Part shown: positions 1-64,000 of the stretch, piece after piece
How the letters are laid out: each line of letters begins with the position of its first letter
Numbering within the stretch: the first letter of the stretch is position 1
Origin: Paraglaciecola marina
GTDB lineage: Bacteria; Pseudomonadota; Gammaproteobacteria; Enterobacterales; Alteromonadaceae
Reading direction: 5' to 3'
Assembly (NCBI RefSeq): GCF_004360155.1
Contig: NZ_SAIS01000001.1
Location: 310,001 to 374,000 of the forward strand
Length of the DNA: 64,000 bases
Position numbers and translations under genes: made by a program
The notes under the pieces: generated by a model
Told to the model about the DNA's origin: nothing
Seen by the model: only the letters and a program-made list of their open reading frames with translations
The model's database searches: none

Positions 1-1
1 T

Positions 2-2629
2 GAAGTGATGCACCTTACCTCACGAGCCGCCTCTACTCGGCCTTCCTATGCGATAACAACAACGTGCCCAGGATCAGATTTAGCAGGTGAAACGGCTGCC
101 GCTTTAGCGGCGATTGCTATGGTGTTTGAGTCTTCGGACAGCGCCTATGCGAGTACGTTACTTACTCACTCTGAAGAGTTATATACCTTTGCCAAGACCT
201 ATCAAGGTAAATACAGTGATTGTATAACTGACGCATCTGCATTTTATAACTCTTGGAGTGGTTACGCTGATGAGTTGGTATGGTCAGCTGCTTGGCTGTA
301 TAAAGCTACGGGCAATCAAAGTTATTTAGATGCAGCTAAAGCAGATTACGCTAACCTGGGCACAGAAGCGCAAACTGGCACTAAATCTTATAAATGGACC
401 CATGCCTGGGATGATAAAAGCTACGGTAGTTATGTGCTAATGGCCCAGCTAACAAACGAAGCCCAATATAAAGAGGATGCAGAGCGTTGGCTGGACTATT
501 GGACCGATGGTTATAACGGTGAAAAAATAGAATACACTGCTGGTGGACTTGCTCGACTCGATCAGTGGGGAGCTTTACGCTATACCGCGAACACATCGTT
601 TATTGCTTTGATTTATTCTGATTATTTGGCTGGTGAAGACGCTACAAATAGCCGTGTTAGCACTTATTATAATTTTGCTGTAAGCCAGATTGAATACATA
701 ATGGGTGATAATCCAAATGGGATCATTTATCAAATTGGCATGAGTGAAAATGGGCCTAAAAACCCTCACCATCGTACCGCTCATGGTAGTTGGGCTGATA
801 GTTTAGATGAGCCAGTTGAAAGCCGTCACTTGTTAGTGGGTGCCTTAGTTGGTGGGCCTAGTGCTGGTGATATTTATGTTGACGACCGAGGTGACTACAT
901 TTCTAACGAGGTAGCAACTGACTATAACGCCGGTTTTACGTCTGCACTTGCTCGGCTTTACTTAGATTTTGGTGGCGACCCTATTGATGACAGTCTATTT
1001 CCGGTTGCTGAAGTACGTGACTTAGAGTTTTACGTAGAAGCCAAGGTAAACTCTGAAGGTCCTCGATATGTTGAAATTGGCACAAATATTTATAATCACT
1101 CTGCTTGGCCTGCTCGTAATGGTAGTGATCTTAAGTTCCGTTACTGGGTTGATTTAACAAGCGAAATGGAAAAAGGATATAGCGTCAGTGATGTCACTGT
1201 ATCTGCCGCTTATACACAAGCAAGCAGCATATCGCAGCTGCAAGCTTGGGGTGATGCCAGCGATAATATTTATTACACTGAAGTATCTTTTGAGGGAGTT
1301 GATATATTCCCCGGTGGTCAATCAGACTCTAAAAAAGAAGTGCAGTTTAGATTGAGTCTGCCTAATACTAATGATGATGCTGATTGGGATAACTCAGATG
1401 ATCCTTCTTGGGCAGATTATACAAGTGCTTTCGCTGTTAGTTCAGCAATCGCTGTATATGAGGGCAATGAATTAGTGTGGGGAGAAGAGCCAAGCGCATC
1501 ATGCGGTGGGGATTCAGGCATCAATTGCGCGCCAACTGTGGATAATCTTACTACTTTGACTGCCTTTGAAACTTCTGTGGATATAGAGTTAACTGGTACT
1601 GATAGCGACGGGAGTATTGCATTTTATACTGTGTCTTCTCCGTCTAATGGCAGCATAAGTGGTGCTGGTGATTTCAGAACTTATACGCCAGATGATAACT
1701 TTTATGGTACCGATAGTTTTAGTTACACAGCAACAGATAATGTGGGGGCAGAGTCTAGTGCTGCCACCATTGCTGTGACAGTTGCAGAGCCACTTGTACC
1801 TAGTGTAGTGATTACCACTCCTAGCGATAATACTGAGGTATATGTAGGTGAAGAGTTTGCATTATCATTTAACTATAGCAATGCCGCTGGGGTAAGCGTG
1901 TTAGTTGAAGGTACTGAAGTGGTCGCAAGCACCACAAGTGCATCGGTAATAGTTATTGCGCCTACTACCGCTCAAAGTTTTTTAGTTGAAGTCATAGCCT
2001 TAGATGAAAATGGCGAAGCAACAACCGCATCTGATAGTTTGAGCTTGAGCGCAATTGAAAAGCCAATTAATGGTGTGCCGACGGCCGTTATCTCCTCTTC
2101 TGTAAGTGGCTTAACCGTTAACTTTGATTGTGGGTTGTCAACCGATCCAGATGATGATGCCCTAACTTGTAGTTGGGACTTTGGCGGAGGAAATGTCGCG
2201 ACAGGCAACATGATCAGTCACACCTTCATTGCTGAAGGTGCATATACAGTTAGCTTAATGGTGAGTGATGGTATCGATACAGATACGGCAACAGAAACTG
2301 TTACTGTTTTAGAGCCAATAGCCAGTGCCAATTGCGAATATATTCTTAGCAATGAATGGAATACTGGTTTTGTGGCTAACATTCGAATCTCTAATAACTC
2401 AACAGAAGTAATTGATTCTTGGCAGGTATCTTGGGAATACGCTGCGGGCACTGTTCGCACAAGTGGCTGGAATGCAGTTGTAACAGGTGCTAACCCTTAT
2501 ATAGCGACACCACTGGCTTGGAATAGTCAAATCAACCCTGGTGAATATGTAGAGTTTGGTATCCAGGGGAGTAAACCAACAGACCAAGCGGCTTCTATTC
2601 CTGTAGTAGTGGGTGATGTTTGTGACTAA
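2..2629 (+). CDS. Secreted GH9 endoglucanase (cellulase), 5' end outside the window
   Basis: The frame is open to the left edge, so the signal peptide and the N-terminal part of the catalytic domain are missing; the GTG/ATG near base 5 is not a start. The visible part hydrolyses beta-1,4-glucan, judged by GH9 signatures: PGSDLAGETAAALAA near the left edge, HHRTAHGSW at about residue 256 counted from base 5, and the DDRGDY...NEVATDYNAGF block whose Glu at about residue 302 is the family's general acid. A family 3-like cellulose-binding module follows (about 340-485), then a Big_9/cadherin-like domain (509-594), another Ig-like stretch, a PKD domain (692-770) and a C-terminal CBM2 (774-874) bracketed by cysteines. 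The architecture is that of an extracellular cellulase, fitting a marine polysaccharide degrader. A terminator follows directly. Confidence 0.93.
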   Translation, partial: EVMHLTSRAASTRPSYAITTTCPGSDLAGETAAALAAIAMVFESSDSAYASTLLTHSEELYTFAKTYQGKYSDCITDASAFYNSWSGYADELVWSAAWLYKATGNQSYLDAAKADYANLGTEAQTGTKSYKWTHAWDDKSYGSYVLMAQLTNEAQYKEDAERWLDYWTDGYNGEKIEYTAGGLARLDQWGALRYTANTSFIALIYSDYLAGEDATNSRVSTYYNFAVSQIEYIMGDNPNGIIYQIGMSENGPKNPHHRTAHGSWADSLDEPVESRHLLVGALVGGPSAGDIYVDDRGDYISNEVATDYNAGFTSALARLYLDFGGDPIDDSLFPVAEVRDLEFYVEAKVNSEGPRYVEIGTNIYNHSAWPARNGSDLKFRYWVDLTSEMEKGYSVSDVTVSAAYTQASSISQLQAWGDASDNIYYTEVSFEGVDIFPGGQSDSKKEVQFRLSLPNTNDDADWDNSDDPSWADYTSAFAVSSAIAVYEGNELVWGEEPSASCGGDSGINCAPTVDNLTTLTAFETSVDIELTGTDSDGSIAFYTVSSPSNGSISGAGDFRTYTPDDNFYGTDSFSYTATDNVGAESSAATIAVTVAEPLVPSVVITTPSDNTEVYVGEEFALSFNYSNAAGVSVLVEGTEVVASTTSASVIVIAPTTAQSFLVEVIALDENGEATTASDSLSLSAIEKPINGVPTAVISSSVSGLTVNFDCGLSTDPDDDALTCSWDFGGGNVATGNMISHTFIAEGAYTVSLMVSDGIDTDTATETVTVLEPIASANCEYILSNEWNTGFVANIRISNNSTEVIDSWQVSWEYAAGTVRTSGWNAVVTGANPYIATPLAWNSQINPGEYVEFGIQGSKPTDQAASIPVVVGDVCD

Positions 2630-2656
2630 TAATTAAATTATTTTAACTTCAACACA

Positions 2657-2698
2657 TTAAAGCCTGTGACTTCTATAGAGTTCACAGGCTTTTTATTT
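2657..2698 (+). terminator. Rho-independent terminator of the cellulase gene
   Basis: A perfect 10-bp inverted repeat, AAGCCTGTGA at 2660-2669 and TCACAGGCTT at 2682-2691, is followed by a T run. It lies 30 bases after the cellulase stop. It also separates that gene from the convergent minus-strand gene. Confidence 0.85.
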
Positions 2699-2736
2699 GG
2701 CTATAAAATCATAGTCAAACTCTATTGTTAAATGAG

Positions 2737-3636
2737 CTAACCTTCTAACTCTTTAATTTTCGTAAAAAGCTCCTGATTTTTTGGAGTTGAGATGTTTAGC
2801 TCTTGACTTTTTTTACCTACATAGCCGTTTATAAATTCTATTTCACTCTTACGTTTAAAGCTTATGTCTTGATGCATTGATGAGTAATTATTAGCGGTAG
2901 CCTTAATGACTTTCATTACATTTTGCTGCAGCGCTTCAGTGCTGGTAGCGTAACCAACTGCATTCATTACCTGAGCGACTTCTGAGCAAATAGCTTGGAT
3001 ATCTTGCTGATATTTCTTGTCTGCTAACTCGCCATTCTTTATATCGTTGATGGCTGTGAGTGGGTTTATCACTGAGTTGATGGTGAGTTTGCTCCATAAC
3101 GCTAGCCGAATATCTTGATGCCAAGTATTTGGGGGGAGTAACTTAGACACGCTTGATTCTATTAAGCTGGCATTGTCATCAGGTTTTGTAATCCAACCAA
3201 GGTGGGTTTCACCTAAGCCTGTTGCTTTTACACTTGTTTCAGTGGGCTTATACGCACCATAACTGGTGGTGCCAGCAATTATAGGGTTGATAGGGTAGAG
3301 TGCTTTTACTTGTTCAATTGTGCCCATGCCGTTATGCAATAAAACTAAGGTGTGCTTAGGTTTAATTTTTTTACTAAGTTGTTGTAGCGCGCCGAGCACT
3401 TGGTACGCCTTTATAGGTAAAACTACAACGTCAAAGTCTGATGCGCTTTTTATATCCGAGGTATGCGGATTGATAAGCGCTTTGTCTCCGTTAATAGTTT
3501 CAATATCTAGGGTAATAGCTATTGAGGTTTTTAACAGAAGTTGGTAATCAAGTTTTTGTTGGTGGCATGAATAAGCAATTAGGCTACCTATTGCCCCTTT
3601 GCCTAAAATCGCAATTTTAAGTGTTGCTGTACTCAC
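2737..3636 (-). CDS. panE: 2-dehydropantoate 2-reductase (ketopantoate reductase)
   Basis: This NADPH-dependent enzyme reduces ketopantoate to pantoate in pantothenate/CoA synthesis. The N-terminus carries the Rossmann motif LGKGAIGS, followed by the ApbA/PanE pattern (LVLLHNGMGTIEQV, then SKLTINSVINPLTA in the C-terminal domain). I place the start at the GTG at 3636, only two bases after the TAA of the upstream pseudouridine synthase gene (TAATAGTG), which suggests translational coupling. A longer frame reaching 3684 would overlap that gene and adds residues before the Rossmann fold that the family does not have. The resulting 299 aa is the normal length. The family also holds paralogues with other 2-oxoacid substrates, so the exact substrate is inferred. 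Confidence 0.85.
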   Translation of the reverse strand: MSTATLKIAILGKGAIGSLIAYSCHQQKLDYQLLLKTSIAITLDIETINGDKALINPHTSDIKSASDFDVVVLPIKAYQVLGALQQLSKKIKPKHTLVLLHNGMGTIEQVKALYPINPIIAGTTSYGAYKPTETSVKATGLGETHLGWITKPDDNASLIESSVSKLLPPNTWHQDIRLALWSKLTINSVINPLTAINDIKNGELADKKYQQDIQAICSEVAQVMNAVGYATSTEALQQNVMKVIKATANNYSSMHQDISFKRKSEIEFINGYVGKKSQELNISTPKNQELFTKIKELEG

Positions 3637-3638
3637 TA

Positions 3639-4349
3639 TTAACTTAAGGAGTTCATTGCAGACTTTGGCCAATTCAATGACCAAGGTTGCTTGTGGGTTT
3701 CTATTATAATTTGAGTTTCGACCTGCGTGAAATTTTCACCTTCTGATGGTGGGCACATTATCGATATAGGTGTATCTTGATACACAAACTGAATCCCATA
3801 AGCGTGTAGATAAGTTCTATCTGAAATCTGTCCACCATAGAGCTTATCTCCTAAAATAGGAGCACCTAGGCTTTTTAATGCGACTCTTATTTGATGAGTT
3901 TTTCCGGTGAGAGGTTTAATTAAGTACAAGCGTAGACTTGGCGACACAGAAAAACTGAAAAACTGGGTGGCAGCTTGTTGAGTTTTACTATTGTCAAGGA
4001 TCCACTTGCCATCTCTAACTTTTTTCATGCCGCCTTTTATTGTGCCTTGTTTCTTTTTTGGCTTTTTAGTGGCTAAAGCTAGGTAATATTTCGCGATTTT
4101 TTTCTGCTCGAAAAGCGTCCCAAATATAGCCGCTGCTTTAGCCGTTTTTGCCAGTATCAGAATACCAGAGGTAACTTTATCTAAACGATGAACTAGCCAT
4201 AGTTTTTCAATATTAAGTTGCTTACAAATAAGTGGTAAAATACCTTGTTGAGATATTTCGTTTTGAACCGCTAGATGGGGCGGTTTGTTTATCACGATAA
4301 AGTCAAAGTGGTCATATAAAACTTGAATCTTGGCGGGCACGGCGCACAC
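3639..4349 (-). CDS. RluA-family pseudouridine synthase
   Basis: The 236-aa protein contains the catalytic HRLDKVTSGILILAK block with the active-site Asp, the NKPPHLAVQ strand near the N-terminus and the GKTHQIRVALKSLGAPILGD motif. All are diagnostic of RluA/RluC/RluD/TruC enzymes that isomerise uridine in rRNA or tRNA. There is no N-terminal S4 domain, so it resembles the short, S4-less branch (RluA, TruC and the uncharacterised TIGR01621-like group). The RNA target cannot be read from the sequence. The gene is the first of a minus-strand pair with panE. The Hpt gene lies 13 bases upstream on the same strand, so the three may be co-transcribed. Confidence 0.88.
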   Translation of the reverse strand: MCAVPAKIQVLYDHFDFIVINKPPHLAVQNEISQQGILPLICKQLNIEKLWLVHRLDKVTSGILILAKTAKAAAIFGTLFEQKKIAKYYLALATKKPKKKQGTIKGGMKKVRDGKWILDNSKTQQAATQFFSFSVSPSLRLYLIKPLTGKTHQIRVALKSLGAPILGDKLYGGQISDRTYLHAYGIQFVYQDTPISIMCPPSEGENFTQVETQIIIETHKQPWSLNWPKSAMNSLS

Positions 4350-4362
4350 TCTTTTCTATTTG

Positions 4363-4908
4363 TTATTGAAGCAGCTGCAATGCGCGAGCGTAGTCAAAAT
4401 CATCAATTGAATTTTTTAATGCGTTTTTTACATCTGGCGCCAAATCTAGTTTTTGCATAAATTTTTGCATTTTGACTTCAGAAATAAACTCATTGCGTTT
4501 TAATGCGGTAATCAACACTTGTTTACTGTCAGATTCGATTGCAGGCTTTGCTTCTGGAGTGTCATTGCTATTAGAAATGAAACCTGTAACTGTGGTTAAC
4601 GTGGTACTAAGTAGCTCTAAATATTCAACTATTAATCGCTCTTCTAAGTTTACCGTTAATTTAGGTTCAAATTCTTTTGAAGCATGGTGTAATGCCTCCA
4701 TACCTAAATTGCCACTAATTCCTTTCAAAGTATGTATATCTCTTTGTAAGGTGTCAGTGTCTCCCTGCAGCATGAGTTCAGTAAACTTTTCATTAAAGTT
4801 AAGGTATTCCAGCACAAATTTATTTAGAATTTTTATGAGTAATGGGCAACTACCGTTAAATTGACGAAGTGCAAATTCACTATTGAAAATATGTGTATTA
4901 GCGTCCAT
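4363..4908 (-). CDS. Hpt domain phosphotransfer protein
   Basis: This 181-aa protein has a histidine phosphotransfer domain in its first half: the motif DIHTLKGISGNLGM supplies the phosphorylatable His at about residue 59 in the usual H-x-L-K-G-x-S/A-x-x-x-G context. No kinase or receiver domain is fused to it, so it would act as an independent relay between a hybrid histidine kinase and a response regulator. The C-terminal 70 residues are not recognisable. Neither partner is adjacent; kinases and receivers a few kilobases away (8.4-17.3 kb) lack their own Hpt but also do not look like hybrid kinases, so a link to them is speculative. Confidence 0.8.
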   Translation of the reverse strand: MDANTHIFNSEFALRQFNGSCPLLIKILNKFVLEYLNFNEKFTELMLQGDTDTLQRDIHTLKGISGNLGMEALHHASKEFEPKLTVNLEERLIVEYLELLSTTLTTVTGFISNSNDTPEAKPAIESDSKQVLITALKRNEFISEVKMQKFMQKLDLAPDVKNALKNSIDDFDYARALQLLQ

Positions 4909-5273
4909 TTGTTACTCTTTGTTTTTATTGGTAAGTAATCTTAGCAGTTTGGCACAGGAGATTAATAGGCAATTGATAATGATTTTTATCTAAAATATAA
5001 CTTTCTTTTGATTATCATTGGTATGTTTAATAATTATTTATGTGAATATTATTGCATTAGTCTCTGGTTACTTTATCTGTCATCTGAGGGTAGACTAACA
5101 AAATAGTTGGAATCAAAACTCAAGAAACACGTTCTTTAGTAATTAAGAATAAGGTGTTAATTATTATCGCCTACGAACTTAGGGCCTAGATGGGCTTTCG
5201 ATCGTGATAAGAACTTTATAATAGTTTAATAATCAGGTTATAGAGCCCATACATTTTTATATTGGATATTATT
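4909..5273. promoter_or_regulatory. AT-rich intergenic region with Fur-box-like sequences upstream of gshA
   Basis: No coding frame was found in these 365 bases between the divergent Hpt and gshA genes. Two Fur-like elements are visible: GATAATGATTTTTATC at 4975-4990 and TGATTATCATT at 5009-5019, the latter matching 11 contiguous positions of the GATAATGAT-type consensus. The second overlaps a candidate -35 TTGATT (5008-5013), spaced 17 bp from TAATTAT (5031-5037), pointing toward gshA. The transcript would have a leader of about 230 bases. Within it ATGGGCT (5189-5195) can pair with AGCCCAT (5244-5250). Confidence 0.5.
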
Positions 5274-6857
5274 TTGCAAGTAAATGAAACATCTTTTTCT
5301 GCGCGTTTAGCAACTTTACAGAATCCGTCAATCATGAAGACTTTGACGGGTATAAAACATGGGGTAGAGCGAGAAACCTTGCGTATTAACCCAAATGGAG
5401 GCCTTGCACAAACACCACACCAAGAATCCTTAGGTGCTGCTTTAACCCATGAGTTTATAACAACGGACTTTTCTGAGTCATTGTTAGAATTTATCACCCC
5501 CCCAGAAACGTCTATTGATAAAACAATTGGCCAATTGAAAGATGTTCACAAGTTTGTAATGACAAACATTGGCGAAGAGCGCTTATGGCCGATGAGCATG
5601 CCTTGTTTTATTGAGAACCAAGAAGCTATTCCTATTGCTAATTATGGAACGTCTAATGTTGGCAAAATGAAGAGTTTGTATCGGGTTGGATTAAAAAACC
5701 GCTATGGCAGTATGATGCAAGCTATATCAGGAGTGCACTTTAATTTCTCCTTGCCTGATGAGTTTTGGGGGAAATGGCTGGCTGATGACTCTAATGTAAA
5801 AGCAGATAAAGACTCTATTTCTTCAGCTTACTTTGGGCTAATACGGAATTATCGACGATTTTGTTGGGTAATTCCCTATTTATATGGGGCTTCACCTGCT
5901 TTATGTCGTTCGTTTATCAAAGGTAAAGAAACGGGTTTACCATTCAAAACATTAGGTAAAGGTACTTACTATTTACCTTATGCTACCTCTCTTAGAATGA
6001 GTGACTTAGGTTATACCAATAGTGCTCAATCAGGGTTGAATATTTGCTACAACAAAGTAGATAGCTATATAGCTTCATTACGGGCAGCAATCAATCAGCC
6101 TTCTGAAAACTATGAGATGTTTGCGGGTAAAAAAGATGGAAAATACCAGCAACTTAATAGCAATGTATTACAGATTGAAAATGAGCTTTATTCTCCTATT
6201 AGGCCCAAGCAACCTACTCGTTCGTTGGAAAAACCAACCGATGCATTGGATGAAAGAGGCGTCAGTTATATTGAAGTTAGAGCACTAGACGTTAATCCGT
6301 TTTCAGCCATAGGGATAGAGCGTAATCAATTTTATTTTTTAGATGTGTTCTTACTTTATTGTTTAGTTAAGCCTAGTAGTTTCATGAATTCAGATGAATA
6401 TCATGAAACAGAAGTAAACTTAAATGCGGTAGTTGAGCGAGGCCGTGACCCCAAACTAAGACTAACTAATGCTTCAGAGCCAGTTGAAATGAAAACTTGG
6501 GCATTGCAGCTATTTTCTGAAATGCAAGAAATCGCCAATATTTTAGATCAAGCAAATGATACCCAAGATTATTCCTTGGCATTAGCAGCTGAAAAACAAA
6601 AGATACTGGATCCAAGGTTAACACCATCGGCTCGTATCCTAGAACATCTAATAAATGAAAATATCGATAATGGAAACTTAGGTTTAAGCTTAGCAGAGTC
6701 TTTTAAAAGTGAGTTGATTAGCTCGGATTACGAGTTTATGAATGCCGAAGATTTAGCTACACATGCGGCATTGTCAATAGAAAAACAGCGAGTAATAGAA
6801 CAGCAGGAACAAGTGTCTTTTGATGATTTTCTAGTAAGTTATTTTTCTGATAAATAA
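5274..6857 (+). CDS. gshA: Glutamate-cysteine ligase (proteobacterial type)
   Basis: The enzyme joins glutamate and cysteine, using ATP, in the first step of glutathione synthesis. The sequence runs parallel to Escherichia coli GshA: GVERETLRI, ALTHEFITTDFSESLLEFITPP, WPMSMPCFI, NYGTSNVGKMKSLYR, KNRYGSMMQAISGVHFNFSLP, and YIEVRALDVNPFSAIGI. The length of 527 aa is usual. No ATG lies at the expected N-terminus. I prefer the TTG at 5274, which has GGA seven bases upstream; another in-frame TTG at 5262 lacks a ribosome-binding site, and the first ATG at 5334 would trim conserved sequence length. A stem-loop follows the stop. Confidence 0.93.
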   Translation: MQVNETSFSARLATLQNPSIMKTLTGIKHGVERETLRINPNGGLAQTPHQESLGAALTHEFITTDFSESLLEFITPPETSIDKTIGQLKDVHKFVMTNIGEERLWPMSMPCFIENQEAIPIANYGTSNVGKMKSLYRVGLKNRYGSMMQAISGVHFNFSLPDEFWGKWLADDSNVKADKDSISSAYFGLIRNYRRFCWVIPYLYGASPALCRSFIKGKETGLPFKTLGKGTYYLPYATSLRMSDLGYTNSAQSGLNICYNKVDSYIASLRAAINQPSENYEMFAGKKDGKYQQLNSNVLQIENELYSPIRPKQPTRSLEKPTDALDERGVSYIEVRALDVNPFSAIGIERNQFYFLDVFLLYCLVKPSSFMNSDEYHETEVNLNAVVERGRDPKLRLTNASEPVEMKTWALQLFSEMQEIANILDQANDTQDYSLALAAEKQKILDPRLTPSARILEHLINENIDNGNLGLSLAESFKSELISSDYEFMNAEDLATHAALSIEKQRVIEQQEQVSFDDFLVSYFSDK

Positions 6858-6864
6858 ATTTGGC

Positions 6865-6897
6865 GAAAAAAAAAGCCTGACTAATGTCAGGCTTAAA
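6865..6897. terminator. Stem-loop after gshA with the T run on the minus-strand side
   Basis: AAGCCTGAC (6873-6881), loop TAAT, and GTCAGGCTT (6886-6894) form a perfect 9-bp stem. The A run lies upstream of it on the plus strand, so the classic U-tract would be formed by minus-strand transcription. On the plus strand only two T residues follow. Confidence 0.6.
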
Positions 6898-6950
6898 GTC
6901 ACTACTAGGGAAACACACAATAATAAAAACACGTTAATTAAGAGTAGACG

Positions 6951-7595
6951 ATGATACAAAAGTTCACCAAAAAAATTTTATTGTTAAAAAACGGAATGAG
7001 CTTTTTTCTGATTGTTTTATTTTTGAATGGATGTGCCAATACCCCTCCTAAAAATATAAGTAATATTTGTGAGATCTTTTTTGAAAAGCGAGATTGGTAT
7101 GATGTTGCTGCGGATATGAATAAAAAGTGGGGGGTTCCTATCCACGTGCCTATGTCTATGATGTATCAGGAAAGTTCATTTAAAGCCAAAGCCCGACCAC
7201 CCAAAGATTACATTTTTTTTGGCTTAATACCTTGGGGGAGAGTTAGCTCAGCTTATGGTTACTCTCAAGCTAAAACACCTACCTGGTCTGACTATAAACG
7301 GGAGACAAAAAACTCTTGGGCTGATAGAACTGACTTTGATGACGCTATGGATTTTATGGGGTGGTTCATTACAAAAACTCATAAAATGAATGGAATCTCA
7401 AAATGGGATGCTGAATTACAATATTTGAATTATCACGAAGGCTGGGGTGGCTATAAAAGGGGGAGTTACAATAGCAAGCCTTGGTTAAAGAAAGTTGCTA
7501 AAACAGTGGAGGCTAGATCATTGAGGTACGCCACACAACTTAAAACCTGTGAAGAAGAGTTATCTAGAGGATGGTTTTGGGGGTTGTTTGATTAA
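6951..7595 (+). CDS. Lipoprotein with lysozyme-like (transglycosylase SLT-type) domain
   Basis: The 214-aa product begins with a lysine-rich stretch, a hydrophobic segment and a lipobox LNGC with the modified cysteine at residue 28, so it should be an anchored lipoprotein. The mature part has MSMMYQESSFKAKARPP, which resembles the catalytic-Glu region of lytic transglycosylases, followed by YGYSQAKTPTW and a region ending YLNYHEGWGGYKRG that fits the same lysozyme-like fold. It would cut or bind peptidoglycan in the periplasm. The ribosome-binding site is weak (AAGAGTAG before the ATG). The gene stands alone between gshA and the H-NOX operon. Confidence 0.7.
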   Translation: MIQKFTKKILLLKNGMSFFLIVLFLNGCANTPPKNISNICEIFFEKRDWYDVAADMNKKWGVPIHVPMSMMYQESSFKAKARPPKDYIFFGLIPWGRVSSAYGYSQAKTPTWSDYKRETKNSWADRTDFDDAMDFMGWFITKTHKMNGISKWDAELQYLNYHEGWGGYKRGSYNSKPWLKKVAKTVEARSLRYATQLKTCEEELSRGWFWGLFD

Positions 7596-7899
7596 CTTAA
7601 GTTGGATATAGGGTGCCGCGCATTGTTCAAATTCCATTTATAGATGTAAAGTTAAGAAAATATGTAAATTGATTGTTTTTCCTTAGTTAGCCCATACTGC
7701 AACAATAAGTTTGGTTTGAAATTCAAGCTGTTTGTGTGAATTGCGACCTGAAAATATACCTATGTGTTGGTTTATATAACTTTGTAAAATATAAGTTAAG
7801 ATAAAGTCGGGAGTGGTTCAGGTAATACTCTTAAACTTGTACCTGATTGTTAAGTGGATAATCTGTTCATGGCGAATTGGAGGCGAATTGGAGGCGAAT
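7596..7899 (+). promoter_or_regulatory. Upstream region of the H-NOX operon
   Basis: No gene is visible in these 304 bases. A candidate sigma-70 promoter, TTGGTT (7767-7772), 17-bp spacer, TATAAG (7790-7795), would start transcription about 100 bases before the H-NOX start. Just before the ATG an 11-bp unit GGCGAATTGGA is repeated about 2.6 times (7871-7899), giving two GGAGG Shine-Dalgarno sequences, of which the second is correctly spaced. Confidence 0.4.
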
Positions 7900-8442
7900 A
7901 TGAAAGGCATAGTTTTTGTAAAGTTTAACGAGTTTATTGAGGAAGTGTGGGGCGATGAGTTTTGGGATGAATTATTAAGTGAAGCTAACCTTGCAAGTGA
8001 AGGTGTCTATACTACGGTTGCTACCTATGATGATGAAGAGCTCTTTACATTAGTTGGGCTAGTTGTTGTTAAAAAAGGCATAAGTGCCAAAGATGCACAG
8101 TTTGCTTTCGGTAAGTGGGTTTTTAAAGAATTATATAACCTTGCACCTCCTGGGGCACATGACTTTAAAGATGTGTTTGAATTTTTACATGCAGTACAAG
8201 ACTTTATACATGTAGAAGTGAAAAAATTGAATCCTGATGCTTTACTTCCAGAGTTTGAATTCTTATCCGAAACATCAAACGTATTAACTTTTAAATACCT
8301 ATCACCTCGCAAGCTTTGCTATTTCTGCGAAGGTATTATCCATGGCCTTGCAGAGCATACGGGGCAAGATATAAAGGTCTCCCAGCCTGAGTGTGAGCAT
8401 GAAGCCGGAGAACAGTGTGTTATAGAGGTTGAAAAAGTTTGA
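7900..8442 (+). CDS. hnoX: H-NOX haem-binding nitric oxide sensor
   Basis: This 180-aa cytosolic protein binds haem and senses NO. It begins MKGIVFVKFNEFIEEVWG like stand-alone bacterial H-NOX proteins. The proximal haem ligand is His104 in the context HAVQDFIHVEV, and the family's Y-x-S-x-R motif is present as YLSPR. A C-terminal cluster of Cys and His (LCYFCEG, PECEHEAGEQC) matches the zinc-binding region of proteobacterial H-NOX. The start is the ATG at 7900, with GGAGG five bases upstream; a longer frame from 7813 adds an unrelated N-terminus. The stop overlaps the start of the kinase gene by four bases, the usual H-NOX/kinase pairing. Confidence 0.95.
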   Translation: MKGIVFVKFNEFIEEVWGDEFWDELLSEANLASEGVYTTVATYDDEELFTLVGLVVVKKGISAKDAQFAFGKWVFKELYNLAPPGAHDFKDVFEFLHAVQDFIHVEVKKLNPDALLPEFEFLSETSNVLTFKYLSPRKLCYFCEGIIHGLAEHTGQDIKVSQPECEHEAGEQCVIEVEKV

Positions 8443-9956
8443 GTTCTACTGATAAACCAGTTTTAGAAGTTGATGAGTTAGAAAAAAGGGTTGCCGTGCT
8501 AGAGCGGAAGATAAGCCGAGAGAAAAAAGCGAGAAACATAGCGGAGAATAAGTTAGAACAGTACTCACTAGAAATTTATCAAACTAATGAGTCTTTAAAA
8601 AAAGCGTTAGCGTCATCTACGAAAAAACAAAAGGAGCTAGAATATTTAGGGCGTGCCTCTAGTTATGTGGGGTCAGAAATGAAACTCAACGAAATAATTG
8701 ACAATGTTGTTGAGCTTACAGGACGTTTTTGTGAGGCAGATTTCGGGTTTTATCTGGTTGCTAAAAAGGGAAACATCATACAGGAAGGACTTAACAAGGT
8801 TTGGTGTCTGAATAGGGGGTGGCAAGATAACGCTGTTTTAATAGAAGTTATTGGTAAACTCCTACCATTAGAAAATACAGAGTTATTAAACTCTTGGAAC
8901 GTTTTAGATATTGACTACTTTCCCAGCAACGCTGGACAAGCCCTTAAACAAGTTTGCTATACCAATTTTGCTCTCGCTGGCGGCAAAGTCGGTTGGTTGG
9001 CAATACTAAATAGCCATAGTGTTGTAGAGCCTGATGTTCTATCTGTACTCAATACAGCTAGAGAGCATTTGTTAAGTGGTATCAGCAGGCGGTTGACTGA
9101 TTTGCGTATTTTAAAACGAAACTTGCAACTTCAAGAATCCTTAGAAAAACTAGAGAATGCACGAAAGCAATTGATCCAGTCTGAAAAAATGGCTTCTCTA
9201 GGGCAGCTGGCTGCAGGGGTAGCCCATGAAATTAATAATCCTGTTGCTTTTATTCGCTCAAATATGGAGGTGCTTCAAGATTATTTAAAGGACTACAAGT
9301 TATTGCATGAAGATTTGAAAAAGATTACATACAGCAGTAAAACTTTAAGTACTGAGGTGTTTAAAGAGGCTTTTGAAAAAATTGATATAGATTACATAGA
9401 TGAAGACTCAGTCGAATTACTCCAATCAAATATTGAAGGTTTAATAAGAGTTAAGGATATAGTTGATAACCTTAAGAGCTTTTCCCATTCAGGTAGTGAG
9501 GAGTTAACACCTATATATATTGCTGAGTGTGTTGATGCCGCATTAAAAGTAACCGGTAATGCTTTCAAGTACGAGCATCAAATTGATAATCAGGTAAGCG
9601 AGTTGAATCTTACTGTTCTTGGGAATCTCGGCCAATTACAACAAGTGTTTGTTAACTTGTTTGTTAATGCCGCTTATGCGATGGAAGCAGGGGGGGAATT
9701 GACTATTTCTCATTCCAGTTCAGAGGAAAAGGTTGTCATTCATATAACTGATACAGGCCAAGGCATGGACAAAGAAACAGTTAGTCAACTATTTACTCCG
9801 TTTTTTACCACTAAGCCCGTCGGTGTAGGAACCGGGTTGGGCTTGTCTGTATCTTACGCTATTCTCGAAGCTCACAATGCACAAGTCACAGTAGATTCTG
9901 AGGTTGGGGTTGGGACTACTTTTAATTTGTCATTTCCTACAATAACTCAGCAGTAG
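8439..9956 (+). CDS. hnoK: H-NOX-associated cytosolic sensor histidine kinase
   Basis: The 505-aa protein has an N-terminal coiled coil (about residues 8-70), a GAF-like sensory region (about 75-215), a second helix leading into the dimerisation domain with phosphoacceptor His263 in GVAHEINNP, and an HATPase domain with NLFVNAAYAM, DTGQGMD and GTGLGLS boxes. No membrane segment is present. Translation starts at a TTG (8439) that overlaps the H-NOX stop, so the pair is coupled. In the Shewanella system, NO-bound H-NOX inhibits autophosphorylation of HnoK, which feeds several response regulators. The gene ends convergently, overlapping the HnoD-like gene by 20 bases. Confidence 0.93.
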   Translation: MSSTDKPVLEVDELEKRVAVLERKISREKKARNIAENKLEQYSLEIYQTNESLKKALASSTKKQKELEYLGRASSYVGSEMKLNEIIDNVVELTGRFCEADFGFYLVAKKGNIIQEGLNKVWCLNRGWQDNAVLIEVIGKLLPLENTELLNSWNVLDIDYFPSNAGQALKQVCYTNFALAGGKVGWLAILNSHSVVEPDVLSVLNTAREHLLSGISRRLTDLRILKRNLQLQESLEKLENARKQLIQSEKMASLGQLAAGVAHEINNPVAFIRSNMEVLQDYLKDYKLLHEDLKKITYSSKTLSTEVFKEAFEKIDIDYIDEDSVELLQSNIEGLIRVKDIVDNLKSFSHSGSEELTPIYIAECVDAALKVTGNAFKYEHQIDNQVSELNLTVLGNLGQLQQVFVNLFVNAAYAMEAGGELTISHSSSEEKVVIHITDTGQGMDKETVSQLFTPFFTTKPVGVGTGLGLSVSYAILEAHNAQVTVDSEVGVGTTFNLSFPTITQQ

Positions 9957-11244
9957 CGGTTTGACTATCTTCAACTATTAAAGACAAAGGCTCGGTTTGA
10001 CTTTTTTCGAATTGTACCAACTTGGTTATGGTTTTTTCAGTAAAAACGTGACCTTTAGGTAAGACTAAAATATGAGCATCATTAAATATATTACTTTTTA
10101 ATGTCATACCAACTTTTAGTGCATGTGAAGGGATAGGCTTTTCGATAAACTCATCAGAGGCAATGTTAGGGGTATTTAATAAGACTTCTAAAATTTGAGG
10201 GTCATATCGCGTACCTAAAAACTTCTTCATACTAAGTCTAACTTCCGTCTCTTCCATTTTTTCTGGTGTAATACGACCCATAGAGTATCGCCAATAATCT
10301 CTTGCCACAGATAGTATCTTTGCCCCAATTGGAATTTGAGTGTCAACCAGTTGGTTGGGGCCACTGCCATTAAAATACTCAAATTGACAAGTAATGATAT
10401 CTGATACTTCTTGCAGGTGAGTGGCTGGACTAAGAATTAACTGGGCTATCTTTGTCTGGTCAATATATTCTTTTTTCTGGTTGAAATTAAGTTCGTCAAA
10501 AGGTTTACTGTAGATGGCTGTATCTAAACCAAGCAAGCCAATTTCACACAGCAAGGCTGCAAACGTTACGTTTTCTACCTCTTCTTTCGATAGCTTAAGG
10601 TGCTCCGCTAAATTTTTTGCCAACAAACTAACACTATTAGCAAAACTTCCACTTAGGTTAGGGTTGATACTAATTAAATTGTATAGCACTTTCTGGGTGG
10701 CTTCGTTGTTATGCTCAATACGTTTCAAGGCTAGTTGTATTTGCTTCGTCCTTAATTGAATCTTACCTTCTAAGTTTTGATTCTGCTCTTTGAGTTTCGC
10801 ATTTTGTAGCTTAATCAGTTTCTCTAATTTAGCATTTTCGTTTTTAAGCCTAACGTTAGACAAACCTTCATCTATGGCTTGAATTATTTCTTGGTTTTCC
10901 CACGGTTTTTGAAGGTATCGGTGTATTTTTCCTTTATTAACAGCCTCTATTGTGGATTCCATATCAGAGTAACCTGTTAACAGAATGCGGTAAGTCTCTG
11001 GATACTTAGTAGCGACTTTTTCTAATAAAGCTGCGCCTGACATCTCTGGCATTTTCATGTCAGATATAATTAATTGGACTTTGTGCTTTTCCATTAATTC
11101 TAAAGCTATCGAACCACTTTCAGCTAATAATAGTTGAAAGTTTTGCTTGTATAGTAAGCGTTTCATCGACTTAAGAATATTTAACTCATCATCCACACAT
11201 AGCACAGTCATAGGCGGTGTTTCTATTGCTTTATCATTGCTCAT
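9937..11244 (-). CDS. hnoD: Response regulator with degenerate HD-GYP domain (HnoD-like)
   Basis: An N-terminal receiver domain (residues 12-130, phosphoacceptor Asp62 in ISDMKMPEMSG) is joined by a coiled coil (about 135-185) to an HD-GYP-like domain. The metal-binding and signature residues of that domain are gone: the HD pair reads CE (AALLCEIGLLGLD), the HHE position reads CQFE, and the GYP position reads SGPNQ. It should therefore not hydrolyse c-di-GMP. In Shewanella oneidensis, HnoD is exactly such a degenerate HD-GYP regulator and acts as an allosteric inhibitor of the EAL protein HnoB; I infer the same role here. It overlaps the upstream kinase gene by 11 bases. Confidence 0.85.
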   Translation of the reverse strand: MSNDKAIETPPMTVLCVDDELNILKSMKRLLYKQNFQLLLAESGSIALELMEKHKVQLIISDMKMPEMSGAALLEKVATKYPETYRILLTGYSDMESTIEAVNKGKIHRYLQKPWENQEIIQAIDEGLSNVRLKNENAKLEKLIKLQNAKLKEQNQNLEGKIQLRTKQIQLALKRIEHNNEATQKVLYNLISINPNLSGSFANSVSLLAKNLAEHLKLSKEEVENVTFAALLCEIGLLGLDTAIYSKPFDELNFNQKKEYIDQTKIAQLILSPATHLQEVSDIITCQFEYFNGSGPNQLVDTQIPIGAKILSVARDYWRYSMGRITPEKMEETEVRLSMKKFLGTRYDPQILEVLLNTPNIASDEFIEKPIPSHALKVGMTLKSNIFNDAHILVLPKGHVFTEKTITKLVQFEKSQTEPLSLIVEDSQTATAELL

Positions 11245-12898
11245 TGGATGTCTCCATCAGTTGTTTATTTTTGTCATCTGTTGGCAGTATGATGTTAAAA
11301 CAACTGCCCTTATTGAGTTCACTATCAACAGTTAACTCGCCTGCATGGTCTTGTATTATTCCGTAAGAAATTGAGAGTCCTAAACCGGTCCCTACGCCTT
11401 CTTTTTTAGTTGTAAAAAAAGGGTCGAATAGTTTGTCTATGTGTTTGGGTTCAATACCTGAGCCATTGTCCGCAATAGATACTATTACATAATTATTTTT
11501 ATAAAGTGAGGTGACTGTTATCTTGCCATTCTCATGAATTGCTTGCCCTGCATTAATCAATAAGTTTGTAAGGACCTGTATGATTTTCCCCACGTTAATG
11601 AAGACTTTCGGAACAGAGTTCAATTGTTTTTCAATAGTGCAATGGTATTTGAGTTGACCGCTCACCATGTTTAGGGTCGTGTTTAAGCATGTGTTTATAT
11701 CAAACCACTGTTTTTCATCTGAGCCAGCCCGTGAAAACTGCTTTAAATCCTTAACTATACTTTTAACTCTTGCTAGCCCCTGAATTGACTCATCTATAAG
11801 GTCCTGAGTATCTTGGTTTATATAAGTGAGCTCCGCATCTTGCACAGACGTTAGCAGTTTATTTATTTGTAATACATGTGTTTCAGAGATTGAGTTAGGT
11901 GAAAGAGTCAATAATTGCTCACTTATAAGTCGGTATGTTTCAATATAGTCTTTAAGTGTATTTAAATTGCTGGTAACAAACGCAATAGGGTTGTTGATTT
12001 CGTGTGCAACGCCTGCGGCGAGTAATCCTACTGATGCCATTTTTTCAGCTTGAATAAGTTGCTGTTGGGCTTCGTGAAGTTCTTGGTTGGACTTTTCTAA
12101 CTGATTGTTGCGTTCATAAAGTAATGATGTACGTTCAATCACTTTTCCTTCTAACGTACGATTGAGTGTTTCAAGTTCATATTGATATTTTTCTTTACGT
12201 TTATGTTCCCTTTCTAAACTTGTCACTAGTTTATTGAAAGCCTCTGCAACTTCACTCAATTCATCATTGCCGGTTACCTCTATCTTAGAGTGTGAATATT
12301 CACCACCAGTAACATTTTTAGAGATGCTTCTTGCGGCTTGCCTTAAACCTTGCAATTTTTTGGTTAGATAAGTTCCTAACACGAAAGAAAACAGTGAAAC
12401 TAAAAACATTTCAATTAAGGCAATACCACTGGTCCATTTTTGAATTTTTTGAATTGACTGTTCTATGCTACTAATATCAATACCTAGTTGTACTTGACCG
12501 TATATATGTTCTGCTTCGCTAATTAATGTGTAGCTATCAAATATACCATCAGAGACTAAATCTAACTCTTCGTCTACACTGAATTTAGAGGATAGTAGTT
12601 TTGCTCTCCCAGCTTGTGCCAGTATTTGATTATCACTGTTTATTACTCTCACGTAACCAATATCAGGATTTTTTATTAGTTCGTTGCAATAAACCTCGAG
12701 TGAAGCCAGATCATAGGATAACACTGCGTCTTTTGCTGTGGTTGCAAATAGGGTGGTGATAGTCGACGCTCGCTTTACTAGCCCATCGTTCAATGTCGTA
12801 CGCATAAAATCAACGGCTGTTAATACTAGAAGTAGTAATAAACTTGCTTCAATAACGGCAATACCTAAGATTGTTTTGTTACGTAATGACAGTTGCAT
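11234..12898 (-). CDS. Membrane sensor histidine kinase, paired with a PhnD-like protein
   Basis: The 554-aa protein has a first membrane segment at about residues 9-32, a periplasmic domain of about 120 residues, a second membrane segment at about 157-180, a HAMP domain (to about 235), a coiled coil, the phosphoacceptor His299 in GVAHEINNP, and an HATPase domain with DNGSGIE and GTGLGLS. The dimerisation and catalytic parts closely resemble those of the H-NOX kinase at 8439 (EKMAS-G-LAAGVAHEINNP-AF in both), which suggests that they share response-regulator partners. The PhnD-like gene lies 11 bases upstream and the HnoD-like gene overlaps downstream, so the order sensor-kinase-regulator forms one unit. 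Confidence 0.92.
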   Translation of the reverse strand: MQLSLRNKTILGIAVIEASLLLLLVLTAVDFMRTTLNDGLVKRASTITTLFATTAKDAVLSYDLASLEVYCNELIKNPDIGYVRVINSDNQILAQAGRAKLLSSKFSVDEELDLVSDGIFDSYTLISEAEHIYGQVQLGIDISSIEQSIQKIQKWTSGIALIEMFLVSLFSFVLGTYLTKKLQGLRQAARSISKNVTGGEYSHSKIEVTGNDELSEVAEAFNKLVTSLEREHKRKEKYQYELETLNRTLEGKVIERTSLLYERNNQLEKSNQELHEAQQQLIQAEKMASVGLLAAGVAHEINNPIAFVTSNLNTLKDYIETYRLISEQLLTLSPNSISETHVLQINKLLTSVQDAELTYINQDTQDLIDESIQGLARVKSIVKDLKQFSRAGSDEKQWFDINTCLNTTLNMVSGQLKYHCTIEKQLNSVPKVFINVGKIIQVLTNLLINAGQAIHENGKITVTSLYKNNYVIVSIADNGSGIEPKHIDKLFDPFFTTKKEGVGTGLGLSISYGIIQDHAGELTVDSELNKGSCFNIILPTDDKNKQLMETSNEQ

Positions 12899-12909
12899 TA
12901 TCAGTCCAT

Positions 12910-13737
12910 TTATTTCGGTACATTTGTACCCATAAGTGTTTCAAGTTTTAAGGATCTTACATCGTCCCAGTCATCATTTGTTGCGGTATCAATACCCTTA
13001 AAATTAATAGACTTTAGTAACTCTTTACCTTGAATATTATTGTTTAACTCCAATAGCGCACTGAGTATTTTTTGCTTCGATGTGTCGCTAACTTTTGGGT
13101 TAACGGCAATTGCATGAGGGGTATAGCCTTGGGTTTCCCAAATAGTGATTAGTTGCGATTTTACACCTTCAGACATATTGTTTAAGGTGCGTTTTATTCC
13201 CCCTCCTGCTGGGAAAAAGCCTTTTGATACGTTGAGATAGACCGAGTCATGGGAAGAGACATAGCTAGGCGTAAATGAAATTCCATGCCTTTTTAATTCG
13301 GCTATGGGTAAAATGCTTGCTGCAAATGCTGCAGGAGCAGGAAAAGCTAAATGAGCTCCCTCCAAATCTTCAATTGTATTGATATTGCTACCAACTTTAG
13401 CAACGATCACACCTTTAATTGTTTTTCCCTGTTGTTTCGCGATGGCCAAATATCCTGATTGTTTATTAAATACTACATAATGATAGGGATTCATGTAGGC
13501 GATATCATAAGCACCCTCTGCTAGCCTTTGCTCGAAAGTTGGAATGTCTCGTGCTGTAATAAACTTAACGTTAATGCCACTCGTTTCGCTAATTCGTTGT
13601 AAAATGGGTGTCCATAAAGTAGCGAGTCGTTTTGCAGATTGCTGAGGTACAATACCAAATGTCAATGTCTCTCCATGAGCTATGGTGACAAGGGGGCTGC
13701 TAACTAATAAGCTAAAAAGTAGTAAAATTTTCAACAT
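12910..13737 (-). CDS. PhnD-like periplasmic binding protein (kinase-linked)
   Basis: A signal peptide covers about residues 1-22 (ending TIAHGE). The rest is a PhnD/phosphonate-phosphite-type substrate-binding fold: LTFGIVPQQSAKRLATLWTPIL, YDIAYMNPYHYVVF, the LAFPAPAAFAASILP ligand loop, and HDSVYLNVSKGFFPAGGGIKRTL. No ABC permease or ATPase gene is nearby; instead it is 11 bases upstream of a membrane histidine kinase. I infer that it acts as a periplasmic ligand sensor presenting a signal to that kinase rather than as a transporter subunit. The ligand is unknown; PhnD-like sensors are known for phosphonates, phosphite and other small anions. Confidence 0.85.
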   Translation of the reverse strand: MLKILLLFSLLVSSPLVTIAHGETLTFGIVPQQSAKRLATLWTPILQRISETSGINVKFITARDIPTFEQRLAEGAYDIAYMNPYHYVVFNKQSGYLAIAKQQGKTIKGVIVAKVGSNINTIEDLEGAHLAFPAPAAFAASILPIAELKRHGISFTPSYVSSHDSVYLNVSKGFFPAGGGIKRTLNNMSEGVKSQLITIWETQGYTPHAIAVNPKVSDTSKQKILSALLELNNNIQGKELLKSINFKGIDTATNDDWDDVRSLKLETLMGTNVPK

Positions 13738-13761
13738 ATTGGTACCTCTTTTAAGAAATAG

Positions 13762-14325
13762 TTATTGGGTGAGCTGATTTACAATACTTAATAAGTGTTC
13801 TTTATCAAAAGGCTTAGATATTGCTGCATTGGCGCCGAGTGTTATGGCTTTATCTAGGCTGTCTTGATTAAGTGCAGAAATCACTAATATTTTTAAATGA
13901 CTAAACTCTTCTTGTTTTCTTAGGTGCTGTAATAATTCAAAACCATTTAGGCCAGGCATACTTAAATCTAAAGTCATTAATGCGGGTTGTCGCTGCATTA
14001 ATTTACTACCCGCTAAAAAGCCATTAACTGCTGTATCACATTCAAAACCAGCATTTTTCAAAACACGTTTAATGGCACTCGCCATATTTTCATCATCGTC
14101 AACAACTAAAATCGTTTTGTTATCTGGTAAGAAGTCTTCAGGTATAGGCATGTTATTCTCTTTGAGAAATATCAAAAAGTCTTCAACTGTTACTCGGTTA
14201 TTACCTCTACCTGGTAGTTTGTAACCTTTTAAACTACCTTTATCTATCCATCGAATGACTGTTCGCAAATTGACGTCGCAATATTGCGCTATGTCACCTG
14301 TTGTTAGTGATTTAGCCTTGGTCAT
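13762..14325 (-). CDS. hnoC: HTH-receiver transcriptional regulator (HnoC-like)
   Basis: The order of domains is inverted compared with ordinary response regulators. An excisionase/MerR-like helix-turn-helix comes first (residues 7-55, TGDIAQYCDVNLRTVIRWIDKG), followed by a receiver domain (70-187) with the acidic pair DDD at 76-78, phosphoacceptor Asp120 in TLDLSMPG, and SKPF with the conserved Lys. Shewanella HnoC is a receiver-HTH repressor whose binding is relieved by phosphorylation, and it controls the hno genes. By position and architecture this is the equivalent. It heads the minus-strand operon, 24 bases upstream of the PhnD-like gene, and shares a divergent promoter region with the OMP-hnoB genes. 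Confidence 0.82.
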   Translation of the reverse strand: MTKAKSLTTGDIAQYCDVNLRTVIRWIDKGSLKGYKLPGRGNNRVTVEDFLIFLKENNMPIPEDFLPDNKTILVVDDDENMASAIKRVLKNAGFECDTAVNGFLAGSKLMQRQPALMTLDLSMPGLNGFELLQHLRKQEEFSHLKILVISALNQDSLDKAITLGANAAISKPFDKEHLLSIVNQLTQ

Positions 14326-14366
14326 GAATACTACTCCTAAATTTTATTTGATAATTATAACATAAC

Positions 14367-14415
14367 GTATAATTGAGACATATATGACTAAAGTATAATA
14401 TACGACATTTGTGAC
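14367..14415. promoter_or_regulatory. Imperfect direct repeat, candidate HnoC operator
   Basis: In the 153-base divergent region, a 22-base element at 14367-14388 (GTATAATT, then GAGACATATATGAC) recurs as a 23-base element at 14393-14415 (GTATAATA, then TACGACATTTGTGAC). The start-to-start distance is 26 bp. The cores GACATATATGAC and GACATTTGTGAC are 27 bp apart. The position between the HnoC-like gene and the divergent operon suits an autoregulatory operator; this is inference. Confidence 0.45.
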
Positions 14416-14478
14416 AATTGCTATATTTGCGTCATCCTATAAAACTCCTTCAATACAACGGTTGAGACGGTTAGCGAA

Positions 14479-15510
14479 ATGAAGAAACTTTATCTATTGA
14501 TTGCTTTAAGTTTTTTGTGTGTACAAAGTACACAAGCCATAGAGCTGTCTACCAATGTACTGTTGCGGTATGAAAATGAAACGGGTCAAACTAACTTAGC
14601 ACCAAGAAAAAGGTTACGAATGATTGCTTCTGTAGGCGCAAACTACAGACTAAATAATAATGTTATATTCATGAGTCAGGTAAGAACTGGCTTAAAAAAT
14701 AATCAGAACGTTCCTGCTATAACCTTACATCAAATTACGAATAACCCCAGTGGCGACAAAGATATATATGTGTCACGAGCATTTACCAAATTTACTTTTG
14801 ATAAAGTGTCTGTAATTGCAGGGAAAATTCCGTGGAAGTCCAAACAAGTAACTGATTTATTTTGGGATAGGCACTTAAACCCAATTGGGGTGCACTTTGA
14901 TTATGATTTTGCAGAAAACCAGCGCTTAACCTTTGCCACCTTTAAACCTTTAGATGGCGCATCAAGTACAGTCGGCCATATGTCACTTATTCAATATTCG
15001 AGGCAATTATCTACTCACCTAGGAAAAATCACTTTATCGCCCTGGCTAGTTGATTACAGAGGCGAGGCTGGCGCTAGTTACGCTACCAAAGATACGCAGT
15101 TTAATAATCAGTTTATCCGCTTTTCTGGCGCTATGACGTTCAATGATTTTCAAATCGGAGCCGACTTGGGATGGTCAACGAAGCGCGTACCAAATTCTGT
15201 ATATGAGCAATTTTCTAAGCAAAGGTTCAGCTATGTATTCAAGTTTAGTAAAGGCGCATTACAGCATGTAGGTAGTTATTTAACGGAACTCAAATATTTA
15301 CATGTTGAGCGCTTTTCTGTGGTGACTGAATTTGCACAAAATGCGTCTAGTCGATTCGCTACAGGCAACTATAAAGGATGGGATTTGCGGATTCGACATA
15401 GACTGACAAATAACCTTTGGATTGGTTCTCGGCTTTCGAAAACCAAGCGTTTAGTTGGATCGCCTGAGCAGAGTGTGCGATTCAGAATAGAAACAAAACT
15501 TTCATTTTAG
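14479..15510 (+). CDS. Putative outer-membrane beta-barrel protein
   Basis: I do not recognise a named family. The 343-aa product has a clear signal peptide (residues 1-20, ending STQA). The mature sequence alternates polar and hydrophobic or aromatic residues in short strands and ends in Phe (ETKLSF), as outer-membrane barrels do. Segments such as FTKFTFDKVSVIAGKIPWK and HLNPIGVHFDYDF resemble porin strands and loops. It lies 24 bases upstream of the REC-EAL gene and is almost certainly co-transcribed with it. It might be a porin linked to the ligand seen by the PhnD-like protein, but the sequence does not show this. Confidence 0.7.
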   Translation: MKKLYLLIALSFLCVQSTQAIELSTNVLLRYENETGQTNLAPRKRLRMIASVGANYRLNNNVIFMSQVRTGLKNNQNVPAITLHQITNNPSGDKDIYVSRAFTKFTFDKVSVIAGKIPWKSKQVTDLFWDRHLNPIGVHFDYDFAENQRLTFATFKPLDGASSTVGHMSLIQYSRQLSTHLGKITLSPWLVDYRGEAGASYATKDTQFNNQFIRFSGAMTFNDFQIGADLGWSTKRVPNSVYEQFSKQRFSYVFKFSKGALQHVGSYLTELKYLHVERFSVVTEFAQNASSRFATGNYKGWDLRIRHRLTNNLWIGSRLSKTKRLVGSPEQSVRFRIETKLSF

Positions 15511-15534
15511 TATTCATTTTTTGGAGCATTTTTG

Positions 15535-17289
15535 ATGTTAAATATGTCACAACAACCAGCCATATATAACCCTGTGTTACAAGACCGTAGCCTACTTGTT
15601 GTAGATGATGAAGAAAATATATTAAAGGCAATACAGCGTAGCTTTAAACATACCAAATACCGAGTATATACTGCTAGTAGTGCTGAAGAAGCTCTAAAGA
15701 TGCTGGAATTACATGATGTACAAGTTGTTCTTTCTGACTTTAGAATGCCAGAAGTTAATGGTGGAGCTTTAGTGAAAGATGTTCAGCTACAACACCCAGA
15801 TATTGTTTCTATGATTTTAACTGGACAAGCTGACTTCCACGCTGCTGTCGATGTTCTGAACTCAGGAGCAGCCTACAAATTTTTGTCCAAGCCATGGAAC
15901 AATAAAGAGTTGATTGAAGAAGTTGACCAAGCTTTTGATGAATATCAACAGCGTTTTATAGCTAAGTCAAAAGAACATATAACTCAGCAATATGTAAAGC
16001 CTGAGCGTGTACTGTTTGACCGAGCAGCTGAACACTTATTGCTTCAGAATGAAAAGTTTGCTGTAGCTTCTATTATTGTATCGGACTTGTCTTTACTTGA
16101 TTGTTATTGGCAGCAGCATGAACCAAACACCTCCATCCTTAGTTCAGTTGAGAGTATTATTAGCACTTATTTATCACCAAGCTGTGAAGTCTTTGAGGTG
16201 GATGTTGATCAACTTCTTGTAATCATTCCCGAAAGTGAATGTAATGCTAATTTACATGATAGTTTAGTTGTCTTAGGCGAGGCTTTGTCTTTAACATGTG
16301 GGGTTGACAAATTACATCCTAAGCTTGCTAGTCAGCTAGCTTATGCTGAATCTCCGTTTGAGGGCTCTAATATTGCTCAGTTAGTGCATTCAATTAGAAA
16401 CATATCTAACAGTGATTACGTTGAGCATTTGACTAAAGGTCAAAACTCAGATGTCATTAGGTTAGATGCCGCGCACTTGGCCCAAAAGAAACGTAAACAA
16501 ACTATTCAAAACAGTATTCAACAGGCTATTAGTTCCAATCAATTTTGCTTGTATTTCCAACCTAAAGTGAATTTAAGTAATGGAATCGTTGAGCGAGCTG
16601 AGGTGCTTATGCGCTGGGAGCATTCATCTTTAGGTTGGGTGTCACCTGAGGAGTTTATTAGTCTTAGTGAGTTAGATGGGCAAATTGAAAAAATAGGTAC
16701 TTGGCTATTTAAAAAGAGTATTGCGGATTTAGTAACCTTGCGTAAACAATATGGTGATAAGGTGAGTCTGGCAATAAATGTTTCGCCTCGACAGCTACAA
16801 ACTAGCCAGATAGTAGAAGAGTTTACTTATTTGCTCCAAGAAACAGGCCTTTCCCCTGAGTGTATTGAACTTGAGATCACTGAAGGCTGTGTAATTGATG
16901 ACCTTGAACAGACAGGAAAAATTCTTTGGGAACTCAAGGATTTAGGTTTACGAATTGCTATAGATGATTTTGGGTCTGGTTATGCTTCATTCGCTTATTT
17001 GTCTAAGTTACCAGTGGATGTACTTAAGTTGGACAAGGTTTTAATCGATGATTTAGAAACAAATAACGATATGACTGATATGCTAAAAAGCATAATAGAT
17101 TTATGTGGACGTATGCGAATAGAAGTCGTGGCTGAAGGAGTAGAAAACGAGAGACAAGTTAATATGCTTAAGGAACTTGGATGTCATTATATTCAAGGTT
17201 ATGTGTATAGTCGTCCAATTACTAGAGAAAATTTTGAAAAAATATTAATAAATCAGCCTTTCATATACCCAAAAGAAGCTCACCCATAG
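15535..17289 (+). CDS. hnoB: REC-EAL cyclic-di-GMP phosphodiesterase (HnoB-like)
   Basis: An N-terminal receiver domain (about residues 18-135; Asp68 in LSDFRMPE, Lys in LSKPW) is followed by a linker region that may be a vestigial GGDEF domain (about 160-310) and an EAL domain (about 325-575). The EAL domain keeps the catalytic set: EVLMRWEH in place of EAL-R, NVSPRQL, LEITEG, IDDFGSGYAS, LKLDK, VAEGVE and QGY. It should hydrolyse c-di-GMP, in Shewanella in a phosphorylation-stimulated way under HnoK and HnoD control. I chose the ATG at 15535, eight bases after GGAG; a TTG lies directly before it at 15532. Confidence 0.92.
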   Translation: MLNMSQQPAIYNPVLQDRSLLVVDDEENILKAIQRSFKHTKYRVYTASSAEEALKMLELHDVQVVLSDFRMPEVNGGALVKDVQLQHPDIVSMILTGQADFHAAVDVLNSGAAYKFLSKPWNNKELIEEVDQAFDEYQQRFIAKSKEHITQQYVKPERVLFDRAAEHLLLQNEKFAVASIIVSDLSLLDCYWQQHEPNTSILSSVESIISTYLSPSCEVFEVDVDQLLVIIPESECNANLHDSLVVLGEALSLTCGVDKLHPKLASQLAYAESPFEGSNIAQLVHSIRNISNSDYVEHLTKGQNSDVIRLDAAHLAQKKRKQTIQNSIQQAISSNQFCLYFQPKVNLSNGIVERAEVLMRWEHSSLGWVSPEEFISLSELDGQIEKIGTWLFKKSIADLVTLRKQYGDKVSLAINVSPRQLQTSQIVEEFTYLLQETGLSPECIELEITEGCVIDDLEQTGKILWELKDLGLRIAIDDFGSGYASFAYLSKLPVDVLKLDKVLIDDLETNNDMTDMLKSIIDLCGRMRIEVVAEGVENERQVNMLKELGCHYIQGYVYSRPITRENFEKILINQPFIYPKEAHP

Positions 17290-17309
17290 GCTAGTAAAAG
17301 ACACTTGTT

Positions 17310-17471
17310 TTAGGCGTCTGATATTGGTTGAACGGGTTCTATAGTTTCCGCTATTAATTTGGCACGCTCTGCTTTACTTATGTATTTAGCTTTGTTTTTA
17401 GGGGCGAGTTTTGCCTTTGCTTTTTTGGCTCTTGCTTTGAGGATTTGATTGCCTTTTTTACGACGATTCAT
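17310..17471 (-). CDS. DUF2986 family small basic protein
   Basis: A 53-residue frame starts with ATG at 17471 and has a strong AGGAAGG ribosome-binding site seven bases upstream. It begins MNRRKKGNQILKARAKKAK and continues KLAPKNKAKYISKAERAKL. This Lys/Arg-rich pattern with the YISKAER element is that of the short DUF2986 proteins found in Shewanella, Vibrio and Alteromonas. The function is unknown; the charge suggests nucleic-acid or ribosome contact, which is a guess. It lies downstream of the DUF3087 gene on the same strand, 40 bases away, and may share its transcript. Confidence 0.75.
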   Translation of the reverse strand: MNRRKKGNQILKARAKKAKAKLAPKNKAKYISKAERAKLIAETIEPVQPISDA

Positions 17472-17511
17472 AGATACCTTCCTTTTTCATTATTTTTAAT
17501 TTATGAACAGC

Positions 17512-18018
17512 CTAAAACTGTTTTAAGATATCATCGCTGTAATTACTGATATCTAGGTTGACTTGGTACTGCTTGGCCAATTTATCTAGTTCCGCTTGAG
17601 CTATTGCGAGCTCTTCCATTACAATGGTGTTGTCGTCTAATTCCCATAATAAACGAGAGCCTGCATAACTATATTGCATGGCAAGTAACGCATCTATATT
17701 ACCTTCAGCCGCTGTCGACTTTAGCTTTAACATCTTTCTGTTTATTTTATTGAGTGCTTGTTTAAGCTCCCAGACATATACCACTTCAGTCATAAAGTCA
17801 TGGTTACGGTATCGATTGAGCATCCAAGCAATGATGACACCGCTGATTAATACCCCAAGTAAATTCCAGTGAAAATGGCTGCCATTGGCATCAGGGAATA
17901 ATGCGATAAGAATTTGGGAAATCCCTAAGCTTCCTATTATCAATCCACTTGCACACCCCGCAATGACAATATTTAGATGTTTACGGTAACGTACTTTATT
18001 AATTTTAATGAGTTGCAT
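17512..18018 (-). CDS. DUF3087 family inner-membrane protein
   Basis: The 168-aa protein begins MQLIKINKVRYRKHLN, has two membrane segments (about residues 18-42 and 53-70) and then a long cytosolic helical part with TEVVYVWELKQALNKINRKMLKLK and WELDDNTIVMEELAIAQAELD, the conserved core of DUF3087. No function is established for the family. The start is the ATG at 18018 with AGGT eight bases upstream. A longer frame to 18102 adds 28 residues absent from the family and runs into a palindrome that looks regulatory. Confidence 0.8.
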   Translation of the reverse strand: MQLIKINKVRYRKHLNIVIAGCASGLIIGSLGISQILIALFPDANGSHFHWNLLGVLISGVIIAWMLNRYRNHDFMTEVVYVWELKQALNKINRKMLKLKSTAAEGNIDALLAMQYSYAGSRLLWELDDNTIVMEELAIAQAELDKLAKQYQVNLDISNYSDDILKQF

Positions 18019-18094
18019 TAATGGACCTGTTTGAATTTTAAGTTCTATTTTACCCAAGGAGTAAACCGCAAATTTTTTGTTGGGAAATAAATAG

Positions 18095-18111
18095 CAGTAC
18101 ATATTGTACTG
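18095..18111. promoter_or_regulatory. 17-bp palindrome CAGTACATATTGTACTG
   Basis: Perfect 7-bp arms (CAGTACA and TGTACTG) flank TAT in the divergent region between the DUF3087 gene and the hydroxylase-like gene. The symmetry suits a dimeric regulator, but I cannot name one. Confidence 0.35.
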
Positions 18112-18263
18112 TGTTTGGAAGTTTTAGGCAGCTTGTATGTGAATTTCATGGTGCAAATCCAGTCTTTTTTACCATGTATTTGTTATCGTTGAATTCCAAT
18201 TCGTAACCACTTCATTAACCTCGTATAATCACGACAACTCTACTTAGCTGTGAATAAGAAGCA

Positions 18264-19160
18264 ATGCGACAACTCACTAGACATGATTTTTTCTTGTCAC
18301 TTCCACAGCCATTGTTTATTTTAGGCTGCGTTATATTAACGGCTAGTAGTTATACTTATGGCTGGATCAGCCCTAGTTTGGTGTTGGCTGTTATGATTTT
18401 ACTGCCTGTCCCTATGCTTTTAGTACTTGAGCGATTACTTCCAAAACGTAAAGAATGGTTGCTGAACTGGAAAGACTTAGCGAGCGATTTCTTTTGGCTG
18501 TTTGGAACTTATATTATTTGGCTACCTTTGTATGCTACCTATTACGACGCCCCAATGTCAGATGTTTTCAGAGCATTGAGTCTCTGGGTAGATTTCCCAT
18601 ATAAATTACAGGCGTACTCTGTAGTCGGGACTCTTATTATGGCTCTCATTGGCATTCTCGCCATAGAATTTATCGGGTATTGGGTACATCGTTTACAACA
18701 TAGATTCATGTTCTTATGGCGAATGCATGCTACTCACCACCACGTAACAAAAATGAGCGTAGCCCGCACCGATCGCACACACCCTCTTGAGTTTATAGGG
18801 TTAAACTTAGGCTCTATAATTGTATTAGCCTTTATGGGAGCCAGTGCCAATGTGGTGGCCGTGATATTAGTATTTAGAATGATATCCACTCATATCAATC
18901 ACGCTAATTTACCTTTGACTTCAGGCATCTATGGTTGGCTTTTTACAACCCCAGAAATGCATCGAGTACATCACTCTATTGATTATGATGAAAGTAATAG
19001 CAACTTCGGTTGTACTGTTATTTTCTGGGATAGGTTATTTGGTACCTTCTCAAGTAAGGAAAACATTGTAGTTGTTGGCAATGGCACTGGAAAAAGTTTG
19101 TCTTTATGGACCCAGTTAAGCTTGCCATTTTATTCAAATAAGGCGATTCGAAAATTGTAG
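18264..19160 (+). CDS. Sterol desaturase / fatty acid hydroxylase superfamily membrane protein
   Basis: The 298-aa protein has four or more membrane segments and the histidine clusters that hold the di-iron centre of this superfamily: HRLQH at about residue 143, HATHHH shortly after, HINHANLP, and HRVHHS near residue 236. It should use O2 to hydroxylate or desaturate a lipid-type substrate in the inner membrane. The substrate cannot be read from the sequence; bacterial members act on fatty acids, carotenoids, hopanoids and sphingolipid-like lipids. The gene is monocistronic. The start is the ATG at 18264, preceded by AAGAAGC. Confidence 0.85.
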   Translation: MRQLTRHDFFLSLPQPLFILGCVILTASSYTYGWISPSLVLAVMILLPVPMLLVLERLLPKRKEWLLNWKDLASDFFWLFGTYIIWLPLYATYYDAPMSDVFRALSLWVDFPYKLQAYSVVGTLIMALIGILAIEFIGYWVHRLQHRFMFLWRMHATHHHVTKMSVARTDRTHPLEFIGLNLGSIIVLAFMGASANVVAVILVFRMISTHINHANLPLTSGIYGWLFTTPEMHRVHHSIDYDESNSNFGCTVIFWDRLFGTFSSKENIVVVGNGTGKSLSLWTQLSLPFYSNKAIRKL

Positions 19161-19511
19161 AATATTACTTTTCTATAACTCTTAATGAAGGATTACCCCA
19201 ATTACCCGCCCATCCATAACCTTTGGATTCATCTACCTCTACTCAAGTTAGTTTGTAATGCTTAATATCATCACTTAATTTTAACTTAGAACACTTTGAC
19301 CGCTGACTGTTTTTTAACCTTGAATAGTCAGCTCCATTACCTTATTCTTTATTTTTATTGATCGTTCAATTAATAAAAATCCGAAGGTGTAAGCAAAGTT
19401 ATTCTTCGTCAGTCGTTAATAGACTCAGGAACTGTGCTTTGATTACAAGTAATTGTTATTAATAGCATTGGCAAAAAAGCAGGCTACACTGTCTGCATAG
19501 GGTAAATAGTA
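19161..19511 (+). promoter_or_regulatory. Intergenic region before the choline locus, with a BetI-type operator
   Basis: No gene is visible in these 351 bases. ATTGATCGTTCAAT at 19357-19370 has arms ATTGA/TCAAT around TCGT, and the flanks extend the symmetry by a few A/T positions. It matches the pattern of two further sites at 21993 and 22025 and resembles the Escherichia coli BetI operator core (ATTGAACGTCCAAT). It lies about 140 bases before the PHP-phosphoesterase gene. I did not find a convincing -35/-10 pair tied to it. Confidence 0.6.
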
Positions 19512-21785
19512 ATGATAAGACCGATCCGCAGACTCCCTTTCTTGAGTGCAATTTTGTTCGCTTGTGCATTAGTTAATTCGGTACAAAGCTATGCAGCCGT
19601 CAGTATTATTCTCGGCAAGACTATCATCCCAGGGGGCAATGCCACTTCTGAGAAAGATTTAACCATCAGAAATGACAAACTGGCATTTTCTATAGCTCTA
19701 GGATCTGCGCCCCCTTGGGGGGTCGCTCGAGGCTGTATTGTGGATATTGCTAACGTTCAAAATGATGGTTCTTTAAGTCATGATCGTGTTGCATTCGCAG
19801 ATTTCATACCGAACAACTGGTCAAGCTGGCCAAATACTTATCAAGAACTCGATATCATTAAAGACACTAAGAACGAGGCTGTCGTTAAAATTACTCGGGA
19901 TTTCGGTAAAGTGATCATTAGTACTGTTTATAGCCTCACAGATGGCTCTGATCTTATTCATGTTAAAACTACAATGACTAATGAAGGAGAAGCATTAGTT
20001 GACTTGTTATCCGGTTATGCATTGTGGCCCGATGGTGGTTATAAGTTTGCTGTCCCCGGTTATGCTGGGAAAACAGAGGCGTTATTGAGCAATCGGTTGG
20101 CGGATCGTTTTGTTGGATATGGCGCTGACTGGGCGGTTGCTTTGCATGCACCTTATATGACAGAACTGAGATATCAATCACGGGATCTCTATACAAAACA
20201 TACCCTGAAAAAATTTCAATCAATGTCATTTGAAGGTGACTATCAAGTCCTTGCCAGTGGGGACCTTGCGCCCGTGGTTAGGGCAGAAATTGAGCGTAAA
20301 GATCTGCTTTCCGGAACATTAATTGGCAAGGTGAAAACACAGCTAGGTAAGCCTGTAGATGAACCCGCACTTGTCGTGCTCAAAGATGGCGTACCTTACA
20401 TTTGGGCATTGGGTAAGCATGGCGAGTATAAGCTTGATTTACCTGTTGGGGATTATCAAGTATACGCCACCAGTAAAGGTTATTCAGACAGTGAAAAGCA
20501 AGCTATAAGTATTAAAAATGGTGTCTCTCAAAACCTTTTATTTAACGATCTTTTAGCGCCTGGTGAAGTAAATGTTCAGGTCACAGACTCCAATAAAAAA
20601 TTGCCATTAGACGCTAAAATTCAAATTGAAAAAGGTACTAAACCTTTGATTGAATTTTTTGGCGCAAAAACCTTTTTCACTGAATTAACTAATGTTGGCC
20701 AAGCAACATTTACTTTGGCTCCTGGCGATTATCAGCTTAAAGTATCTGCCGGAGGCAATTTTTTAGCGAAACCTGCATTACTTGATGTTAGCGTTGTTGC
20801 AAATAAAATAAGCCATCTGGCCAGCGCAATACCGGTCACTACTTATCCAACACAACATGGCTGGTATGCCGGTGATTTGCATCATCATTCAGATGTGCTG
20901 GAAGGTTCAACATCACCAGAATATCTGGTGCGTTCGCAACTGGCAGCGGGTTTAAATGTTACTTTTGTTAGTGATCATGATTCAACTAAGAACAATGCAG
21001 TAATTAAAGCACTATCGGATAAACGTGGCATTCCTTTTATACCATCAATAGAGTTCTCTCCATCGTGGGGACATTTTAATGCTTTCCCCATTGATATTGG
21101 CGCTCAACTATCGGTAGATCCTGGGGTGGATGATATCCATAGCATCATTAAAGATGCACGATCTATGGGGGCGACAGTTGTCGCTTCTAACCATCCTTAT
21201 ATTCCTTATGGTTATTTAAGCAGTCTAGAAAAAAATACTGCCGTGGGTGGTTTTGACCCAGCCATTGATCTGCTCGAAATAAATGCAGTAGTCGACTATA
21301 GACAGGTGGTTGAGAAAGCTCGTCAATTATGGTCTGCAGGCCTTCCTTACTACTATACCGCCGGTTCTGATACCCATGATGTGTGGAATCAAACCAGCGG
21401 CCTTAATCGTCTTTTTGTATATACTGGAAGTAAACCAAACTCAAAAGCCTTTGCTCAAGCTATCAAACATGGTCGCTCATACGTGTCGTTTGGGCCAATA
21501 ATATATCCGCAAAATGTAATGTTTGGCGACACCATAAAGCAGGCTAAAAATCAGCAACAATACATCAGTTTTGAACTGTTATCAGTCAATGGACTAAAGT
21601 CGGTGCAGTTAATTGGCAATGATGGTGTGATCATTGAGAAGTCATTGGCTGGCGACAAGGTATCGGTGGTGTTTGAACTCCCGTTAAAATCAGGATGGGT
21701 TAGTTTAGTTGTAGAAGATAACAAAGGGTACAAGGCATTCTCGAACCCTATTTGGTTGAAGTTGGTAGACAGTTCACAATTTTAA
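19512..21785 (+). CDS. Secreted CehA/McbA-type PHP-domain metallohydrolase
   Basis: A signal peptide spans residues 1-29. The N-terminal half (about 30-430) is beta-rich and includes carboxypeptidase-regulatory-like segments (YKLDLPVGDYQVYATSKGY, TFTLAPGDYQLKVSAGG). The C-terminal half (about 450-690) is a PHP phosphoesterase domain with metal ligands in GDLHHHSD, VSDHDS, the Glu of SIEFSP, ASNHPY and GSDTHD. CehA/McbA proteins hydrolyse esters and phosphoesters. Its place downstream of a BetI-type box and beside a TonB receptor and bet genes suggests a choline-containing phosphoester or ester as substrate; this is inference. The ATG at 19512 is preceded by AGGG. Confidence 0.85.
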   Translation: MIRPIRRLPFLSAILFACALVNSVQSYAAVSIILGKTIIPGGNATSEKDLTIRNDKLAFSIALGSAPPWGVARGCIVDIANVQNDGSLSHDRVAFADFIPNNWSSWPNTYQELDIIKDTKNEAVVKITRDFGKVIISTVYSLTDGSDLIHVKTTMTNEGEALVDLLSGYALWPDGGYKFAVPGYAGKTEALLSNRLADRFVGYGADWAVALHAPYMTELRYQSRDLYTKHTLKKFQSMSFEGDYQVLASGDLAPVVRAEIERKDLLSGTLIGKVKTQLGKPVDEPALVVLKDGVPYIWALGKHGEYKLDLPVGDYQVYATSKGYSDSEKQAISIKNGVSQNLLFNDLLAPGEVNVQVTDSNKKLPLDAKIQIEKGTKPLIEFFGAKTFFTELTNVGQATFTLAPGDYQLKVSAGGNFLAKPALLDVSVVANKISHLASAIPVTTYPTQHGWYAGDLHHHSDVLEGSTSPEYLVRSQLAAGLNVTFVSDHDSTKNNAVIKALSDKRGIPFIPSIEFSPSWGHFNAFPIDIGAQLSVDPGVDDIHSIIKDARSMGATVVASNHPYIPYGYLSSLEKNTAVGGFDPAIDLLEINAVVDYRQVVEKARQLWSAGLPYYYTAGSDTHDVWNQTSGLNRLFVYTGSKPNSKAFAQAIKHGRSYVSFGPIIYPQNVMFGDTIKQAKNQQQYISFELLSVNGLKSVQLIGNDGVIIEKSLAGDKVSVVFELPLKSGWVSLVVEDNKGYKAFSNPIWLKLVDSSQF

Positions 21786-22128
21786 GAAGCCCTAGGCCTA
21801 GATAGTTTTGAAGTGCAAAAAGTCGCGTGTAGAAATGCCTCCTGAAGAAACAAAAATGGCCATGGCCACACATTTCTTTTTAGACAGATGTGTAATACCA
21901 CTATCATTGAATAAATACCCTTGTCAGTTATTAGTTTAAGATTTTGATTTATAAGTAATAAATTAATTTATTAAGTGCAATTTTGTTTTTTAATTGAACG
22001 GTCAATTAACAATGTTTGACATTAATTGAACGATCAATTAATGTCAAATTGGAAATCGAGTTAGACTCATGTATTGAGGATTAGTACCAACACACATAAA
22101 TAAACGCATACTCTAAACAGGAATTTCT
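21786..22128 (+). promoter_or_regulatory. Promoter region of the TonB-dependent receptor with two BetI-type operators
   Basis: No gene is visible. Two 20-bp palindromes with perfect 8-bp arms TTAATTGA/TCAATTAA lie at 21990-22009 (centre ACGG) and 22022-22041 (centre ACGA), 32 bp apart centre to centre. The second extends to arms of 15 bp (TTTGACATTAATTGA at 22015-22029; complement at 22034-22048). A candidate -35 TTGACA (22016-22021) and a weak -10 TAATGT (22039-22044), 17 bp apart, frame this site, so a bound repressor would occlude the polymerase. Farther upstream, TGGCCATGGCCA (21857-21868) and ACACAT/ATGTGT repeats may terminate the preceding gene. Confidence 0.65.
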
Positions 22129-24495
22129 ATGAACACTAATGTGCCCGTGAAGCAAAGTTTAATAGCACTCTCCGTGCTTTCTGCAATATCTATTACCTCG
22201 TTGCCAACAATGGCTCAAGAGGAACAAGAGCCACAAGCCAAAACTGAAGAAAACCAAGAAACATTGGAATCTATTGTGGTAACCGGCCGCAGTGTTTCTT
22301 ATGCAAATAGTGCATCTTCTACTGAAATGAAAAAACAGCAAACTCCGATGACAAGTGCTTTGGCATTGATTGATAACCTGCCAGGTGTATTGGTTACTGA
22401 AGGTGACCCCTTTGGTTCTGATGAATGGTCAACAAGTATTTCAATCCGCGGCTTTGAGTTGAACCTAGCATCTCAGCAAATCGGTATGACAGTGGACGGT
22501 ATATCTAATGGTAATTCAAATTACGGTGGTGGAACTAAAGCTAGCCGCTATATTGATACCGAAAATTTACGTGCCACAGAAGTATCTCAAGGTACCGCCG
22601 ACATAGGCAGTCGCTCAAATGAAGCACTAGGCGGTACGCTAGATTTCACTACTATACTTCCAGCATTAGATGAGCAACTGACTGTCAGTACCACTCTAGG
22701 TGAGTACAATGCCAAAAAAGTATATGTTCGCTATGATACCGGTGAAATCGCTCAAGACACTTTTGCTTGGTTTTCTATATCAAGTCAGCAGAACGACGAC
22801 TATATGGGTGGATCAATAACGAACTCAAGGGATCATGCTGAAGGTAAAATCATCAGTACCATTGGTGAAGTTAATCTAACTGGTTATATTAGTTATGATG
22901 ATGCCCAAGAGTATACTTATCAACGGATCTATGGTTTAGCGCAGTATGAGCAGAACCCCGATTGGGACGGATTAACTGAAGATTGGACAGGCATACCTTA
23001 TCAAGATCAAGTCTGGCGTGAAGGATGGGTTACTGAGCGTGAAAACCTATTTACTTACCTAAAAGCAGATTTTACCATAGGTGATGTAGACATTAGCTCT
23101 AATGTCTATTACCACGAGAACGAGGGCGTAGGTAAATGGATCCCATATTATATGGTGGATGTTATTGATGACGGAGCTGGTAACGCAAATTCAGAGCTAG
23201 ATGCTTCTAGCACCATATATGGTGGTGAATCCCTAGGTCTAATTTATTTTGTAGACCGTGCAGGTCAGTCACTTTCACCAATTGAAGGTTGTGTTAGTTC
23301 TATCGGCTTTCCTTATGGGGGGGCTGGAGCTGCACTTGATCCCGGTTGTTACGAGCAAGGCGCAATGCCTGTCAGTTCTAATCGTCACACTCATTACAAC
23401 AAGAAACGCTATGGTGTGAACGGTGACTTTAAATGGAACACCACTATCGCAGGTATGGCCAATACTGTGCGCGGTGGTTTCTGGTATGAAGATTATCAGC
23501 GTGATGAATACCGTGACTGGCATAAAACTATTGATGCCGCATCTAGTCCTCGCGCAGAAAACAATCCTTACTGGGTCCAGTATGACCGTGAGTTTCCGGT
23601 CGAGACATTGATGTACTATGTTGAAGACGAAATAGATGCCGGGTTTGCCACGTTCCGTCTAGGTGCAAAAAAGTTTAACGTCGAAGTAATTAAAGAAGAT
23701 CAATTTACCCCTGCTAATGACTTGAGAGTATCCTCAGACTCTGACGCCTTGTTATCAGCTGGTTTTGTTGCTCCTTTGCCGTTATGGGGTCTAGAAGTGT
23801 TTGGTGGTTATGCAGAAAACTTTGCAGCCATTAAAGATGCTGTGTTAGAGCGTGACGATACTGATTTGAGTTTAGTTGAACCTGAAACTGCGGATAACAT
23901 TGACCTTGGTCTACGTTATTCAAGCCCAGGTTTTAACGCCAGTCTAACTTATTACAATATCAAGTTTGAAAACCGTATTACTTTTGTGAGTAATGAAGAT
24001 GTTAATGGCATTGACTTCTTAGAAGCCGCTGCTGGAGGATACATCAATGACGGTGGTATTGAGTCTGACGGAATCGAAGCTTCTATTGATTACAATTTTA
24101 ACGATAATTTTGGTATTTACGTTTCTTACACAAAAAATAATGCTACCTATACGGACGAAGATTTCCGCGGTAATACTGTGTTGGGCAGTGCTGAAGACAT
24201 GGCTGTGATTAGTTTTGATTACAGCAAAGGTGACTTATACGCTGGTTTTAGCACTAAGTACGTAGGTGAGCGTTATTTAGACCAAGCCAATACCCAGAAA
24301 ACTGACTCTTACATAGTAAGTGATCTTTATGTTGGTAAAACAGCATACGACATTGGTGGAGCTATCGATAGTATTGAATTCAGCTTCACAGTAAACAATG
24401 TCTTTGATGAGGATTACCTTGGTTCTATCGCGCCAAGTGCAGGTTGGATTGGTGCACCGCGTATTGCTGCGCTCAACGCTAAATTCGTCATGTAA
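22129..24495 (+). CDS. TonB-dependent outer-membrane receptor
   Basis: The 788-aa protein has a signal peptide (residues 1-29, ending TMAQ), a TonB-box-like ESIVVTGR segment (about 46-53), a plug domain (about 65-170; ALALIDNLPGVLV, ISIRGFE, MTVDGIS, TADIGSRSNEALGGTLDF) and a beta-barrel to the C-terminus, which ends KFVM with the usual VNNVFDEDYLGS motif before it. It imports a ligand across the outer membrane using TonB energy. The BetI-type boxes in front of it and the phosphodiesterase and bet genes behind it suggest that the ligand contains choline. Ordinary siderophore context (Fur box, siderophore genes) is absent here. Confidence 0.92.
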   Translation: MNTNVPVKQSLIALSVLSAISITSLPTMAQEEQEPQAKTEENQETLESIVVTGRSVSYANSASSTEMKKQQTPMTSALALIDNLPGVLVTEGDPFGSDEWSTSISIRGFELNLASQQIGMTVDGISNGNSNYGGGTKASRYIDTENLRATEVSQGTADIGSRSNEALGGTLDFTTILPALDEQLTVSTTLGEYNAKKVYVRYDTGEIAQDTFAWFSISSQQNDDYMGGSITNSRDHAEGKIISTIGEVNLTGYISYDDAQEYTYQRIYGLAQYEQNPDWDGLTEDWTGIPYQDQVWREGWVTERENLFTYLKADFTIGDVDISSNVYYHENEGVGKWIPYYMVDVIDDGAGNANSELDASSTIYGGESLGLIYFVDRAGQSLSPIEGCVSSIGFPYGGAGAALDPGCYEQGAMPVSSNRHTHYNKKRYGVNGDFKWNTTIAGMANTVRGGFWYEDYQRDEYRDWHKTIDAASSPRAENNPYWVQYDREFPVETLMYYVEDEIDAGFATFRLGAKKFNVEVIKEDQFTPANDLRVSSDSDALLSAGFVAPLPLWGLEVFGGYAENFAAIKDAVLERDDTDLSLVEPETADNIDLGLRYSSPGFNASLTYYNIKFENRITFVSNEDVNGIDFLEAAAGGYINDGGIESDGIEASIDYNFNDNFGIYVSYTKNNATYTDEDFRGNTVLGSAEDMAVISFDYSKGDLYAGFSTKYVGERYLDQANTQKTDSYIVSDLYVGKTAYDIGGAIDSIEFSFTVNNVFDEDYLGSIAPSAGWIGAPRIAALNAKFVM

Positions 24496-24503
24496 CAATA
24501 AGT

Positions 24504-24545
24504 TAATAGGTCACATGTAATAATATTGTGTGTGACCTACTTTAT
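24504..24545 (+). terminator. Stem-loop after the TonB receptor gene
   Basis: TAGGTCACA (24507-24515) pairs with TGTGACCTA (24531-24539) around a 15-base loop, followed by a short T-rich stretch. The T run is weak, so it may only attenuate transcription into the phosphodiesterase and bet genes. Confidence 0.45.
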
Positions 24546-24569
24546 GTTTGGCAAAAAAGGCAATCGTCC

Positions 24570-25610
24570 ATGCTGAGATTATTAGTCATTTCTACTTTAT
24601 TGTTTAGCGCTGTACTCTGCGCCAAGGCTCCAAGCCGTATTTTGTTTGGTTCCTGTTCTCATCAAGATAAAGACATGGCAATTTTTAATAGCATTATCAA
24701 AGACAGCCCTGAGGTGTTTATTTTTCTTGGGGATAATATTTATGGTGACACCCAAGACATGCAAGTGTTGGGAGACAAATATCAAAAATTGGGCGCGAAG
24801 CCGGGTTTTAAAAAACTAAAAGAGCAGGCAGAATTAATTGCTACCTGGGATGACCATGATTTTGGAGCTAACGACGCGGGTAAGGAATACCCCATGAAAG
24901 ACGCCTCTCGAAAGCTTATGTTGGATTTTTGGCAAGAGCCTGAAAACTCGTTACGCCGTAGTCGTGAAGATGGAATTTATACCTCATATCTTTATGGAGA
25001 AGGGCAACAAAGTATTCGTGTCATTTTACCAGATCTGCGCTGGAACCGTGATCCTCTGTTTCATGTATCTGCTGAAGAATATGCGAGTGAACGTAAACCC
25101 CAAAAAATGGGTCCTTATAAAGCAAACAGTGATACAAACGCCAGTATGTTGGGTGAAAAGCAATGGTTATGGCTAGAACAAGAATTACAAAAACCAGGTC
25201 GGATAAAAGTTATCGGCTCTAGTATACAATTACTGGCTGACTTTACTGGTTGGGAATCTTGGGCAAATTTCCCTGCCGATCGCCAGCGTTTGTTCAAGAT
25301 TATTAAGCAGCATAAAGTAAATGCTGTTTTACTCATAAGTGGTGATACCCATTGGGGTGAAGTTAGTTATTATAAGCAGGACCTTGATTATCCGCTATGG
25401 GAAGTTACTTCTTCAGGATTAACAGAAGAATGGAAAAGCGTCAGTCCCAATAAAAATCGTATTGGTCAGTTTACCAATAACGTAAACTATGGGGCGCTAA
25501 ATGTGAATTGGCAAAAACAAGATCCAATTATCACCCTAGGCCTTTATGATGAGGCGGGTGACGTAGTAAACGAACATAGGTTTAGGCTGTCATTACTTGA
25601 ACCCTATTAA
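24570..25610 (+). CDS. PhoD-type alkaline phosphatase/phosphodiesterase, exported
   Basis: The 346-aa product has a short signal peptide (MLRLLVISTLLFSAVLCAKA). It carries the metal-binding blocks of the PhoD family: FGSCSHQDKD, FLGDNIYGD, WDDHDFGANDAG and ISGDTHWGE. Family members cleave phosphomonoesters and phosphodiesters; some release choline from phosphatidylcholine. I infer that it frees choline, or an intermediate, from a phosphodiester in the periplasm. I chose the ATG at 24570, which begins the signal peptide; a longer frame from 24528 puts 14 unrelated residues before it. It is followed by betI 24 bases later. Confidence 0.88.
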   Translation: MLRLLVISTLLFSAVLCAKAPSRILFGSCSHQDKDMAIFNSIIKDSPEVFIFLGDNIYGDTQDMQVLGDKYQKLGAKPGFKKLKEQAELIATWDDHDFGANDAGKEYPMKDASRKLMLDFWQEPENSLRRSREDGIYTSYLYGEGQQSIRVILPDLRWNRDPLFHVSAEEYASERKPQKMGPYKANSDTNASMLGEKQWLWLEQELQKPGRIKVIGSSIQLLADFTGWESWANFPADRQRLFKIIKQHKVNAVLLISGDTHWGEVSYYKQDLDYPLWEVTSSGLTEEWKSVSPNKNRIGQFTNNVNYGALNVNWQKQDPIITLGLYDEAGDVVNEHRFRLSLLEPY

Positions 25611-25634
25611 AAATAACAACTGTGTAGGAAATAT

Positions 25635-26225
25635 ATGCCAAAAGTAGGAATGGAACCGATGCGTCGTCAGCAGTTGATCGACGCCACAATTGAAGTTATT
25701 GCAGATGTCGGTCTGCGTGGTGCCACAATTACCCTTATATCCCGTCGCGCAGGAATGTCATCAGGTATTATCAGTCACTATTTTGGCAGTAAACAGGCTC
25801 TTATTGAAGCAACTGTGCGTTATCTATTAACTGGCTTAAAGAACGAATTGATTACACGAGTCACCCCCACGACGACACCAGAGCAACGATTAATGCTGAT
25901 TGTTGAAGCAAATTTTGCACGGTTACAGCAATTAAGTCATACCACAAAAACCTGGTTAAGCTTTTGGTCACGGTCAATGCACGACCTTGAGTTGCATCGC
26001 TTACAGAACGTAAATAACAAACGGCTTTTAAGTAATTTAGTCAGTTCATTTAAAAAACTAATGAGCGAAGATGACGCCAAGCTTGCTGCTGAACTATGCG
26101 CGGCCATGATCGACGGCTTATGGTTGCGGGCTGTGTTAAGTAAGTCTGATAAAGCTCAATTTGCCCACAGTGAGAATCTTGCTAAAAACTATGTGACTAC
26201 TCTAATCAAACAGTATGGAGCTTAA
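25635..26225 (+). CDS. betI: TetR-family repressor of choline oxidation genes
   Basis: The 196-aa protein matches BetI along its length. The N-terminal [21 protein letters not shown] is followed by the helix-turn-helix (about residues 28-50, [23 protein letters not shown]), and the ligand domain has [11 protein letters not shown] and [14 protein letters not shown]. BetI represses bet genes and is relieved by choline. Its likely operators are the ATTGANCGNTCAAT palindromes at 19357, 21993 and 22025. None of that form was found directly before betI itself, which implies that the betIBA genes are read from the TonB-receptor promoter or from an unrecognised one. It overlaps betB by 11 bases. Confidence 0.93.
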
Positions 26226-27690
26226 ATTGACGAAACCTGTTTACCAAAATTTTATTAATGGCCAGTTTTTAGGCAATCAAAGTGGCGCAACCTTTGCGGT
26301 CAAAAACCCTGCCACCGATGAGGTGATTTATCATGTTGAAGTCGCTGATGAATATATTCAAAACGCAGCCATTAAAAGTGCTGAAAAAGGCTTTGCTCAT
26401 TGGTCGACATTGACCCCTATTGAACGTAGTCGTATTTTATTAAAAGCTGTGAATTTACTCCGTACACGCAATGATGAATTGGCAAAAATTGAGGTGCTAG
26501 ATACAGGTAAGCCCTGGCAAGAAGCAGAGTGTGTAGATGTGCAAACCGGTGCCGATGTGATTGAATACTATGCCGGGCTTGCTCCTTCACAAGTGGGGCA
26601 ACAGCAAATGGTTGCGGAAGATTTTTACTATACCCGCAAAGAACCCTTAGGTATTTGTGCCGGTATAGGAGCTTGGAACTACCCATTACAAATTGCCTGC
26701 TGGAAGTCAGGCCCTGCATTAGCTGCGGGTAATGCCCTTATCTTTAAGCCTTCAGAAGAAACACCTTTAGGGGCAATTAAATTAGCAGAAATCTACATCG
26801 AAGCAGGTGTGCCAGCTGGCGTATTTAACGTTGTGCAAGGCGCCGCTGAAGTAGGGCAGTGGTTAACCCACAGTCCTGATATTGCAAAAGTATCTTTTAC
26901 TGGTGAAGTAGGCACAGGTAAAAAAGTCGTTGCCAGTGCCGCAAGCTCCCTTAAAGAAGTCACTATGGAACTTGGCGGTAAGTCTCCACTACTGGTGTTT
27001 GATGATGCCGATGTATCACAAGCAGTTAGCGCAGCTATGTTAGGTAATTTTTACACACAAGGTGAAGTTTGCACTAATTGCACCCGTATTTATTTACATA
27101 AAAGCATCTATCAGCAATTTATTGAAGAGCTTAAAACCCGTACAGAACAAAATGTTATTGCTGGTGACCCGCTAGATCCTAAAGTGAATTTTGGTGCGTT
27201 AATTTCAAAAAAACATCAAGATTTAGTCATGAGCTATATCGATAAAGGGATAGCACAAGGCGCGACACTTTTAACCGGTGGTAAAACCTTGAGCCCAGAA
27301 TCTGCACCCAATGGGTATTTTGTGGCACCAACTGTGTTTATCGACTGCAGCGATGACATGACGATAGTCAAAGAAGAAATCTTTGGCCCTGTTATGAGTG
27401 TTTTGGTGTTTGAAGACGAAGAGGATGTTATTCAACGTGCTAACGACACCCATTTAGGCTTGGCGGCTGGGGTGTTTAGTCAGGATATTAAACGGGCTCA
27501 TCGCGTTATCCATAAATTACAAGCTGGTATTTGTTGGATCAACAGTTATGGTAATTCACCAGCTGAAATGCCAGTAGGCGGTTATAAACAGTCTGGTATA
27601 GGCCGGGAAAACGGCATCGAAACCCTAGACCACTACACCCAAACTAAATCAATTTATGTAGGCATGGGCAATATAGAGAGCCCGTTTTAA
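26215..27690 (+). CDS. betB: Betaine-aldehyde dehydrogenase
   Basis: The enzyme oxidises betaine aldehyde to glycine betaine with NAD(P)+. The 491-aa sequence has the aldehyde dehydrogenase signatures [22 protein letters not shown], the nucleotide-binding FTGEVGTG, the general base in MELGGKSPL, the catalytic Cys in QGEVCTN, and [11 protein letters not shown], and it follows E. coli BetB throughout. The ATG at 26215 overlaps the end of betI; a TTG at 26227 just after the betI stop is an alternative. The stop shares one base with the betA start. Confidence 0.95.
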
Positions 27691-29360
27691 TGGCTGTAGA
27701 AACTTATAATTACATCATAGTTGGCGCCGGCTCTGCTGGTTGTGTATTGGCCAATCGACTATCTGCAGACAGCAGTAATAGTGTTTTATTACTAGAAACG
27801 GGAGGAAGCGATAAAAGCATTTTTATTAAAATGCCAACGGCCTTATCTATTCCGATGAATTCTCCTAAATACGCGTGGCAGTTTCATACACAAGCTGAGC
27901 CCTATTTGGATAATCGTAAAATGCATTGCCCTAGGGGCAAAGTGTTAGGTGGTTCTTCGTCGATAAACGGCATGGTATACGTCCGTGGTCATGCTAAAGA
28001 TTTTGATCAGTGGCAGCAACATGGTGCCAAGGGATGGGATTATCAGTCTTGTTTACCCTATTTTCAGAAAGCGGAATCCTATTATCTAGGTAAAGACAGT
28101 TATCATGGTAGTGACGGCCCTTTAGGGGTGAATAATGGTAATGAAATGGTCAACCCACTTTATAAAGCCTTTATTAAAGCTGGTCAGCAAGCAGGTTATT
28201 CCAGTACAAACGATTACAATGCGGCGCAGCAAGAGGGCTTTGGCCCTATGTATATGACAGTAAAAGACGGTGTACGCAGCTCGGCAAGTCGCGAGTACCT
28301 TGATCCGATTAAGTCCCGCAGCAACTTAACCATAGTCACTGGTGCTTTAGCTGAAAAAGTCGCTTTAGAAGGAAAAAAAGCCGTTGCTGTCGAATATAGT
28401 GTCAGTGGCAGGAAAATAACTGCGAAGGCGAGTAAAGAGATCGTGTTAAGCGCAGGGCCGATAGGTTCTCCGCACTTATTACAGCTTTCAGGCATTGGTG
28501 ATAGCGATACGCTAAAAGCCGCCGGTATTGATGTGATACATCATTTACCTGGGGTTGGGCAAAACTTGCAAGATCACTTAGAGTTTTACTTTCAATATAA
28601 GTGTAAACAGCCTATCACCTTAAATGGCAAACTCGGTTTAATTTCTAAAGGCTTGATTGGTGCTCGTTGGTTATTAACCCGCAGTGGCCTAGGCGCGACT
28701 AATCACTTTGAGTCCTGCGCTTTTATTCGCTCAAAACCTGAGGTTGAATGGCCTGATATTCAGTATCATTTTCTACCAGCGGCGATGCGTTATGACGGTA
28801 AAAGTGCTTTTGCCGGCCATGGTTTTCAAGTACATGTGGGGCATAACAAACCCAAAAGTCGCGGGGCGGTCACTATTCAGTCTGCCGATCCAAGTGTGGC
28901 ACCAAAAATTCAATTTAATTACTTACAACATCAAGATGATATCGAAGGGTTTAGAGCTTGCGTGCGTTTAACCCGTGAAATTATCGAGCAAAGTGCCTTT
29001 GATGAATATCGTGATGATGAAATTCAACCAGGTAAAGAAATACAGACTGATGAGCAAATTGATGCTTTTGTTCGCCAGTCCGTAGAAAGCGCATACCACC
29101 CATCATGTTCATGCAAAATGGGTGAGGACGATATGGCTGTGGTTAACTCTCACACCCAAGTCAGAGGACTTAAGGGTTTGCGAGTGGTGGATTCGTCTAT
29201 ATTTCCCACCATACCTAACGGCAATTTAAACGCACCAACCATTATGGTGGCAGAAAAAGCGGCAGACCTCATTTTAGGGAAGCCAATACTGCCTCAATCG
29301 CAAGTGAAGGTTGCCATTGCAAATGATTGGCAAAGTGAGCAACGCAGTTCGAATATTTAA
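27690..29360 (+). CDS. betA: Choline dehydrogenase (GMC oxidoreductase)
   Basis: This 556-aa flavoprotein oxidises choline to betaine aldehyde, passing electrons to the respiratory chain. The FAD motif [17 protein letters not shown] is at residues 8-24, the GMC signature [21 protein letters not shown] follows at about 84, and the second GMC signature is around [15 protein letters not shown]. The catalytic His lies in [10 protein letters not shown], and the C-terminal FAD segment is [30 protein letters not shown]. Translation is coupled to betB through TAATG. Confidence 0.95.
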
Positions 29361-29365
29361 CCTGC

Positions 29366-29394
29366 CACCCACAGTACTTAGATACTGTGGGGCA
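29366..29394 (+). terminator. Stem-loop between betA and the transporter gene
   Basis: CCCACAGTA (29368-29376) and TACTGTGGG (29383-29391) form a perfect 9-bp stem with a six-base loop. There is no T run, so it is more likely an RNA-stability or processing element than a strong terminator. Confidence 0.4.
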
Positions 29395-29493
29395 TACAGT
29401 GGTGCACCCCTAAATTGTTTATGGGCTGTGAATACGAGATAAAAAGCACGGGGAAACAATGAAGTATTATTATTTATTAGGGGGCAGGGGACT

Positions 29494-30711
29494 ATGACTT
29501 TATGGCTTAATGCTGGCATCATATTCACCCTATTTACAATAGTGGTTATTTTATTCAAGTGGGGAAGTATTCGCTGTGTAGGGGTCACTCCTGTAAGAAC
29601 TTTTACTTTAATAGCTATTTTATTTACCTCAGGTCTAGATGTTGGCTTGATTATGTTCCCCCTTACTGAGTTTGCCGGTTATGCTGACTTAAAGAGTAAT
29701 CCAGAATATAGTTTTGCTAATCCACTGGCCATTGAATTTGCCTATTGGGGCTTTCTTATCTGGGGATTCTATTTTGTAACCTGCTTCTATTTTTGTGTCA
29801 TAGAACCTAAGGTAAAGTTTTTCGACATCCTATGGGTGAAATTAATCAATAATGTGGTCATTATTGGTACCTGTGCCTTTACTGCCTTCCTTTTACTCTC
29901 TAATTTACCTTGGTATTTACCTATCATTGGTGATGGCGAGTCAATTGTTCCAAGCTTCTATTTAATTGTACTTGCTGTCATATGTTTTGCAGTGTACTCA
30001 AGCACCGACATTAAATACGTGCGTTTTCTAAGTATCTCTACCACCTGGTTATTTATCGCATTAATTGGCTTTATGTGGTTTGGTGCCTTTATGGGCAGCG
30101 ACAGTCAGCTATCAGCATTTACCGATAATTTAGCGCTGATAGGTAACTACTTTGGCAATATCAATGACTTTGTTTTGCCGCTGAATGCCTACCATGAGTT
30201 TTATTTATTTTGGTGGTTTGCATGGAGCATTATGATTGGTCAGTTTACATCACGCTTTGTGGGGGGCTTAAAAACCTATCAGTTGTTGGGCGCTATGTTG
30301 ATTTTTCCTTCCATTCCCATTGCGGTTTGGTTTAGTGTTCTTTACCAATATCACGAAGCTGGTATTCCCACAGAGGGCTTGAAAAACTTTGCTATGGCCT
30401 TTGTAGGGATAGTGTTTGTGATCAATTCACTGGATTCGCTGATCCGTTTATACACAGATAACTTAAATATGACTGTTAAACGCCTTGGCAAATTAAATTA
30501 TTTTGTGGTAAATGTTGTCGTACTTGGATTGTTAACACTGTTATTTAAACTGGAATTTATAGAAATTCAATGGGTAGGCGCATTAGTGATTGGATTGTTC
30601 TTTGCTTGCGCCATATTTATTGCTTACAGAAAATATAAAACAGTACGTAACATAGATAGCTCTCCTGAAGGCAATAAAGTCGACTACACAAAAATCGAAA
30701 GAGCTAATTAA
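29494..30711 (+). CDS. Compact BCCT-like transporter, probably for choline or betaine
   Basis: The 405-aa protein has about 11 hydrophobic segments. The segment WWFAWSIMIGQFTSRFVGGLKTYQLLGAMLIFPS resembles the BCCT signature (WW-x-W-x-x-x-x-G-x-F-x-x-R-x-x-x-G followed by a helix). BCCT carriers move choline, carnitine or betaine with Na+ or H+. Typical members are 500-700 aa, so this is a shortened or divergent form. The ATG at 29494 has AGGGG six bases upstream, and the frame before it carries no membrane segments, so it is not obviously truncated. Position downstream of betA supports choline uptake; direct family membership is less certain. Confidence 0.65.
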   Translation: MTLWLNAGIIFTLFTIVVILFKWGSIRCVGVTPVRTFTLIAILFTSGLDVGLIMFPLTEFAGYADLKSNPEYSFANPLAIEFAYWGFLIWGFYFVTCFYFCVIEPKVKFFDILWVKLINNVVIIGTCAFTAFLLLSNLPWYLPIIGDGESIVPSFYLIVLAVICFAVYSSTDIKYVRFLSISTTWLFIALIGFMWFGAFMGSDSQLSAFTDNLALIGNYFGNINDFVLPLNAYHEFYLFWWFAWSIMIGQFTSRFVGGLKTYQLLGAMLIFPSIPIAVWFSVLYQYHEAGIPTEGLKNFAMAFVGIVFVINSLDSLIRLYTDNLNMTVKRLGKLNYFVVNVVVLGLLTLLFKLEFIEIQWVGALVIGLFFACAIFIAYRKYKTVRNIDSSPEGNKVDYTKIERAN

Positions 30712-31144
30712 AATATTATGTTATTAAATAGACGCGACGACTGTAATAAGCACTCTGGGTCAAATGTAAATTAACTCTGGCAGCCCCTGTTAGGGGAGAA
30801 AGACCGCTCATTAAAAAATGGGCAGTAGTAAATCGCCCAAATATTTTTTCTCCCATAAAACGATACCACTTTACTAGCATTATGCTTTCAAAACTGATGT
30901 CTCTTAACGGGGTTAGTGGTTTTTGAAAGGGATTTATTCCAACAATTAAGTGCCATAATTGCTATTTAAGAATACAGCCTAACTCTCAAGAGACCTGCCC
31001 ACCCAAATTACTTAAAATTCCCCGTGATTTGTGTATTTTTAAGGGATTTGAGTATACAATGTGCGCCGCATTTAAAAGCGATATATAAAGAAGCAAAATG
31101 TATTGCCCTCAGTAGGGCAGTTTATAATTATTTAAAGGAAAAAA
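30712..31144 (+). promoter_or_regulatory. Structured intergenic region upstream of pnp, no rpsO
   Basis: No coding frame is visible in these 433 bases. Several inverted repeats are: CCCCT/AGGGG (30784-30796); GGGAGAAA/TTTCTCCC (30794-30801 with 30847-30854) enclosing TGGGC/GCCCA (30819-30823, 30835-30839); and CTTTCAAAA/TTTTGAAAG (30885-30893, 30921-30929). The first two share bases and exclude each other. A likely pnp promoter is TTGTGT (31029-31034), 18 bp, TATACA (31053-31058). A leader hairpin TGCCCT/AGGGCA (31104-31119) stands before the pnp Shine-Dalgarno AAAGGA. Confidence 0.45.
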
Positions 31145-33259
31145 ATGACTCCTATTACTAAATCTTTTCAGTATGGTCAGCATACTGTTACTCTTGAAAC
31201 TGGCGTAATTGCTCGCCAAGCTACAGCTGCTGTATTAGCTAGCATGGATGACACATCTGTATTGGTATCGGTTGTTGGTAAAAAAGATACTAAACCTGGG
31301 CAAGACTTCTTCCCACTTACCGTTAACTACCAAGAGCGTACATACGCTGCTGGTAAAATCCCTGGTGGATTTTTCAAACGTGAAGGTCGTCCTTCTGAAT
31401 ATGAAACCCTTACATCACGTTTAATTGACCGCCCAATTCGTCCTTTATTCCCTGATGGGTTTATGAACGAAGTTCAAATTATTGTCACTGTGGTTTCTGC
31501 AAATCCAGAAATCCCTACAGACATTATCTCTCTTATCGGTACTTCTGCAGCTTTAGCTGTTTCTGGTATGCCATTTAATGGTCCAGTTGGCGCAGCACGT
31601 GTTGGCTATAAAGATGAACAATACATTTTAAATACACGTACTTCTGAGTTAGAAGACAGCCAACTTGATTTAGTCGTTGCTGGTACTGAAGGTGCGGTAT
31701 TAATGGTTGAGTCTGAAGCTGAAATTCTTTCTGAAGAAGTGATGCTTGGAGCTGTTATGTATGGCCATGAGCAAATGCAAACAGTTGTAAATGCTGTGAA
31801 TGAATTTGCAGCTGAAGTGAATACTCCTAAGTGGGATTGGCAACCAGAAGCTGAAAACACTGAGCTTAAAGATAAAATCAAAGCATTGGCTGAAGCGGGT
31901 ATTACTGATGCTTACCAAATCTCTGACAAGATGGAGCGTAAAGACGCCATCACTGCTTTGACTAATAAAACAGTTGAAGAGTTAGTTGCTGCTGATGAAA
32001 ATCAAGATGCTAAAGAAGTATCTGAATTAGTACATGAACTAGAAAGTGACGTTGTTCGTTCACGTATTCTTGCTGGTCAGCCTCGTATCGATGGCCGTGA
32101 TCCTGCGATGATCCGTGCTCTTGATGTGGCTACTGGTTTGTTACCTCGTACTCACGGTTCTGCTTTGTTTACTCGTGGGGAAACTCAAGCAATCGTTGCT
32201 GCTACTCTAGGTACAGAGCGTGATGCCCAAATGATTGATGGCTTAAACGGTAAAGTAGATAGTCGTTTCATGCTGCATTATAACTTCCCTCCATATTGTG
32301 TAGGTGAAACTGGTTTTGTTGGATCTCCTAAGCGTCGTGAAATTGGTCACGGTCGTCTAGCTAAGCGTGGTATTCAAGCGGTCATGCCGTCTGAAAAAGA
32401 CTTCCCTTATGTTGTACGTGTTGTATCTGAAATCACTGAATCAAACGGTTCTTCTTCAATGGCCTCTGTTTGTGGTACATCACTCGCTCTTATGGATGCA
32501 GGTGTTCCAATTAAAGCGTCTGTTGCTGGTATTGCTATGGGTCTAGTGAAAAACGACGAAAATTTCGTGGTTCTTTCAGACATATTGGGTGACGAAGACC
32601 ATCTAGGTGACATGGACTTTAAAGTAGCCGGTACTACAGGTGGTATTACTGCTCTACAAATGGATATCAAAATTGAAGGTATCACTAAAGAAATCATGCA
32701 GGTAGCACTTAAGCAAGCTAAAGAAGCTCGTTTGCATATTCTAGGCGTAATGGACCAAGCTATTTCTGGCCACCGTGAAGAAATGTCTGAATTCGCTCCG
32801 CGCATTTATACTTTGAAAGTAGATAAAGACAAAATCCGTGACGTAATTGGTAAAGGTGGTGCGATGATCCGCGCTATCACTGAAGAGTCTGATTGTAATA
32901 TTGAAATTGAAGATGATGGAACGGTTAAGATTTTTGCAACTGAACGTGCTAAAGCTGAAATTGCAATTTCTAAGATTGAGCAAGTTACCGCTGAAGTTGA
33001 AGCCGGTAAGACATACTCTGGTAAAGTCACTCGTATCGTCGATTTTGGTGCCTTTGTAGAAATTTTGCCAGGTAAAGAAGGTCTAGTTCATATTTCACAA
33101 ATCGCTCATGAACGTGTTAATAAAGTATCTGACCACCTTGAAGAAGGTCAAATATTAGATGTGAAAGTTGTTGAAATTGACCGTCAAAATCGTGTTCGTT
33201 TAAGCATTAAAGATTTACTAGAAAAGCCAGCTGCTCCAGATGCATCAGGGAACGAATAA
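31145..33259 (+). CDS. pnp: Polyribonucleotide nucleotidyltransferase (PNPase)
   Basis: This 3'-5' phosphorolytic exoribonuclease takes part in mRNA decay and the degradosome. The 704-aa protein has two RNase PH domains (about residues 5-230 and 310-545; [44 protein letters not shown]), a KH domain (about 553-612; [16 protein letters not shown]) and an S1 domain (620-690; [28 protein letters not shown]). Codon use is strongly biased toward a few codons, as in highly expressed genes. In many gammaproteobacteria rpsO precedes pnp; here it does not. Confidence 0.98.
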
Positions 33260-33280
33260 GTAATTAGTTTTTAACTAATT

Positions 33281-33309
33281 TTAAAAGGAGCCGCAAGGCT
33301 CCTTTTTTG
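33281..33309 (+). terminator. Rho-independent terminator of pnp
   Basis: AAAAGGAGCC (33283-33292), loop GCAA, GGCTCCTTTT (33297-33306), then further T residues. A smaller hairpin AATTAGT/ACTAATT (33262-33280) precedes it. The remaining stretch to 33596 is AT-rich, and I see no gene or clear signal in it. Confidence 0.9.
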
Positions 33310-33596
33310 TATCTATACCTAACACACTGTCGCACCTGCTATTAGTATTTGAATCAACAAATTAAAGTTGGTTTTTTAAGGAAACTCGTTAGTAACCTCC
33401 AGTAATTCTCCAATCTGTAAATAAAAATCGAGATAAATTTATTACTCGTTACACTCTTTAAGGTATTTCAAGCAACACCACAATATCCATCTAGATACTT
33501 TGGCCAGATTCAAAATGTGAGAAAGTAAATGCCTTATTGATTTTCAGTTCTAGAGGGTTAAGTGCCACCCATCAATTTATGCAAAAGGAATATTCA

Positions 33597-34361
33597 GTGA
33601 AAACAATGTTAAAAACGAAACTTGATTTGGGACTAATTTGTTTACCATTTATTTTATTTACACAGCAGAGTATTGCTCAAGATGATGTTCAGGACATATC
33701 AGCTGATGGTGGTGGTTTGGCTATAATTGCAAAAGTCGGTACTTTGGGGCCAGGCCTAGAGTTAGATTATAGTTTCAATGAAAGTTGGAACATTCGTCTT
33801 CAAGCTAACGGCTATACCTATTCAGATACATTCGAAGAAGATGATATTGATTACAATGGTGAAATTGAACTATCTACCTATGGAGTATTGGTTGATTGGC
33901 GCCCATTCGATGGTGTTTTCCATATTACTGGTGGTGCATACATTAATGGCAATGAGCTACGAGGAGACGCTATTAGCTCGGGTAGTGAAACCTTTGAAAT
34001 TGGAGATTTGGAATACCGTGGAACGAGTAGCGATCCACTGACCCTTGATACCGCTATCGTTTTAGGGGATGAAACAGCGGGGTACTTGGGGTTTGGCTGG
34101 GGGCAAAGTTATGAAGATGGCTTTATGTTTTCATTAGAAATAGGCGTGCTATTTTCTGGAGAGCCAGATGTACAACTTGAAGTTGCCGGTACGGCAGAAG
34201 TAGTAGGTTACCCAGGATATCAATTCAATGTAAACGGTACATCACCTGAAGCCATTGAGTTTCAAGCTAACGTTGCCGATGAAATTGTTAATTTAGAAGA
34301 AGATATTTCTGATTTCGAAATATACCCTGTTATAGCTTTAGGGATTGGTTACCGCTTTTAA
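33597..34361 (+). CDS. Putative outer-membrane beta-barrel protein
   Basis: The start is a GTG at 33597 with AAGGAA upstream; the signal peptide then runs to about residue 28 (LFTQQSIAQ). The mature protein of about 226 residues has repeated amphipathic strands (GPGLELDYSFNESWNIRLQANGYTY, YGVLVDWRPF, FHITGGAYIN, AGYLGFGWGQSY, FMFSLEIGVLFSG) and ends ALGIGYRF with a terminal Phe, typical of small outer-membrane barrels. It belongs to the loose group of uncharacterised OmpA-barrel-like proteins; no binding function can be assigned. It is monocistronic. Confidence 0.72.
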   Translation: MKTMLKTKLDLGLICLPFILFTQQSIAQDDVQDISADGGGLAIIAKVGTLGPGLELDYSFNESWNIRLQANGYTYSDTFEEDDIDYNGEIELSTYGVLVDWRPFDGVFHITGGAYINGNELRGDAISSGSETFEIGDLEYRGTSSDPLTLDTAIVLGDETAGYLGFGWGQSYEDGFMFSLEIGVLFSGEPDVQLEVAGTAEVVGYPGYQFNVNGTSPEAIEFQANVADEIVNLEEDISDFEIYPVIALGIGYRF

Positions 34362-34548
34362 TAAATCAAAAGTGAGTATTTTAGGGCTGATTCTTTTATT
34401 AAGTAGAAGGCCTGTCAGCCTTCAACTTGCTACCCATAATACTCCCATCATTGCTATTTATACTTTTATATCTATGGATTTGTTTTGATTTGCTCTGGTG
34501 GGGATGTTGATAATAGCCTTATTCATTTATCCTTTTTAACGGTTACCC

Positions 34549-35337
34549 ATGCCCCAAATCAATGCCAACTCTAGTAACGTTATTCTATTCGATGTACAAG
34601 AAGGTGTGGCTGTAGTCTCCATTAATCGACCTGATGAGCTCAATACATTTACTACTGAAGTTATCAATGGTCTAACTAAGGCCTTTTCTTTAATTGCCAA
34701 TGATGATGCCATAAAAGTCGCGGTGTTAACGGGAACCGGCCGAGCCTTTAGTGCTGGGTTAGATTTGAAAATGCTCAGTGCAGAAAGCGATGTGTTTCAA
34801 CAGCATAATCAAGGGCAGCACACGGCATTCATTAAAGCTATTTCAGAATGCCCCAAGCCCGTTATAGGTGCTATAAATGGTGTGGCTGTGGCCGGTGGAC
34901 TGGAGTTGGCATTATGTTGTGATTTTTTATATGCCTCAGATAAAGCGAGCTTTGCTGATACTCATGCCTTTGTTGGAGTAATACCAGGTTGGGGGTTATC
35001 ACAAAAATTTCCTAGGTTGGTTGGGATTAATCGTGCTCGTGAATTAAGTTTTACTGGGAGGTTCTTTAGTGCTATTGAAGCAAAAGAGTGGGGCTTGATT
35101 AACGAAATTTACCCTAGAGATGAGTTGATGAATACGGTCCTTGATTTAGCATTAAAAATAGCGGAAGCAGATATGCCTGCCTTAATGAAAATAAAAGCCT
35201 TGATGAATCAAGGTTGGAATATGAATTTAAAAAATGCTCTTGAGTATGAGACTCAAATATCTGTCCCATACAGTAAAGCCATAGATATGACTCAGATGGA
35301 ACAAAGGTTAGAGGTGTTGAAAAGTCGCAAACGATAA
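34549..35337 (+). CDS. Enoyl-CoA hydratase/isomerase family protein
   Basis: The 262-aa crotonase-fold protein has the oxyanion-hole segments GTGRAFSAGLDLKML and GVAVAGGLELALCCDF. The first catalytic Glu of enoyl-CoA hydratase is kept (GGLELA). At the position of the second (PE-x-x-x-G-x-x-PG) the sequence reads THAFVGVIPGWG, so that Glu is replaced by His. It may therefore be an isomerase or act on an unusual CoA ester rather than be a standard beta-oxidation hydratase. No fatty-acid or amino-acid degradation genes are adjacent. Confidence 0.85.
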   Translation: MPQINANSSNVILFDVQEGVAVVSINRPDELNTFTTEVINGLTKAFSLIANDDAIKVAVLTGTGRAFSAGLDLKMLSAESDVFQQHNQGQHTAFIKAISECPKPVIGAINGVAVAGGLELALCCDFLYASDKASFADTHAFVGVIPGWGLSQKFPRLVGINRARELSFTGRFFSAIEAKEWGLINEIYPRDELMNTVLDLALKIAEADMPALMKIKALMNQGWNMNLKNALEYETQISVPYSKAIDMTQMEQRLEVLKSRKR

Positions 35338-35377
35338 GTCTTATTTTTACAAATATTGAGTCTTTTTCTTAAATATA

Positions 35378-35443
35378 ATCCCAAAGAGCTGCGTCAGTTA
35401 CCATGCAACTCTTTGGGTGATAGGTGGCATAGCTCGCTATGCA
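35378..35443 (-). terminator. Stem-loops between the hydratase and mutarotase genes
   Basis: CCCAAAGAG (35380-35388) and CTCTTTGGG (35409-35417) pair, with further wobble pairs inward. On the minus strand this serves the mutarotase gene. A second palindrome, GCATAGCTCGCTATGC (35427-35442), overlaps the mutarotase stop. Confidence 0.6.
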
Positions 35444-36276
35444 ATAATTTGTTGTAAGGTGTGAGTCTCTTTTGGCGCAACCATTTGTCCTTGGGTTATG
35501 GTGCTCTCTACACACAACATAGTGACATAACTGTCATCTGCCATGTCTACCATGCTTATAGATTTTTCCCGCCAAGGATTCCATACTACTATGCTATCGT
35601 GACCAGAAGATATCACGTCAGTTTTAAGCTGTTTGTCGATAATGGTTAATTTTTCTGGTTTATCAAAGTGCACTCTGTCAGTTTCTTCAGTAAATTGATA
35701 AGGCTGTGGAGTTTCGAAGCTCTTATAATTGCGAGTTTTATCTTCATAAGTACCTTTTAAGCCTAAAAGCTTACATTGCCTGATATCTTCAATTGTAAAG
35801 TAACTATGCAGGGCGCAATTATAGCTTAAAGGTTTCTCACCTAAATTAGTCGTCTTGAGTTGAATACTTAGCTGCTCGCCAATTTGAACTACTAAAGTGA
35901 GTTGTGCGTATGCATCGAATCCTTCTCCATTACTGGATATAGGTTGTAACTCTATTGTGGTTCCTGATTCAGAATCTTCAGTGGTAATGACTTTCCACCC
36001 CTGTTGGCGTACATAACCATGGCTAGGTAAGGTTTTATCTGAAGGATGTTCGCCAAACCATGGCCAGCAAATAGGTACACCTCCGCGGATGGCTTTTTGG
36101 CCATTGAATATCGCTTCTTTACTTACCCACAAACGCTCACGGTTATCTTTTTTAGGGCAGAAGCTTAATATATGACCGCCAAACAATGCTATTTCAGCAG
36201 TAGCGAATGAATTGTCTATTTGCAGAGCTTGAATGTCGTCACGGTTAATTAGTGATATTGAGTTTGCTAGTAACAT
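35437..36276 (-). CDS. yeaD: D-hexose-6-phosphate mutarotase
   Basis: This aldose-1-epimerase-like enzyme interconverts the anomers of glucose-6-phosphate and related sugars. The 279-aa sequence shows the YeaD pattern: ALFGGHILSFCPKK, AIRGGVPICWPWFGEHP, LPSHGYVRQQGW, LHSYFTIEDI, and HDSIVVWNPWREKS near the C-terminus. I place the start at the ATG at 36276, which begins MLLANSISL; the frame's earlier ATG at 36309 lies against the gapA terminator and lacks a ribosome-binding site. As in Escherichia coli, the gene lies directly downstream of gapA. Confidence 0.87.
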   Translation of the reverse strand: MLLANSISLINRDDIQALQIDNSFATAEIALFGGHILSFCPKKDNRERLWVSKEAIFNGQKAIRGGVPICWPWFGEHPSDKTLPSHGYVRQQGWKVITTEDSESGTTIELQPISSNGEGFDAYAQLTLVVQIGEQLSIQLKTTNLGEKPLSYNCALHSYFTIEDIRQCKLLGLKGTYEDKTRNYKSFETPQPYQFTEETDRVHFDKPEKLTIIDKQLKTDVISSGHDSIVVWNPWREKSISMVDMADDSYVTMLCVESTITQGQMVAPKETHTLQQIIA

Positions 36277-36308
36277 AGAGGATCTCTGTTTATGGAAGTT
36301 AAGGATCA

Positions 36309-36350
36309 TAAAAAAGGCGGTAAAGAACTATTTCTTTACCGCCTTTTTAA
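36309..36350. terminator. Strong bidirectional-looking terminator after gapA
   Basis: A perfect 17-bp stem (36311-36327 with 36332-36348; core GGCGGTAAAGAA/TTCTTTACCGCC) closes on a four-base loop, with A runs on the left and T runs on the right. Read on the minus strand it ends gapA and should limit read-through into yeaD. Confidence 0.92.
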
Positions 36351-36372
36351 TACAAAATTCAACAATAGTAGA

Positions 36373-37392
<1,020 letters not shown>

Positions 37393-37442
37393 TTAACTGC
37401 TTGCCTAAAAAAGCTGTTAATGAAGGGTGTAATAAACCCTAC

Positions 37443-37519
37443 TGAAATATTATTACAAAATTATGGACTAAATAAGCATGTAAGGCAAAATATTCCCGCT
37501 AAAATGTTATTTAATTACA
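37443..37519 (-). promoter_or_regulatory. Two HexR-box-like sequences upstream of gapA
   Basis: TGTTATTTAATTACA at 37505-37519 differs by one base from the HexR consensus TGTAATTAAATTACA. TGAAATATTATTACA at 37443-37457 matches with one half-site mismatch. HexR controls gapA and other central carbon genes in several gammaproteobacteria. The boxes also lie upstream of the divergent malQ gene, so either or both transcripts could be controlled. Confidence 0.55.
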
Positions 37520-37612
37520 TTATTTGTAACATAAAAATATTTGGTATTATTTGTGTACTATTTACTAAGGGTAGCTCCTTTTTTAGACAGTCTTTATAGG
37601 AATTAAAATTTA

Positions 37613-39808
37613 ATGACGGCTTCATTGATTGAATATTTAGTTGAGTACCGAGGAATAGAGTCAAATTATAATGACGCGTGGGGTAAACCGACTACTATTG
37701 CCCGCGCTACCAAAGAAAAGTTGTTAAAAGTGATGGGGTATGATGTTGACGACTCAAACACTTTACAGCAACAAGCTGAAGATGAAGCCAATCAATCTTG
37801 GTTATCGCCATTAGGCCCAGTTCAAGTTATACGTAGCGGCAATGATTTTCATATTGCTGTTAGGTTACCTATTGAGTTGGTTGATGATGAGTATGAGGCA
37901 GTTGTTACTACTGAGCATGGCGCCACTGTCGGCTGTCGTTTTATTCCTATAGAAGGACAACTCACAAATGTTGCTCATATTGAAGAAATTGAATTTCAAG
38001 AATATGTGGTGAAATTAGAGGTTTCTTTACCACTAGGTTATCACTCTCTATCTTTGCAAGCTGACAAAGATGAATTGGCTCGTATGAGCATTATAGTGGC
38101 GCCTCAATCTTGTTATAAACCTCAGGCGATATTAGATGGTCAAAAAGTCTGGGGGCTGAGCGTTCAGTTATATTGTCTACGTAGTGAAAACAACTGGGGG
38201 ATTGGTGATTTTAGCGATTTAGCCTTTCTCCTTGAAAGTGCCGCTAAACAGGGTGCTCAATTTGTAGGCTTGAACCCAATACACGCATTATATCCTGCCC
38301 AACCTGACGTTTGCAGCCCATATGGGCCATCATCTCGCCGGTGGCTAAATTTTATCTATATTGATGTCACTAAAGTCGATGGTTTTGAGCAAAATTCAGT
38401 TCAAAACGTCGTCATTACCAATGAATTTATAGAAAAACTAGCAACCGCTCGAAACACAGATTTAGTGGATTACACAACAGTAAGCTATTTAAAGTTGACT
38501 GCTCTTAGCTGCATATTTGAATATCAAAACGCAAAGTACCTTTCAAAGAACACTAAAATGAATAAGGTGTTCAAACAGTTTGTAGCAGATGGAGGGGAGA
38601 GCTTACAAACCATAGCTACATATGACGCATTACAAGAATACCTTTCGAGCAAACAAGTGCCTTCATGGGGATGGCCGGTATTTCCTGAAGAGCTTTCTGA
38701 TTTTGATAAGCCAGCGGTAAAAGCCTTTACTAAAAAACATAAAAAACGAATTAAGTTTTTCATGTGGCTGCAATGGCAGGCTGCTATACAATTAGAGCAG
38801 GCAAATCAAGTTGCTATTAATAATAATATGAGTATCGGTTTATACCGTGACTTAGCCGTGGGAGTGAGTGAGGGGAGTGCAGAAATTTGGGGAAATAAAG
38901 ACTTATATTGTGTGAATGCAAGTGTTGGAGCTCCCCCCGATGAATTAGGGCCTTTAGGACAATCATGGGGCTTACCTCCTATGGATCCTGAAAAACTTTA
39001 TCAACAACAATATCAACCTATTATCGATTTGTTTCGGGCTAACATGCATGCCACGGGAGCACTTCGTATTGATCATGTTATGGCATTATTACGTTTATGG
39101 TGGGTTTCAAAGGGGGATAATGCTACTGAAGGCGGGTACGTGTATTACCCCGTGGATGACTTGTTAGGCATTTTAGCTTTAGAAAGTCATAGAAATCAAA
39201 GTATGGTGATAGGTGAAGATTTAGGGACAGTGCCGCCAGAAATTAGAGAAAAATTGGCTGAAAATGGCGTGTATTCATATCGTGTATTCTTTTTCGAACA
39301 AGCTAAAGATGGCGGGTTTTATTCTCCTGCACATTATCCTGAACAATCTATGGCCACGCTAACAACCCATGACATGCCCACTTTAAAGGGGTACTGGAAT
39401 TGTTACGACTTAGAGTTAGGTAAAGAGCTGAGTTTATATCCTAACTCAAGGGTATTAAATGAATTGTATAATAGTCGCCATAGGAATAAACAGGCTATTT
39501 TAGATACTTTGCATGGACATAATTCTGTTACTGAGGAAGTAGGGTATGATGTGAATTCTGTTGGTATGAGTAGAGCTTTAAATTTTGGTATGCAATTACA
39601 TATGGCTGCTGGCTCAAGTGAGTTATTAAGTTTGCAACTTGAAGATTGGTTAGAAATGGACAAACCTGTGAATATTCCAGGGACATCTGATGAATATCCT
39701 AATTGGCGACGAAAATTGACTCAAGACCTGCAATATATCTATAGTGATGACGCATTAAATAAATTAGCCCTAGATTTAACAAAAATAAGAAAAAGAGTCT
39801 CAATTTGA
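37613..39808 (+). CDS. malQ: 4-alpha-glucanotransferase (amylomaltase)
   Basis: The 731-aa GH77 enzyme transfers glucan segments between maltodextrins. The N-terminal part (about 1-170) is the extra domain seen in Escherichia coli MalQ; the catalytic barrel follows, with FVGLNPIHALYP, SPYGPSSRRWLNFIYIDV, GLYRDLAVGVSEGSAEIWG, NASVGAPPDELGPLGQSWGLPP, the nucleophile Asp in ALRIDHVMAL, VIGEDLGTVPPEIRE and THDMPTLKGYW. It heads a cluster with the branching and debranching enzymes, so it serves glycogen and maltodextrin turnover. Confidence 0.96.
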   Translation: MTASLIEYLVEYRGIESNYNDAWGKPTTIARATKEKLLKVMGYDVDDSNTLQQQAEDEANQSWLSPLGPVQVIRSGNDFHIAVRLPIELVDDEYEAVVTTEHGATVGCRFIPIEGQLTNVAHIEEIEFQEYVVKLEVSLPLGYHSLSLQADKDELARMSIIVAPQSCYKPQAILDGQKVWGLSVQLYCLRSENNWGIGDFSDLAFLLESAAKQGAQFVGLNPIHALYPAQPDVCSPYGPSSRRWLNFIYIDVTKVDGFEQNSVQNVVITNEFIEKLATARNTDLVDYTTVSYLKLTALSCIFEYQNAKYLSKNTKMNKVFKQFVADGGESLQTIATYDALQEYLSSKQVPSWGWPVFPEELSDFDKPAVKAFTKKHKKRIKFFMWLQWQAAIQLEQANQVAINNNMSIGLYRDLAVGVSEGSAEIWGNKDLYCVNASVGAPPDELGPLGQSWGLPPMDPEKLYQQQYQPIIDLFRANMHATGALRIDHVMALLRLWWVSKGDNATEGGYVYYPVDDLLGILALESHRNQSMVIGEDLGTVPPEIREKLAENGVYSYRVFFFEQAKDGGFYSPAHYPEQSMATLTTHDMPTLKGYWNCYDLELGKELSLYPNSRVLNELYNSRHRNKQAILDTLHGHNSVTEEVGYDVNSVGMSRALNFGMQLHMAAGSSELLSLQLEDWLEMDKPVNIPGTSDEYPNWRRKLTQDLQYIYSDDALNKLALDLTKIRKRVSI

Positions 39809-39865
39809 TTTAAATTTATCTGTGGTTTGACCTTAACGTTAAACCACACAACCCAAGGCGAAAAT

Positions 39866-42058
39866 ATGCAGTTAGAAACCATATTGTCTCAAGCTAAATG
39901 TACCTTTCCTTTTTCTCACCTAGGTGCCGACTTTCAAAATTCGAATTCAACCTTTTTCATCACAACATGGCAGCCTCATGCTGAAAAGATCGTTGCCATC
40001 GATTTAGGTACAGGTCAGGCTATAGGAGAACTTATACAGACCCCTGATAGTTACTTATTTACCGGAGCATTTAAGCTTGCTGAGCCCCCTAAGGCTTATG
40101 CGTTTTTGGTCAGTAACGGCGAGGCTGATTATCAGGTTATCGACCCTTACCAGTTCAAAGAGCAAGCCTTTCATGCTGTGCATTATGTCGATCATTTACC
40201 AGAAAATATATATAACCAATTAGGTGCCCAATTAATAGATTTAGATGTTGGGCTACCGACAACTATTCAAGCAACTCGATTTGCAGTGTTTGCTCCTAAT
40301 GCGTCTGCAGTATCTTTAATTGGTGATTTTAATTATTGGAATGGTTCATGCCTTCCTATGCAAAAAACTGATTTTGGTTATTGGGTGCTCGTTGTCCCTG
40401 GTATTACTGCTGGCGCTAAATATAAATATCAAATTAAGGATGCGCTTGGTAATGAACTGCCTCACAAAGCAGATCCTGTTGGCTTTATGGCTGAACAATA
40501 TCCGTCACATGCCTCAGTAGTGTTCGATCATAAAAAATACAAATGGAAAGATGAAAAATGGAAGACGCGAGCTCATAAAGATAAATATCAACAGGCTATG
40601 AGTATTTATGAATTGCACCTTGGGTCTTGGAAAAGGCCGGGCTCAGACTCTGAAAAACAGTTTTTAACTTACCGTGATTTGTCGACAGATTTAATCCCTT
40701 ACATTAAGGATATGGGATATACCCATATAGAGCTTTTACCTGTATCTGAGTTTCCATTTGATGGCTCTTGGGGGTATCAACCAGTAGGGTTGTTTTCTCC
40801 AACCAGTCGTTTTGGTGGGCCTGATGATTTCAAGTATTTTGTCGATCAATGTCACCAAAATGGAATTGGGGTAATTATCGATTGGGTTCCTGCGCATTTC
40901 CCTGAAGACGGTCATGGCCTTGCACGTTTTGATGGCACTCACGTTTATGAATATGAGGACCCTCGCAAAGGTTGGCACCCAGATTGGAACTCATGTATTT
41001 ATGATTTTGGAAAAGAAACAGTACGACAATTCTTAGTGGCCAATGCTTTGTTTTGGATGGATAAATATCATATTGATGGCCTAAGGGTCGATGCTGTAGC
41101 GTCCATGTTGTACTTAGATTATTCTCGAGAGGATGGTGAATGGATACCCAATATTGATGGGGGTAACCATAATTATGAGGCAATAAGCTTATTACAGTGG
41201 ATGAATAAAGCGGTATACGAAAAGTTTCCAGAGGGCATGACAATAGCAGAGGAGTCTACGTCTTTTCCAAAAGTATCTAGACCTGTTTTTGAAGGTGGCT
41301 TAGGGTTTGGTTTTAAATGGAATATGGGGTGGATGAATGATTCTTTGCACTATATTTCTAAGGATCCTGCCTACAGGCGCTATCACCATAATGAAATTAC
41401 TTTTAGTATGGTATATGCCTTTGATGAGAGTTTTATTTTGCCTATTTCCCATGATGAAGTTGTACATGGAAAAGGCTCGTTACTTCGGAAAATGCCCGGA
41501 GATGAATGGCAACAAGCAGCCAATTTACGTGCTTACGCAGGTTTTATGTATGCCCACCCGGGTAAAAAATTAAACTTTATGGGGAATGAAATAGGCCAGG
41601 CTGAAGAGTGGAACCATGACAGTTCAGTTAATTGGCATTTACTCGAGTTTGATAAGCACAAAGGGATCCAATCTTTATATCGTGATTTAAATAAACTATA
41701 TGCTGAATATCCAGCACTGCATGAATTGGATCATAGCCATAAAGGGTTTGAGTGGATTGAACATGGTAATGCAGGCCAAAGTGTTCTTTCTGTGTTAAGA
41801 AAGTCTAATGACGCTAAACAGAAAATTTATTTTATCGTTAATTTCACACCGGTACCCTATGAAAAGTTTAGGCTAGGGGTTCAAGATAAAGGTGAATACC
41901 AGCTACTTCTAAATTCAGATGACAACAAATACTGGGGTAGCGGGTATAAAGTTAAAGAAAAATATATAAGTGATCTTGAAGCTTGGAACGGCCAACCTTA
42001 CTCTATTTCTTTAAGCCTACCTCCATTGGCTAGTCTATATATCTTATTTAAAGGTTAA
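39866..42058 (+). CDS. glgB: 1,4-alpha-glucan branching enzyme
   Basis: This GH13 enzyme introduces alpha-1,6 branches into glycogen. The 730-aa protein has an N-terminal carbohydrate-binding region (1-115), a CBM48 (about 120-215; TRFAVFAPNASAVSLIGDFNYWNG), the catalytic barrel (YELHLGSWKR, GYTHIELLPVSEFPFDGSWGYQP, nucleophile Asp in GLRVDAVASMLYLDYSR, acid Glu in IAEESTSFP, LPISHDEVVHGKGSL) and a C-terminal beta domain. The start is the ATG at 39866 with AAGG seven bases before it; an earlier in-frame start at 39827 lies in the short malQ-glgB spacer. It is followed by glgX after three bases. Confidence 0.96.
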   Translation: MQLETILSQAKCTFPFSHLGADFQNSNSTFFITTWQPHAEKIVAIDLGTGQAIGELIQTPDSYLFTGAFKLAEPPKAYAFLVSNGEADYQVIDPYQFKEQAFHAVHYVDHLPENIYNQLGAQLIDLDVGLPTTIQATRFAVFAPNASAVSLIGDFNYWNGSCLPMQKTDFGYWVLVVPGITAGAKYKYQIKDALGNELPHKADPVGFMAEQYPSHASVVFDHKKYKWKDEKWKTRAHKDKYQQAMSIYELHLGSWKRPGSDSEKQFLTYRDLSTDLIPYIKDMGYTHIELLPVSEFPFDGSWGYQPVGLFSPTSRFGGPDDFKYFVDQCHQNGIGVIIDWVPAHFPEDGHGLARFDGTHVYEYEDPRKGWHPDWNSCIYDFGKETVRQFLVANALFWMDKYHIDGLRVDAVASMLYLDYSREDGEWIPNIDGGNHNYEAISLLQWMNKAVYEKFPEGMTIAEESTSFPKVSRPVFEGGLGFGFKWNMGWMNDSLHYISKDPAYRRYHHNEITFSMVYAFDESFILPISHDEVVHGKGSLLRKMPGDEWQQAANLRAYAGFMYAHPGKKLNFMGNEIGQAEEWNHDSSVNWHLLEFDKHKGIQSLYRDLNKLYAEYPALHELDHSHKGFEWIEHGNAGQSVLSVLRKSNDAKQKIYFIVNFTPVPYEKFRLGVQDKGEYQLLLNSDDNKYWGSGYKVKEKYISDLEAWNGQPYSISLSLPPLASLYILFKG

Positions 42059-42061
42059 ATC

Positions 42062-44134
42062 ATGTCTAACTATCAGATTTTGGCTGGTGCTCCTCATCCA
42101 TTAGGCGCGACATCAAGTGGCTCAGGATGTAACTTTGCTGTGCATTGCCCAAACGCTGATGCTGTGGAGCTGTGTTTATTTGACAGTATGACTGAAAAGC
42201 AAGTTGCTGTTATTACTCTACCCGTTAAAACGGGTAAAATTTGGCACGGTTTTATTGATGGTTTACAAGCAGGGCAACTTTATGGATACCGTTTACAAGG
42301 TAATAACAATGCAAGTGTTGGTTTAGTCTTCGATAGTCAGAAATTATTAATTGATCCCTACGCTAAAGTACTAAATAAAGCACTAGTTTGGGATGCTAAA
42401 AAGTACCAAGGAGACAGTCAAGAAATGGTCTCTAAGGCTGTAGTTACTGAAGCGTCCAGTAATCTAGGTGCGCCCAGCAAGCCAAATACCCCTCTTGAGC
42501 AAACTATATTATACGAAGCTCACGTCAAAGGTTTAACACAGCTTCATCCAGACGTGCCGGATGAATATAAAGGTAAGTTTTTAGGCGTTTCTCAGCCAGC
42601 TATTATTGAACATTTAAAATCTTTAGGGGTAACTGCTGTTCAGTTGATGCCGGTTTTTGCGTTTATGCCAGAGCCTTTTATTACCAACAAAGGTTTGACA
42701 AATTATTGGGGATATAACCCAGTTAATTACTTTTGTCCTGATCCTAGATACGTTATTAACGATGCTATTGGCGAGTTTAAAACCATGGTTCATACTCTGC
42801 ACCAAGCAGGAATTGAAGTGATACTTGACGTGGTGTTCAATCATACTGCTGAAGGTGGGATTGAAGGGCCTACCTTATCGTTTAAAGGGTTTGATAATAT
42901 TTCATGCTACCTATTTGAGCGTAATGATTATGGCGCCATTGATTATCAAAAATATGTTAATAACTCTGGTTGTGGCAATAGCGTCAATACTGCATTTCCG
43001 TATGTTTTAAAAATGGTAATGGACTCTTTACGTTATTGGTTTTCTGACATGGGAGTGGATGGTTTTCGGTTTGATTTAGCGGCAAGCTTGGGGCGTGACC
43101 CTTATGAATTTTCAAGTTTAGCTGGATTTTTTAGAACTATAAGACAAGACCCTACTCTGATTGGATGTAAGTTAATTGCTGAACCATGGGATATTGGTTA
43201 TGGGGGTTACAGATTAGGTCAATTTCCTTCTAATTGGCTAGAGTGTAATGATAAATATCGAGATACAGTAAGAGCATTTTGGAGAGGAGACAAAGGTCAC
43301 ACAAGCGATTTTGCTACCAGGTTGTTTGGATCCAGAGATGTCTTCCCAAAAGAAAATCGCTCAATATCAACATCGGTTAATAATATTACCTATCATGACG
43401 GTTTTACATTGCAAGACTTAGTCAGTTATGCAGAAAGGCATAATGAAGCTAATTTAGAGCAAAACCGGGATGGCCATGGTCATAATTTATCTGCTAACTA
43501 TGGTGTTGAAGGCCCTACATCAAACAGTAAAGTCATGCAATTAAGAGAGCGCCAAAAACGTAACTTATTTGCAACTTTAATGCTGTCACAAGGCACTCCC
43601 CATGTGTTGGGTGGTGACGAATTGAGTCGCACACAAAATGGTAACAATAATGCTTATTGTCAAGATAATGAAATTAATTGGATACATTGGGATATTGATA
43701 CAACTCAACAAAAGTTCTTAAGATTTTGTCAAGCCGTTATTGCTTTACGCAAAAGTAGTTCAATTCTTAGTAACCTTAACTTTAAAGATGACCATTACTC
43801 CACTGGTTGCAATGTAGAAGAGATCCATTGGTATCGCCCAGATGGAGAAAGAAAATTAGATGGGGATTGGCAAGATTATAACAATCAAGCATTTGCCGTT
43901 GAGCTTAAAGGACCTGATAATGAGTATCATGAACATTGGTTATTAGTTTTTAATACCAGTGAGCATGATGTTCGCTTCCATTTGCCTGAGCTGAATAAAG
44001 AGGCGGCGTGGAAGATAATGCTTGATACTCGTTATGATGATTGGGATAAGCAACCTGATGTTCACATCAAGCATTTGTACCTACAGGGAGCACAAAGTAT
44101 TTCTGTATTCAAATGTTCCAATTCAACTAACTAA
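42062..44134 (+). CDS. glgX: Glycogen debranching enzyme
   Basis: The 690-aa GH13 protein hydrolyses alpha-1,6 links of limit dextrins. A CBM48-like domain (about 8-150; HPLGATSSGSGCNFAVHCPNADAVELCLFD) precedes the catalytic barrel with YEAHVKGLTQLHPDVP, YWGYNPVNYFCPDPRY, DVVFNHTAEG, nucleophile Asp in GFRFDLAASLGR, LIAEPWDIGYGGYRLGQFP, YHDGFTLQDLVSY and NNNAYCQDNEINWI. All are hallmarks of the isoamylase/GlgX group. It is co-transcribed with glgB. No glgC, glgA or glgP is within reach here. Confidence 0.95.
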   Translation: MSNYQILAGAPHPLGATSSGSGCNFAVHCPNADAVELCLFDSMTEKQVAVITLPVKTGKIWHGFIDGLQAGQLYGYRLQGNNNASVGLVFDSQKLLIDPYAKVLNKALVWDAKKYQGDSQEMVSKAVVTEASSNLGAPSKPNTPLEQTILYEAHVKGLTQLHPDVPDEYKGKFLGVSQPAIIEHLKSLGVTAVQLMPVFAFMPEPFITNKGLTNYWGYNPVNYFCPDPRYVINDAIGEFKTMVHTLHQAGIEVILDVVFNHTAEGGIEGPTLSFKGFDNISCYLFERNDYGAIDYQKYVNNSGCGNSVNTAFPYVLKMVMDSLRYWFSDMGVDGFRFDLAASLGRDPYEFSSLAGFFRTIRQDPTLIGCKLIAEPWDIGYGGYRLGQFPSNWLECNDKYRDTVRAFWRGDKGHTSDFATRLFGSRDVFPKENRSISTSVNNITYHDGFTLQDLVSYAERHNEANLEQNRDGHGHNLSANYGVEGPTSNSKVMQLRERQKRNLFATLMLSQGTPHVLGGDELSRTQNGNNNAYCQDNEINWIHWDIDTTQQKFLRFCQAVIALRKSSSILSNLNFKDDHYSTGCNVEEIHWYRPDGERKLDGDWQDYNNQAFAVELKGPDNEYHEHWLLVFNTSEHDVRFHLPELNKEAAWKIMLDTRYDDWDKQPDVHIKHLYLQGAQSISVFKCSNSTN

Positions 44135-44171
44135 TAAACAGTTTTATATTAAAGATTTAGAAGGATTAACA

Positions 44172-44570
44172 ATGAAGCTTACCGATGCTCAATGGCAACA
44201 AAAGTTGTCAAATGAAGAGTTTAGAGTGTGCAGACAGAAAGGGACTGAGCGTCCATTTACCGGTGAATTATTAGATTTAAAAGCGAGTGGTGATTTTTTT
44301 TGTACATGTTGTGGGCAAAGGCTATTCCACTCAAGTGATAAGTTTGATTCTGGTTGTGGCTGGCCGTCATTTTCGTCACAAAGCTCAGATGGTAATGTCA
44401 ACTATTTACCCGATAACTCTTTGGGAATGAAAAGAATAGAAATTCTATGTAAACATTGTGATGCACATTTAGGGCATGTATTTGAAGATGGGCCTGCCCC
44501 AACAGGTAAGCGCTATTGTGTTAACTCGGTATCTTTGAAGTTTTCTGAAAAGACTAATGGCAAAGTTTAA
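44172..44570 (+). CDS. msrB: Peptide-methionine (R)-S-oxide reductase
   Basis: This repair enzyme reduces methionine-R-sulfoxide in proteins. The 132-aa sequence has the two CxxC zinc pairs (CTCCGQ and CKHCDAH), GCGWPSF, and the catalytic Cys in RYCVNSVSL. The start is the ATG at 44172 with AGAAGGA before it; the frame extending back to 44022 lies inside glgX and is not used. It follows glgX by 37 bases and could share its transcript. Confidence 0.95.
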   Translation: MKLTDAQWQQKLSNEEFRVCRQKGTERPFTGELLDLKASGDFFCTCCGQRLFHSSDKFDSGCGWPSFSSQSSDGNVNYLPDNSLGMKRIEILCKHCDAHLGHVFEDGPAPTGKRYCVNSVSLKFSEKTNGKV

Positions 44571-44880
44571 TTAAAATTTTCTTGTCTAAGTTACTTTTCT
44601 AAGATTTTAGTCTTAAATTTAAATTATTTTAATGAAAGTTAATTTCATGTTTTTATAGTGTAAAAAGTGTTTTTACACATTTAATTCAACATTTTCATAG
44701 TTTTTTGTTTTAGTTTGTTAATTAGAGCTTTTTACCCTAAAAAATGGTGAAAACTTACCTAAAAATTGATGCTTTTCGTCGTTTTTATGACTAAGTCGTA
44801 ATTTTTCAACAATTTGGTTGTGGGCCATTCCTTCTTTAGAATGCGCCAGAATCTTTTTAAACCATATTGGGATGAGCATT
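44571..44880. promoter_or_regulatory. AT-rich intergenic region with a 21-bp palindrome
   Basis: No gene is supported. GTGTAAAAA (44658-44666) and TTTTTACAC (44670-44678) form a perfect palindrome around GTG. It could be an operator for the following GAPDH gene or a terminator of msrB without a strong T run. The rest is AT-rich without a clear signal. Confidence 0.35.
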
Positions 44881-46338
44881 ATGAATCAGCAATTAGAGCA
44901 GGAATTAATTGGCAGTTGGCAAGAAAGACAAGAGTATGCTGAGCAAATGCAACCTATCTTGGGTAAGTTGTATCGAAATAGGGCGATTGAAATTTTTGTT
45001 TATGGGCGGCCTTTGTTGGGCGCCAGTGCGATAGATGTTATCAAAGCCCATCGCTCCGTTAGATTAAAGGAAAAAAATAAGCTTAGGTTGCGAGAAAGCT
45101 GGCCGCTATTAGAAGCTCTAAACAAAATGCCACTGGCGCCAGCAAAAATAGACATTGGTAAGTTGGCTTATGCTTATCAATATAATCCTGCTTTTAAAGA
45201 CGTCACAATTAATGCTTACTTGAATGAACAGCTAAAAACCATTATCAATTTGAAAGATGAGCAACCAGCCCAAGATGTAGTGCTTTATGGTTTTGGTCGC
45301 ATTGGTAGGCTTTTAGCTCGGTTATTAATCGAAAGGCAAGGTACCAATAACAAATTACGCTTGAAAGCCATAGTTGTAAGAGGGGGCCGTGAAGGTGACC
45401 TTGAGAAACGAGCCAGTTTATTAAGGCGAGATTCTGTTCACGGTCCATTCAATGGCAGTATTACCATTGATAAAGATAAAAATGCGATTAAAGCCAACGG
45501 ATCATATATTCAAGTAATATACGCCAATAGCCCTGAAGAAGTCGACTATACACAGTATGGTATTAAAGACGCGATAGTGGTTGATAATACTGGTATGTGG
45601 CGAGACGAAGAGGGGTTAGGACAGCATTTGAAGTCAAAAGGAGCTAAAAAAGTTCTGTTAACAGCACCCGGTAAAGGTGACATCAAAAACATTGTTTATG
45701 GTGTCAATGACGCTGATATTTCGGAAGATGATGTAATACTATCTGCCGCAAGCTGCACTACTAACGCTATTACGCCAGTGCTCAAGGCGTTAGATGAGGA
45801 GTATGGCATTGATAGTGGTCATGTTGAGACTGTACATTCGTTTACCAACGATCAAAACCTGATTGATAATTTCCACAAAGGAGATAGGCGTGGTCGTAGT
45901 GCACCATTAAATATGGTGATTACGGAGACAGGAGCCGCGAAAGCAGTAGCCAAGGCTTATCCGATTCTTGCAGGTAAATTAACGGGAAGTGCAATTAGGG
46001 TGCCTACTCCAAACGTTTCCTTAGCGATACTCAATTTACACATGCGCACAGAGACTTCCAAAGAGATACTCAATGATTATATGCGGGATATATCATTGTT
46101 TTCTCCTTTACAACACCAAATTGATTTTACTGCCTCTAAGGAAATTGTATCAACAGATTTGGTAGGAACTCGTGCTCCTTCGGTTGTTGATTCTCAGGCT
46201 ACTATTGTGGCAGGAAATAGAGCGACCCTATATGTTTGGTATGACAATGAGTTTGGTTATAGCTGTCAAGTTATGCAGGTTGTACAACATATGGCCAATT
46301 TGTTTTATCCTACTCTACCTCTTTCGCTGCCAAGTTAG
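44881..46338 (+). CDS. Long-form glyceraldehyde-3-phosphate dehydrogenase
   Basis: The 485-aa protein has an N-terminal helical extension of about 125 residues (QELIGSWQERQEYAEQMQPILGKLYRN) before a GAPDH core: Rossmann start VVLYGFGRIGRLLARLL, catalytic Cys in SAASCTTNAITP, TETGAAKAVAKAYPIL, and AIRVPTPNVSLAILNL. It belongs to the roughly 480-aa GAPDH group found in Alteromonadales, Vibrio and Pseudomonas next to the ordinary GapA. Its physiological direction (perhaps gluconeogenic) is inference. I chose the ATG at 44881, which has GGGATGAG upstream; an ATG at 44872 is an alternative. Confidence 0.88.
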   Translation: MNQQLEQELIGSWQERQEYAEQMQPILGKLYRNRAIEIFVYGRPLLGASAIDVIKAHRSVRLKEKNKLRLRESWPLLEALNKMPLAPAKIDIGKLAYAYQYNPAFKDVTINAYLNEQLKTIINLKDEQPAQDVVLYGFGRIGRLLARLLIERQGTNNKLRLKAIVVRGGREGDLEKRASLLRRDSVHGPFNGSITIDKDKNAIKANGSYIQVIYANSPEEVDYTQYGIKDAIVVDNTGMWRDEEGLGQHLKSKGAKKVLLTAPGKGDIKNIVYGVNDADISEDDVILSAASCTTNAITPVLKALDEEYGIDSGHVETVHSFTNDQNLIDNFHKGDRRGRSAPLNMVITETGAAKAVAKAYPILAGKLTGSAIRVPTPNVSLAILNLHMRTETSKEILNDYMRDISLFSPLQHQIDFTASKEIVSTDLVGTRAPSVVDSQATIVAGNRATLYVWYDNEFGYSCQVMQVVQHMANLFYPTLPLSLPS

Positions 46339-46362
46339 TTAATACGTGCTGTTTTTATCTTG

Positions 46363-46389
46363 ATTAAAGGACTCTAGTAGTCCTTTTTT
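46363..46389 (+). terminator. Rho-independent terminator of the long-form GAPDH gene
   Basis: AAAGGACT (46366-46373), loop CTAGT, AGTCCTTT (46379-46386), then more T residues. Confidence 0.88.
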
Positions 46390-46436
46390 TATGACTGTGA
46401 TAAATTACTTTGGTCAAAAGTTCATGGGAATAAAAA

Positions 46437-47564
46437 GTGAGAATTAGTAGTAATTTTGATAGTGGTAATATTCAAGTTATCAGCGCAACGTCACCTCAAG
46501 ATATCCAGCTTAGTATTTGTAAAGATAATCAATCAGAATTTTATCAATGGTTCCATTTCAAATTAGACACAACAGCTTTTGTTTCTCATGCCATTACGAT
46601 TAAAAATTTAGCAAAGTCAGCTTATCCAGATGGTTGGCAAAATTATCAAGCGGTTGCGTCTTATGATCGCCAAGAGTGGTTTAGGGTAGAGAGTGAATTT
46701 GATGGTGATAATCTTGTCATTCAACATACTCCAGAGTTTCCACAAGTGTATTACGCCTATTTTGCCCCTTATAGTTATGAGCGCCATATGGACTTATTAG
46801 CTTGGGCTCAACAGTCTGAGCATTGCAAACCATGTCATTTAGGTGAGACATTAGATGGCCGAGATATGTCACTACTTGTAATTGGTGAGCCTGCTGAGGG
46901 TAAAAAATCTATTTGGGTGACGGCAAGACAGCACCCAGGTGAAACCATGGCAGAATGGTTAGTAGAGGGCTTTTTACATCGCCTTTTAGATGAAGATGAT
47001 GGGTTAGCTAAGTGGTTATTAGATAAGGCCGTTTTTTATGTGGTGCCGAATATGAATCCCGATGGTTCTGCCCGTGGTCACTTGAGAACAAACGCCAAAG
47101 GGGTGAACCTAAACCGTGAATGGCAAACTCCATCGATAGAAAATAGCCCCGAAGTCTATTTTGTAAAACAAAAAATGCAGGAAATAGGTGTCGACATGTT
47201 TCTAGATGTGCATGGCGATGAAGCGTTACCCTACAACTTTGTGGCAGGGTGCGAAGGAAATCCAAATTATGATGAAAGATTAGAAGGGTTAGAGAGCTCT
47301 TTTAAGCAAGCATTGTTAACCGCTACGCCAGAGTTTCAAGATATCTATGGCTATGAAAAAGATAAGCCAGGAGAAGGTAATTTGACGGTGGCCGCTAATG
47401 CTATTGGTCATGAATTTGACTGCTTGTCTTATACCTTGGAAATGCCATTTAAGGATAATATTGAGTTACCTGATTCAGTTTACGGATGGTCGCCAATACG
47501 TTGTAAACAGCTTGGTGAGGATGTCATGGTTGCCATGCGCTCGATAGTTGATATGCTGCGTTAA
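46437..47564 (+). CDS. M14-family zinc carboxypeptidase
   Basis: The 375-aa cytosolic protein has an N-terminal beta domain (about 1-125; FHFKLDTTAFVSHAITIKNL) of the type found in cytosolic carboxypeptidases, then the M14 peptidase domain with zinc ligands in RQHPGETMAEW and the His of DVHGDEALPY, the substrate-binding NPDGSARGHLRTNAKGVNLNREW, and a candidate catalytic Glu in TLEMPFKDN. There is no signal peptide. Relatives remove C-terminal residues from peptides or deglutamylate proteins. It starts at a GTG (46437) with GGGA upstream. The gene stands alone. Confidence 0.88.
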   Translation: MRISSNFDSGNIQVISATSPQDIQLSICKDNQSEFYQWFHFKLDTTAFVSHAITIKNLAKSAYPDGWQNYQAVASYDRQEWFRVESEFDGDNLVIQHTPEFPQVYYAYFAPYSYERHMDLLAWAQQSEHCKPCHLGETLDGRDMSLLVIGEPAEGKKSIWVTARQHPGETMAEWLVEGFLHRLLDEDDGLAKWLLDKAVFYVVPNMNPDGSARGHLRTNAKGVNLNREWQTPSIENSPEVYFVKQKMQEIGVDMFLDVHGDEALPYNFVAGCEGNPNYDERLEGLESSFKQALLTATPEFQDIYGYEKDKPGEGNLTVAANAIGHEFDCLSYTLEMPFKDNIELPDSVYGWSPIRCKQLGEDVMVAMRSIVDMLR

Positions 47565-47624
47565 GTACAGAAACTAAAATTATAAAAAATATATAACTAT
47601 AAAAATTAATAAAGGGGAAAAACG

Positions 47625-49295
47625 TTGGAAGCATTTCATAATATATTGAAATCTATGGATGGCATGTTAGGGGGAGCTTGGTGGTTTCCATACGTGTTGT
47701 TAGGTACAGGCCTATTTTTTACTATTTACCTAAAATTTCCGCAAGTTAGATACTTTAAACATGCATGGAAAGTGGTAACTGGAAAGTATGATAAAGCTAA
47801 TTCCCCTGGGGATACCAGTCACTTTAGGGCATTAACTACCGCCTTATCTGGGACGGTTGGAACCGGTAATATTGGCGGCGTGGCTTTTGCTTTATTTTTA
47901 GGTGGCCCAGCTGCATTATTTTGGATGTGGGCAACTGCATTCTTCGGAATGACCACAAAGTTTGTTGAAGTGACTTTGTCTCACAAATATCGAGATAAAA
48001 CTCCAGACGGTTCAATGGCTGGTGGTCCAATGTATTACATGGATAAACGTCTGAATATGAAATGGTTAGCTATTGCTTTTGCAATTGCTACGGTAATCAG
48101 TTCATTTGGTACAGGAAACTTACCCCAAAGTAATGGTATAGCTACCAGTATTGAGTCGACATTCGGTTTCGACCCATTAATGGTAGGGAGCATATTAGGT
48201 ATTTTATTAGCGTTAGTTATTCTAGGTGGTATAACTCGTATAGCAGCGGTTACCTCTAAAATTGTTCCTTTGATGGCCTTAATTTATGTAGTTGGTGCAT
48301 TTGCGGTAATTTTTGCAAACCTAGAAAACGTGGGCCCTGCCTTTGTCTCTGTTTTTTCGGATGTATTTACTGGTTCTGCGGCAACAGGCGGTTTTTTGGG
48401 AGCCACTATAGCTTACGCTTTTAACCGGGGCGTAAACAGAGGGTTGTTCTCAAATGAAGCGGGACAAGGTTCTGCGCCAATTGCCCATGCTGCAGCAAAA
48501 ACTGATGAACCCGTATCTGAAGGTATGGTATCCATTCTTGAGCCATTCATTGACACCATCATTATTTGTACGATAACAGGGTTAGTAATTCTTTCTTCAG
48601 GAGTATGGAAAGAAAAGCATATGAACACCTTCGATCGTTCTGATATGCATATTCTTGCTGGCACTTACGTTGAATCGGATGCCGCAGATAAAGAGACTTT
48701 ATTTGCTTACATTAACGACTTAGATGGACACGGTGTTACTGATTACACTGGTGATATACAAGTAGTAAATGGTAAAGCAGTAAATGCTGGCTTTACTATT
48801 ATTAATGCTAGGTCATTTGCTGAAAACGTAACTTTCTCAATAGGTGAACCTGTTGATAATTACACTGGTACGCTTCAAGTGATTGACGGTAATCTAGTAA
48901 AAGATTCCATTATTGTTACAGGCGAATCTTTAATTCACTCAGCTAGTTTAACCGCCCTCGCATTTACCAAAGGCTTCTTTGGTGAGTCAGGTAAATATAT
49001 TGTATCTATTGGCCTATTGCTGTTTGCTTTTTCAACTGCCATTGCGTGGTCATATTATGGTGATAGAGCGATGACTTATTTGTTGGGCCCTCGCTCAGTA
49101 ATGCCATATAGAGTTGTTTATGTAGCAGGTTTTGTTTGGGCTGCGGTATCAGATACCACACTCGTTTGGACTTTATCAGCAGTGGCTATAGTTGTGATGA
49201 CCTTGCCTAACTTGTTTGGAATTTTCTTACTACGCAAAGAGATGAAAGATTCCGTTGCTGAGTATTGGGAAAGATTTAATAAAGAGAATAAATAA
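47625..49295 (+). CDS. Sodium:alanine/glycine symporter (AGCS family)
   Basis: The 556-aa membrane protein imports alanine or glycine with Na+. AGCS signatures are clear: [76 protein letters not shown], and [20 protein letters not shown]. Between about residues 340 and 440 is an extra, mostly hydrophilic beta-type stretch (THR/VAL/ASN-rich, [20 protein letters not shown]) that enlarges the protein beyond the usual 450-480 aa. It starts at a TTG (47625) with AAAGGGG seven bases upstream. Confidence 0.93.
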
Positions 49296-49312
49296 AGTTT
49301 TTAATTAACCGA

Positions 49313-49344
49313 TTAAAAAGGCGCGGCTATAAGCCGCGCTTTTC
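49313..49344 (+). terminator. Rho-independent terminator of the symporter gene
   Basis: GCGCGGCT (49321-49328), loop ATA, AGCCGCGC (49332-49339), flanked by an A run on the left and TTTT on the right. Confidence 0.88.
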
Positions 49345-49363
49345 AGTGTAGTAGGAGTGTAAA

Positions 49364-49690
49364 ATGGCATTAATAGATTGCCCTAGTTGTGGTAAAAGAA
49401 TTTCTGATAAGGCACAAAGTTGTCAACATTGTAATTTTACATTAGGCGAAGCGACTTCAGAAGATATTGCTCGTAAGCAAAACCTTAACAAATACCTAAA
49501 AGGTCAACGTATTCAAACTCAGTCTATGGTGGCTATGTTATTGTTTGTTGCAGGGTTTGGATTTATGTACTGGGGCTGGGCTATTCCTGGTGAGCTGCAG
49601 CATACTATCGCCATAGGTGCAACAATCATTGGATTTGTTTGGTACATAGTTAACAGAGTGCGTTTAGTTTTCCTTAAAAGGTCTGATTAA
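49364..49690 (+). CDS. Zinc-ribbon membrane protein
   Basis: The 108-aa product starts with a zinc ribbon (CPSCGKRISDKAQSCQHC, two CxxC pairs at residues 6-9 and 20-23), followed by a charged helix and two membrane segments (about 51-70 and 78-98). Function is unknown. It is the first of four tightly packed genes (zinc ribbon, YeaC-like, DUF349, RluF-type) with spacings of one base or overlaps. Confidence 0.72.
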   Translation: MALIDCPSCGKRISDKAQSCQHCNFTLGEATSEDIARKQNLNKYLKGQRIQTQSMVAMLLFVAGFGFMYWGWAIPGELQHTIAIGATIIGFVWYIVNRVRLVFLKRSD

Positions 49691-49691
49691 T

Positions 49692-49985
49692 ATGGACAGT
49701 GCAATGCTATTGCAAAATATGTCTGAGCAGGTGTATCAAAAGTTACTACAGAGTGTAGAAACTGGAAAGTGGTTAGATGGTTCACCATTGACTGAGCAGC
49801 AAAAAGAAATAAGTATGCAGGCGGTAATGATGTATCAGGCTAAGGTCTTGAAGTCAGAGCAACATATGACTGTGGGCGCAGATGGTGAGATTGTCCACAA
49901 AAGTCGCGAGTCGTTTAAGCAAGAATTTAATCAAAAGGCTGAGAAAGGCCAAACAATAGCACGGTTTAGACAGGATGATATTTAA
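49692..49985 (+). CDS. YeaC-like DUF1315 protein
   Basis: The 97-aa protein follows the YeaC pattern: VYQKLLQSVETGKWLDGSPLTEQQKEISMQAVMMYQAK, then QHMTVGADGEIVHKS. The family is widespread in gammaproteobacteria and has no established function. The start codon follows the previous stop by one base, and the end overlaps the DUF349 gene by 11 bases. Confidence 0.82.
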   Translation: MDSAMLLQNMSEQVYQKLLQSVETGKWLDGSPLTEQQKEISMQAVMMYQAKVLKSEQHMTVGADGEIVHKSRESFKQEFNQKAEKGQTIARFRQDDI

Positions 49986-52782
49986 GAATTTATTTCGGGC
50001 TAAATATTTGAGCCCAGACCCACAAGTAAGAATTAAAGCTATTGAAACTCTCGATAATCAAGCATCGGAACAAAAATCTGTTTTACATGAACTAGCATTT
50101 AACGATGCAGATTCAAAAGTGAGTTTAGCTGCATTATATAAGCTAGATAGTTTTGTTTTATGGTACAAAATGTCTGAAATAGCTAAAGATGAAATAGTGA
50201 AGCGTAAATCTTTAAAGTTAGTAGAAAGCGTTTTATTGTCGGACTCAGATACTACTTTAACGAGTGTTGAAAGACGTAAATTTATATTGGAATTAAAAGA
50301 CATTAGCTTGCTTGAAAAGTTACTTGCTCAAGCTTGGGTACAGAAAGATGCTGAGTTATCTATGAAAATACTCAGAAAAATTGATAAACCTTTGTTTAGA
50401 GATAAAGTTTTTGTTACTACCTCTAACGAGGCTTTACAGCTTACTATTTTAGATTCTCTAGAGGATGCTCCTAGCAATCGTAAGTTACTTAATAAATTTA
50501 TCAAAAGGTCACCCCCAGTAGCGGTGCAAAACAAAGCTGAAGAATTATTATCTTTATGGTTTAAAGTTGAGCAAATTCCCTTGGAACTAGAGCAGCAGAT
50601 GAAGATGTTGCTATCTAGGTTATTAACATTAAAAGACCATCAAGATTTAGAATACATAGAAAAGCTGCGGACGGATCTTGATTTCGAATATCATAAATTA
50701 AGTGACAGCTTTAATTATTTAGATGAGGTTAGACGTACTGAAATACAACAAAAGTATCTAGACATTAGCAACAAGGTAAACCGAAACATTGAGCTTTTAA
50801 AGCCAGTTTGGATTGCTCAACAGGCTAAGTTGGTACTGAATAAATCAATCGTTACCGTTAGTCAAAATATAGAAGATTGTTTAGGTGAAGTTCACACCCA
50901 ATTAGATTCTAGACTAGCTGAATTGGCCAAAGATGAAGTGGATGGCTTTAAGTTTAAGCTAATGCAATTTGGTAATGAGCTCATTCAGCTTATTGGAGAC
51001 GTTCCTGTTACCGAAAAAAAACAGCATCAATTCCTTGAGCAGCTCAACAATAGAGTGAATCAAAGTGTTCATACCTTGGCTAATTTCTCTGGCTTACAGG
51101 AGGCGGTGCTTGCTGCCCAGCACTTAGTAGAGAAACTAGAAGCTCAACCATTGCCTAGCAGCCCAAATGATCTTGATGGGGCTCAAGCCCGTCTAGATGA
51201 TTTAAAGCAAAATTGGCGTTCCGTTATTGGCCAGTGCGCTAGTTTTCTACCTCAAGAGCTATACGAACGTTGGAATAAGCAAACCAATGTATGGAAAAAA
51301 GCAGTTGCAGAACATAGAAAAGAGCTTAATGCTGAGCTTAGTCGCTGTAGAAATAAACTTAAAACCGTGGATAGTTTAGTACATCAAGGTAAATTTAAAG
51401 CTGCCATGGGACTATATAAGAAAGTACAAGTTTGGTTTGATAATCTAAATGAAAAGCAGCAAGCACAATTACAAAAGACTTTTTCTAACGTTCAGCAACA
51501 AATTGAAAACCTAAAGGACTGGCAAGATTATATCTCTGCGCCACGTAAACCCGCTTTATTAGACGAGGTAGAAAGTTTAATTGCTAAACCATTAGCTATT
51601 GAAGCTCAGTCTAAAGCGATAAAAGTGTTACGAAGCCAATGGAATAGTTTAGGTAAAACAGGCACAGAATCAGACCAAGCTCTCAATAATGCCTTTGATG
51701 TTGCGATTGAAGCTGCGTTTGCCCCATGCAGAGAGCACTATGAACAGCAGCAGAAATTACGAGCATCAAATTTACTACTCAAAAAGCAACTACTCGAAGA
51801 AATTCAAATATTGTCTAATACTGACATTCCTATTATGGAGCTGGCTAAACAATTAAAGCTATTGCAACAAAAGTGGAGAAGTAGTGGAGAAGTGGACTTC
51901 AAATTACGAAGTGAACTCAATGAGAAATTTCAGACATTAGTCGAGCCCCTTAAACAAAAAATCAATAAGTTTTATAACAATAACGCTTTGCAAAAACAAA
52001 GATTGTTAGACCAGGCTAAGTTGTTGATTGAACTTGAACCCATTTCAGAAGCCATTGAAGAAGCCAAAAGTTTGCAACTAAGATGGAAAAGCATAGAACA
52101 TGCTGGAAGAAAAGCTGAGGCTGATTTATGGCAGGCATTTAGACAGGCTAACGATAACCTATTTGCTAAAAGAGCTGAATTAAATCAACAGCATAAGCTT
52201 GAAGTTAAACAACAAGTTGAACAAGTAAAGCTAAAAATAAATACGCTTAAATCGAATCTAAATAATGCCAAAAACAAAGGTGAATTAAAGCAAGCTTTAC
52301 AAGATACTCCTGCAGTTCAAGATTTACTTAAATCCCTACCAAGTGGGATCCGCATAGAATTAGAGCATGAGGTCAATGGTTTATTTGAGAAGCAAAAGCA
52401 AAAAGTATCTGAACTATCAAAGAATGAAAAATCTAAAGAATATATTCAGTTGTTTGAGGCATTACGTAGATGGGAGCAAGGGGCTAATAAACCTGATGTT
52501 ACTGAATTGCGTAAGCAATGGCAGTCTGGGTTTTCAAATGATTCACCCACAATCGATCGTGATGACATTACCTTAAAAATGGAAGTTATCGCTGACAAGC
52601 CTTCTCCAGTATCAGAACAAAATAAGCGTAAACAAGTACAAATGCAGTTGATGGCACAGAAACTCCAGTCAGGAGATAGTCTGGAATTAAATACTTTATT
52701 ACTGGATTGGATTAAAGGTGGGGAATTGAGAGCTTCAGATAAACAGCTACTTGAGCGAGTTGAAAGAGTATTTGTATCTTAA
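49975..52782 (+). CDS. DUF349 repeat protein
   Basis: The 935-aa protein is almost wholly helical. An N-terminal HEAT-like region (about 10-200; LSPDPQVRIKAIETL, DADSKVSLAALYKL) is followed by long coiled coils and several DUF349-type repeats with the pattern L-x-x-x-W-x-x-x-G (LRSQWNSLGKTGTESDQALNNAFDVAIEAAFAPCREHYEQQQ; LLQQKWRSSGEVDF; LQLRWKSIEHAGRKAEADLWQAFRQANDNLFAKR). The function of DUF349 proteins is not settled. Overlap with both neighbours (11 bases upstream, one base downstream) suggests co-translation with the YeaC-like and RluF-type genes. Confidence 0.85.
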   Translation: MIFKNLFRAKYLSPDPQVRIKAIETLDNQASEQKSVLHELAFNDADSKVSLAALYKLDSFVLWYKMSEIAKDEIVKRKSLKLVESVLLSDSDTTLTSVERRKFILELKDISLLEKLLAQAWVQKDAELSMKILRKIDKPLFRDKVFVTTSNEALQLTILDSLEDAPSNRKLLNKFIKRSPPVAVQNKAEELLSLWFKVEQIPLELEQQMKMLLSRLLTLKDHQDLEYIEKLRTDLDFEYHKLSDSFNYLDEVRRTEIQQKYLDISNKVNRNIELLKPVWIAQQAKLVLNKSIVTVSQNIEDCLGEVHTQLDSRLAELAKDEVDGFKFKLMQFGNELIQLIGDVPVTEKKQHQFLEQLNNRVNQSVHTLANFSGLQEAVLAAQHLVEKLEAQPLPSSPNDLDGAQARLDDLKQNWRSVIGQCASFLPQELYERWNKQTNVWKKAVAEHRKELNAELSRCRNKLKTVDSLVHQGKFKAAMGLYKKVQVWFDNLNEKQQAQLQKTFSNVQQQIENLKDWQDYISAPRKPALLDEVESLIAKPLAIEAQSKAIKVLRSQWNSLGKTGTESDQALNNAFDVAIEAAFAPCREHYEQQQKLRASNLLLKKQLLEEIQILSNTDIPIMELAKQLKLLQQKWRSSGEVDFKLRSELNEKFQTLVEPLKQKINKFYNNNALQKQRLLDQAKLLIELEPISEAIEEAKSLQLRWKSIEHAGRKAEADLWQAFRQANDNLFAKRAELNQQHKLEVKQQVEQVKLKINTLKSNLNNAKNKGELKQALQDTPAVQDLLKSLPSGIRIELEHEVNGLFEKQKQKVSELSKNEKSKEYIQLFEALRRWEQGANKPDVTELRKQWQSGFSNDSPTIDRDDITLKMEVIADKPSPVSEQNKRKQVQMQLMAQKLQSGDSLELNTLLLDWIKGGELRASDKQLLERVERVFVS

Positions 52783-53516
52783 TGAGTACTCTAATTCGAT
52801 TAAATAAATTTATTAGTGATTCGGGACATTGCTCACGTAGAGAAGCTGATAAGTTAATTGAACAAGGGCGAGTGAATATAAACGGTGCAATACCTGAACT
52901 TGGGACTAAAGTTGCAGAGGGAGACATAGTTACTGTAGACGGTAATCCTATTAGTGCCAGTGCTAGTGATAAAACAGACCGTATATACATCGCCTACCAT
53001 AAACCGGTAGGTGTGACTTGCACCACTGAGCGCCATGTAAAGGGTAATATTATTGATGCTATTGGGCACAAAGAAAGAATTTTTCCCATTGGGCGGTTAG
53101 ATAAGCCTTCTGAAGGGCTTATCTTTTTGACCAGTGATGGGGATATTGTAAATAAAATACTAAGAGCCGAAAATGCCCATGATAAAGAGTATGTGGTCAC
53201 TGTGAATCGGCCCCTTACAGCTAATTTTATCGATAAAATGTCTAAAGGTGTCCCCATTTTAAATACTGTGACTAAGCCATGTAAGGTAACCATGCAAAGT
53301 AAAATGGTGTTTCGGATCATTTTAACCCAAGGGTTAAATCGTCAAATTCGTCGTATGTGTGAATATTTAGGTTATGAAGTCACCAAGCTCAAACGTAATC
53401 GCATTATGTCGGTAAGACTAGCTGGCTTAAAGTCCGGTCAATGGCGGAATTTAACTCAAGAAGAAATGGCAGATATAAATAGAGCAGTGTTAAGCTCGAC
53501 TAAAACGGCTGTCTAA
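52782..53516 (+). CDS. rluF: 23S rRNA pseudouridine synthase, RluF-type
   Basis: The 244-aa protein has an N-terminal S4 RNA-binding domain (residues 5-50; IRLNKFISDSGHCSRREADKLIEQGRVNING) and the RsuA/RluB/RluE/RluF catalytic motif GRLDKPSEGLIFLTSDGD with the active-site Asp, then GLNRQIRRMCEYLGYEVTKLKRNRIM. The combination of S4 domain and these motifs is closest to RluF, which modifies U2604 of 23S rRNA. Its start shares a base with the DUF349 stop (TAATG). Confidence 0.85.
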   Translation: MSTLIRLNKFISDSGHCSRREADKLIEQGRVNINGAIPELGTKVAEGDIVTVDGNPISASASDKTDRIYIAYHKPVGVTCTTERHVKGNIIDAIGHKERIFPIGRLDKPSEGLIFLTSDGDIVNKILRAENAHDKEYVVTVNRPLTANFIDKMSKGVPILNTVTKPCKVTMQSKMVFRIILTQGLNRQIRRMCEYLGYEVTKLKRNRIMSVRLAGLKSGQWRNLTQEEMADINRAVLSSTKTAV

Positions 53517-53527
53517 AAAGTTAAAAT

Positions 53528-53950
53528 TTAATATGTCTTAGATGTTGGGTTAAGGCTTTTTAATAAGAGTTTTAAACTGTCTATTTGTATGTTGGTAAAA
53601 GTTTGTTTTCGAACAAACTCATTTGCTATATGTATGGTGTCTTGGATAACCTCTAGGTTTAACTCGCCAGAAAACCCCATAGACCAATCGCCAAACTCTT
53701 GTAACATTACAGTCTGCTTGTATATGCAACGAATATTGCAGTGCCTAATATCGTCACTAATCTTCGTAAAAATTGACTCTACATTATTTTGAGTACCCTC
53801 GAGAACTTGAATGAAGTGTTCAGGCAAGTCTAATAAAAGCCCAGATACATTGAGTAACTCATTGTTTATCCTAGCAATGTGTAAAATGCGGGGAATGTCT
53901 TCTAGTTCAAAGTGTCGAGATTTCTCGCTAATATATATCAGTTGATACAT
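53528..53950 (-). CDS. Stand-alone BLUF blue-light photoreceptor
   Basis: The 140-aa protein is a BLUF domain with a short C-terminal tail. The flavin-pocket residues line up with AppA by spacing: Tyr6 (LIYISE), Asn30 (ARINNELLNVSGLLL), Gln48 (FIQVLEG), Trp89 and Met91 (EFGDWSMGF). It should bind FAD and sense blue light. No output domain is fused, so it must act through a partner protein. The neighbours (rluF convergent, SLC13 permease upstream) do not name one; an EAL-HDOD protein lies about 6 kb away. Confidence 0.92.
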   Translation of the reverse strand: MYQLIYISEKSRHFELEDIPRILHIARINNELLNVSGLLLDLPEHFIQVLEGTQNNVESIFTKISDDIRHCNIRCIYKQTVMLQEFGDWSMGFSGELNLEVIQDTIHIANEFVRKQTFTNIQIDSLKLLLKSLNPTSKTY

Positions 53951-54039
53951 GAAGGTCTCACAGCAATCATCCTCATAGTGGACAGCTAAACGTTTTAAAA
54001 AGGTAGATTTATTTAATTGCGTCTAAACCTAATCTTAAA

Positions 54040-55770
54040 CTAGTTCAATTGATAGTTATAACTTAATAATACAAGAACAATTGTCGAATAACAGGCTGAT
54101 ATAGGTAGTCCAAATTTTATAAAGTGCTTGAATTTATAATTACTAGCGCTAAACACTAAAAGGTTTGTTTGATATCCATAGGGAGAAATGAAGCTGGCAC
54201 TAGCAGCAAATGCAACGGCTAAGGCAAAAGGCATTAGTGGCACTCCTAAAGTTTCAACTAATCCATAGGCCAAAGGAAACATAAGCGCTGCAGCAGCATT
54301 ATTAGTTACTAATTCAGTTAAGAGTAGAGTTAGTAAGTAAACTGTCACTAAAGCCCACACAGGGCTGACTGATAACGCCCAAGGACCCACTAAGTCCATT
54401 AATATTGCTATGACACCCGATTTTTCCAAGGCTGTGGCAAGACTCAGTGCACCTATAATAACAACTATTAGGTTTAAAGGAATATTGCGCTTTATTTCGT
54501 TGTTTGATGTGACACGGCTAACAACTAAGGTTGATATGAAAAATAGTAACCCTGTTGCTAAATTTAAAACAGATGTTGCAGCTAGGGCAACCGTAACTAA
54601 GAACCCGCCTAGGGTGATCCATTCTTGACGCTTTGTTAGTTTTGTTGGGACCTTTTTTTCAGACAGAATAAAGAAGTTTTTAGTTAAATTATGTCTTTGC
54701 ATAAAATCAGGGCCTGTTGCCAACAGTAAGAAATCGCCAGCTTGTAGCTTAATTTCACCTAGCTTTCCTGATAGTGTTTCTCCATCTCGCCTAATTGCCA
54801 CTACTGCTGCATCAAACAGCGCTCTAAATCCAAGAGCTTTAATGGTTTGCCCAATGATTTGAGCTCGATTAGAAATAATGACTTCGGTAAGGTTGTCTCT
54901 CAATAAGCCATCGGATTCAGCAAAAAGTTTTAAACCTTTTATATGACTTAAGTTATCAACTTTTTGTATATTTCCAGAAAATATTAGTTTGTCACCTGCA
55001 TCTATTACTAAGTCGGGATTGACTGGAGATATGAGTTTTCCATTTCGTACGACTTCAATCAAAAAAAGTTCTGGCAAATTTCTTAAATGGTTTTCTTCAA
55101 CTGTTTTTCCTACTAATTCTGAATCTGTATTAACATCAGCTTCTATAGAGTAGCTATTATACTTGGAGTTTTTATTACTAATTTCTGGTAAAAATGGCGT
55201 TAGTAGAAACATTAATAAACCACAACTCAATCCTGCAACCAAACCGTATACAGTAAAGTCCCAAAATGCAAAACCGGGGTGTCCGTGCTCTATCAAAAAA
55301 CTATCTACTATTAGGTTTGTTGAGGTTCCTATGAGAGTAACGGTTCCTCCTAAAATGGCGGAATAAGATAGGGGGATTAGTAGGCGTGATGCATGATGAT
55401 ATTGATTTTGTTTAACAGGGCCAATCAAACTAGCCACAATCGCAGTATTATTAAGTAGTGCTGATGAAGTGAAAGTTAAGCCAAACAATCGCCAAAAACT
55501 GCCGTTGAAACTTGCTGTTACTAATGTTCGGCCAAGTCGCTTTATGAGGGAGGTTTTATCTACAGCTGAACTTACTAGCAACAGCAGTATTAAAGTAATT
55601 AAACCTTGGTTAGTAAGATTATGAATTACATCTCTTATTACTAGTTGCTGACTAGCAATAAGAGCCAATAACGATGCCGCAAAGATAAGGGATGGGCGCG
55701 CGTTAGTGGTAACGAGCGCCAATATAGTACCGGCAAAAATAGCTAATACCAGATACTGGTTAATATCCAT
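54040..55770 (-). CDS. SLC13/DASS-type permease with TrkA-C domains, probable sulfate transporter
   Basis: The 576-aa inner-membrane protein has about 10-12 membrane segments split by a cytosolic part (about residues 205-375) holding two TrkA-C (RCK_C) domains (LRNLPELFLIEVVRNGKLISP, GDKLIFSGN; LGFRALFDAAVVAIRRDGETLSG, GDFLLLATG). The transporter motifs TLIGTSTNLIVDSFL and ELVTNNAAAALMFPLAYG carry the duplicated substrate/Na+ loops of the family. It is the last gene of the cysDCQN operon, 19 bases after cysN, which makes sulfate the likely substrate. Confidence 0.88.
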   Translation of the reverse strand: MDINQYLVLAIFAGTILALVTTNARPSLIFAASLLALIASQQLVIRDVIHNLTNQGLITLILLLLVSSAVDKTSLIKRLGRTLVTASFNGSFWRLFGLTFTSSALLNNTAIVASLIGPVKQNQYHHASRLLIPLSYSAILGGTVTLIGTSTNLIVDSFLIEHGHPGFAFWDFTVYGLVAGLSCGLLMFLLTPFLPEISNKNSKYNSYSIEADVNTDSELVGKTVEENHLRNLPELFLIEVVRNGKLISPVNPDLVIDAGDKLIFSGNIQKVDNLSHIKGLKLFAESDGLLRDNLTEVIISNRAQIIGQTIKALGFRALFDAAVVAIRRDGETLSGKLGEIKLQAGDFLLLATGPDFMQRHNLTKNFFILSEKKVPTKLTKRQEWITLGGFLVTVALAATSVLNLATGLLFFISTLVVSRVTSNNEIKRNIPLNLIVVIIGALSLATALEKSGVIAILMDLVGPWALSVSPVWALVTVYLLTLLLTELVTNNAAAALMFPLAYGLVETLGVPLMPFALAVAFAASASFISPYGYQTNLLVFSASNYKFKHFIKFGLPISACYSTIVLVLLSYNYQLN

Positions 55771-55789
55771 ATTGTCTTATCTTGCTTGT

Positions 55790-57196
55790 TTAGAGTTTAC
55801 TGATGTCAGTAGAGTTCCAGTGCGGAAAGTGCTTTCTGACCAGCTGATTAAATTCTAATTCAAACTCGGAAAATTGACTTTCATTAGCCTCTTCTGCCGC
55901 ATCTATAATCATACCTGCGCCTACAGTACCATTGGTTAGTCTATCAATTATGATAAATGCGCCGGTGGCTCGATTGCGGGTATATGGGTCACAAGCAACA
56001 GGTTGTGTAAGCTTTATTGTTCCCACTGCAATTTCGTTTAAAGCAAGCCTAACGGTATCCTTATGTTCCATAGAGTTGACGTCAATTTGATATTCAACAT
56101 TAGTCACACTACCTGGTACGAATTTAGTGGCGAACTTAAAGCCATATTGCTTATTAGGCATCATAGGCTCTTCGTCCATCCATACTAAATTGGTACGGTA
56201 GGTATTACTATGTAATGGCAAATTATCGCTTTTTACAATCATGTCGCCACGTGAAATGTCTATTTCATCTTCAAGTGTAATCGTGGTTGTAAGTGGTGCA
56301 TAAGCGACTTCTTGTTCACCTTCAAAATTAACAAGTGCTTTAACTTTTGAGGTTTTACCAGAAGGAAGAGCGGTTATTTCATCACCCGGTTTTATTTGAC
56401 CTGATACAACGGTACCTGCAAACCCTCGGAAGTTTAAATTTGGACGGTTCACGTATTGCACTGGGAAACGGAAGTCATCTGCATTAATGTCGTCATTAAT
56501 TTCAATATTTTCCAGCATGGTCATCAAGGTTTCACCCTTATACCAAGGTGTATTTTCACTTGGGTTTACTACGTTATCGCCATCTAATGCAGATAAAGGA
56601 ATAAACTGAATGTCAGGTATATCTAACTCTTCAGAAAAAATTAAGTAATCTCTTTTGATTTCTTCATATACAGTTTCACTATAGTCTTTTAGATCCATCT
56701 TATTGATTGCAACTATGACATGCTTGATCCCAAGTAAAGAAGCTAAAAACGAGTGACGACGGGTTTGGGTTTTTACACCACCACGAGCATCAATCAAAAT
56801 TATAGCAACATCACAGGTTGAAGCGCCTGTTACCATGTTTCGTGTGTATTGTTCATGCCCTGGGGTATCTGCAATGATAAATTTACGTTTATCTGTAGAG
56901 AAATAACGATAGGCAACATCTATGGTAATGCCTTGTTCTCGTTCAGATTGTAGTCCATCTACTAAAAGCGCTAAATCAACCTTTTCGCCTGTTGTACCAA
57001 CTTTTTTACTGTCTTTGGTAATAGCTGCTAACTGATCTTCAAAGATCATTTTCGAGTCGTGTAGTAAACGACCAATTAAGGTGCTTTTGCCATCATCAAC
57101 ACTACCGCAAGTTAAAAAGCGCAGCATGTCTTTCTTTTCGTGTTGTTCAAGATATCCCAAGATATCTGATTGTAATAAAGTATTTTCGCTATTCAT
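55790..57196 (-). CDS. cysN: Sulfate adenylyltransferase subunit 1 (GTPase)
   Basis: CysN is the GTP-hydrolysing subunit that drives formation of adenosine 5'-phosphosulfate by CysD. The 468-aa sequence shows the elongation-factor-like G motifs: [32 protein letters not shown], and NKMDLKD. No C-terminal APS-kinase domain is fused; cysC is separate. I chose the ATG at 57196, two bases after the cysQ stop. A TTG at 57205 that overlaps cysQ is the alternative. Confidence 0.96.
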
Positions 57197-57198
57197 AA

Positions 57199-57987
57199 TT
57201 AGCAACTCACTAAGAAATAAGGGTTTAAAACGGAATCTTTTTGATTGTACTTAAGAGGGGCTGCATCAGCTTTTAAGGCATCTGCTGAGTCTTCAATAAT
57301 TGTGACTTTACCACCTGCAGCTTCAACCACAGCTTGTGCAGCACCAGTGTCCCACTCGGAAGTTGGGCCTAAGCGAGGATATAAATGCGCAGCACCTTCA
57401 GCAACTAAGCAAAGCTTCAATGAGCTCCCCATCGCAACTAGCTCAGTCTCACCATCTAAAGAGTCAAGCAATGCTTTGATCTCTGGACTTTGATGAGAAC
57501 GACTTCCCACTATTTTCCAAGTTTCACCGGTGGCTCTAACAGTAGGAGTAATTGGAACTTGTACACCTGCAGTGATTTTATAGGCACCTTTACCTCCAAC
57601 TCCCACATAGGTCTGTTCTAGCACGGGTGCAAATACAACACCAAAAACAGGAACGCCATCTTTTATCAGAGCTATATTAACGGTGAACTCACCATTTTTC
57701 TTGATAAATTCTTTAGTGCCATCTAAAGGATCAACTAGCCAATAACTAGACCATTGTTTGCGTTCATCCCAAGGTATATTTGCAGACTCTTCAGATAAAA
57801 TAGGGAACTCAGAAACGGATGTTAAACCATCCACAATGCAATTGTGGGCAGCAAGGTCAGCCTCCGTTAATGGGCTTTCATCTGACTTTTCGTAAATGGC
57901 AAAATCTCTTTCATATATTTCCATAATTTTATCACCTGCTTTGTGGGTGATCTCAATTATATTTTGAATAAGCTTTTCATCTAACAT
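57199..57987 (-). CDS. cysQ: 3'(2'),5'-bisphosphate nucleotidase
   Basis: CysQ removes the 3'-phosphate from PAP (and PAPS), clearing a toxic by-product of sulfate assimilation. The 262-aa protein has the inositol-phosphatase-fold metal motifs [28 protein letters not shown] and [15 protein letters not shown]. It sits between cysC and cysN, sharing one base with cysC. Confidence 0.95.
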
Positions 57988-58583
57988 CAGTCAATAATTC
58001 CTTTTTCTGTAAGTAAATCAAAAAGTTGCTCTGCAGATTCTGCAGCGCTTTGGCCAGTGTAGGTCAAGGCTATTTCAGGTGACTCTGGCGCTTCATAAGG
58101 GGAGTCAATTCCTGTAAAATCTTTAATTTCACCTTGTCTAGCTTTTTGATATAGCCCTTTAGGATCTCGTTTTTCGCATTCCTCAATAGGAGTATCGATA
58201 AATACTTCTATAAATTCATGTTCTTCAAGTAAATTACGACAAAATTCACGTTCACTTTTAAAAGGTGAAATAAATGCGGTTAATACTATGATACCTGCAT
58301 CAACAAATAACTTTGCGACTTCACCCACACGACGAACATTTTCAACCCTGTCTTTATCACTAAAAGTTAGATCGCCACATAAACCATGACGAACATTGTC
58401 TCCATCTAGCAAATAGGTATGTTTGTTATGTTCTGCTAATTTTTTCTCTAATAAGTTGGCTATGGTAGATTTACCTGAACCACTTAATCCAGTTAGCCAT
58501 AAAACACAAGGCTTTTGGCCTTTTGCCGTCGCCCGCCGCGCCTTGTCAACATCATGCTGATGCCAAACAATGTTGGTTTCCAT
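57987..58583 (-). CDS. cysC: Adenylylsulfate kinase
   Basis: The 198-aa enzyme phosphorylates APS to PAPS. The P-loop GLSGSGKST is at about residues 32-40, followed by [40 protein letters not shown] and the lid region [22 protein letters not shown], as in all CysC. It overlaps cysD and cysQ by a base each. Confidence 0.96.
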
Positions 58584-59497
58584 TAGAAATACCCTTCCAT
58601 CTTTTTCTTCTCCATTGAGCCAGATGAATCATGATCAATAACCCGACCTTGTCTTTCAGATGTTTTTGTTAAAAGCATTTCTTGAATAACTTCTGGTAAA
58701 GTTGCTGCAGTTGATTCAACTGCACCTGTAAGAGGGTAACAACCTAAGGTTCTGAAGCGCACAGATTTCATTTCTGGTGTCTCGCCTTCTTCTAATGGCA
58801 TACGATCATCATCAACCATTATCAATACCCCATCTCTTTCTACAACAGGGCGTGGTTTCGCCAAATAAAGTGATGGAATTTCAATGTTCTCCATGTATAT
58901 ATACTGCCAGATATCTAATTCGGTCCAATTAGACATAGGGAATACACGGATACTTTCGCCTTTATTTACTTGGGAGTTATATACGTTCCATAATTCAGGG
59001 CGTTGGTTTTTAGGATCCCATCTATGGTTATCATCACGAAATGAATATACTCGCTCTTTAGCTCGTGATTTTTCTTCATCCCTTCTTGCACCACCAAAGG
59101 CAGCATCAAACTTGTAATGATCTAAAGCTTGCTTAAGGCCTGCAGTTTTCATGATATCAGTATGCTTAGCACTACCATGAGAAAATGGTCCCACATTCAT
59201 TTTTAGGCCATCTGGGTTGATATGTACTAATAAGTTCAAGTCATGTTTTTCAGCCATTTCATCACGAAAGGCAATCATTTCTTGGAACTTCCAGGTTGTG
59301 TCTACGTGTAATAATGGAAAGGGGATTTTACCAGGAGCAAACGCTTTTCTCGCTAAATGCAATAGTACTGATGAGTCCTTTCCGACAGAATATAGCATCA
59401 CTGGATTATCAAATTCAGCTGCTACTTCACGGAATATATGAATACTTTCCGCTTCAAGTTGTTTTAAATGTGTCACAGTAGGTATCGAGGTTGACAT
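58583..59497 (-). CDS. cysD: Sulfate adenylyltransferase subunit 2
   Basis: CysD is the catalytic ATP-pyrophosphatase-type subunit that adenylylates sulfate. The 304-aa protein has the PP-loop [50 protein letters not shown], and [15 protein letters not shown]. It is the first gene of the minus-strand operon cysD-cysC-cysQ-cysN-permease. The operon's promoter should lie in 59498-59629; I see no clear operator there. Confidence 0.97.
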
Positions 59498-59629
59498 AGA
59501 TTTCTCACGCTAAAGTTTGAGGGTTTATATTAATTACTTCTATAGTTAGAACCATAACAAAAAAAAAAGTAAAATTGTATTTATTATTAAAAATAATAGT
59601 GTTTTGTGCCTTTTTAAACTTTCGATTTA

Positions 59630-60856
59630 TCAAGAGTGTAGGGCGTCCATTCTTTCTGAAGACCACTTTATAGATTCTTGGAACATTACAGCAGATGCAT
59701 CGTAATCAATTTCTACTTCTGAGCAAAATTTTTTGATACTTTGCCATTCAGCTTTTTCATATAATTCACATAGCTTTAAAAAATTTGCATAGGTTCCAGT
59801 ACGATAAACGATTGCTTCTTTGAGCTCTTTAGATAGGGGTAACTTATCAATTAATTCCTGTAAATCTCCATCAACCATGGCATCTAACAAAGACAGTAAT
59901 CCCATTAAAAATGCTGATGATTCAGAGCCTAGAGGTAAACTTTTTATAACCATCAATTCACAGAACCTTGCTCTTACAAGTGCCATCACTGTTAACTCTT
60001 TAGGCTTTTCTTGAGAAAATTGAGCACTAAATAGTAATGAAATAAACCTTTGTAGCTCTTGCATTCCTAGCACTACTACAGCTTGTTTGATGCTTTCTAT
60101 TGTAATACTCCGCTTAAATATTGGAGATTGTGCATAGCGAAGTAGTTTATAAGATAAGTTAGCGTCACCTTCGAATATAGAGGTAATAACACTAATATTT
60201 GGGTCACTTTTATTTGACTCAGACATTAGATTTACAACAGATAATTGTGTTGGGTTAAACGCCACTGTTTTTACAATTTCGGGTTTGCTAAAAAAATACC
60301 CTTGAAAGTAGTCGCATCCTATCTCTATTGCGTGTAGGTATTCTTCATAGGTTTCTATTTTTTCTGCTAGTAGTCTAATTTGTGGATAGTCTTTTACTAT
60401 CTTCACTATTTGCTCAAATTGAAGAGGCGATGTTAGAGAGTAGTCAATTTTTATAATGTCTACATAGGGGAAAAAATACAACCATACTGGCTTATGTTCA
60501 TAATCATCTAAGGCAATGGTGTAACCTTTTTCTTTCAACTCAATACAAGCTGCGAGCAGTTTCTTACCGGGTTTAGCTGTTTCTAAAATCTCAACAACAA
60601 TAAGCTCTTTTGGTAGTAATAAAGGGTAACGTTTTATCAATGACTCGTGGGTAAAATTAATAAAGGCCAGTGAACCTTCTGTTAGGTTATTCAGTCCTAA
60701 ATTGAACTCCAACCCCTCAATAAGTTTCGCAGTAGCTTCGTTATCATTAATATTGGGAAAAACATTATCTAAACTATCCCTAAACAACAATTCATATGCA
60801 TACAAGTCTTTAGACTGGGTTAATATTGGTTGACGTGCAACATAAAAATTCACCAA
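59630..60856 (-). CDS. EAL-HDOD signalling protein (YuxH/CdgJ type)
   Basis: The 408-aa cytosolic protein has an N-terminal EAL domain (about 1-205) followed by an HDOD domain (about 205-400; NLSYKLLRYAQSPIF, IKQAVVVLGMQELQRFISLLF). In the EAL domain the signature reads ELLFRD, the DDFG motif reads LDDYEHKP and the AEGVE position reads AEKIET, so several catalytic residues differ from active phosphodiesterases such as the HnoB-like protein here. It may bind rather than cleave c-di-GMP. Relatives affect motility and biofilm formation. It is monocistronic. Confidence 0.88.
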   Translation of the reverse strand: MVNFYVARQPILTQSKDLYAYELLFRDSLDNVFPNINDNEATAKLIEGLEFNLGLNNLTEGSLAFINFTHESLIKRYPLLLPKELIVVEILETAKPGKKLLAACIELKEKGYTIALDDYEHKPVWLYFFPYVDIIKIDYSLTSPLQFEQIVKIVKDYPQIRLLAEKIETYEEYLHAIEIGCDYFQGYFFSKPEIVKTVAFNPTQLSVVNLMSESNKSDPNISVITSIFEGDANLSYKLLRYAQSPIFKRSITIESIKQAVVVLGMQELQRFISLLFSAQFSQEKPKELTVMALVRARFCELMVIKSLPLGSESSAFLMGLLSLLDAMVDGDLQELIDKLPLSKELKEAIVYRTGTYANFLKLCELYEKAEWQSIKKFCSEVEIDYDASAVMFQESIKWSSERMDALHS

Positions 60857-60910
60857 TTATTCCTCTATTACCAATGACTTATGGCTTGAACTATTAAGCT
60901 GATACACATA

Positions 60911-62422
60911 CTAAGCTTGTTGCAACGCTTTTTCTACTTCATCAAATGTCGCTAGTAATTCTGTATCGGTTTGTTTCTCTAATAAGCTAACTAAAACAAT
61001 TGTTGCACTACAGACTATAAAACCAGGAATTATTTCATACATCCAACTACTTAGACTTTGCCCATAAACTGTGACGGGTAAATAAATCCAAAGTAATACC
61101 GTTATGGCACCAAGTAGCATACCTAAAATTGCGGATAATCGAGTCATGTTTTTCCAAAACAGACTAATTAAAATTACGGGGCCAAAAGCAGCTCCAAATC
61201 CAGCCCAAGCGTTACTCACTAAGGTCAAAATACTGCTATCTCTATCATGAGCCAAGTATATTGAAATCATTGCAACTAAAGCTACTGAAACTCTCCCCGC
61301 TATTATTAACTCTTTTTGACTAGCACTGCGTCTAAAGAATGTTTGGTAAAAATCCCCTGTTAATGAGCTCGATGTCACTAATAACTGTGAAGATATAGTG
61401 CTCATTATGGCTGCTAATATTGCACCTAACAAAAATCCCCCAATTAATGGATTAAACAACAATTGTGATAAATAAATAAACACTGTTTCAGGGTCAGCTA
61501 GAGCCCCATTATTTGCTGTGACATAAGCTAATCCCATTAAGCCTGTAGCTAATGCTCCGATTATTGACACTATCATCCAGCTAATACCAATTCTACGGGC
61601 TATTTTTACGTCTTTAACTGAGCGAATTGCCATAAAACGCACAATTATATGGGGTTGTCCAAAATAGCCTAAGCCCCAAGATAACAATGAAATTATCCCA
61701 ATTACACTAACAGCTTGTCCGTTAGATGCGTCTTGAAATATAGCCAGGTAATTTGCTGGTAGGGATTCTAGTTGGTTTATAGTTTCACCAATTCCACCTA
61801 GTTCAGTTAAGACCACAACTGGGACTAAAACTAACGAAACAAACATGATGCAACCTTGCACGAAATCAGTAATGCTTACTGCTGTAAAGCCACCTAACAT
61901 GGTATAAGCCACGACTACGCCTGCTGTGATATATAAACCGAGTTCATAATCTAAACCAAATGAGCTTTCAAATAATTTTCCACCGGCTACCACTCCAGAG
62001 GATGTATACAAGGTAAAAAATATCACAATAACGATAGATGAAATGAGTCGCAAGGTCCGGCTGGTATCATTAAAGCGGTTTTCAAAGTAATCAGGGATGG
62101 TAATTGCATTTTTAGCGTATTCTGTATACACCCTTAATCTTGGAGCTACCCATAAATAGTTTAGATATGCGCCGATAACTAAGCCGACAGCAATCCAAGC
62201 ACTAGATAAACCTGAAACATACATAGCCCCTGGTAACCCCATTAGCATCCACCCACTCATATCAGACGCACCTGCAGATAAAGCGGTAACCTTAGGACTC
62301 AAGTTTCTACCACCTAACATATAGCCCTCAACATCAGTGCTAGACTGCTTAAACGAATACAAACCTATCCCTAGCATGACAACAAAATATAGACCTAGAG
62401 ATACAAACGTGAGGGGTTCCAT
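60911..62422 (-). CDS. putP: Sodium/proline symporter
   Basis: The 503-aa protein has about 13 membrane segments and PutP signatures of the sodium:solute symporter family: EGYMLGGRNLSPKVTALSAGASDMSGWMLMGLPGAMYVSGLS, GWGLGYFGQPHIIVRFMAI, and AAIMSTISSQLLVTSSSLTGDFY. It imports proline with Na+. No putA is adjacent. Proline can also serve as an osmolyte, which would complement the betaine genes. Confidence 0.95.
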   Translation of the reverse strand: MEPLTFVSLGLYFVVMLGIGLYSFKQSSTDVEGYMLGGRNLSPKVTALSAGASDMSGWMLMGLPGAMYVSGLSSAWIAVGLVIGAYLNYLWVAPRLRVYTEYAKNAITIPDYFENRFNDTSRTLRLISSIVIVIFFTLYTSSGVVAGGKLFESSFGLDYELGLYITAGVVVAYTMLGGFTAVSITDFVQGCIMFVSLVLVPVVVLTELGGIGETINQLESLPANYLAIFQDASNGQAVSVIGIISLLSWGLGYFGQPHIIVRFMAIRSVKDVKIARRIGISWMIVSIIGALATGLMGLAYVTANNGALADPETVFIYLSQLLFNPLIGGFLLGAILAAIMSTISSQLLVTSSSLTGDFYQTFFRRSASQKELIIAGRVSVALVAMISIYLAHDRDSSILTLVSNAWAGFGAAFGPVILISLFWKNMTRLSAILGMLLGAITVLLWIYLPVTVYGQSLSSWMYEIIPGFIVCSATIVLVSLLEKQTDTELLATFDEVEKALQQA

Positions 62423-62526
62423 TAGCTATTCCTGAATTATAAATTGCTCTTGTTGAGCTTATCATTATGATATTTATTTATGCTAACAACTGAATGATAG
62501 ATATTCTAGCCACATCAAGAGTTTAT

Positions 62527-62958
62527 ATGAAAAGAAAGACCTTTAAAGAACTTGACATCGATGATTTGTATGCCATTTGTAAATTACGACAAGATGTTTT
62601 CATTATTGAACAAAATAGCATTTATGCAGATTTAGACGGTTTAGATCAAATTTCAATACATTACCTAGATACAAATCAAGATGATGAACTGAAGGGATAT
62701 GCAAGGTATCGAGAGACCGAAGAGGGGCATTTTAAAATTGAAAGGGTTGTTCTGAAAAGAGAAGCTAGAGGAACAGGCGTCGGAAAATCTATTTTAAACG
62801 CTATCTTGAAAGATATAAAACGAATATCGAACGATGCAAAAGTCAGCCTTTCAGCACAAACCAACGCACTTAGATTTTATCACTTGCTTGGTTTTCAGGA
62901 AGTAGGAGAGGCTTATGATGATGGTGGCATAGAACACATGACTATGATTTTAAAATAG
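62527..62958 (+). CDS. elaA: GNAT acetyltransferase, ElaA-type
   Basis: The 143-aa protein starts MKRKTFKELDIDDLYAICKLRQDVFIIEQNSIYADLDGLD, matching the ElaA N-terminus, and has the acetyl-CoA-binding VLKREARGTGVGKSIL and the C-terminal LRFYHLLGFQEVGEAYDDGGIEHMTM. It transfers an acetyl group to an unknown acceptor. I chose the ATG at 62527 because the ElaA family starts there; the frame's earlier ATG at 62494 has no ribosome-binding site. Confidence 0.85.
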   Translation: MKRKTFKELDIDDLYAICKLRQDVFIIEQNSIYADLDGLDQISIHYLDTNQDDELKGYARYRETEEGHFKIERVVLKREARGTGVGKSILNAILKDIKRISNDAKVSLSAQTNALRFYHLLGFQEVGEAYDDGGIEHMTMILK

Positions 62959-63008
62959 CTAGTTTACTAGTAATCGATTGACGCAATCAGAGTCACTGAC
63001 ACAGAAAA

Positions 63009-63041
63009 TCGGGCAACCTCATAAACAATGAGGTTGCCCAA
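63009..63041. terminator. Terminator-like stem-loop between elaA and the anti-sigma gene
   Basis: GGGCAACCTCAT (63011-63022), loop AAACA, ATGAGGTTGCCC (63028-63039): a perfect 12-bp stem between convergent genes. The minus-strand side is followed by GATTTTCT, a modest T run. Confidence 0.75.
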
Positions 63042-63079
63042 CTAGTAAGTTGAAGTAGCTCTGTGCTACTCGTTCAGCT

Positions 63080-63787
63080 TTAAGCTGAAAACTTAAACTT
63101 TTTACTAAGAGTTTGCTTTGTTTTAGTAACATCAGACCCGCTATCACTAACAACAATGACACTTGCGCGGTTAAACTCCATTGCCTCACCCGAGTAATTC
63201 TGGTCTTTAGATACACTGTGACTATCAAAATGACTTTCATTGGGAACAACAAAAACAGTGACTTTTTCACCGCCCACTTGCATTACCATGTGTAGGCTTC
63301 TCACTTCATCAAAGTCACAGAAATTTGCATAATAAATTTGGTCTACACTTTCTGTTAATTGACCACCAAAACTGGCTAATTTTGCGTTCACTTGTTCCAA
63401 GGTAATATTTTCATGTGCACCCAAAGCATAATCACCTTCTGCTCTTACATGGGCAATAGCATTCTCAGAAATGTTAATTAGATTTGACGACTGCCAAAGT
63501 GTAAAACTAATGCCCATAACAAATGCGATAGATGCCACCATGGCAAACTGAAAAATACTGCGCTTTTTAGATTTAGCATGAGTGTCCATAGTTTGCTTTA
63601 GCAGCAGTTTATGCACTAAGTCAGCAGGTACATCAACTTCAAAAACTTGTGCCATTTTTTGATCGAGTTGCTTGAGCTCTTTGCAAAACTCCTGTTTTTT
63701 AGGATCAGCTAACATTGCCTCTTTTAGCTCAATATCTTGACTATTAGGGTCTCCATAAAGAGTGCGACGAAATTCTAAATCATCCAT
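63080..63787 (-). CDS. DUF3379 membrane protein, probable anti-sigma factor
   Basis: The 235-aa protein has a cytosolic N-terminal part (about 1-75; DLEFRRTLYGDPNSQD, FCKELKQLDQKMAQVFEVDVPADLVHKLLLKQ), one membrane segment (about 80-100) and a periplasmic part with a well-conserved HVRAEGDYAL block. This is the DUF3379 arrangement, always found behind an ECF-type sigma gene. It overlaps that gene by eight bases, so it very probably restrains the sigma factor; the inducing signal is unknown. Confidence 0.82.
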   Translation of the reverse strand: MDDLEFRRTLYGDPNSQDIELKEAMLADPKKQEFCKELKQLDQKMAQVFEVDVPADLVHKLLLKQTMDTHAKSKKRSIFQFAMVASIAFVMGISFTLWQSSNLINISENAIAHVRAEGDYALGAHENITLEQVNAKLASFGGQLTESVDQIYYANFCDFDEVRSLHMVMQVGGEKVTVFVVPNESHFDSHSVSKDQNYSGEAMEFNRASVIVVSDSGSDVTKTKQTLSKKFKFSA

Positions 63788-64000
63788 TTTTACGCCCCAT
63801 ATCTATATTACTTTTTTCTAGTGCTTCTTTTACCTGATTACGCGCTCTAAATAACCGTGTCATAACAGTGTTTTTATTAAGCTCAAGTTGTTTAGCTATT
63901 TCATCACCGCTATAACCAAACATTATTTGTAGCATTAAAGGTTCTCTATATTCATCACTAAGTGATGCCATGATTTCTCGTAACTCTTTATGTTCAATAA
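63780..64000 (-). CDS. ECF-type sigma factor, N-terminal part outside the window
   Basis: The frame is open to the right edge. The visible C-terminal 73 residues form sigma region 4: ELREIMASLSDEYREPLMLQIMFGYSGDEIAKQLELNKNTVMTRLFRARNQV, with the helix-turn-helix that contacts the -35 element. The internal ATG at 63971 is not a start. The gene overlaps the DUF3379 anti-sigma gene downstream. Confidence 0.88.
   Translation of the reverse strand, partial: IEHKELREIMASLSDEYREPLMLQIMFGYSGDEIAKQLELNKNTVMTRLFRARNQVKEALEKSNIDMGRKNG

What the first reader, a model, noticed from the sequence alone, without database searches (positions are those of the whole stretch)
7900..17289. Complete H-NOX/Hno c-di-GMP network gathered in one locus with a second kinase input
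Seen: H-NOX, cytosolic kinase, REC plus degenerate HD-GYP, HTH-REC and REC-EAL all within 9.4 kb, plus a second, membrane-bound histidine kinase coupled to a PhnD-like periplasmic protein. Known: in Shewanella oneidensis the H-NOX/HnoK pair is encoded apart from hnoB, hnoC and hnoD. Inference: the second kinase shares a near-identical phosphoacceptor region with HnoK, so two signals (NO inside, an unknown small anion outside) may converge on the same three regulators. I do not know of a described system with this second input.
Basis: partly seen in the sequence, partly recalled or inferred. Interest (0 to 1): 0.82.

Follow-up and report, generated by a model that had tools for sequence, protein, structure and literature searches.

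The report
Nitric-oxide biofilm network with second sensor
A marine bacterium keeps a nitric-oxide signalling set that probably controls biofilm behaviour in one gene cluster, together with a second sensor that reads something outside the inner membrane, and the same pairing recurs in related bacteria, which makes it a testable two-signal switch.

Summary
H-NOX and a soluble HnoK-type kinase run rightwards. Convergent to them is a tight operon: HTH-REC (HnoC type), PhnD-like periplasmic protein, membrane kinase, REC plus degenerate HD-GYP (HnoD type). Divergent from it run a porin and REC-EAL (HnoB type). In the genus, the membrane kinase occurs in 9 of 22 genomes, exactly those with HnoC. The operon stands at 37 of 64 HnoC genes examined in the family, mostly without H-NOX beside it; elsewhere NosP plus a kinase, or a soluble kinase, accompanies HnoC/HnoD. 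So PhnD-kinase is best read as the operon's own sensor: a third class of input to Hno regulators, after H-NOX and NosP. A candidate HnoC operator lies in the divergent promoter region.

The phosphoacceptor likeness is class-level: matched kinases are no more alike at specificity positions than shuffled ones. The 'small anion' is doubtful: both oxyanion-binding serines are alanine. A second kinase input (NosP) is already described in Shewanella, and H-NOX, kinase and regulator of a close relative were studied before. Phosphotransfer and ligand are untested.

The parts
7900..8442 (+). H-NOX, predicted heme NO sensor
   Evidence: PF07700 126 bits; YxSxR-like YLSPR and Cys/His cluster read directly (motif meaning recalled)
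8439..9956 (+). soluble histidine kinase, HnoK type, overlaps H-NOX by 4 bases
   Evidence: HisKA and HATPase_c; no membrane helix in a hydropathy scan
9937..11244 (-). HnoD type: REC plus degenerate HD-GYP; its end overlaps that of HnoK by 20 bases
   Evidence: Response_reg and HD_5; NCBIfam NF053512 'NosR family' 464 bits, cut-off 400; degenerate HD and GYP motifs
11234..12898 (-). membrane histidine kinase: two membrane helices, sCache-like periplasmic domain, HAMP, DHp, ATPase; overlaps the REC-HD gene by 11 bases
   Evidence: model with mean pLDDT 84; sCache_3_2 matched by 11 of 44 relatives
12910..13737 (-). PhnD-like periplasmic binding protein, 11 bases before the kinase
   Evidence: PF12974 199 bits; model with mean pLDDT 93; nearest solved folds PtxB, XAC2383, ArrX, PhnD
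13762..14325 (-). HnoC type: HTH_17 plus REC, first gene of the four-gene operon
   Evidence: 24 bases before PhnD
14403..14416 (+). candidate HnoC operator YGACATTTGYGACA, 0 mismatches
   Evidence: at most 1 mismatch in 37 of 63 distinct hnoC upstream regions, 0.2% in shuffles; conserved block 14385-14407
14479..15510 (+). porin-like outer-membrane protein, divergent from HnoC
   Evidence: Porin_5 33 bits, cut-off 22; same place in 7 further genomes of the genus
15532..17289 (+). HnoB type: REC plus EAL with intact catalytic signatures
   Evidence: relatives L101 and L104 show a GGDEF domain between REC and EAL

Best explanation
The cluster is a two-sensor c-di-GMP control hub. The operon hnoC-phnD-kinase-hnoD is the core, with hnoB driven from the divergent promoter behind a porin. 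A PhnD-like periplasmic protein binds an unknown ligand and docks on the sCache-like outer domain of the membrane kinase, changing its kinase/phosphatase balance. That kinase passes phosphate to HnoC and HnoD of its own operon and probably to HnoB. The neighbouring H-NOX/HnoK pair reports NO inside the cell to the same regulators. As in Shewanella, HnoB would break down c-di-GMP, HnoD restrain HnoB, and HnoC repress the divergent promoters until phosphorylated, so the PhnD-kinase gene pair would be under feedback by the regulator it feeds. Shown here: genes, order, conservation, co-inheritance, operator-like motif, folds. Inferred: docking, phosphotransfer, direction of each effect, ligand.
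For: Tight four-gene operon by coordinates: gaps of 24 and 11 bases and an 11-base overlap. No other receiver gene among frames of 90 aa or more in 5500-20500 except HnoB, HnoC and HnoD. In the genus 9 of 22 genomes have the membrane kinase and the same 9 have HnoC, while H-NOX is in 17. In 395 family genomes HnoC and PhnD co-occur in 42 (64 and 60 carriers, odds ratio 33), and 41 of those 42 also have H-NOX. PhnD plus kinase stand at 37 of 64 HnoC genes examined. Of 80 named PhnD loci, 76 have a kinase directly downstream (55 full-length, 18 hybrid or partial with the same sensor region, 3 other); H-NOX lies within about 10 kb in 21 and HnoC in 19; all 19 have the full-length kinase, none of the 21 with another kinase has HnoC. 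The H-NOX linkage changed at least 6 times on starred branches of the PhnD tree, 13 in all. Other sensors accompany HnoC/HnoD in other genera: FIST (NosP) plus kinase in 3 of 3 frames tested, soluble kinase in L256 and L295. Candidate operator in 37 of 63 hnoC upstream regions. HnoB and HnoD receivers are each other's best non-self match among the receivers of the genome loci held.
Against: No phosphotransfer data exist here. Matched kinases show no extra likeness at specificity positions (p 0.92), though slightly over 40 residues of the DHp region (0.576 against 0.563, p 0.018). HnoC's receiver shows no special likeness to those of HnoB and HnoD (best non-self 47.7 bits, unrelated receivers). 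Two further kinases of the genome have a near-identical H-box (HEINSPIGF..SN and HEINNPLSY..SN), so cross-talk could be wider or the class uninformative. In 59 of 80 named PhnD loci no H-NOX was found in the stretch held. The operator-like motif is not enriched genome-wide (6 hits against 13 for the reversed pattern) and none with up to 3 mismatches lies before H-NOX.
Confidence: 0.6

Rival explanations
1. Insulated wiring: the membrane kinase serves only HnoC and HnoD of its operon, and H-NOX/HnoK serves HnoB (and perhaps HnoD), so the signals meet only in part.
For: The operon hnoC-phnD-kinase-hnoD exists without REC-EAL nearby in 16 of 37 such loci (13 without porin, 3 with). HnoC's receiver differs from those of HnoB and HnoD.
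Against: HnoB and HnoD receivers are close to each other (90-91 bits), so a kinase that reads HnoD should read HnoB. In the window HnoB is divergent from the same intergenic region.
Confidence: 0.25
2. Passenger: PhnD and kinase merely sit in the cluster and drive another receiver elsewhere.
For: Most PhnD-kinase pairs of the 80 named loci have neither HnoC (61 of 80) nor H-NOX (59 of 80) in the stretch held; 18 have hybrid or partial kinases.
Against: Operon structure, all-or-none co-inheritance with HnoC in the genus, repeated association with REC-HD (37 of 80) and HnoC.
Confidence: 0.1
3. The PhnD-like protein senses a phosphonate- or phosphite-like small anion, so the second signal is phosphorus supply.
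For: Pfam Phosphonate-bd family, and fold nearest to PtxB, ArrX and PhnD. His163, the counterpart of the anion-binding His, is kept in 81 of 81.
Against: The Ser-x-Ser that holds the oxyanion in PhnD, PtxB, AioX and ArrX is Ala137-Phe138-Ala139 here: Ala in 80, Phe in 81, Ala 76 or Gly 5 of 81. No Tyr stands at the second Tyr position. Scores for the PhnD and PhnD/PtxB families are under their cut-offs (85 of 261, 94 of 112 bits).
Confidence: 0.15

Closest known systems
H-NOX/HnoK-HnoB/HnoC/HnoD network of Shewanella oneidensis
   Same: Same five kinds of parts by domain and motif; HnoB active-type EAL, HnoD degenerate HD-GYP, HnoC HTH-REC.
   Different: All parts are in one cluster here (scattered in S. 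oneidensis: H-NOX and kinase are SO2144/SO2145; place of hnoB-D recalled), with an added PhnD-kinase pair and a porin.
NosP and its kinase (HnoS, name recalled) in Shewanella oneidensis, Nisbett et al. 2019
   Same: A described second input into the same network (title seen in a reference list); NosP-type proteins beside HnoC/HnoD in other genera.
   Different: NosP is a FIST-domain NO sensor; here the second sensor is periplasmic, with another fold and ligand. The only FIST protein found in the window's genome lies on another contig, with GGDEF proteins on both sides.
Pseudoalteromonas atlantica PATL1532-1534 (Arora and Boon 2012)
   Same: H-NOX, kinase and regulator already studied. Genome G006, whose chromosome length equals that recalled for strain T6c (now Paraglaciecola sp. 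T6c), carries the eight-gene cluster.
   Different: From the table seen, only the first three genes are named; nothing seen there on PhnD, membrane kinase, HnoC, porin or REC-EAL.
AioX/AioS and ArrX/ArrS arsenic sensors
   Same: PhnD-like periplasmic receptor paired with a membrane kinase (passages of PMC5908839); similar fold.
   Different: Pocket serines, second Tyr and Cys106 not kept; AioR and ArrR are other kinds of regulators.
XAC2383-XAC2382 receptor-diguanylate cyclase pair of Xanthomonas citri
   Different: The output there is a GGDEF enzyme, here a histidine kinase and response regulators.

Membership tests
H-NOX/Hno network | H-NOX next to a soluble histidine kinase | tested here: met
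H-NOX/Hno network | REC-EAL regulator with intact EAL signatures (HnoB) | tested here: met
   motifs read directly, canon recalled
H-NOX/Hno network | REC regulator with degenerate HD-GYP (HnoD) | tested here: met
H-NOX/Hno network | HTH-REC regulator (HnoC) that binds its own promoter at an inverted repeat | tested here: inconclusive
   Domains met. Conserved motif upstream reads mainly as phased 9-base repeats; the published site was not seen.
H-NOX/Hno network | HnoK phosphorylates all three regulators, NO-H-NOX inhibits it | not testable with these tools
   biochemistry
PhnD transport protein (TIGR03431) | curated score cut-off | tested here: not met
   85.1 bits, cut-off 261.1
PhnD transport protein (TIGR03431) | ABC permease and ATPase genes beside it | tested here: not met
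   none among the ten neighbouring proteins scanned, 6951-18102
AioX/ArrX arsenic sensors | binding-protein gene next to a membrane histidine kinase gene | tested here: met
AioX/ArrX arsenic sensors | pocket residues Ser161, Ser163, Tyr131, Cys106 (AioX numbering) | tested here: not met
   both Ser positions are Ala or Gly in all but one residue of 81 proteins; no Tyr at 107; Cys106 judged, 89 columns only in part
NosP/HnoS input | FIST-domain protein in the cluster | tested here: not met
   none among the proteins scanned; the only FIST hit in the genome is on contig C2
XAC2383-XAC2382 pair | membrane GGDEF partner | tested here: not met
   partner is a HAMP histidine kinase

The most novel reading that the evidence does not exclude
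A PhnD-like periplasmic receptor with its own membrane kinase is a third, exchangeable class of sensor for the Hno c-di-GMP regulators, beside H-NOX and NosP, and in Alteromonas, Paraglaciecola and relatives it is the resident sensor of the hnoC-hnoD operon; it reads a ligand outside the known oxyanion set, so cells integrate NO with an unknown extracellular cue.
Probability: 0.5. Interest if true: 0.72.

Novelty: new variant of a known kind. Interest (0 to 1): 0.57.

Why it matters
How NO and other cues are combined in bacterial c-di-GMP control is open. Here both sensors and the three regulators lie in one small, conserved cluster, in a genus where the H-NOX half was already handled in the laboratory, so convergence of two kinases can be tested directly. 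If true, NO sensing is one of several interchangeable inputs to one regulator set, and a large family of PhnD-like receptors (404 relatives among the stretches scored, a capped list) has an output to look for.

Tried and rejected
Specificity-residue covariation between HnoK and membrane kinase: no signal, so the DHp argument was dropped as proof. One pair (L155/L157, divergent kinases of type NTQYxDN in both) looked like covariation but fits lineage as well and was not in the 22 pairs, because that membrane kinase was not scored full-length.

H-NOX promoter under the HnoC motif: no site with up to 3 mismatches before H-NOX. Genome-wide regulon of the motif: no enrichment. The sigma-70-like match 14373-14401 is one of 21 against 31.9 expected in shuffles and is not used as evidence.

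A published account of PhnD with H-NOX: no listed paper held 'H-NOX' together with the other terms (19 of 19 had zero H-NOX). The NO/Hno and PhnD/histidine-kinase searches were made, all in a library of open-licence PubMed Central papers, so absence elsewhere is not shown. The primary papers on the Hno network, HnoC, NosP in Shewanella and XAC2383 were not held.

No Rfam family in 5000-19000. A passing note of mine that the cluster of G005 is cut by its contig end was wrong: porin and REC-EAL are simply not beside it (L072, L163).

Distance rule: the count '76 of 80 with a kinase downstream' misses L159 and L172, whose kinase frame overlaps PhnD by more than my limit.
Full report
What is there. 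The window carries, in order, H-NOX and HnoK-type kinase on the + strand (7900-9956); REC-HD, membrane kinase, PhnD-like protein and HTH-REC on the - strand (9937-14325); porin and REC-EAL on the + strand (14479-17289). Gaps in the - strand operon are 24 and 11 bases, and kinase and REC-HD overlap by 11, so the four genes are very likely one transcript read from HnoC. The membrane kinase has two membrane helices, HAMP and kinase parts. Its outer domain is predicted with high confidence as an alpha/beta domain, and 11 of 44 relatives match sCache_3_2 and 5 CHASE8 at loose thresholds; the window's own sCache match is only 13.4 bits.

Where it comes from. The genus is Paraglaciecola by equal contig lengths: G014 with P. 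arctica A3R16, G008 with P. chathamensis S18K6. G006 has a single contig of 5,187,005 bases, the length I recall for Pseudoalteromonas atlantica T6c, now Paraglaciecola sp. T6c. If so, PATL1532-1534, already studied as H-NOX, kinase and regulator (table seen in passages of PMC8738867), are the first three genes of this very cluster.

Conservation. Seven further genus genomes have all eight genes in order; G005 has six (L163). Six others (G001, G003, G013, G016, G017, G020) have H-NOX and HnoK without the membrane kinase or HnoC; a REC-HD frame was seen beside them in five of the six (not in the G017 stretch, which is cut) and it is broken or partial in G001 and G016. In the genus, membrane kinase and HnoC coincide in 9 of 9 and are both absent in 13 of 13; H-NOX is in 17 of 22. 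In 395 genomes drawn from the family (three searches taken to have drawn the same genomes), HnoC is in 64, PhnD in 60, H-NOX in 174. HnoC with PhnD: 42 genomes, odds ratio 33; HnoC with H-NOX: 53, odds ratio 8; PhnD with H-NOX: 48, odds ratio 6.6 (genomes are related, so p-values are not independent). All but one of the 42 also have H-NOX.

The operon beyond the genus. Of 64 HnoC genes examined (the window's own and one fused frame left out), 37 have PhnD and full-length membrane kinase with REC-HD; 12 of those 37 also have H-NOX in the stretch, 25 do not. The remaining 27 lack PhnD. In three such loci tested out of a larger set, the frame between REC-HD and a 450-470 aa kinase is FIST/FIST_C, the NosP domains; in L256 and L295 a 315-316 aa soluble kinase stands between HnoC and REC-HD. 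So sensors seem to be exchanged around a stable HnoC/HnoD pair.

PhnD-kinase as a sensor module. 76 have a kinase directly downstream by my distance rule: 55 full-length, 18 hybrid or partial but sharing the sensor region, 3 other. H-NOX lies in the stretch in 21, HnoC in 19 (all with the full-length kinase), REC-HD in 37, REC-EAL in 16. At the family's H-NOX frequency about 0.2 of 80 stretches of 20 kb would hold one by chance (my rough arithmetic). On a tree of 81 PhnD proteins the H-NOX link needs 13 changes, at least 6 on starred branches, against 19.5 in shuffles: clustered, but gained or lost repeatedly. Named carriers include Neptuniibacter, Marinobacterium, Pontibacterium, Aliiglaciecola and Vibrio coralliilyticus. 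In V. coralliilyticus RE22 the set is on plasmid p337, typed mobilizable.

Operator. Intergenic regions between HnoC and porin share a block, and YGACATTTGYGACA, first seen by eye in part of these regions, occurs with at most 1 mismatch in 37 and at most 2 in 47 of 63 distinct regions upstream of HnoC, usually about 65-105 bases before the start codon, against 0.2% and 1.1% of dinucleotide-like shuffles. Shuffles do not remove relatedness, but genera with and without porin are included. The window copy is at 14403-14416, with weaker copies in 9-base phase at 14412 and 14421. HnoC as repressor released by phosphorylation is known for Shewanella (passage in PMC8738867); that it binds here is inference.

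Kinase specificity. HnoK and membrane kinase of the window share NNAFSN at six positions, unique among 29 H-box stretches from its genome (30 of 37 HisKA hits were fetched, at least one extracted stretch is not a kinase, and one held kinase, L006, was missed by the filter). But in 22 distinct pairs, window included, matched partners are not more alike than shuffled ones at seven positions (0.786 against 0.800); over 40 residues the difference is small (0.576 against 0.563, p 0.018). Both belong to one class; that is compatible with shared receivers and proves nothing more.

Verdict. The new element is the PhnD-kinase pair as a recurrent, operon-resident sensor of Hno regulators; I found no account of it. 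Of the papers, PMC8846402, PMC12329717, PMC8738867, PMC5908839, PMC9500659 and PMC10380989 were seen as passages only; PMC11113362, which says that many kinases activated by binding proteins are encoded beside them, as a listing with the start of its abstract.

Noticed in passing
G000:C1:652121-654327 (L004, L079): A receiver-only protein, a small protein that looks like the CheC-annotated one of the Vibrio plasmid, and a kinase whose H-box is of the same class (HEINSPIGFVYSN). The same kind of triad stands beside the H-NOX/PhnD cluster on Vibrio coralliilyticus plasmid p337 (L300); a possible third kinase of the network.
   Followed up: partly
G000:C2:368642-369169 (L179): The only FIST-domain protein found in the window's genome lies between two GGDEF proteins, a possible separate NosP-like sensor.
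   Followed up: partly
L051 (G001) and L057 (G016): In genomes that keep H-NOX/HnoK but lack HnoC, PhnD and membrane kinase, the REC-HD gene beside them is a fragment or split in two frames, as if decaying.
   Followed up: no
L300, NZ_CP031474.1 136161-155807: A plasmid typed as mobilizable carries H-NOX, PhnD, membrane kinase, Hpt, HD, EAL, a second kinase, CheC and HDOD genes together, so such sensor sets may move between species.
   Followed up: partly
window 14403-14434: The operator-like motif continues as weaker copies in 9-base phase (0, 3 and 3 mismatches), suggesting cooperative or multimeric binding.
   Followed up: no
window 5262-7595: gshA and an SLT-type lytic enzyme gene precede H-NOX also in several other genomes of the genus, so the cluster sits at a fixed place in part of the genus.
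   Followed up: no
L299 (G005:C17:5001-22000): A second HnoC with divergent REC-EAL and an HnoK-like kinase without PhnD, in a genome that also has the main operon.
   Followed up: no
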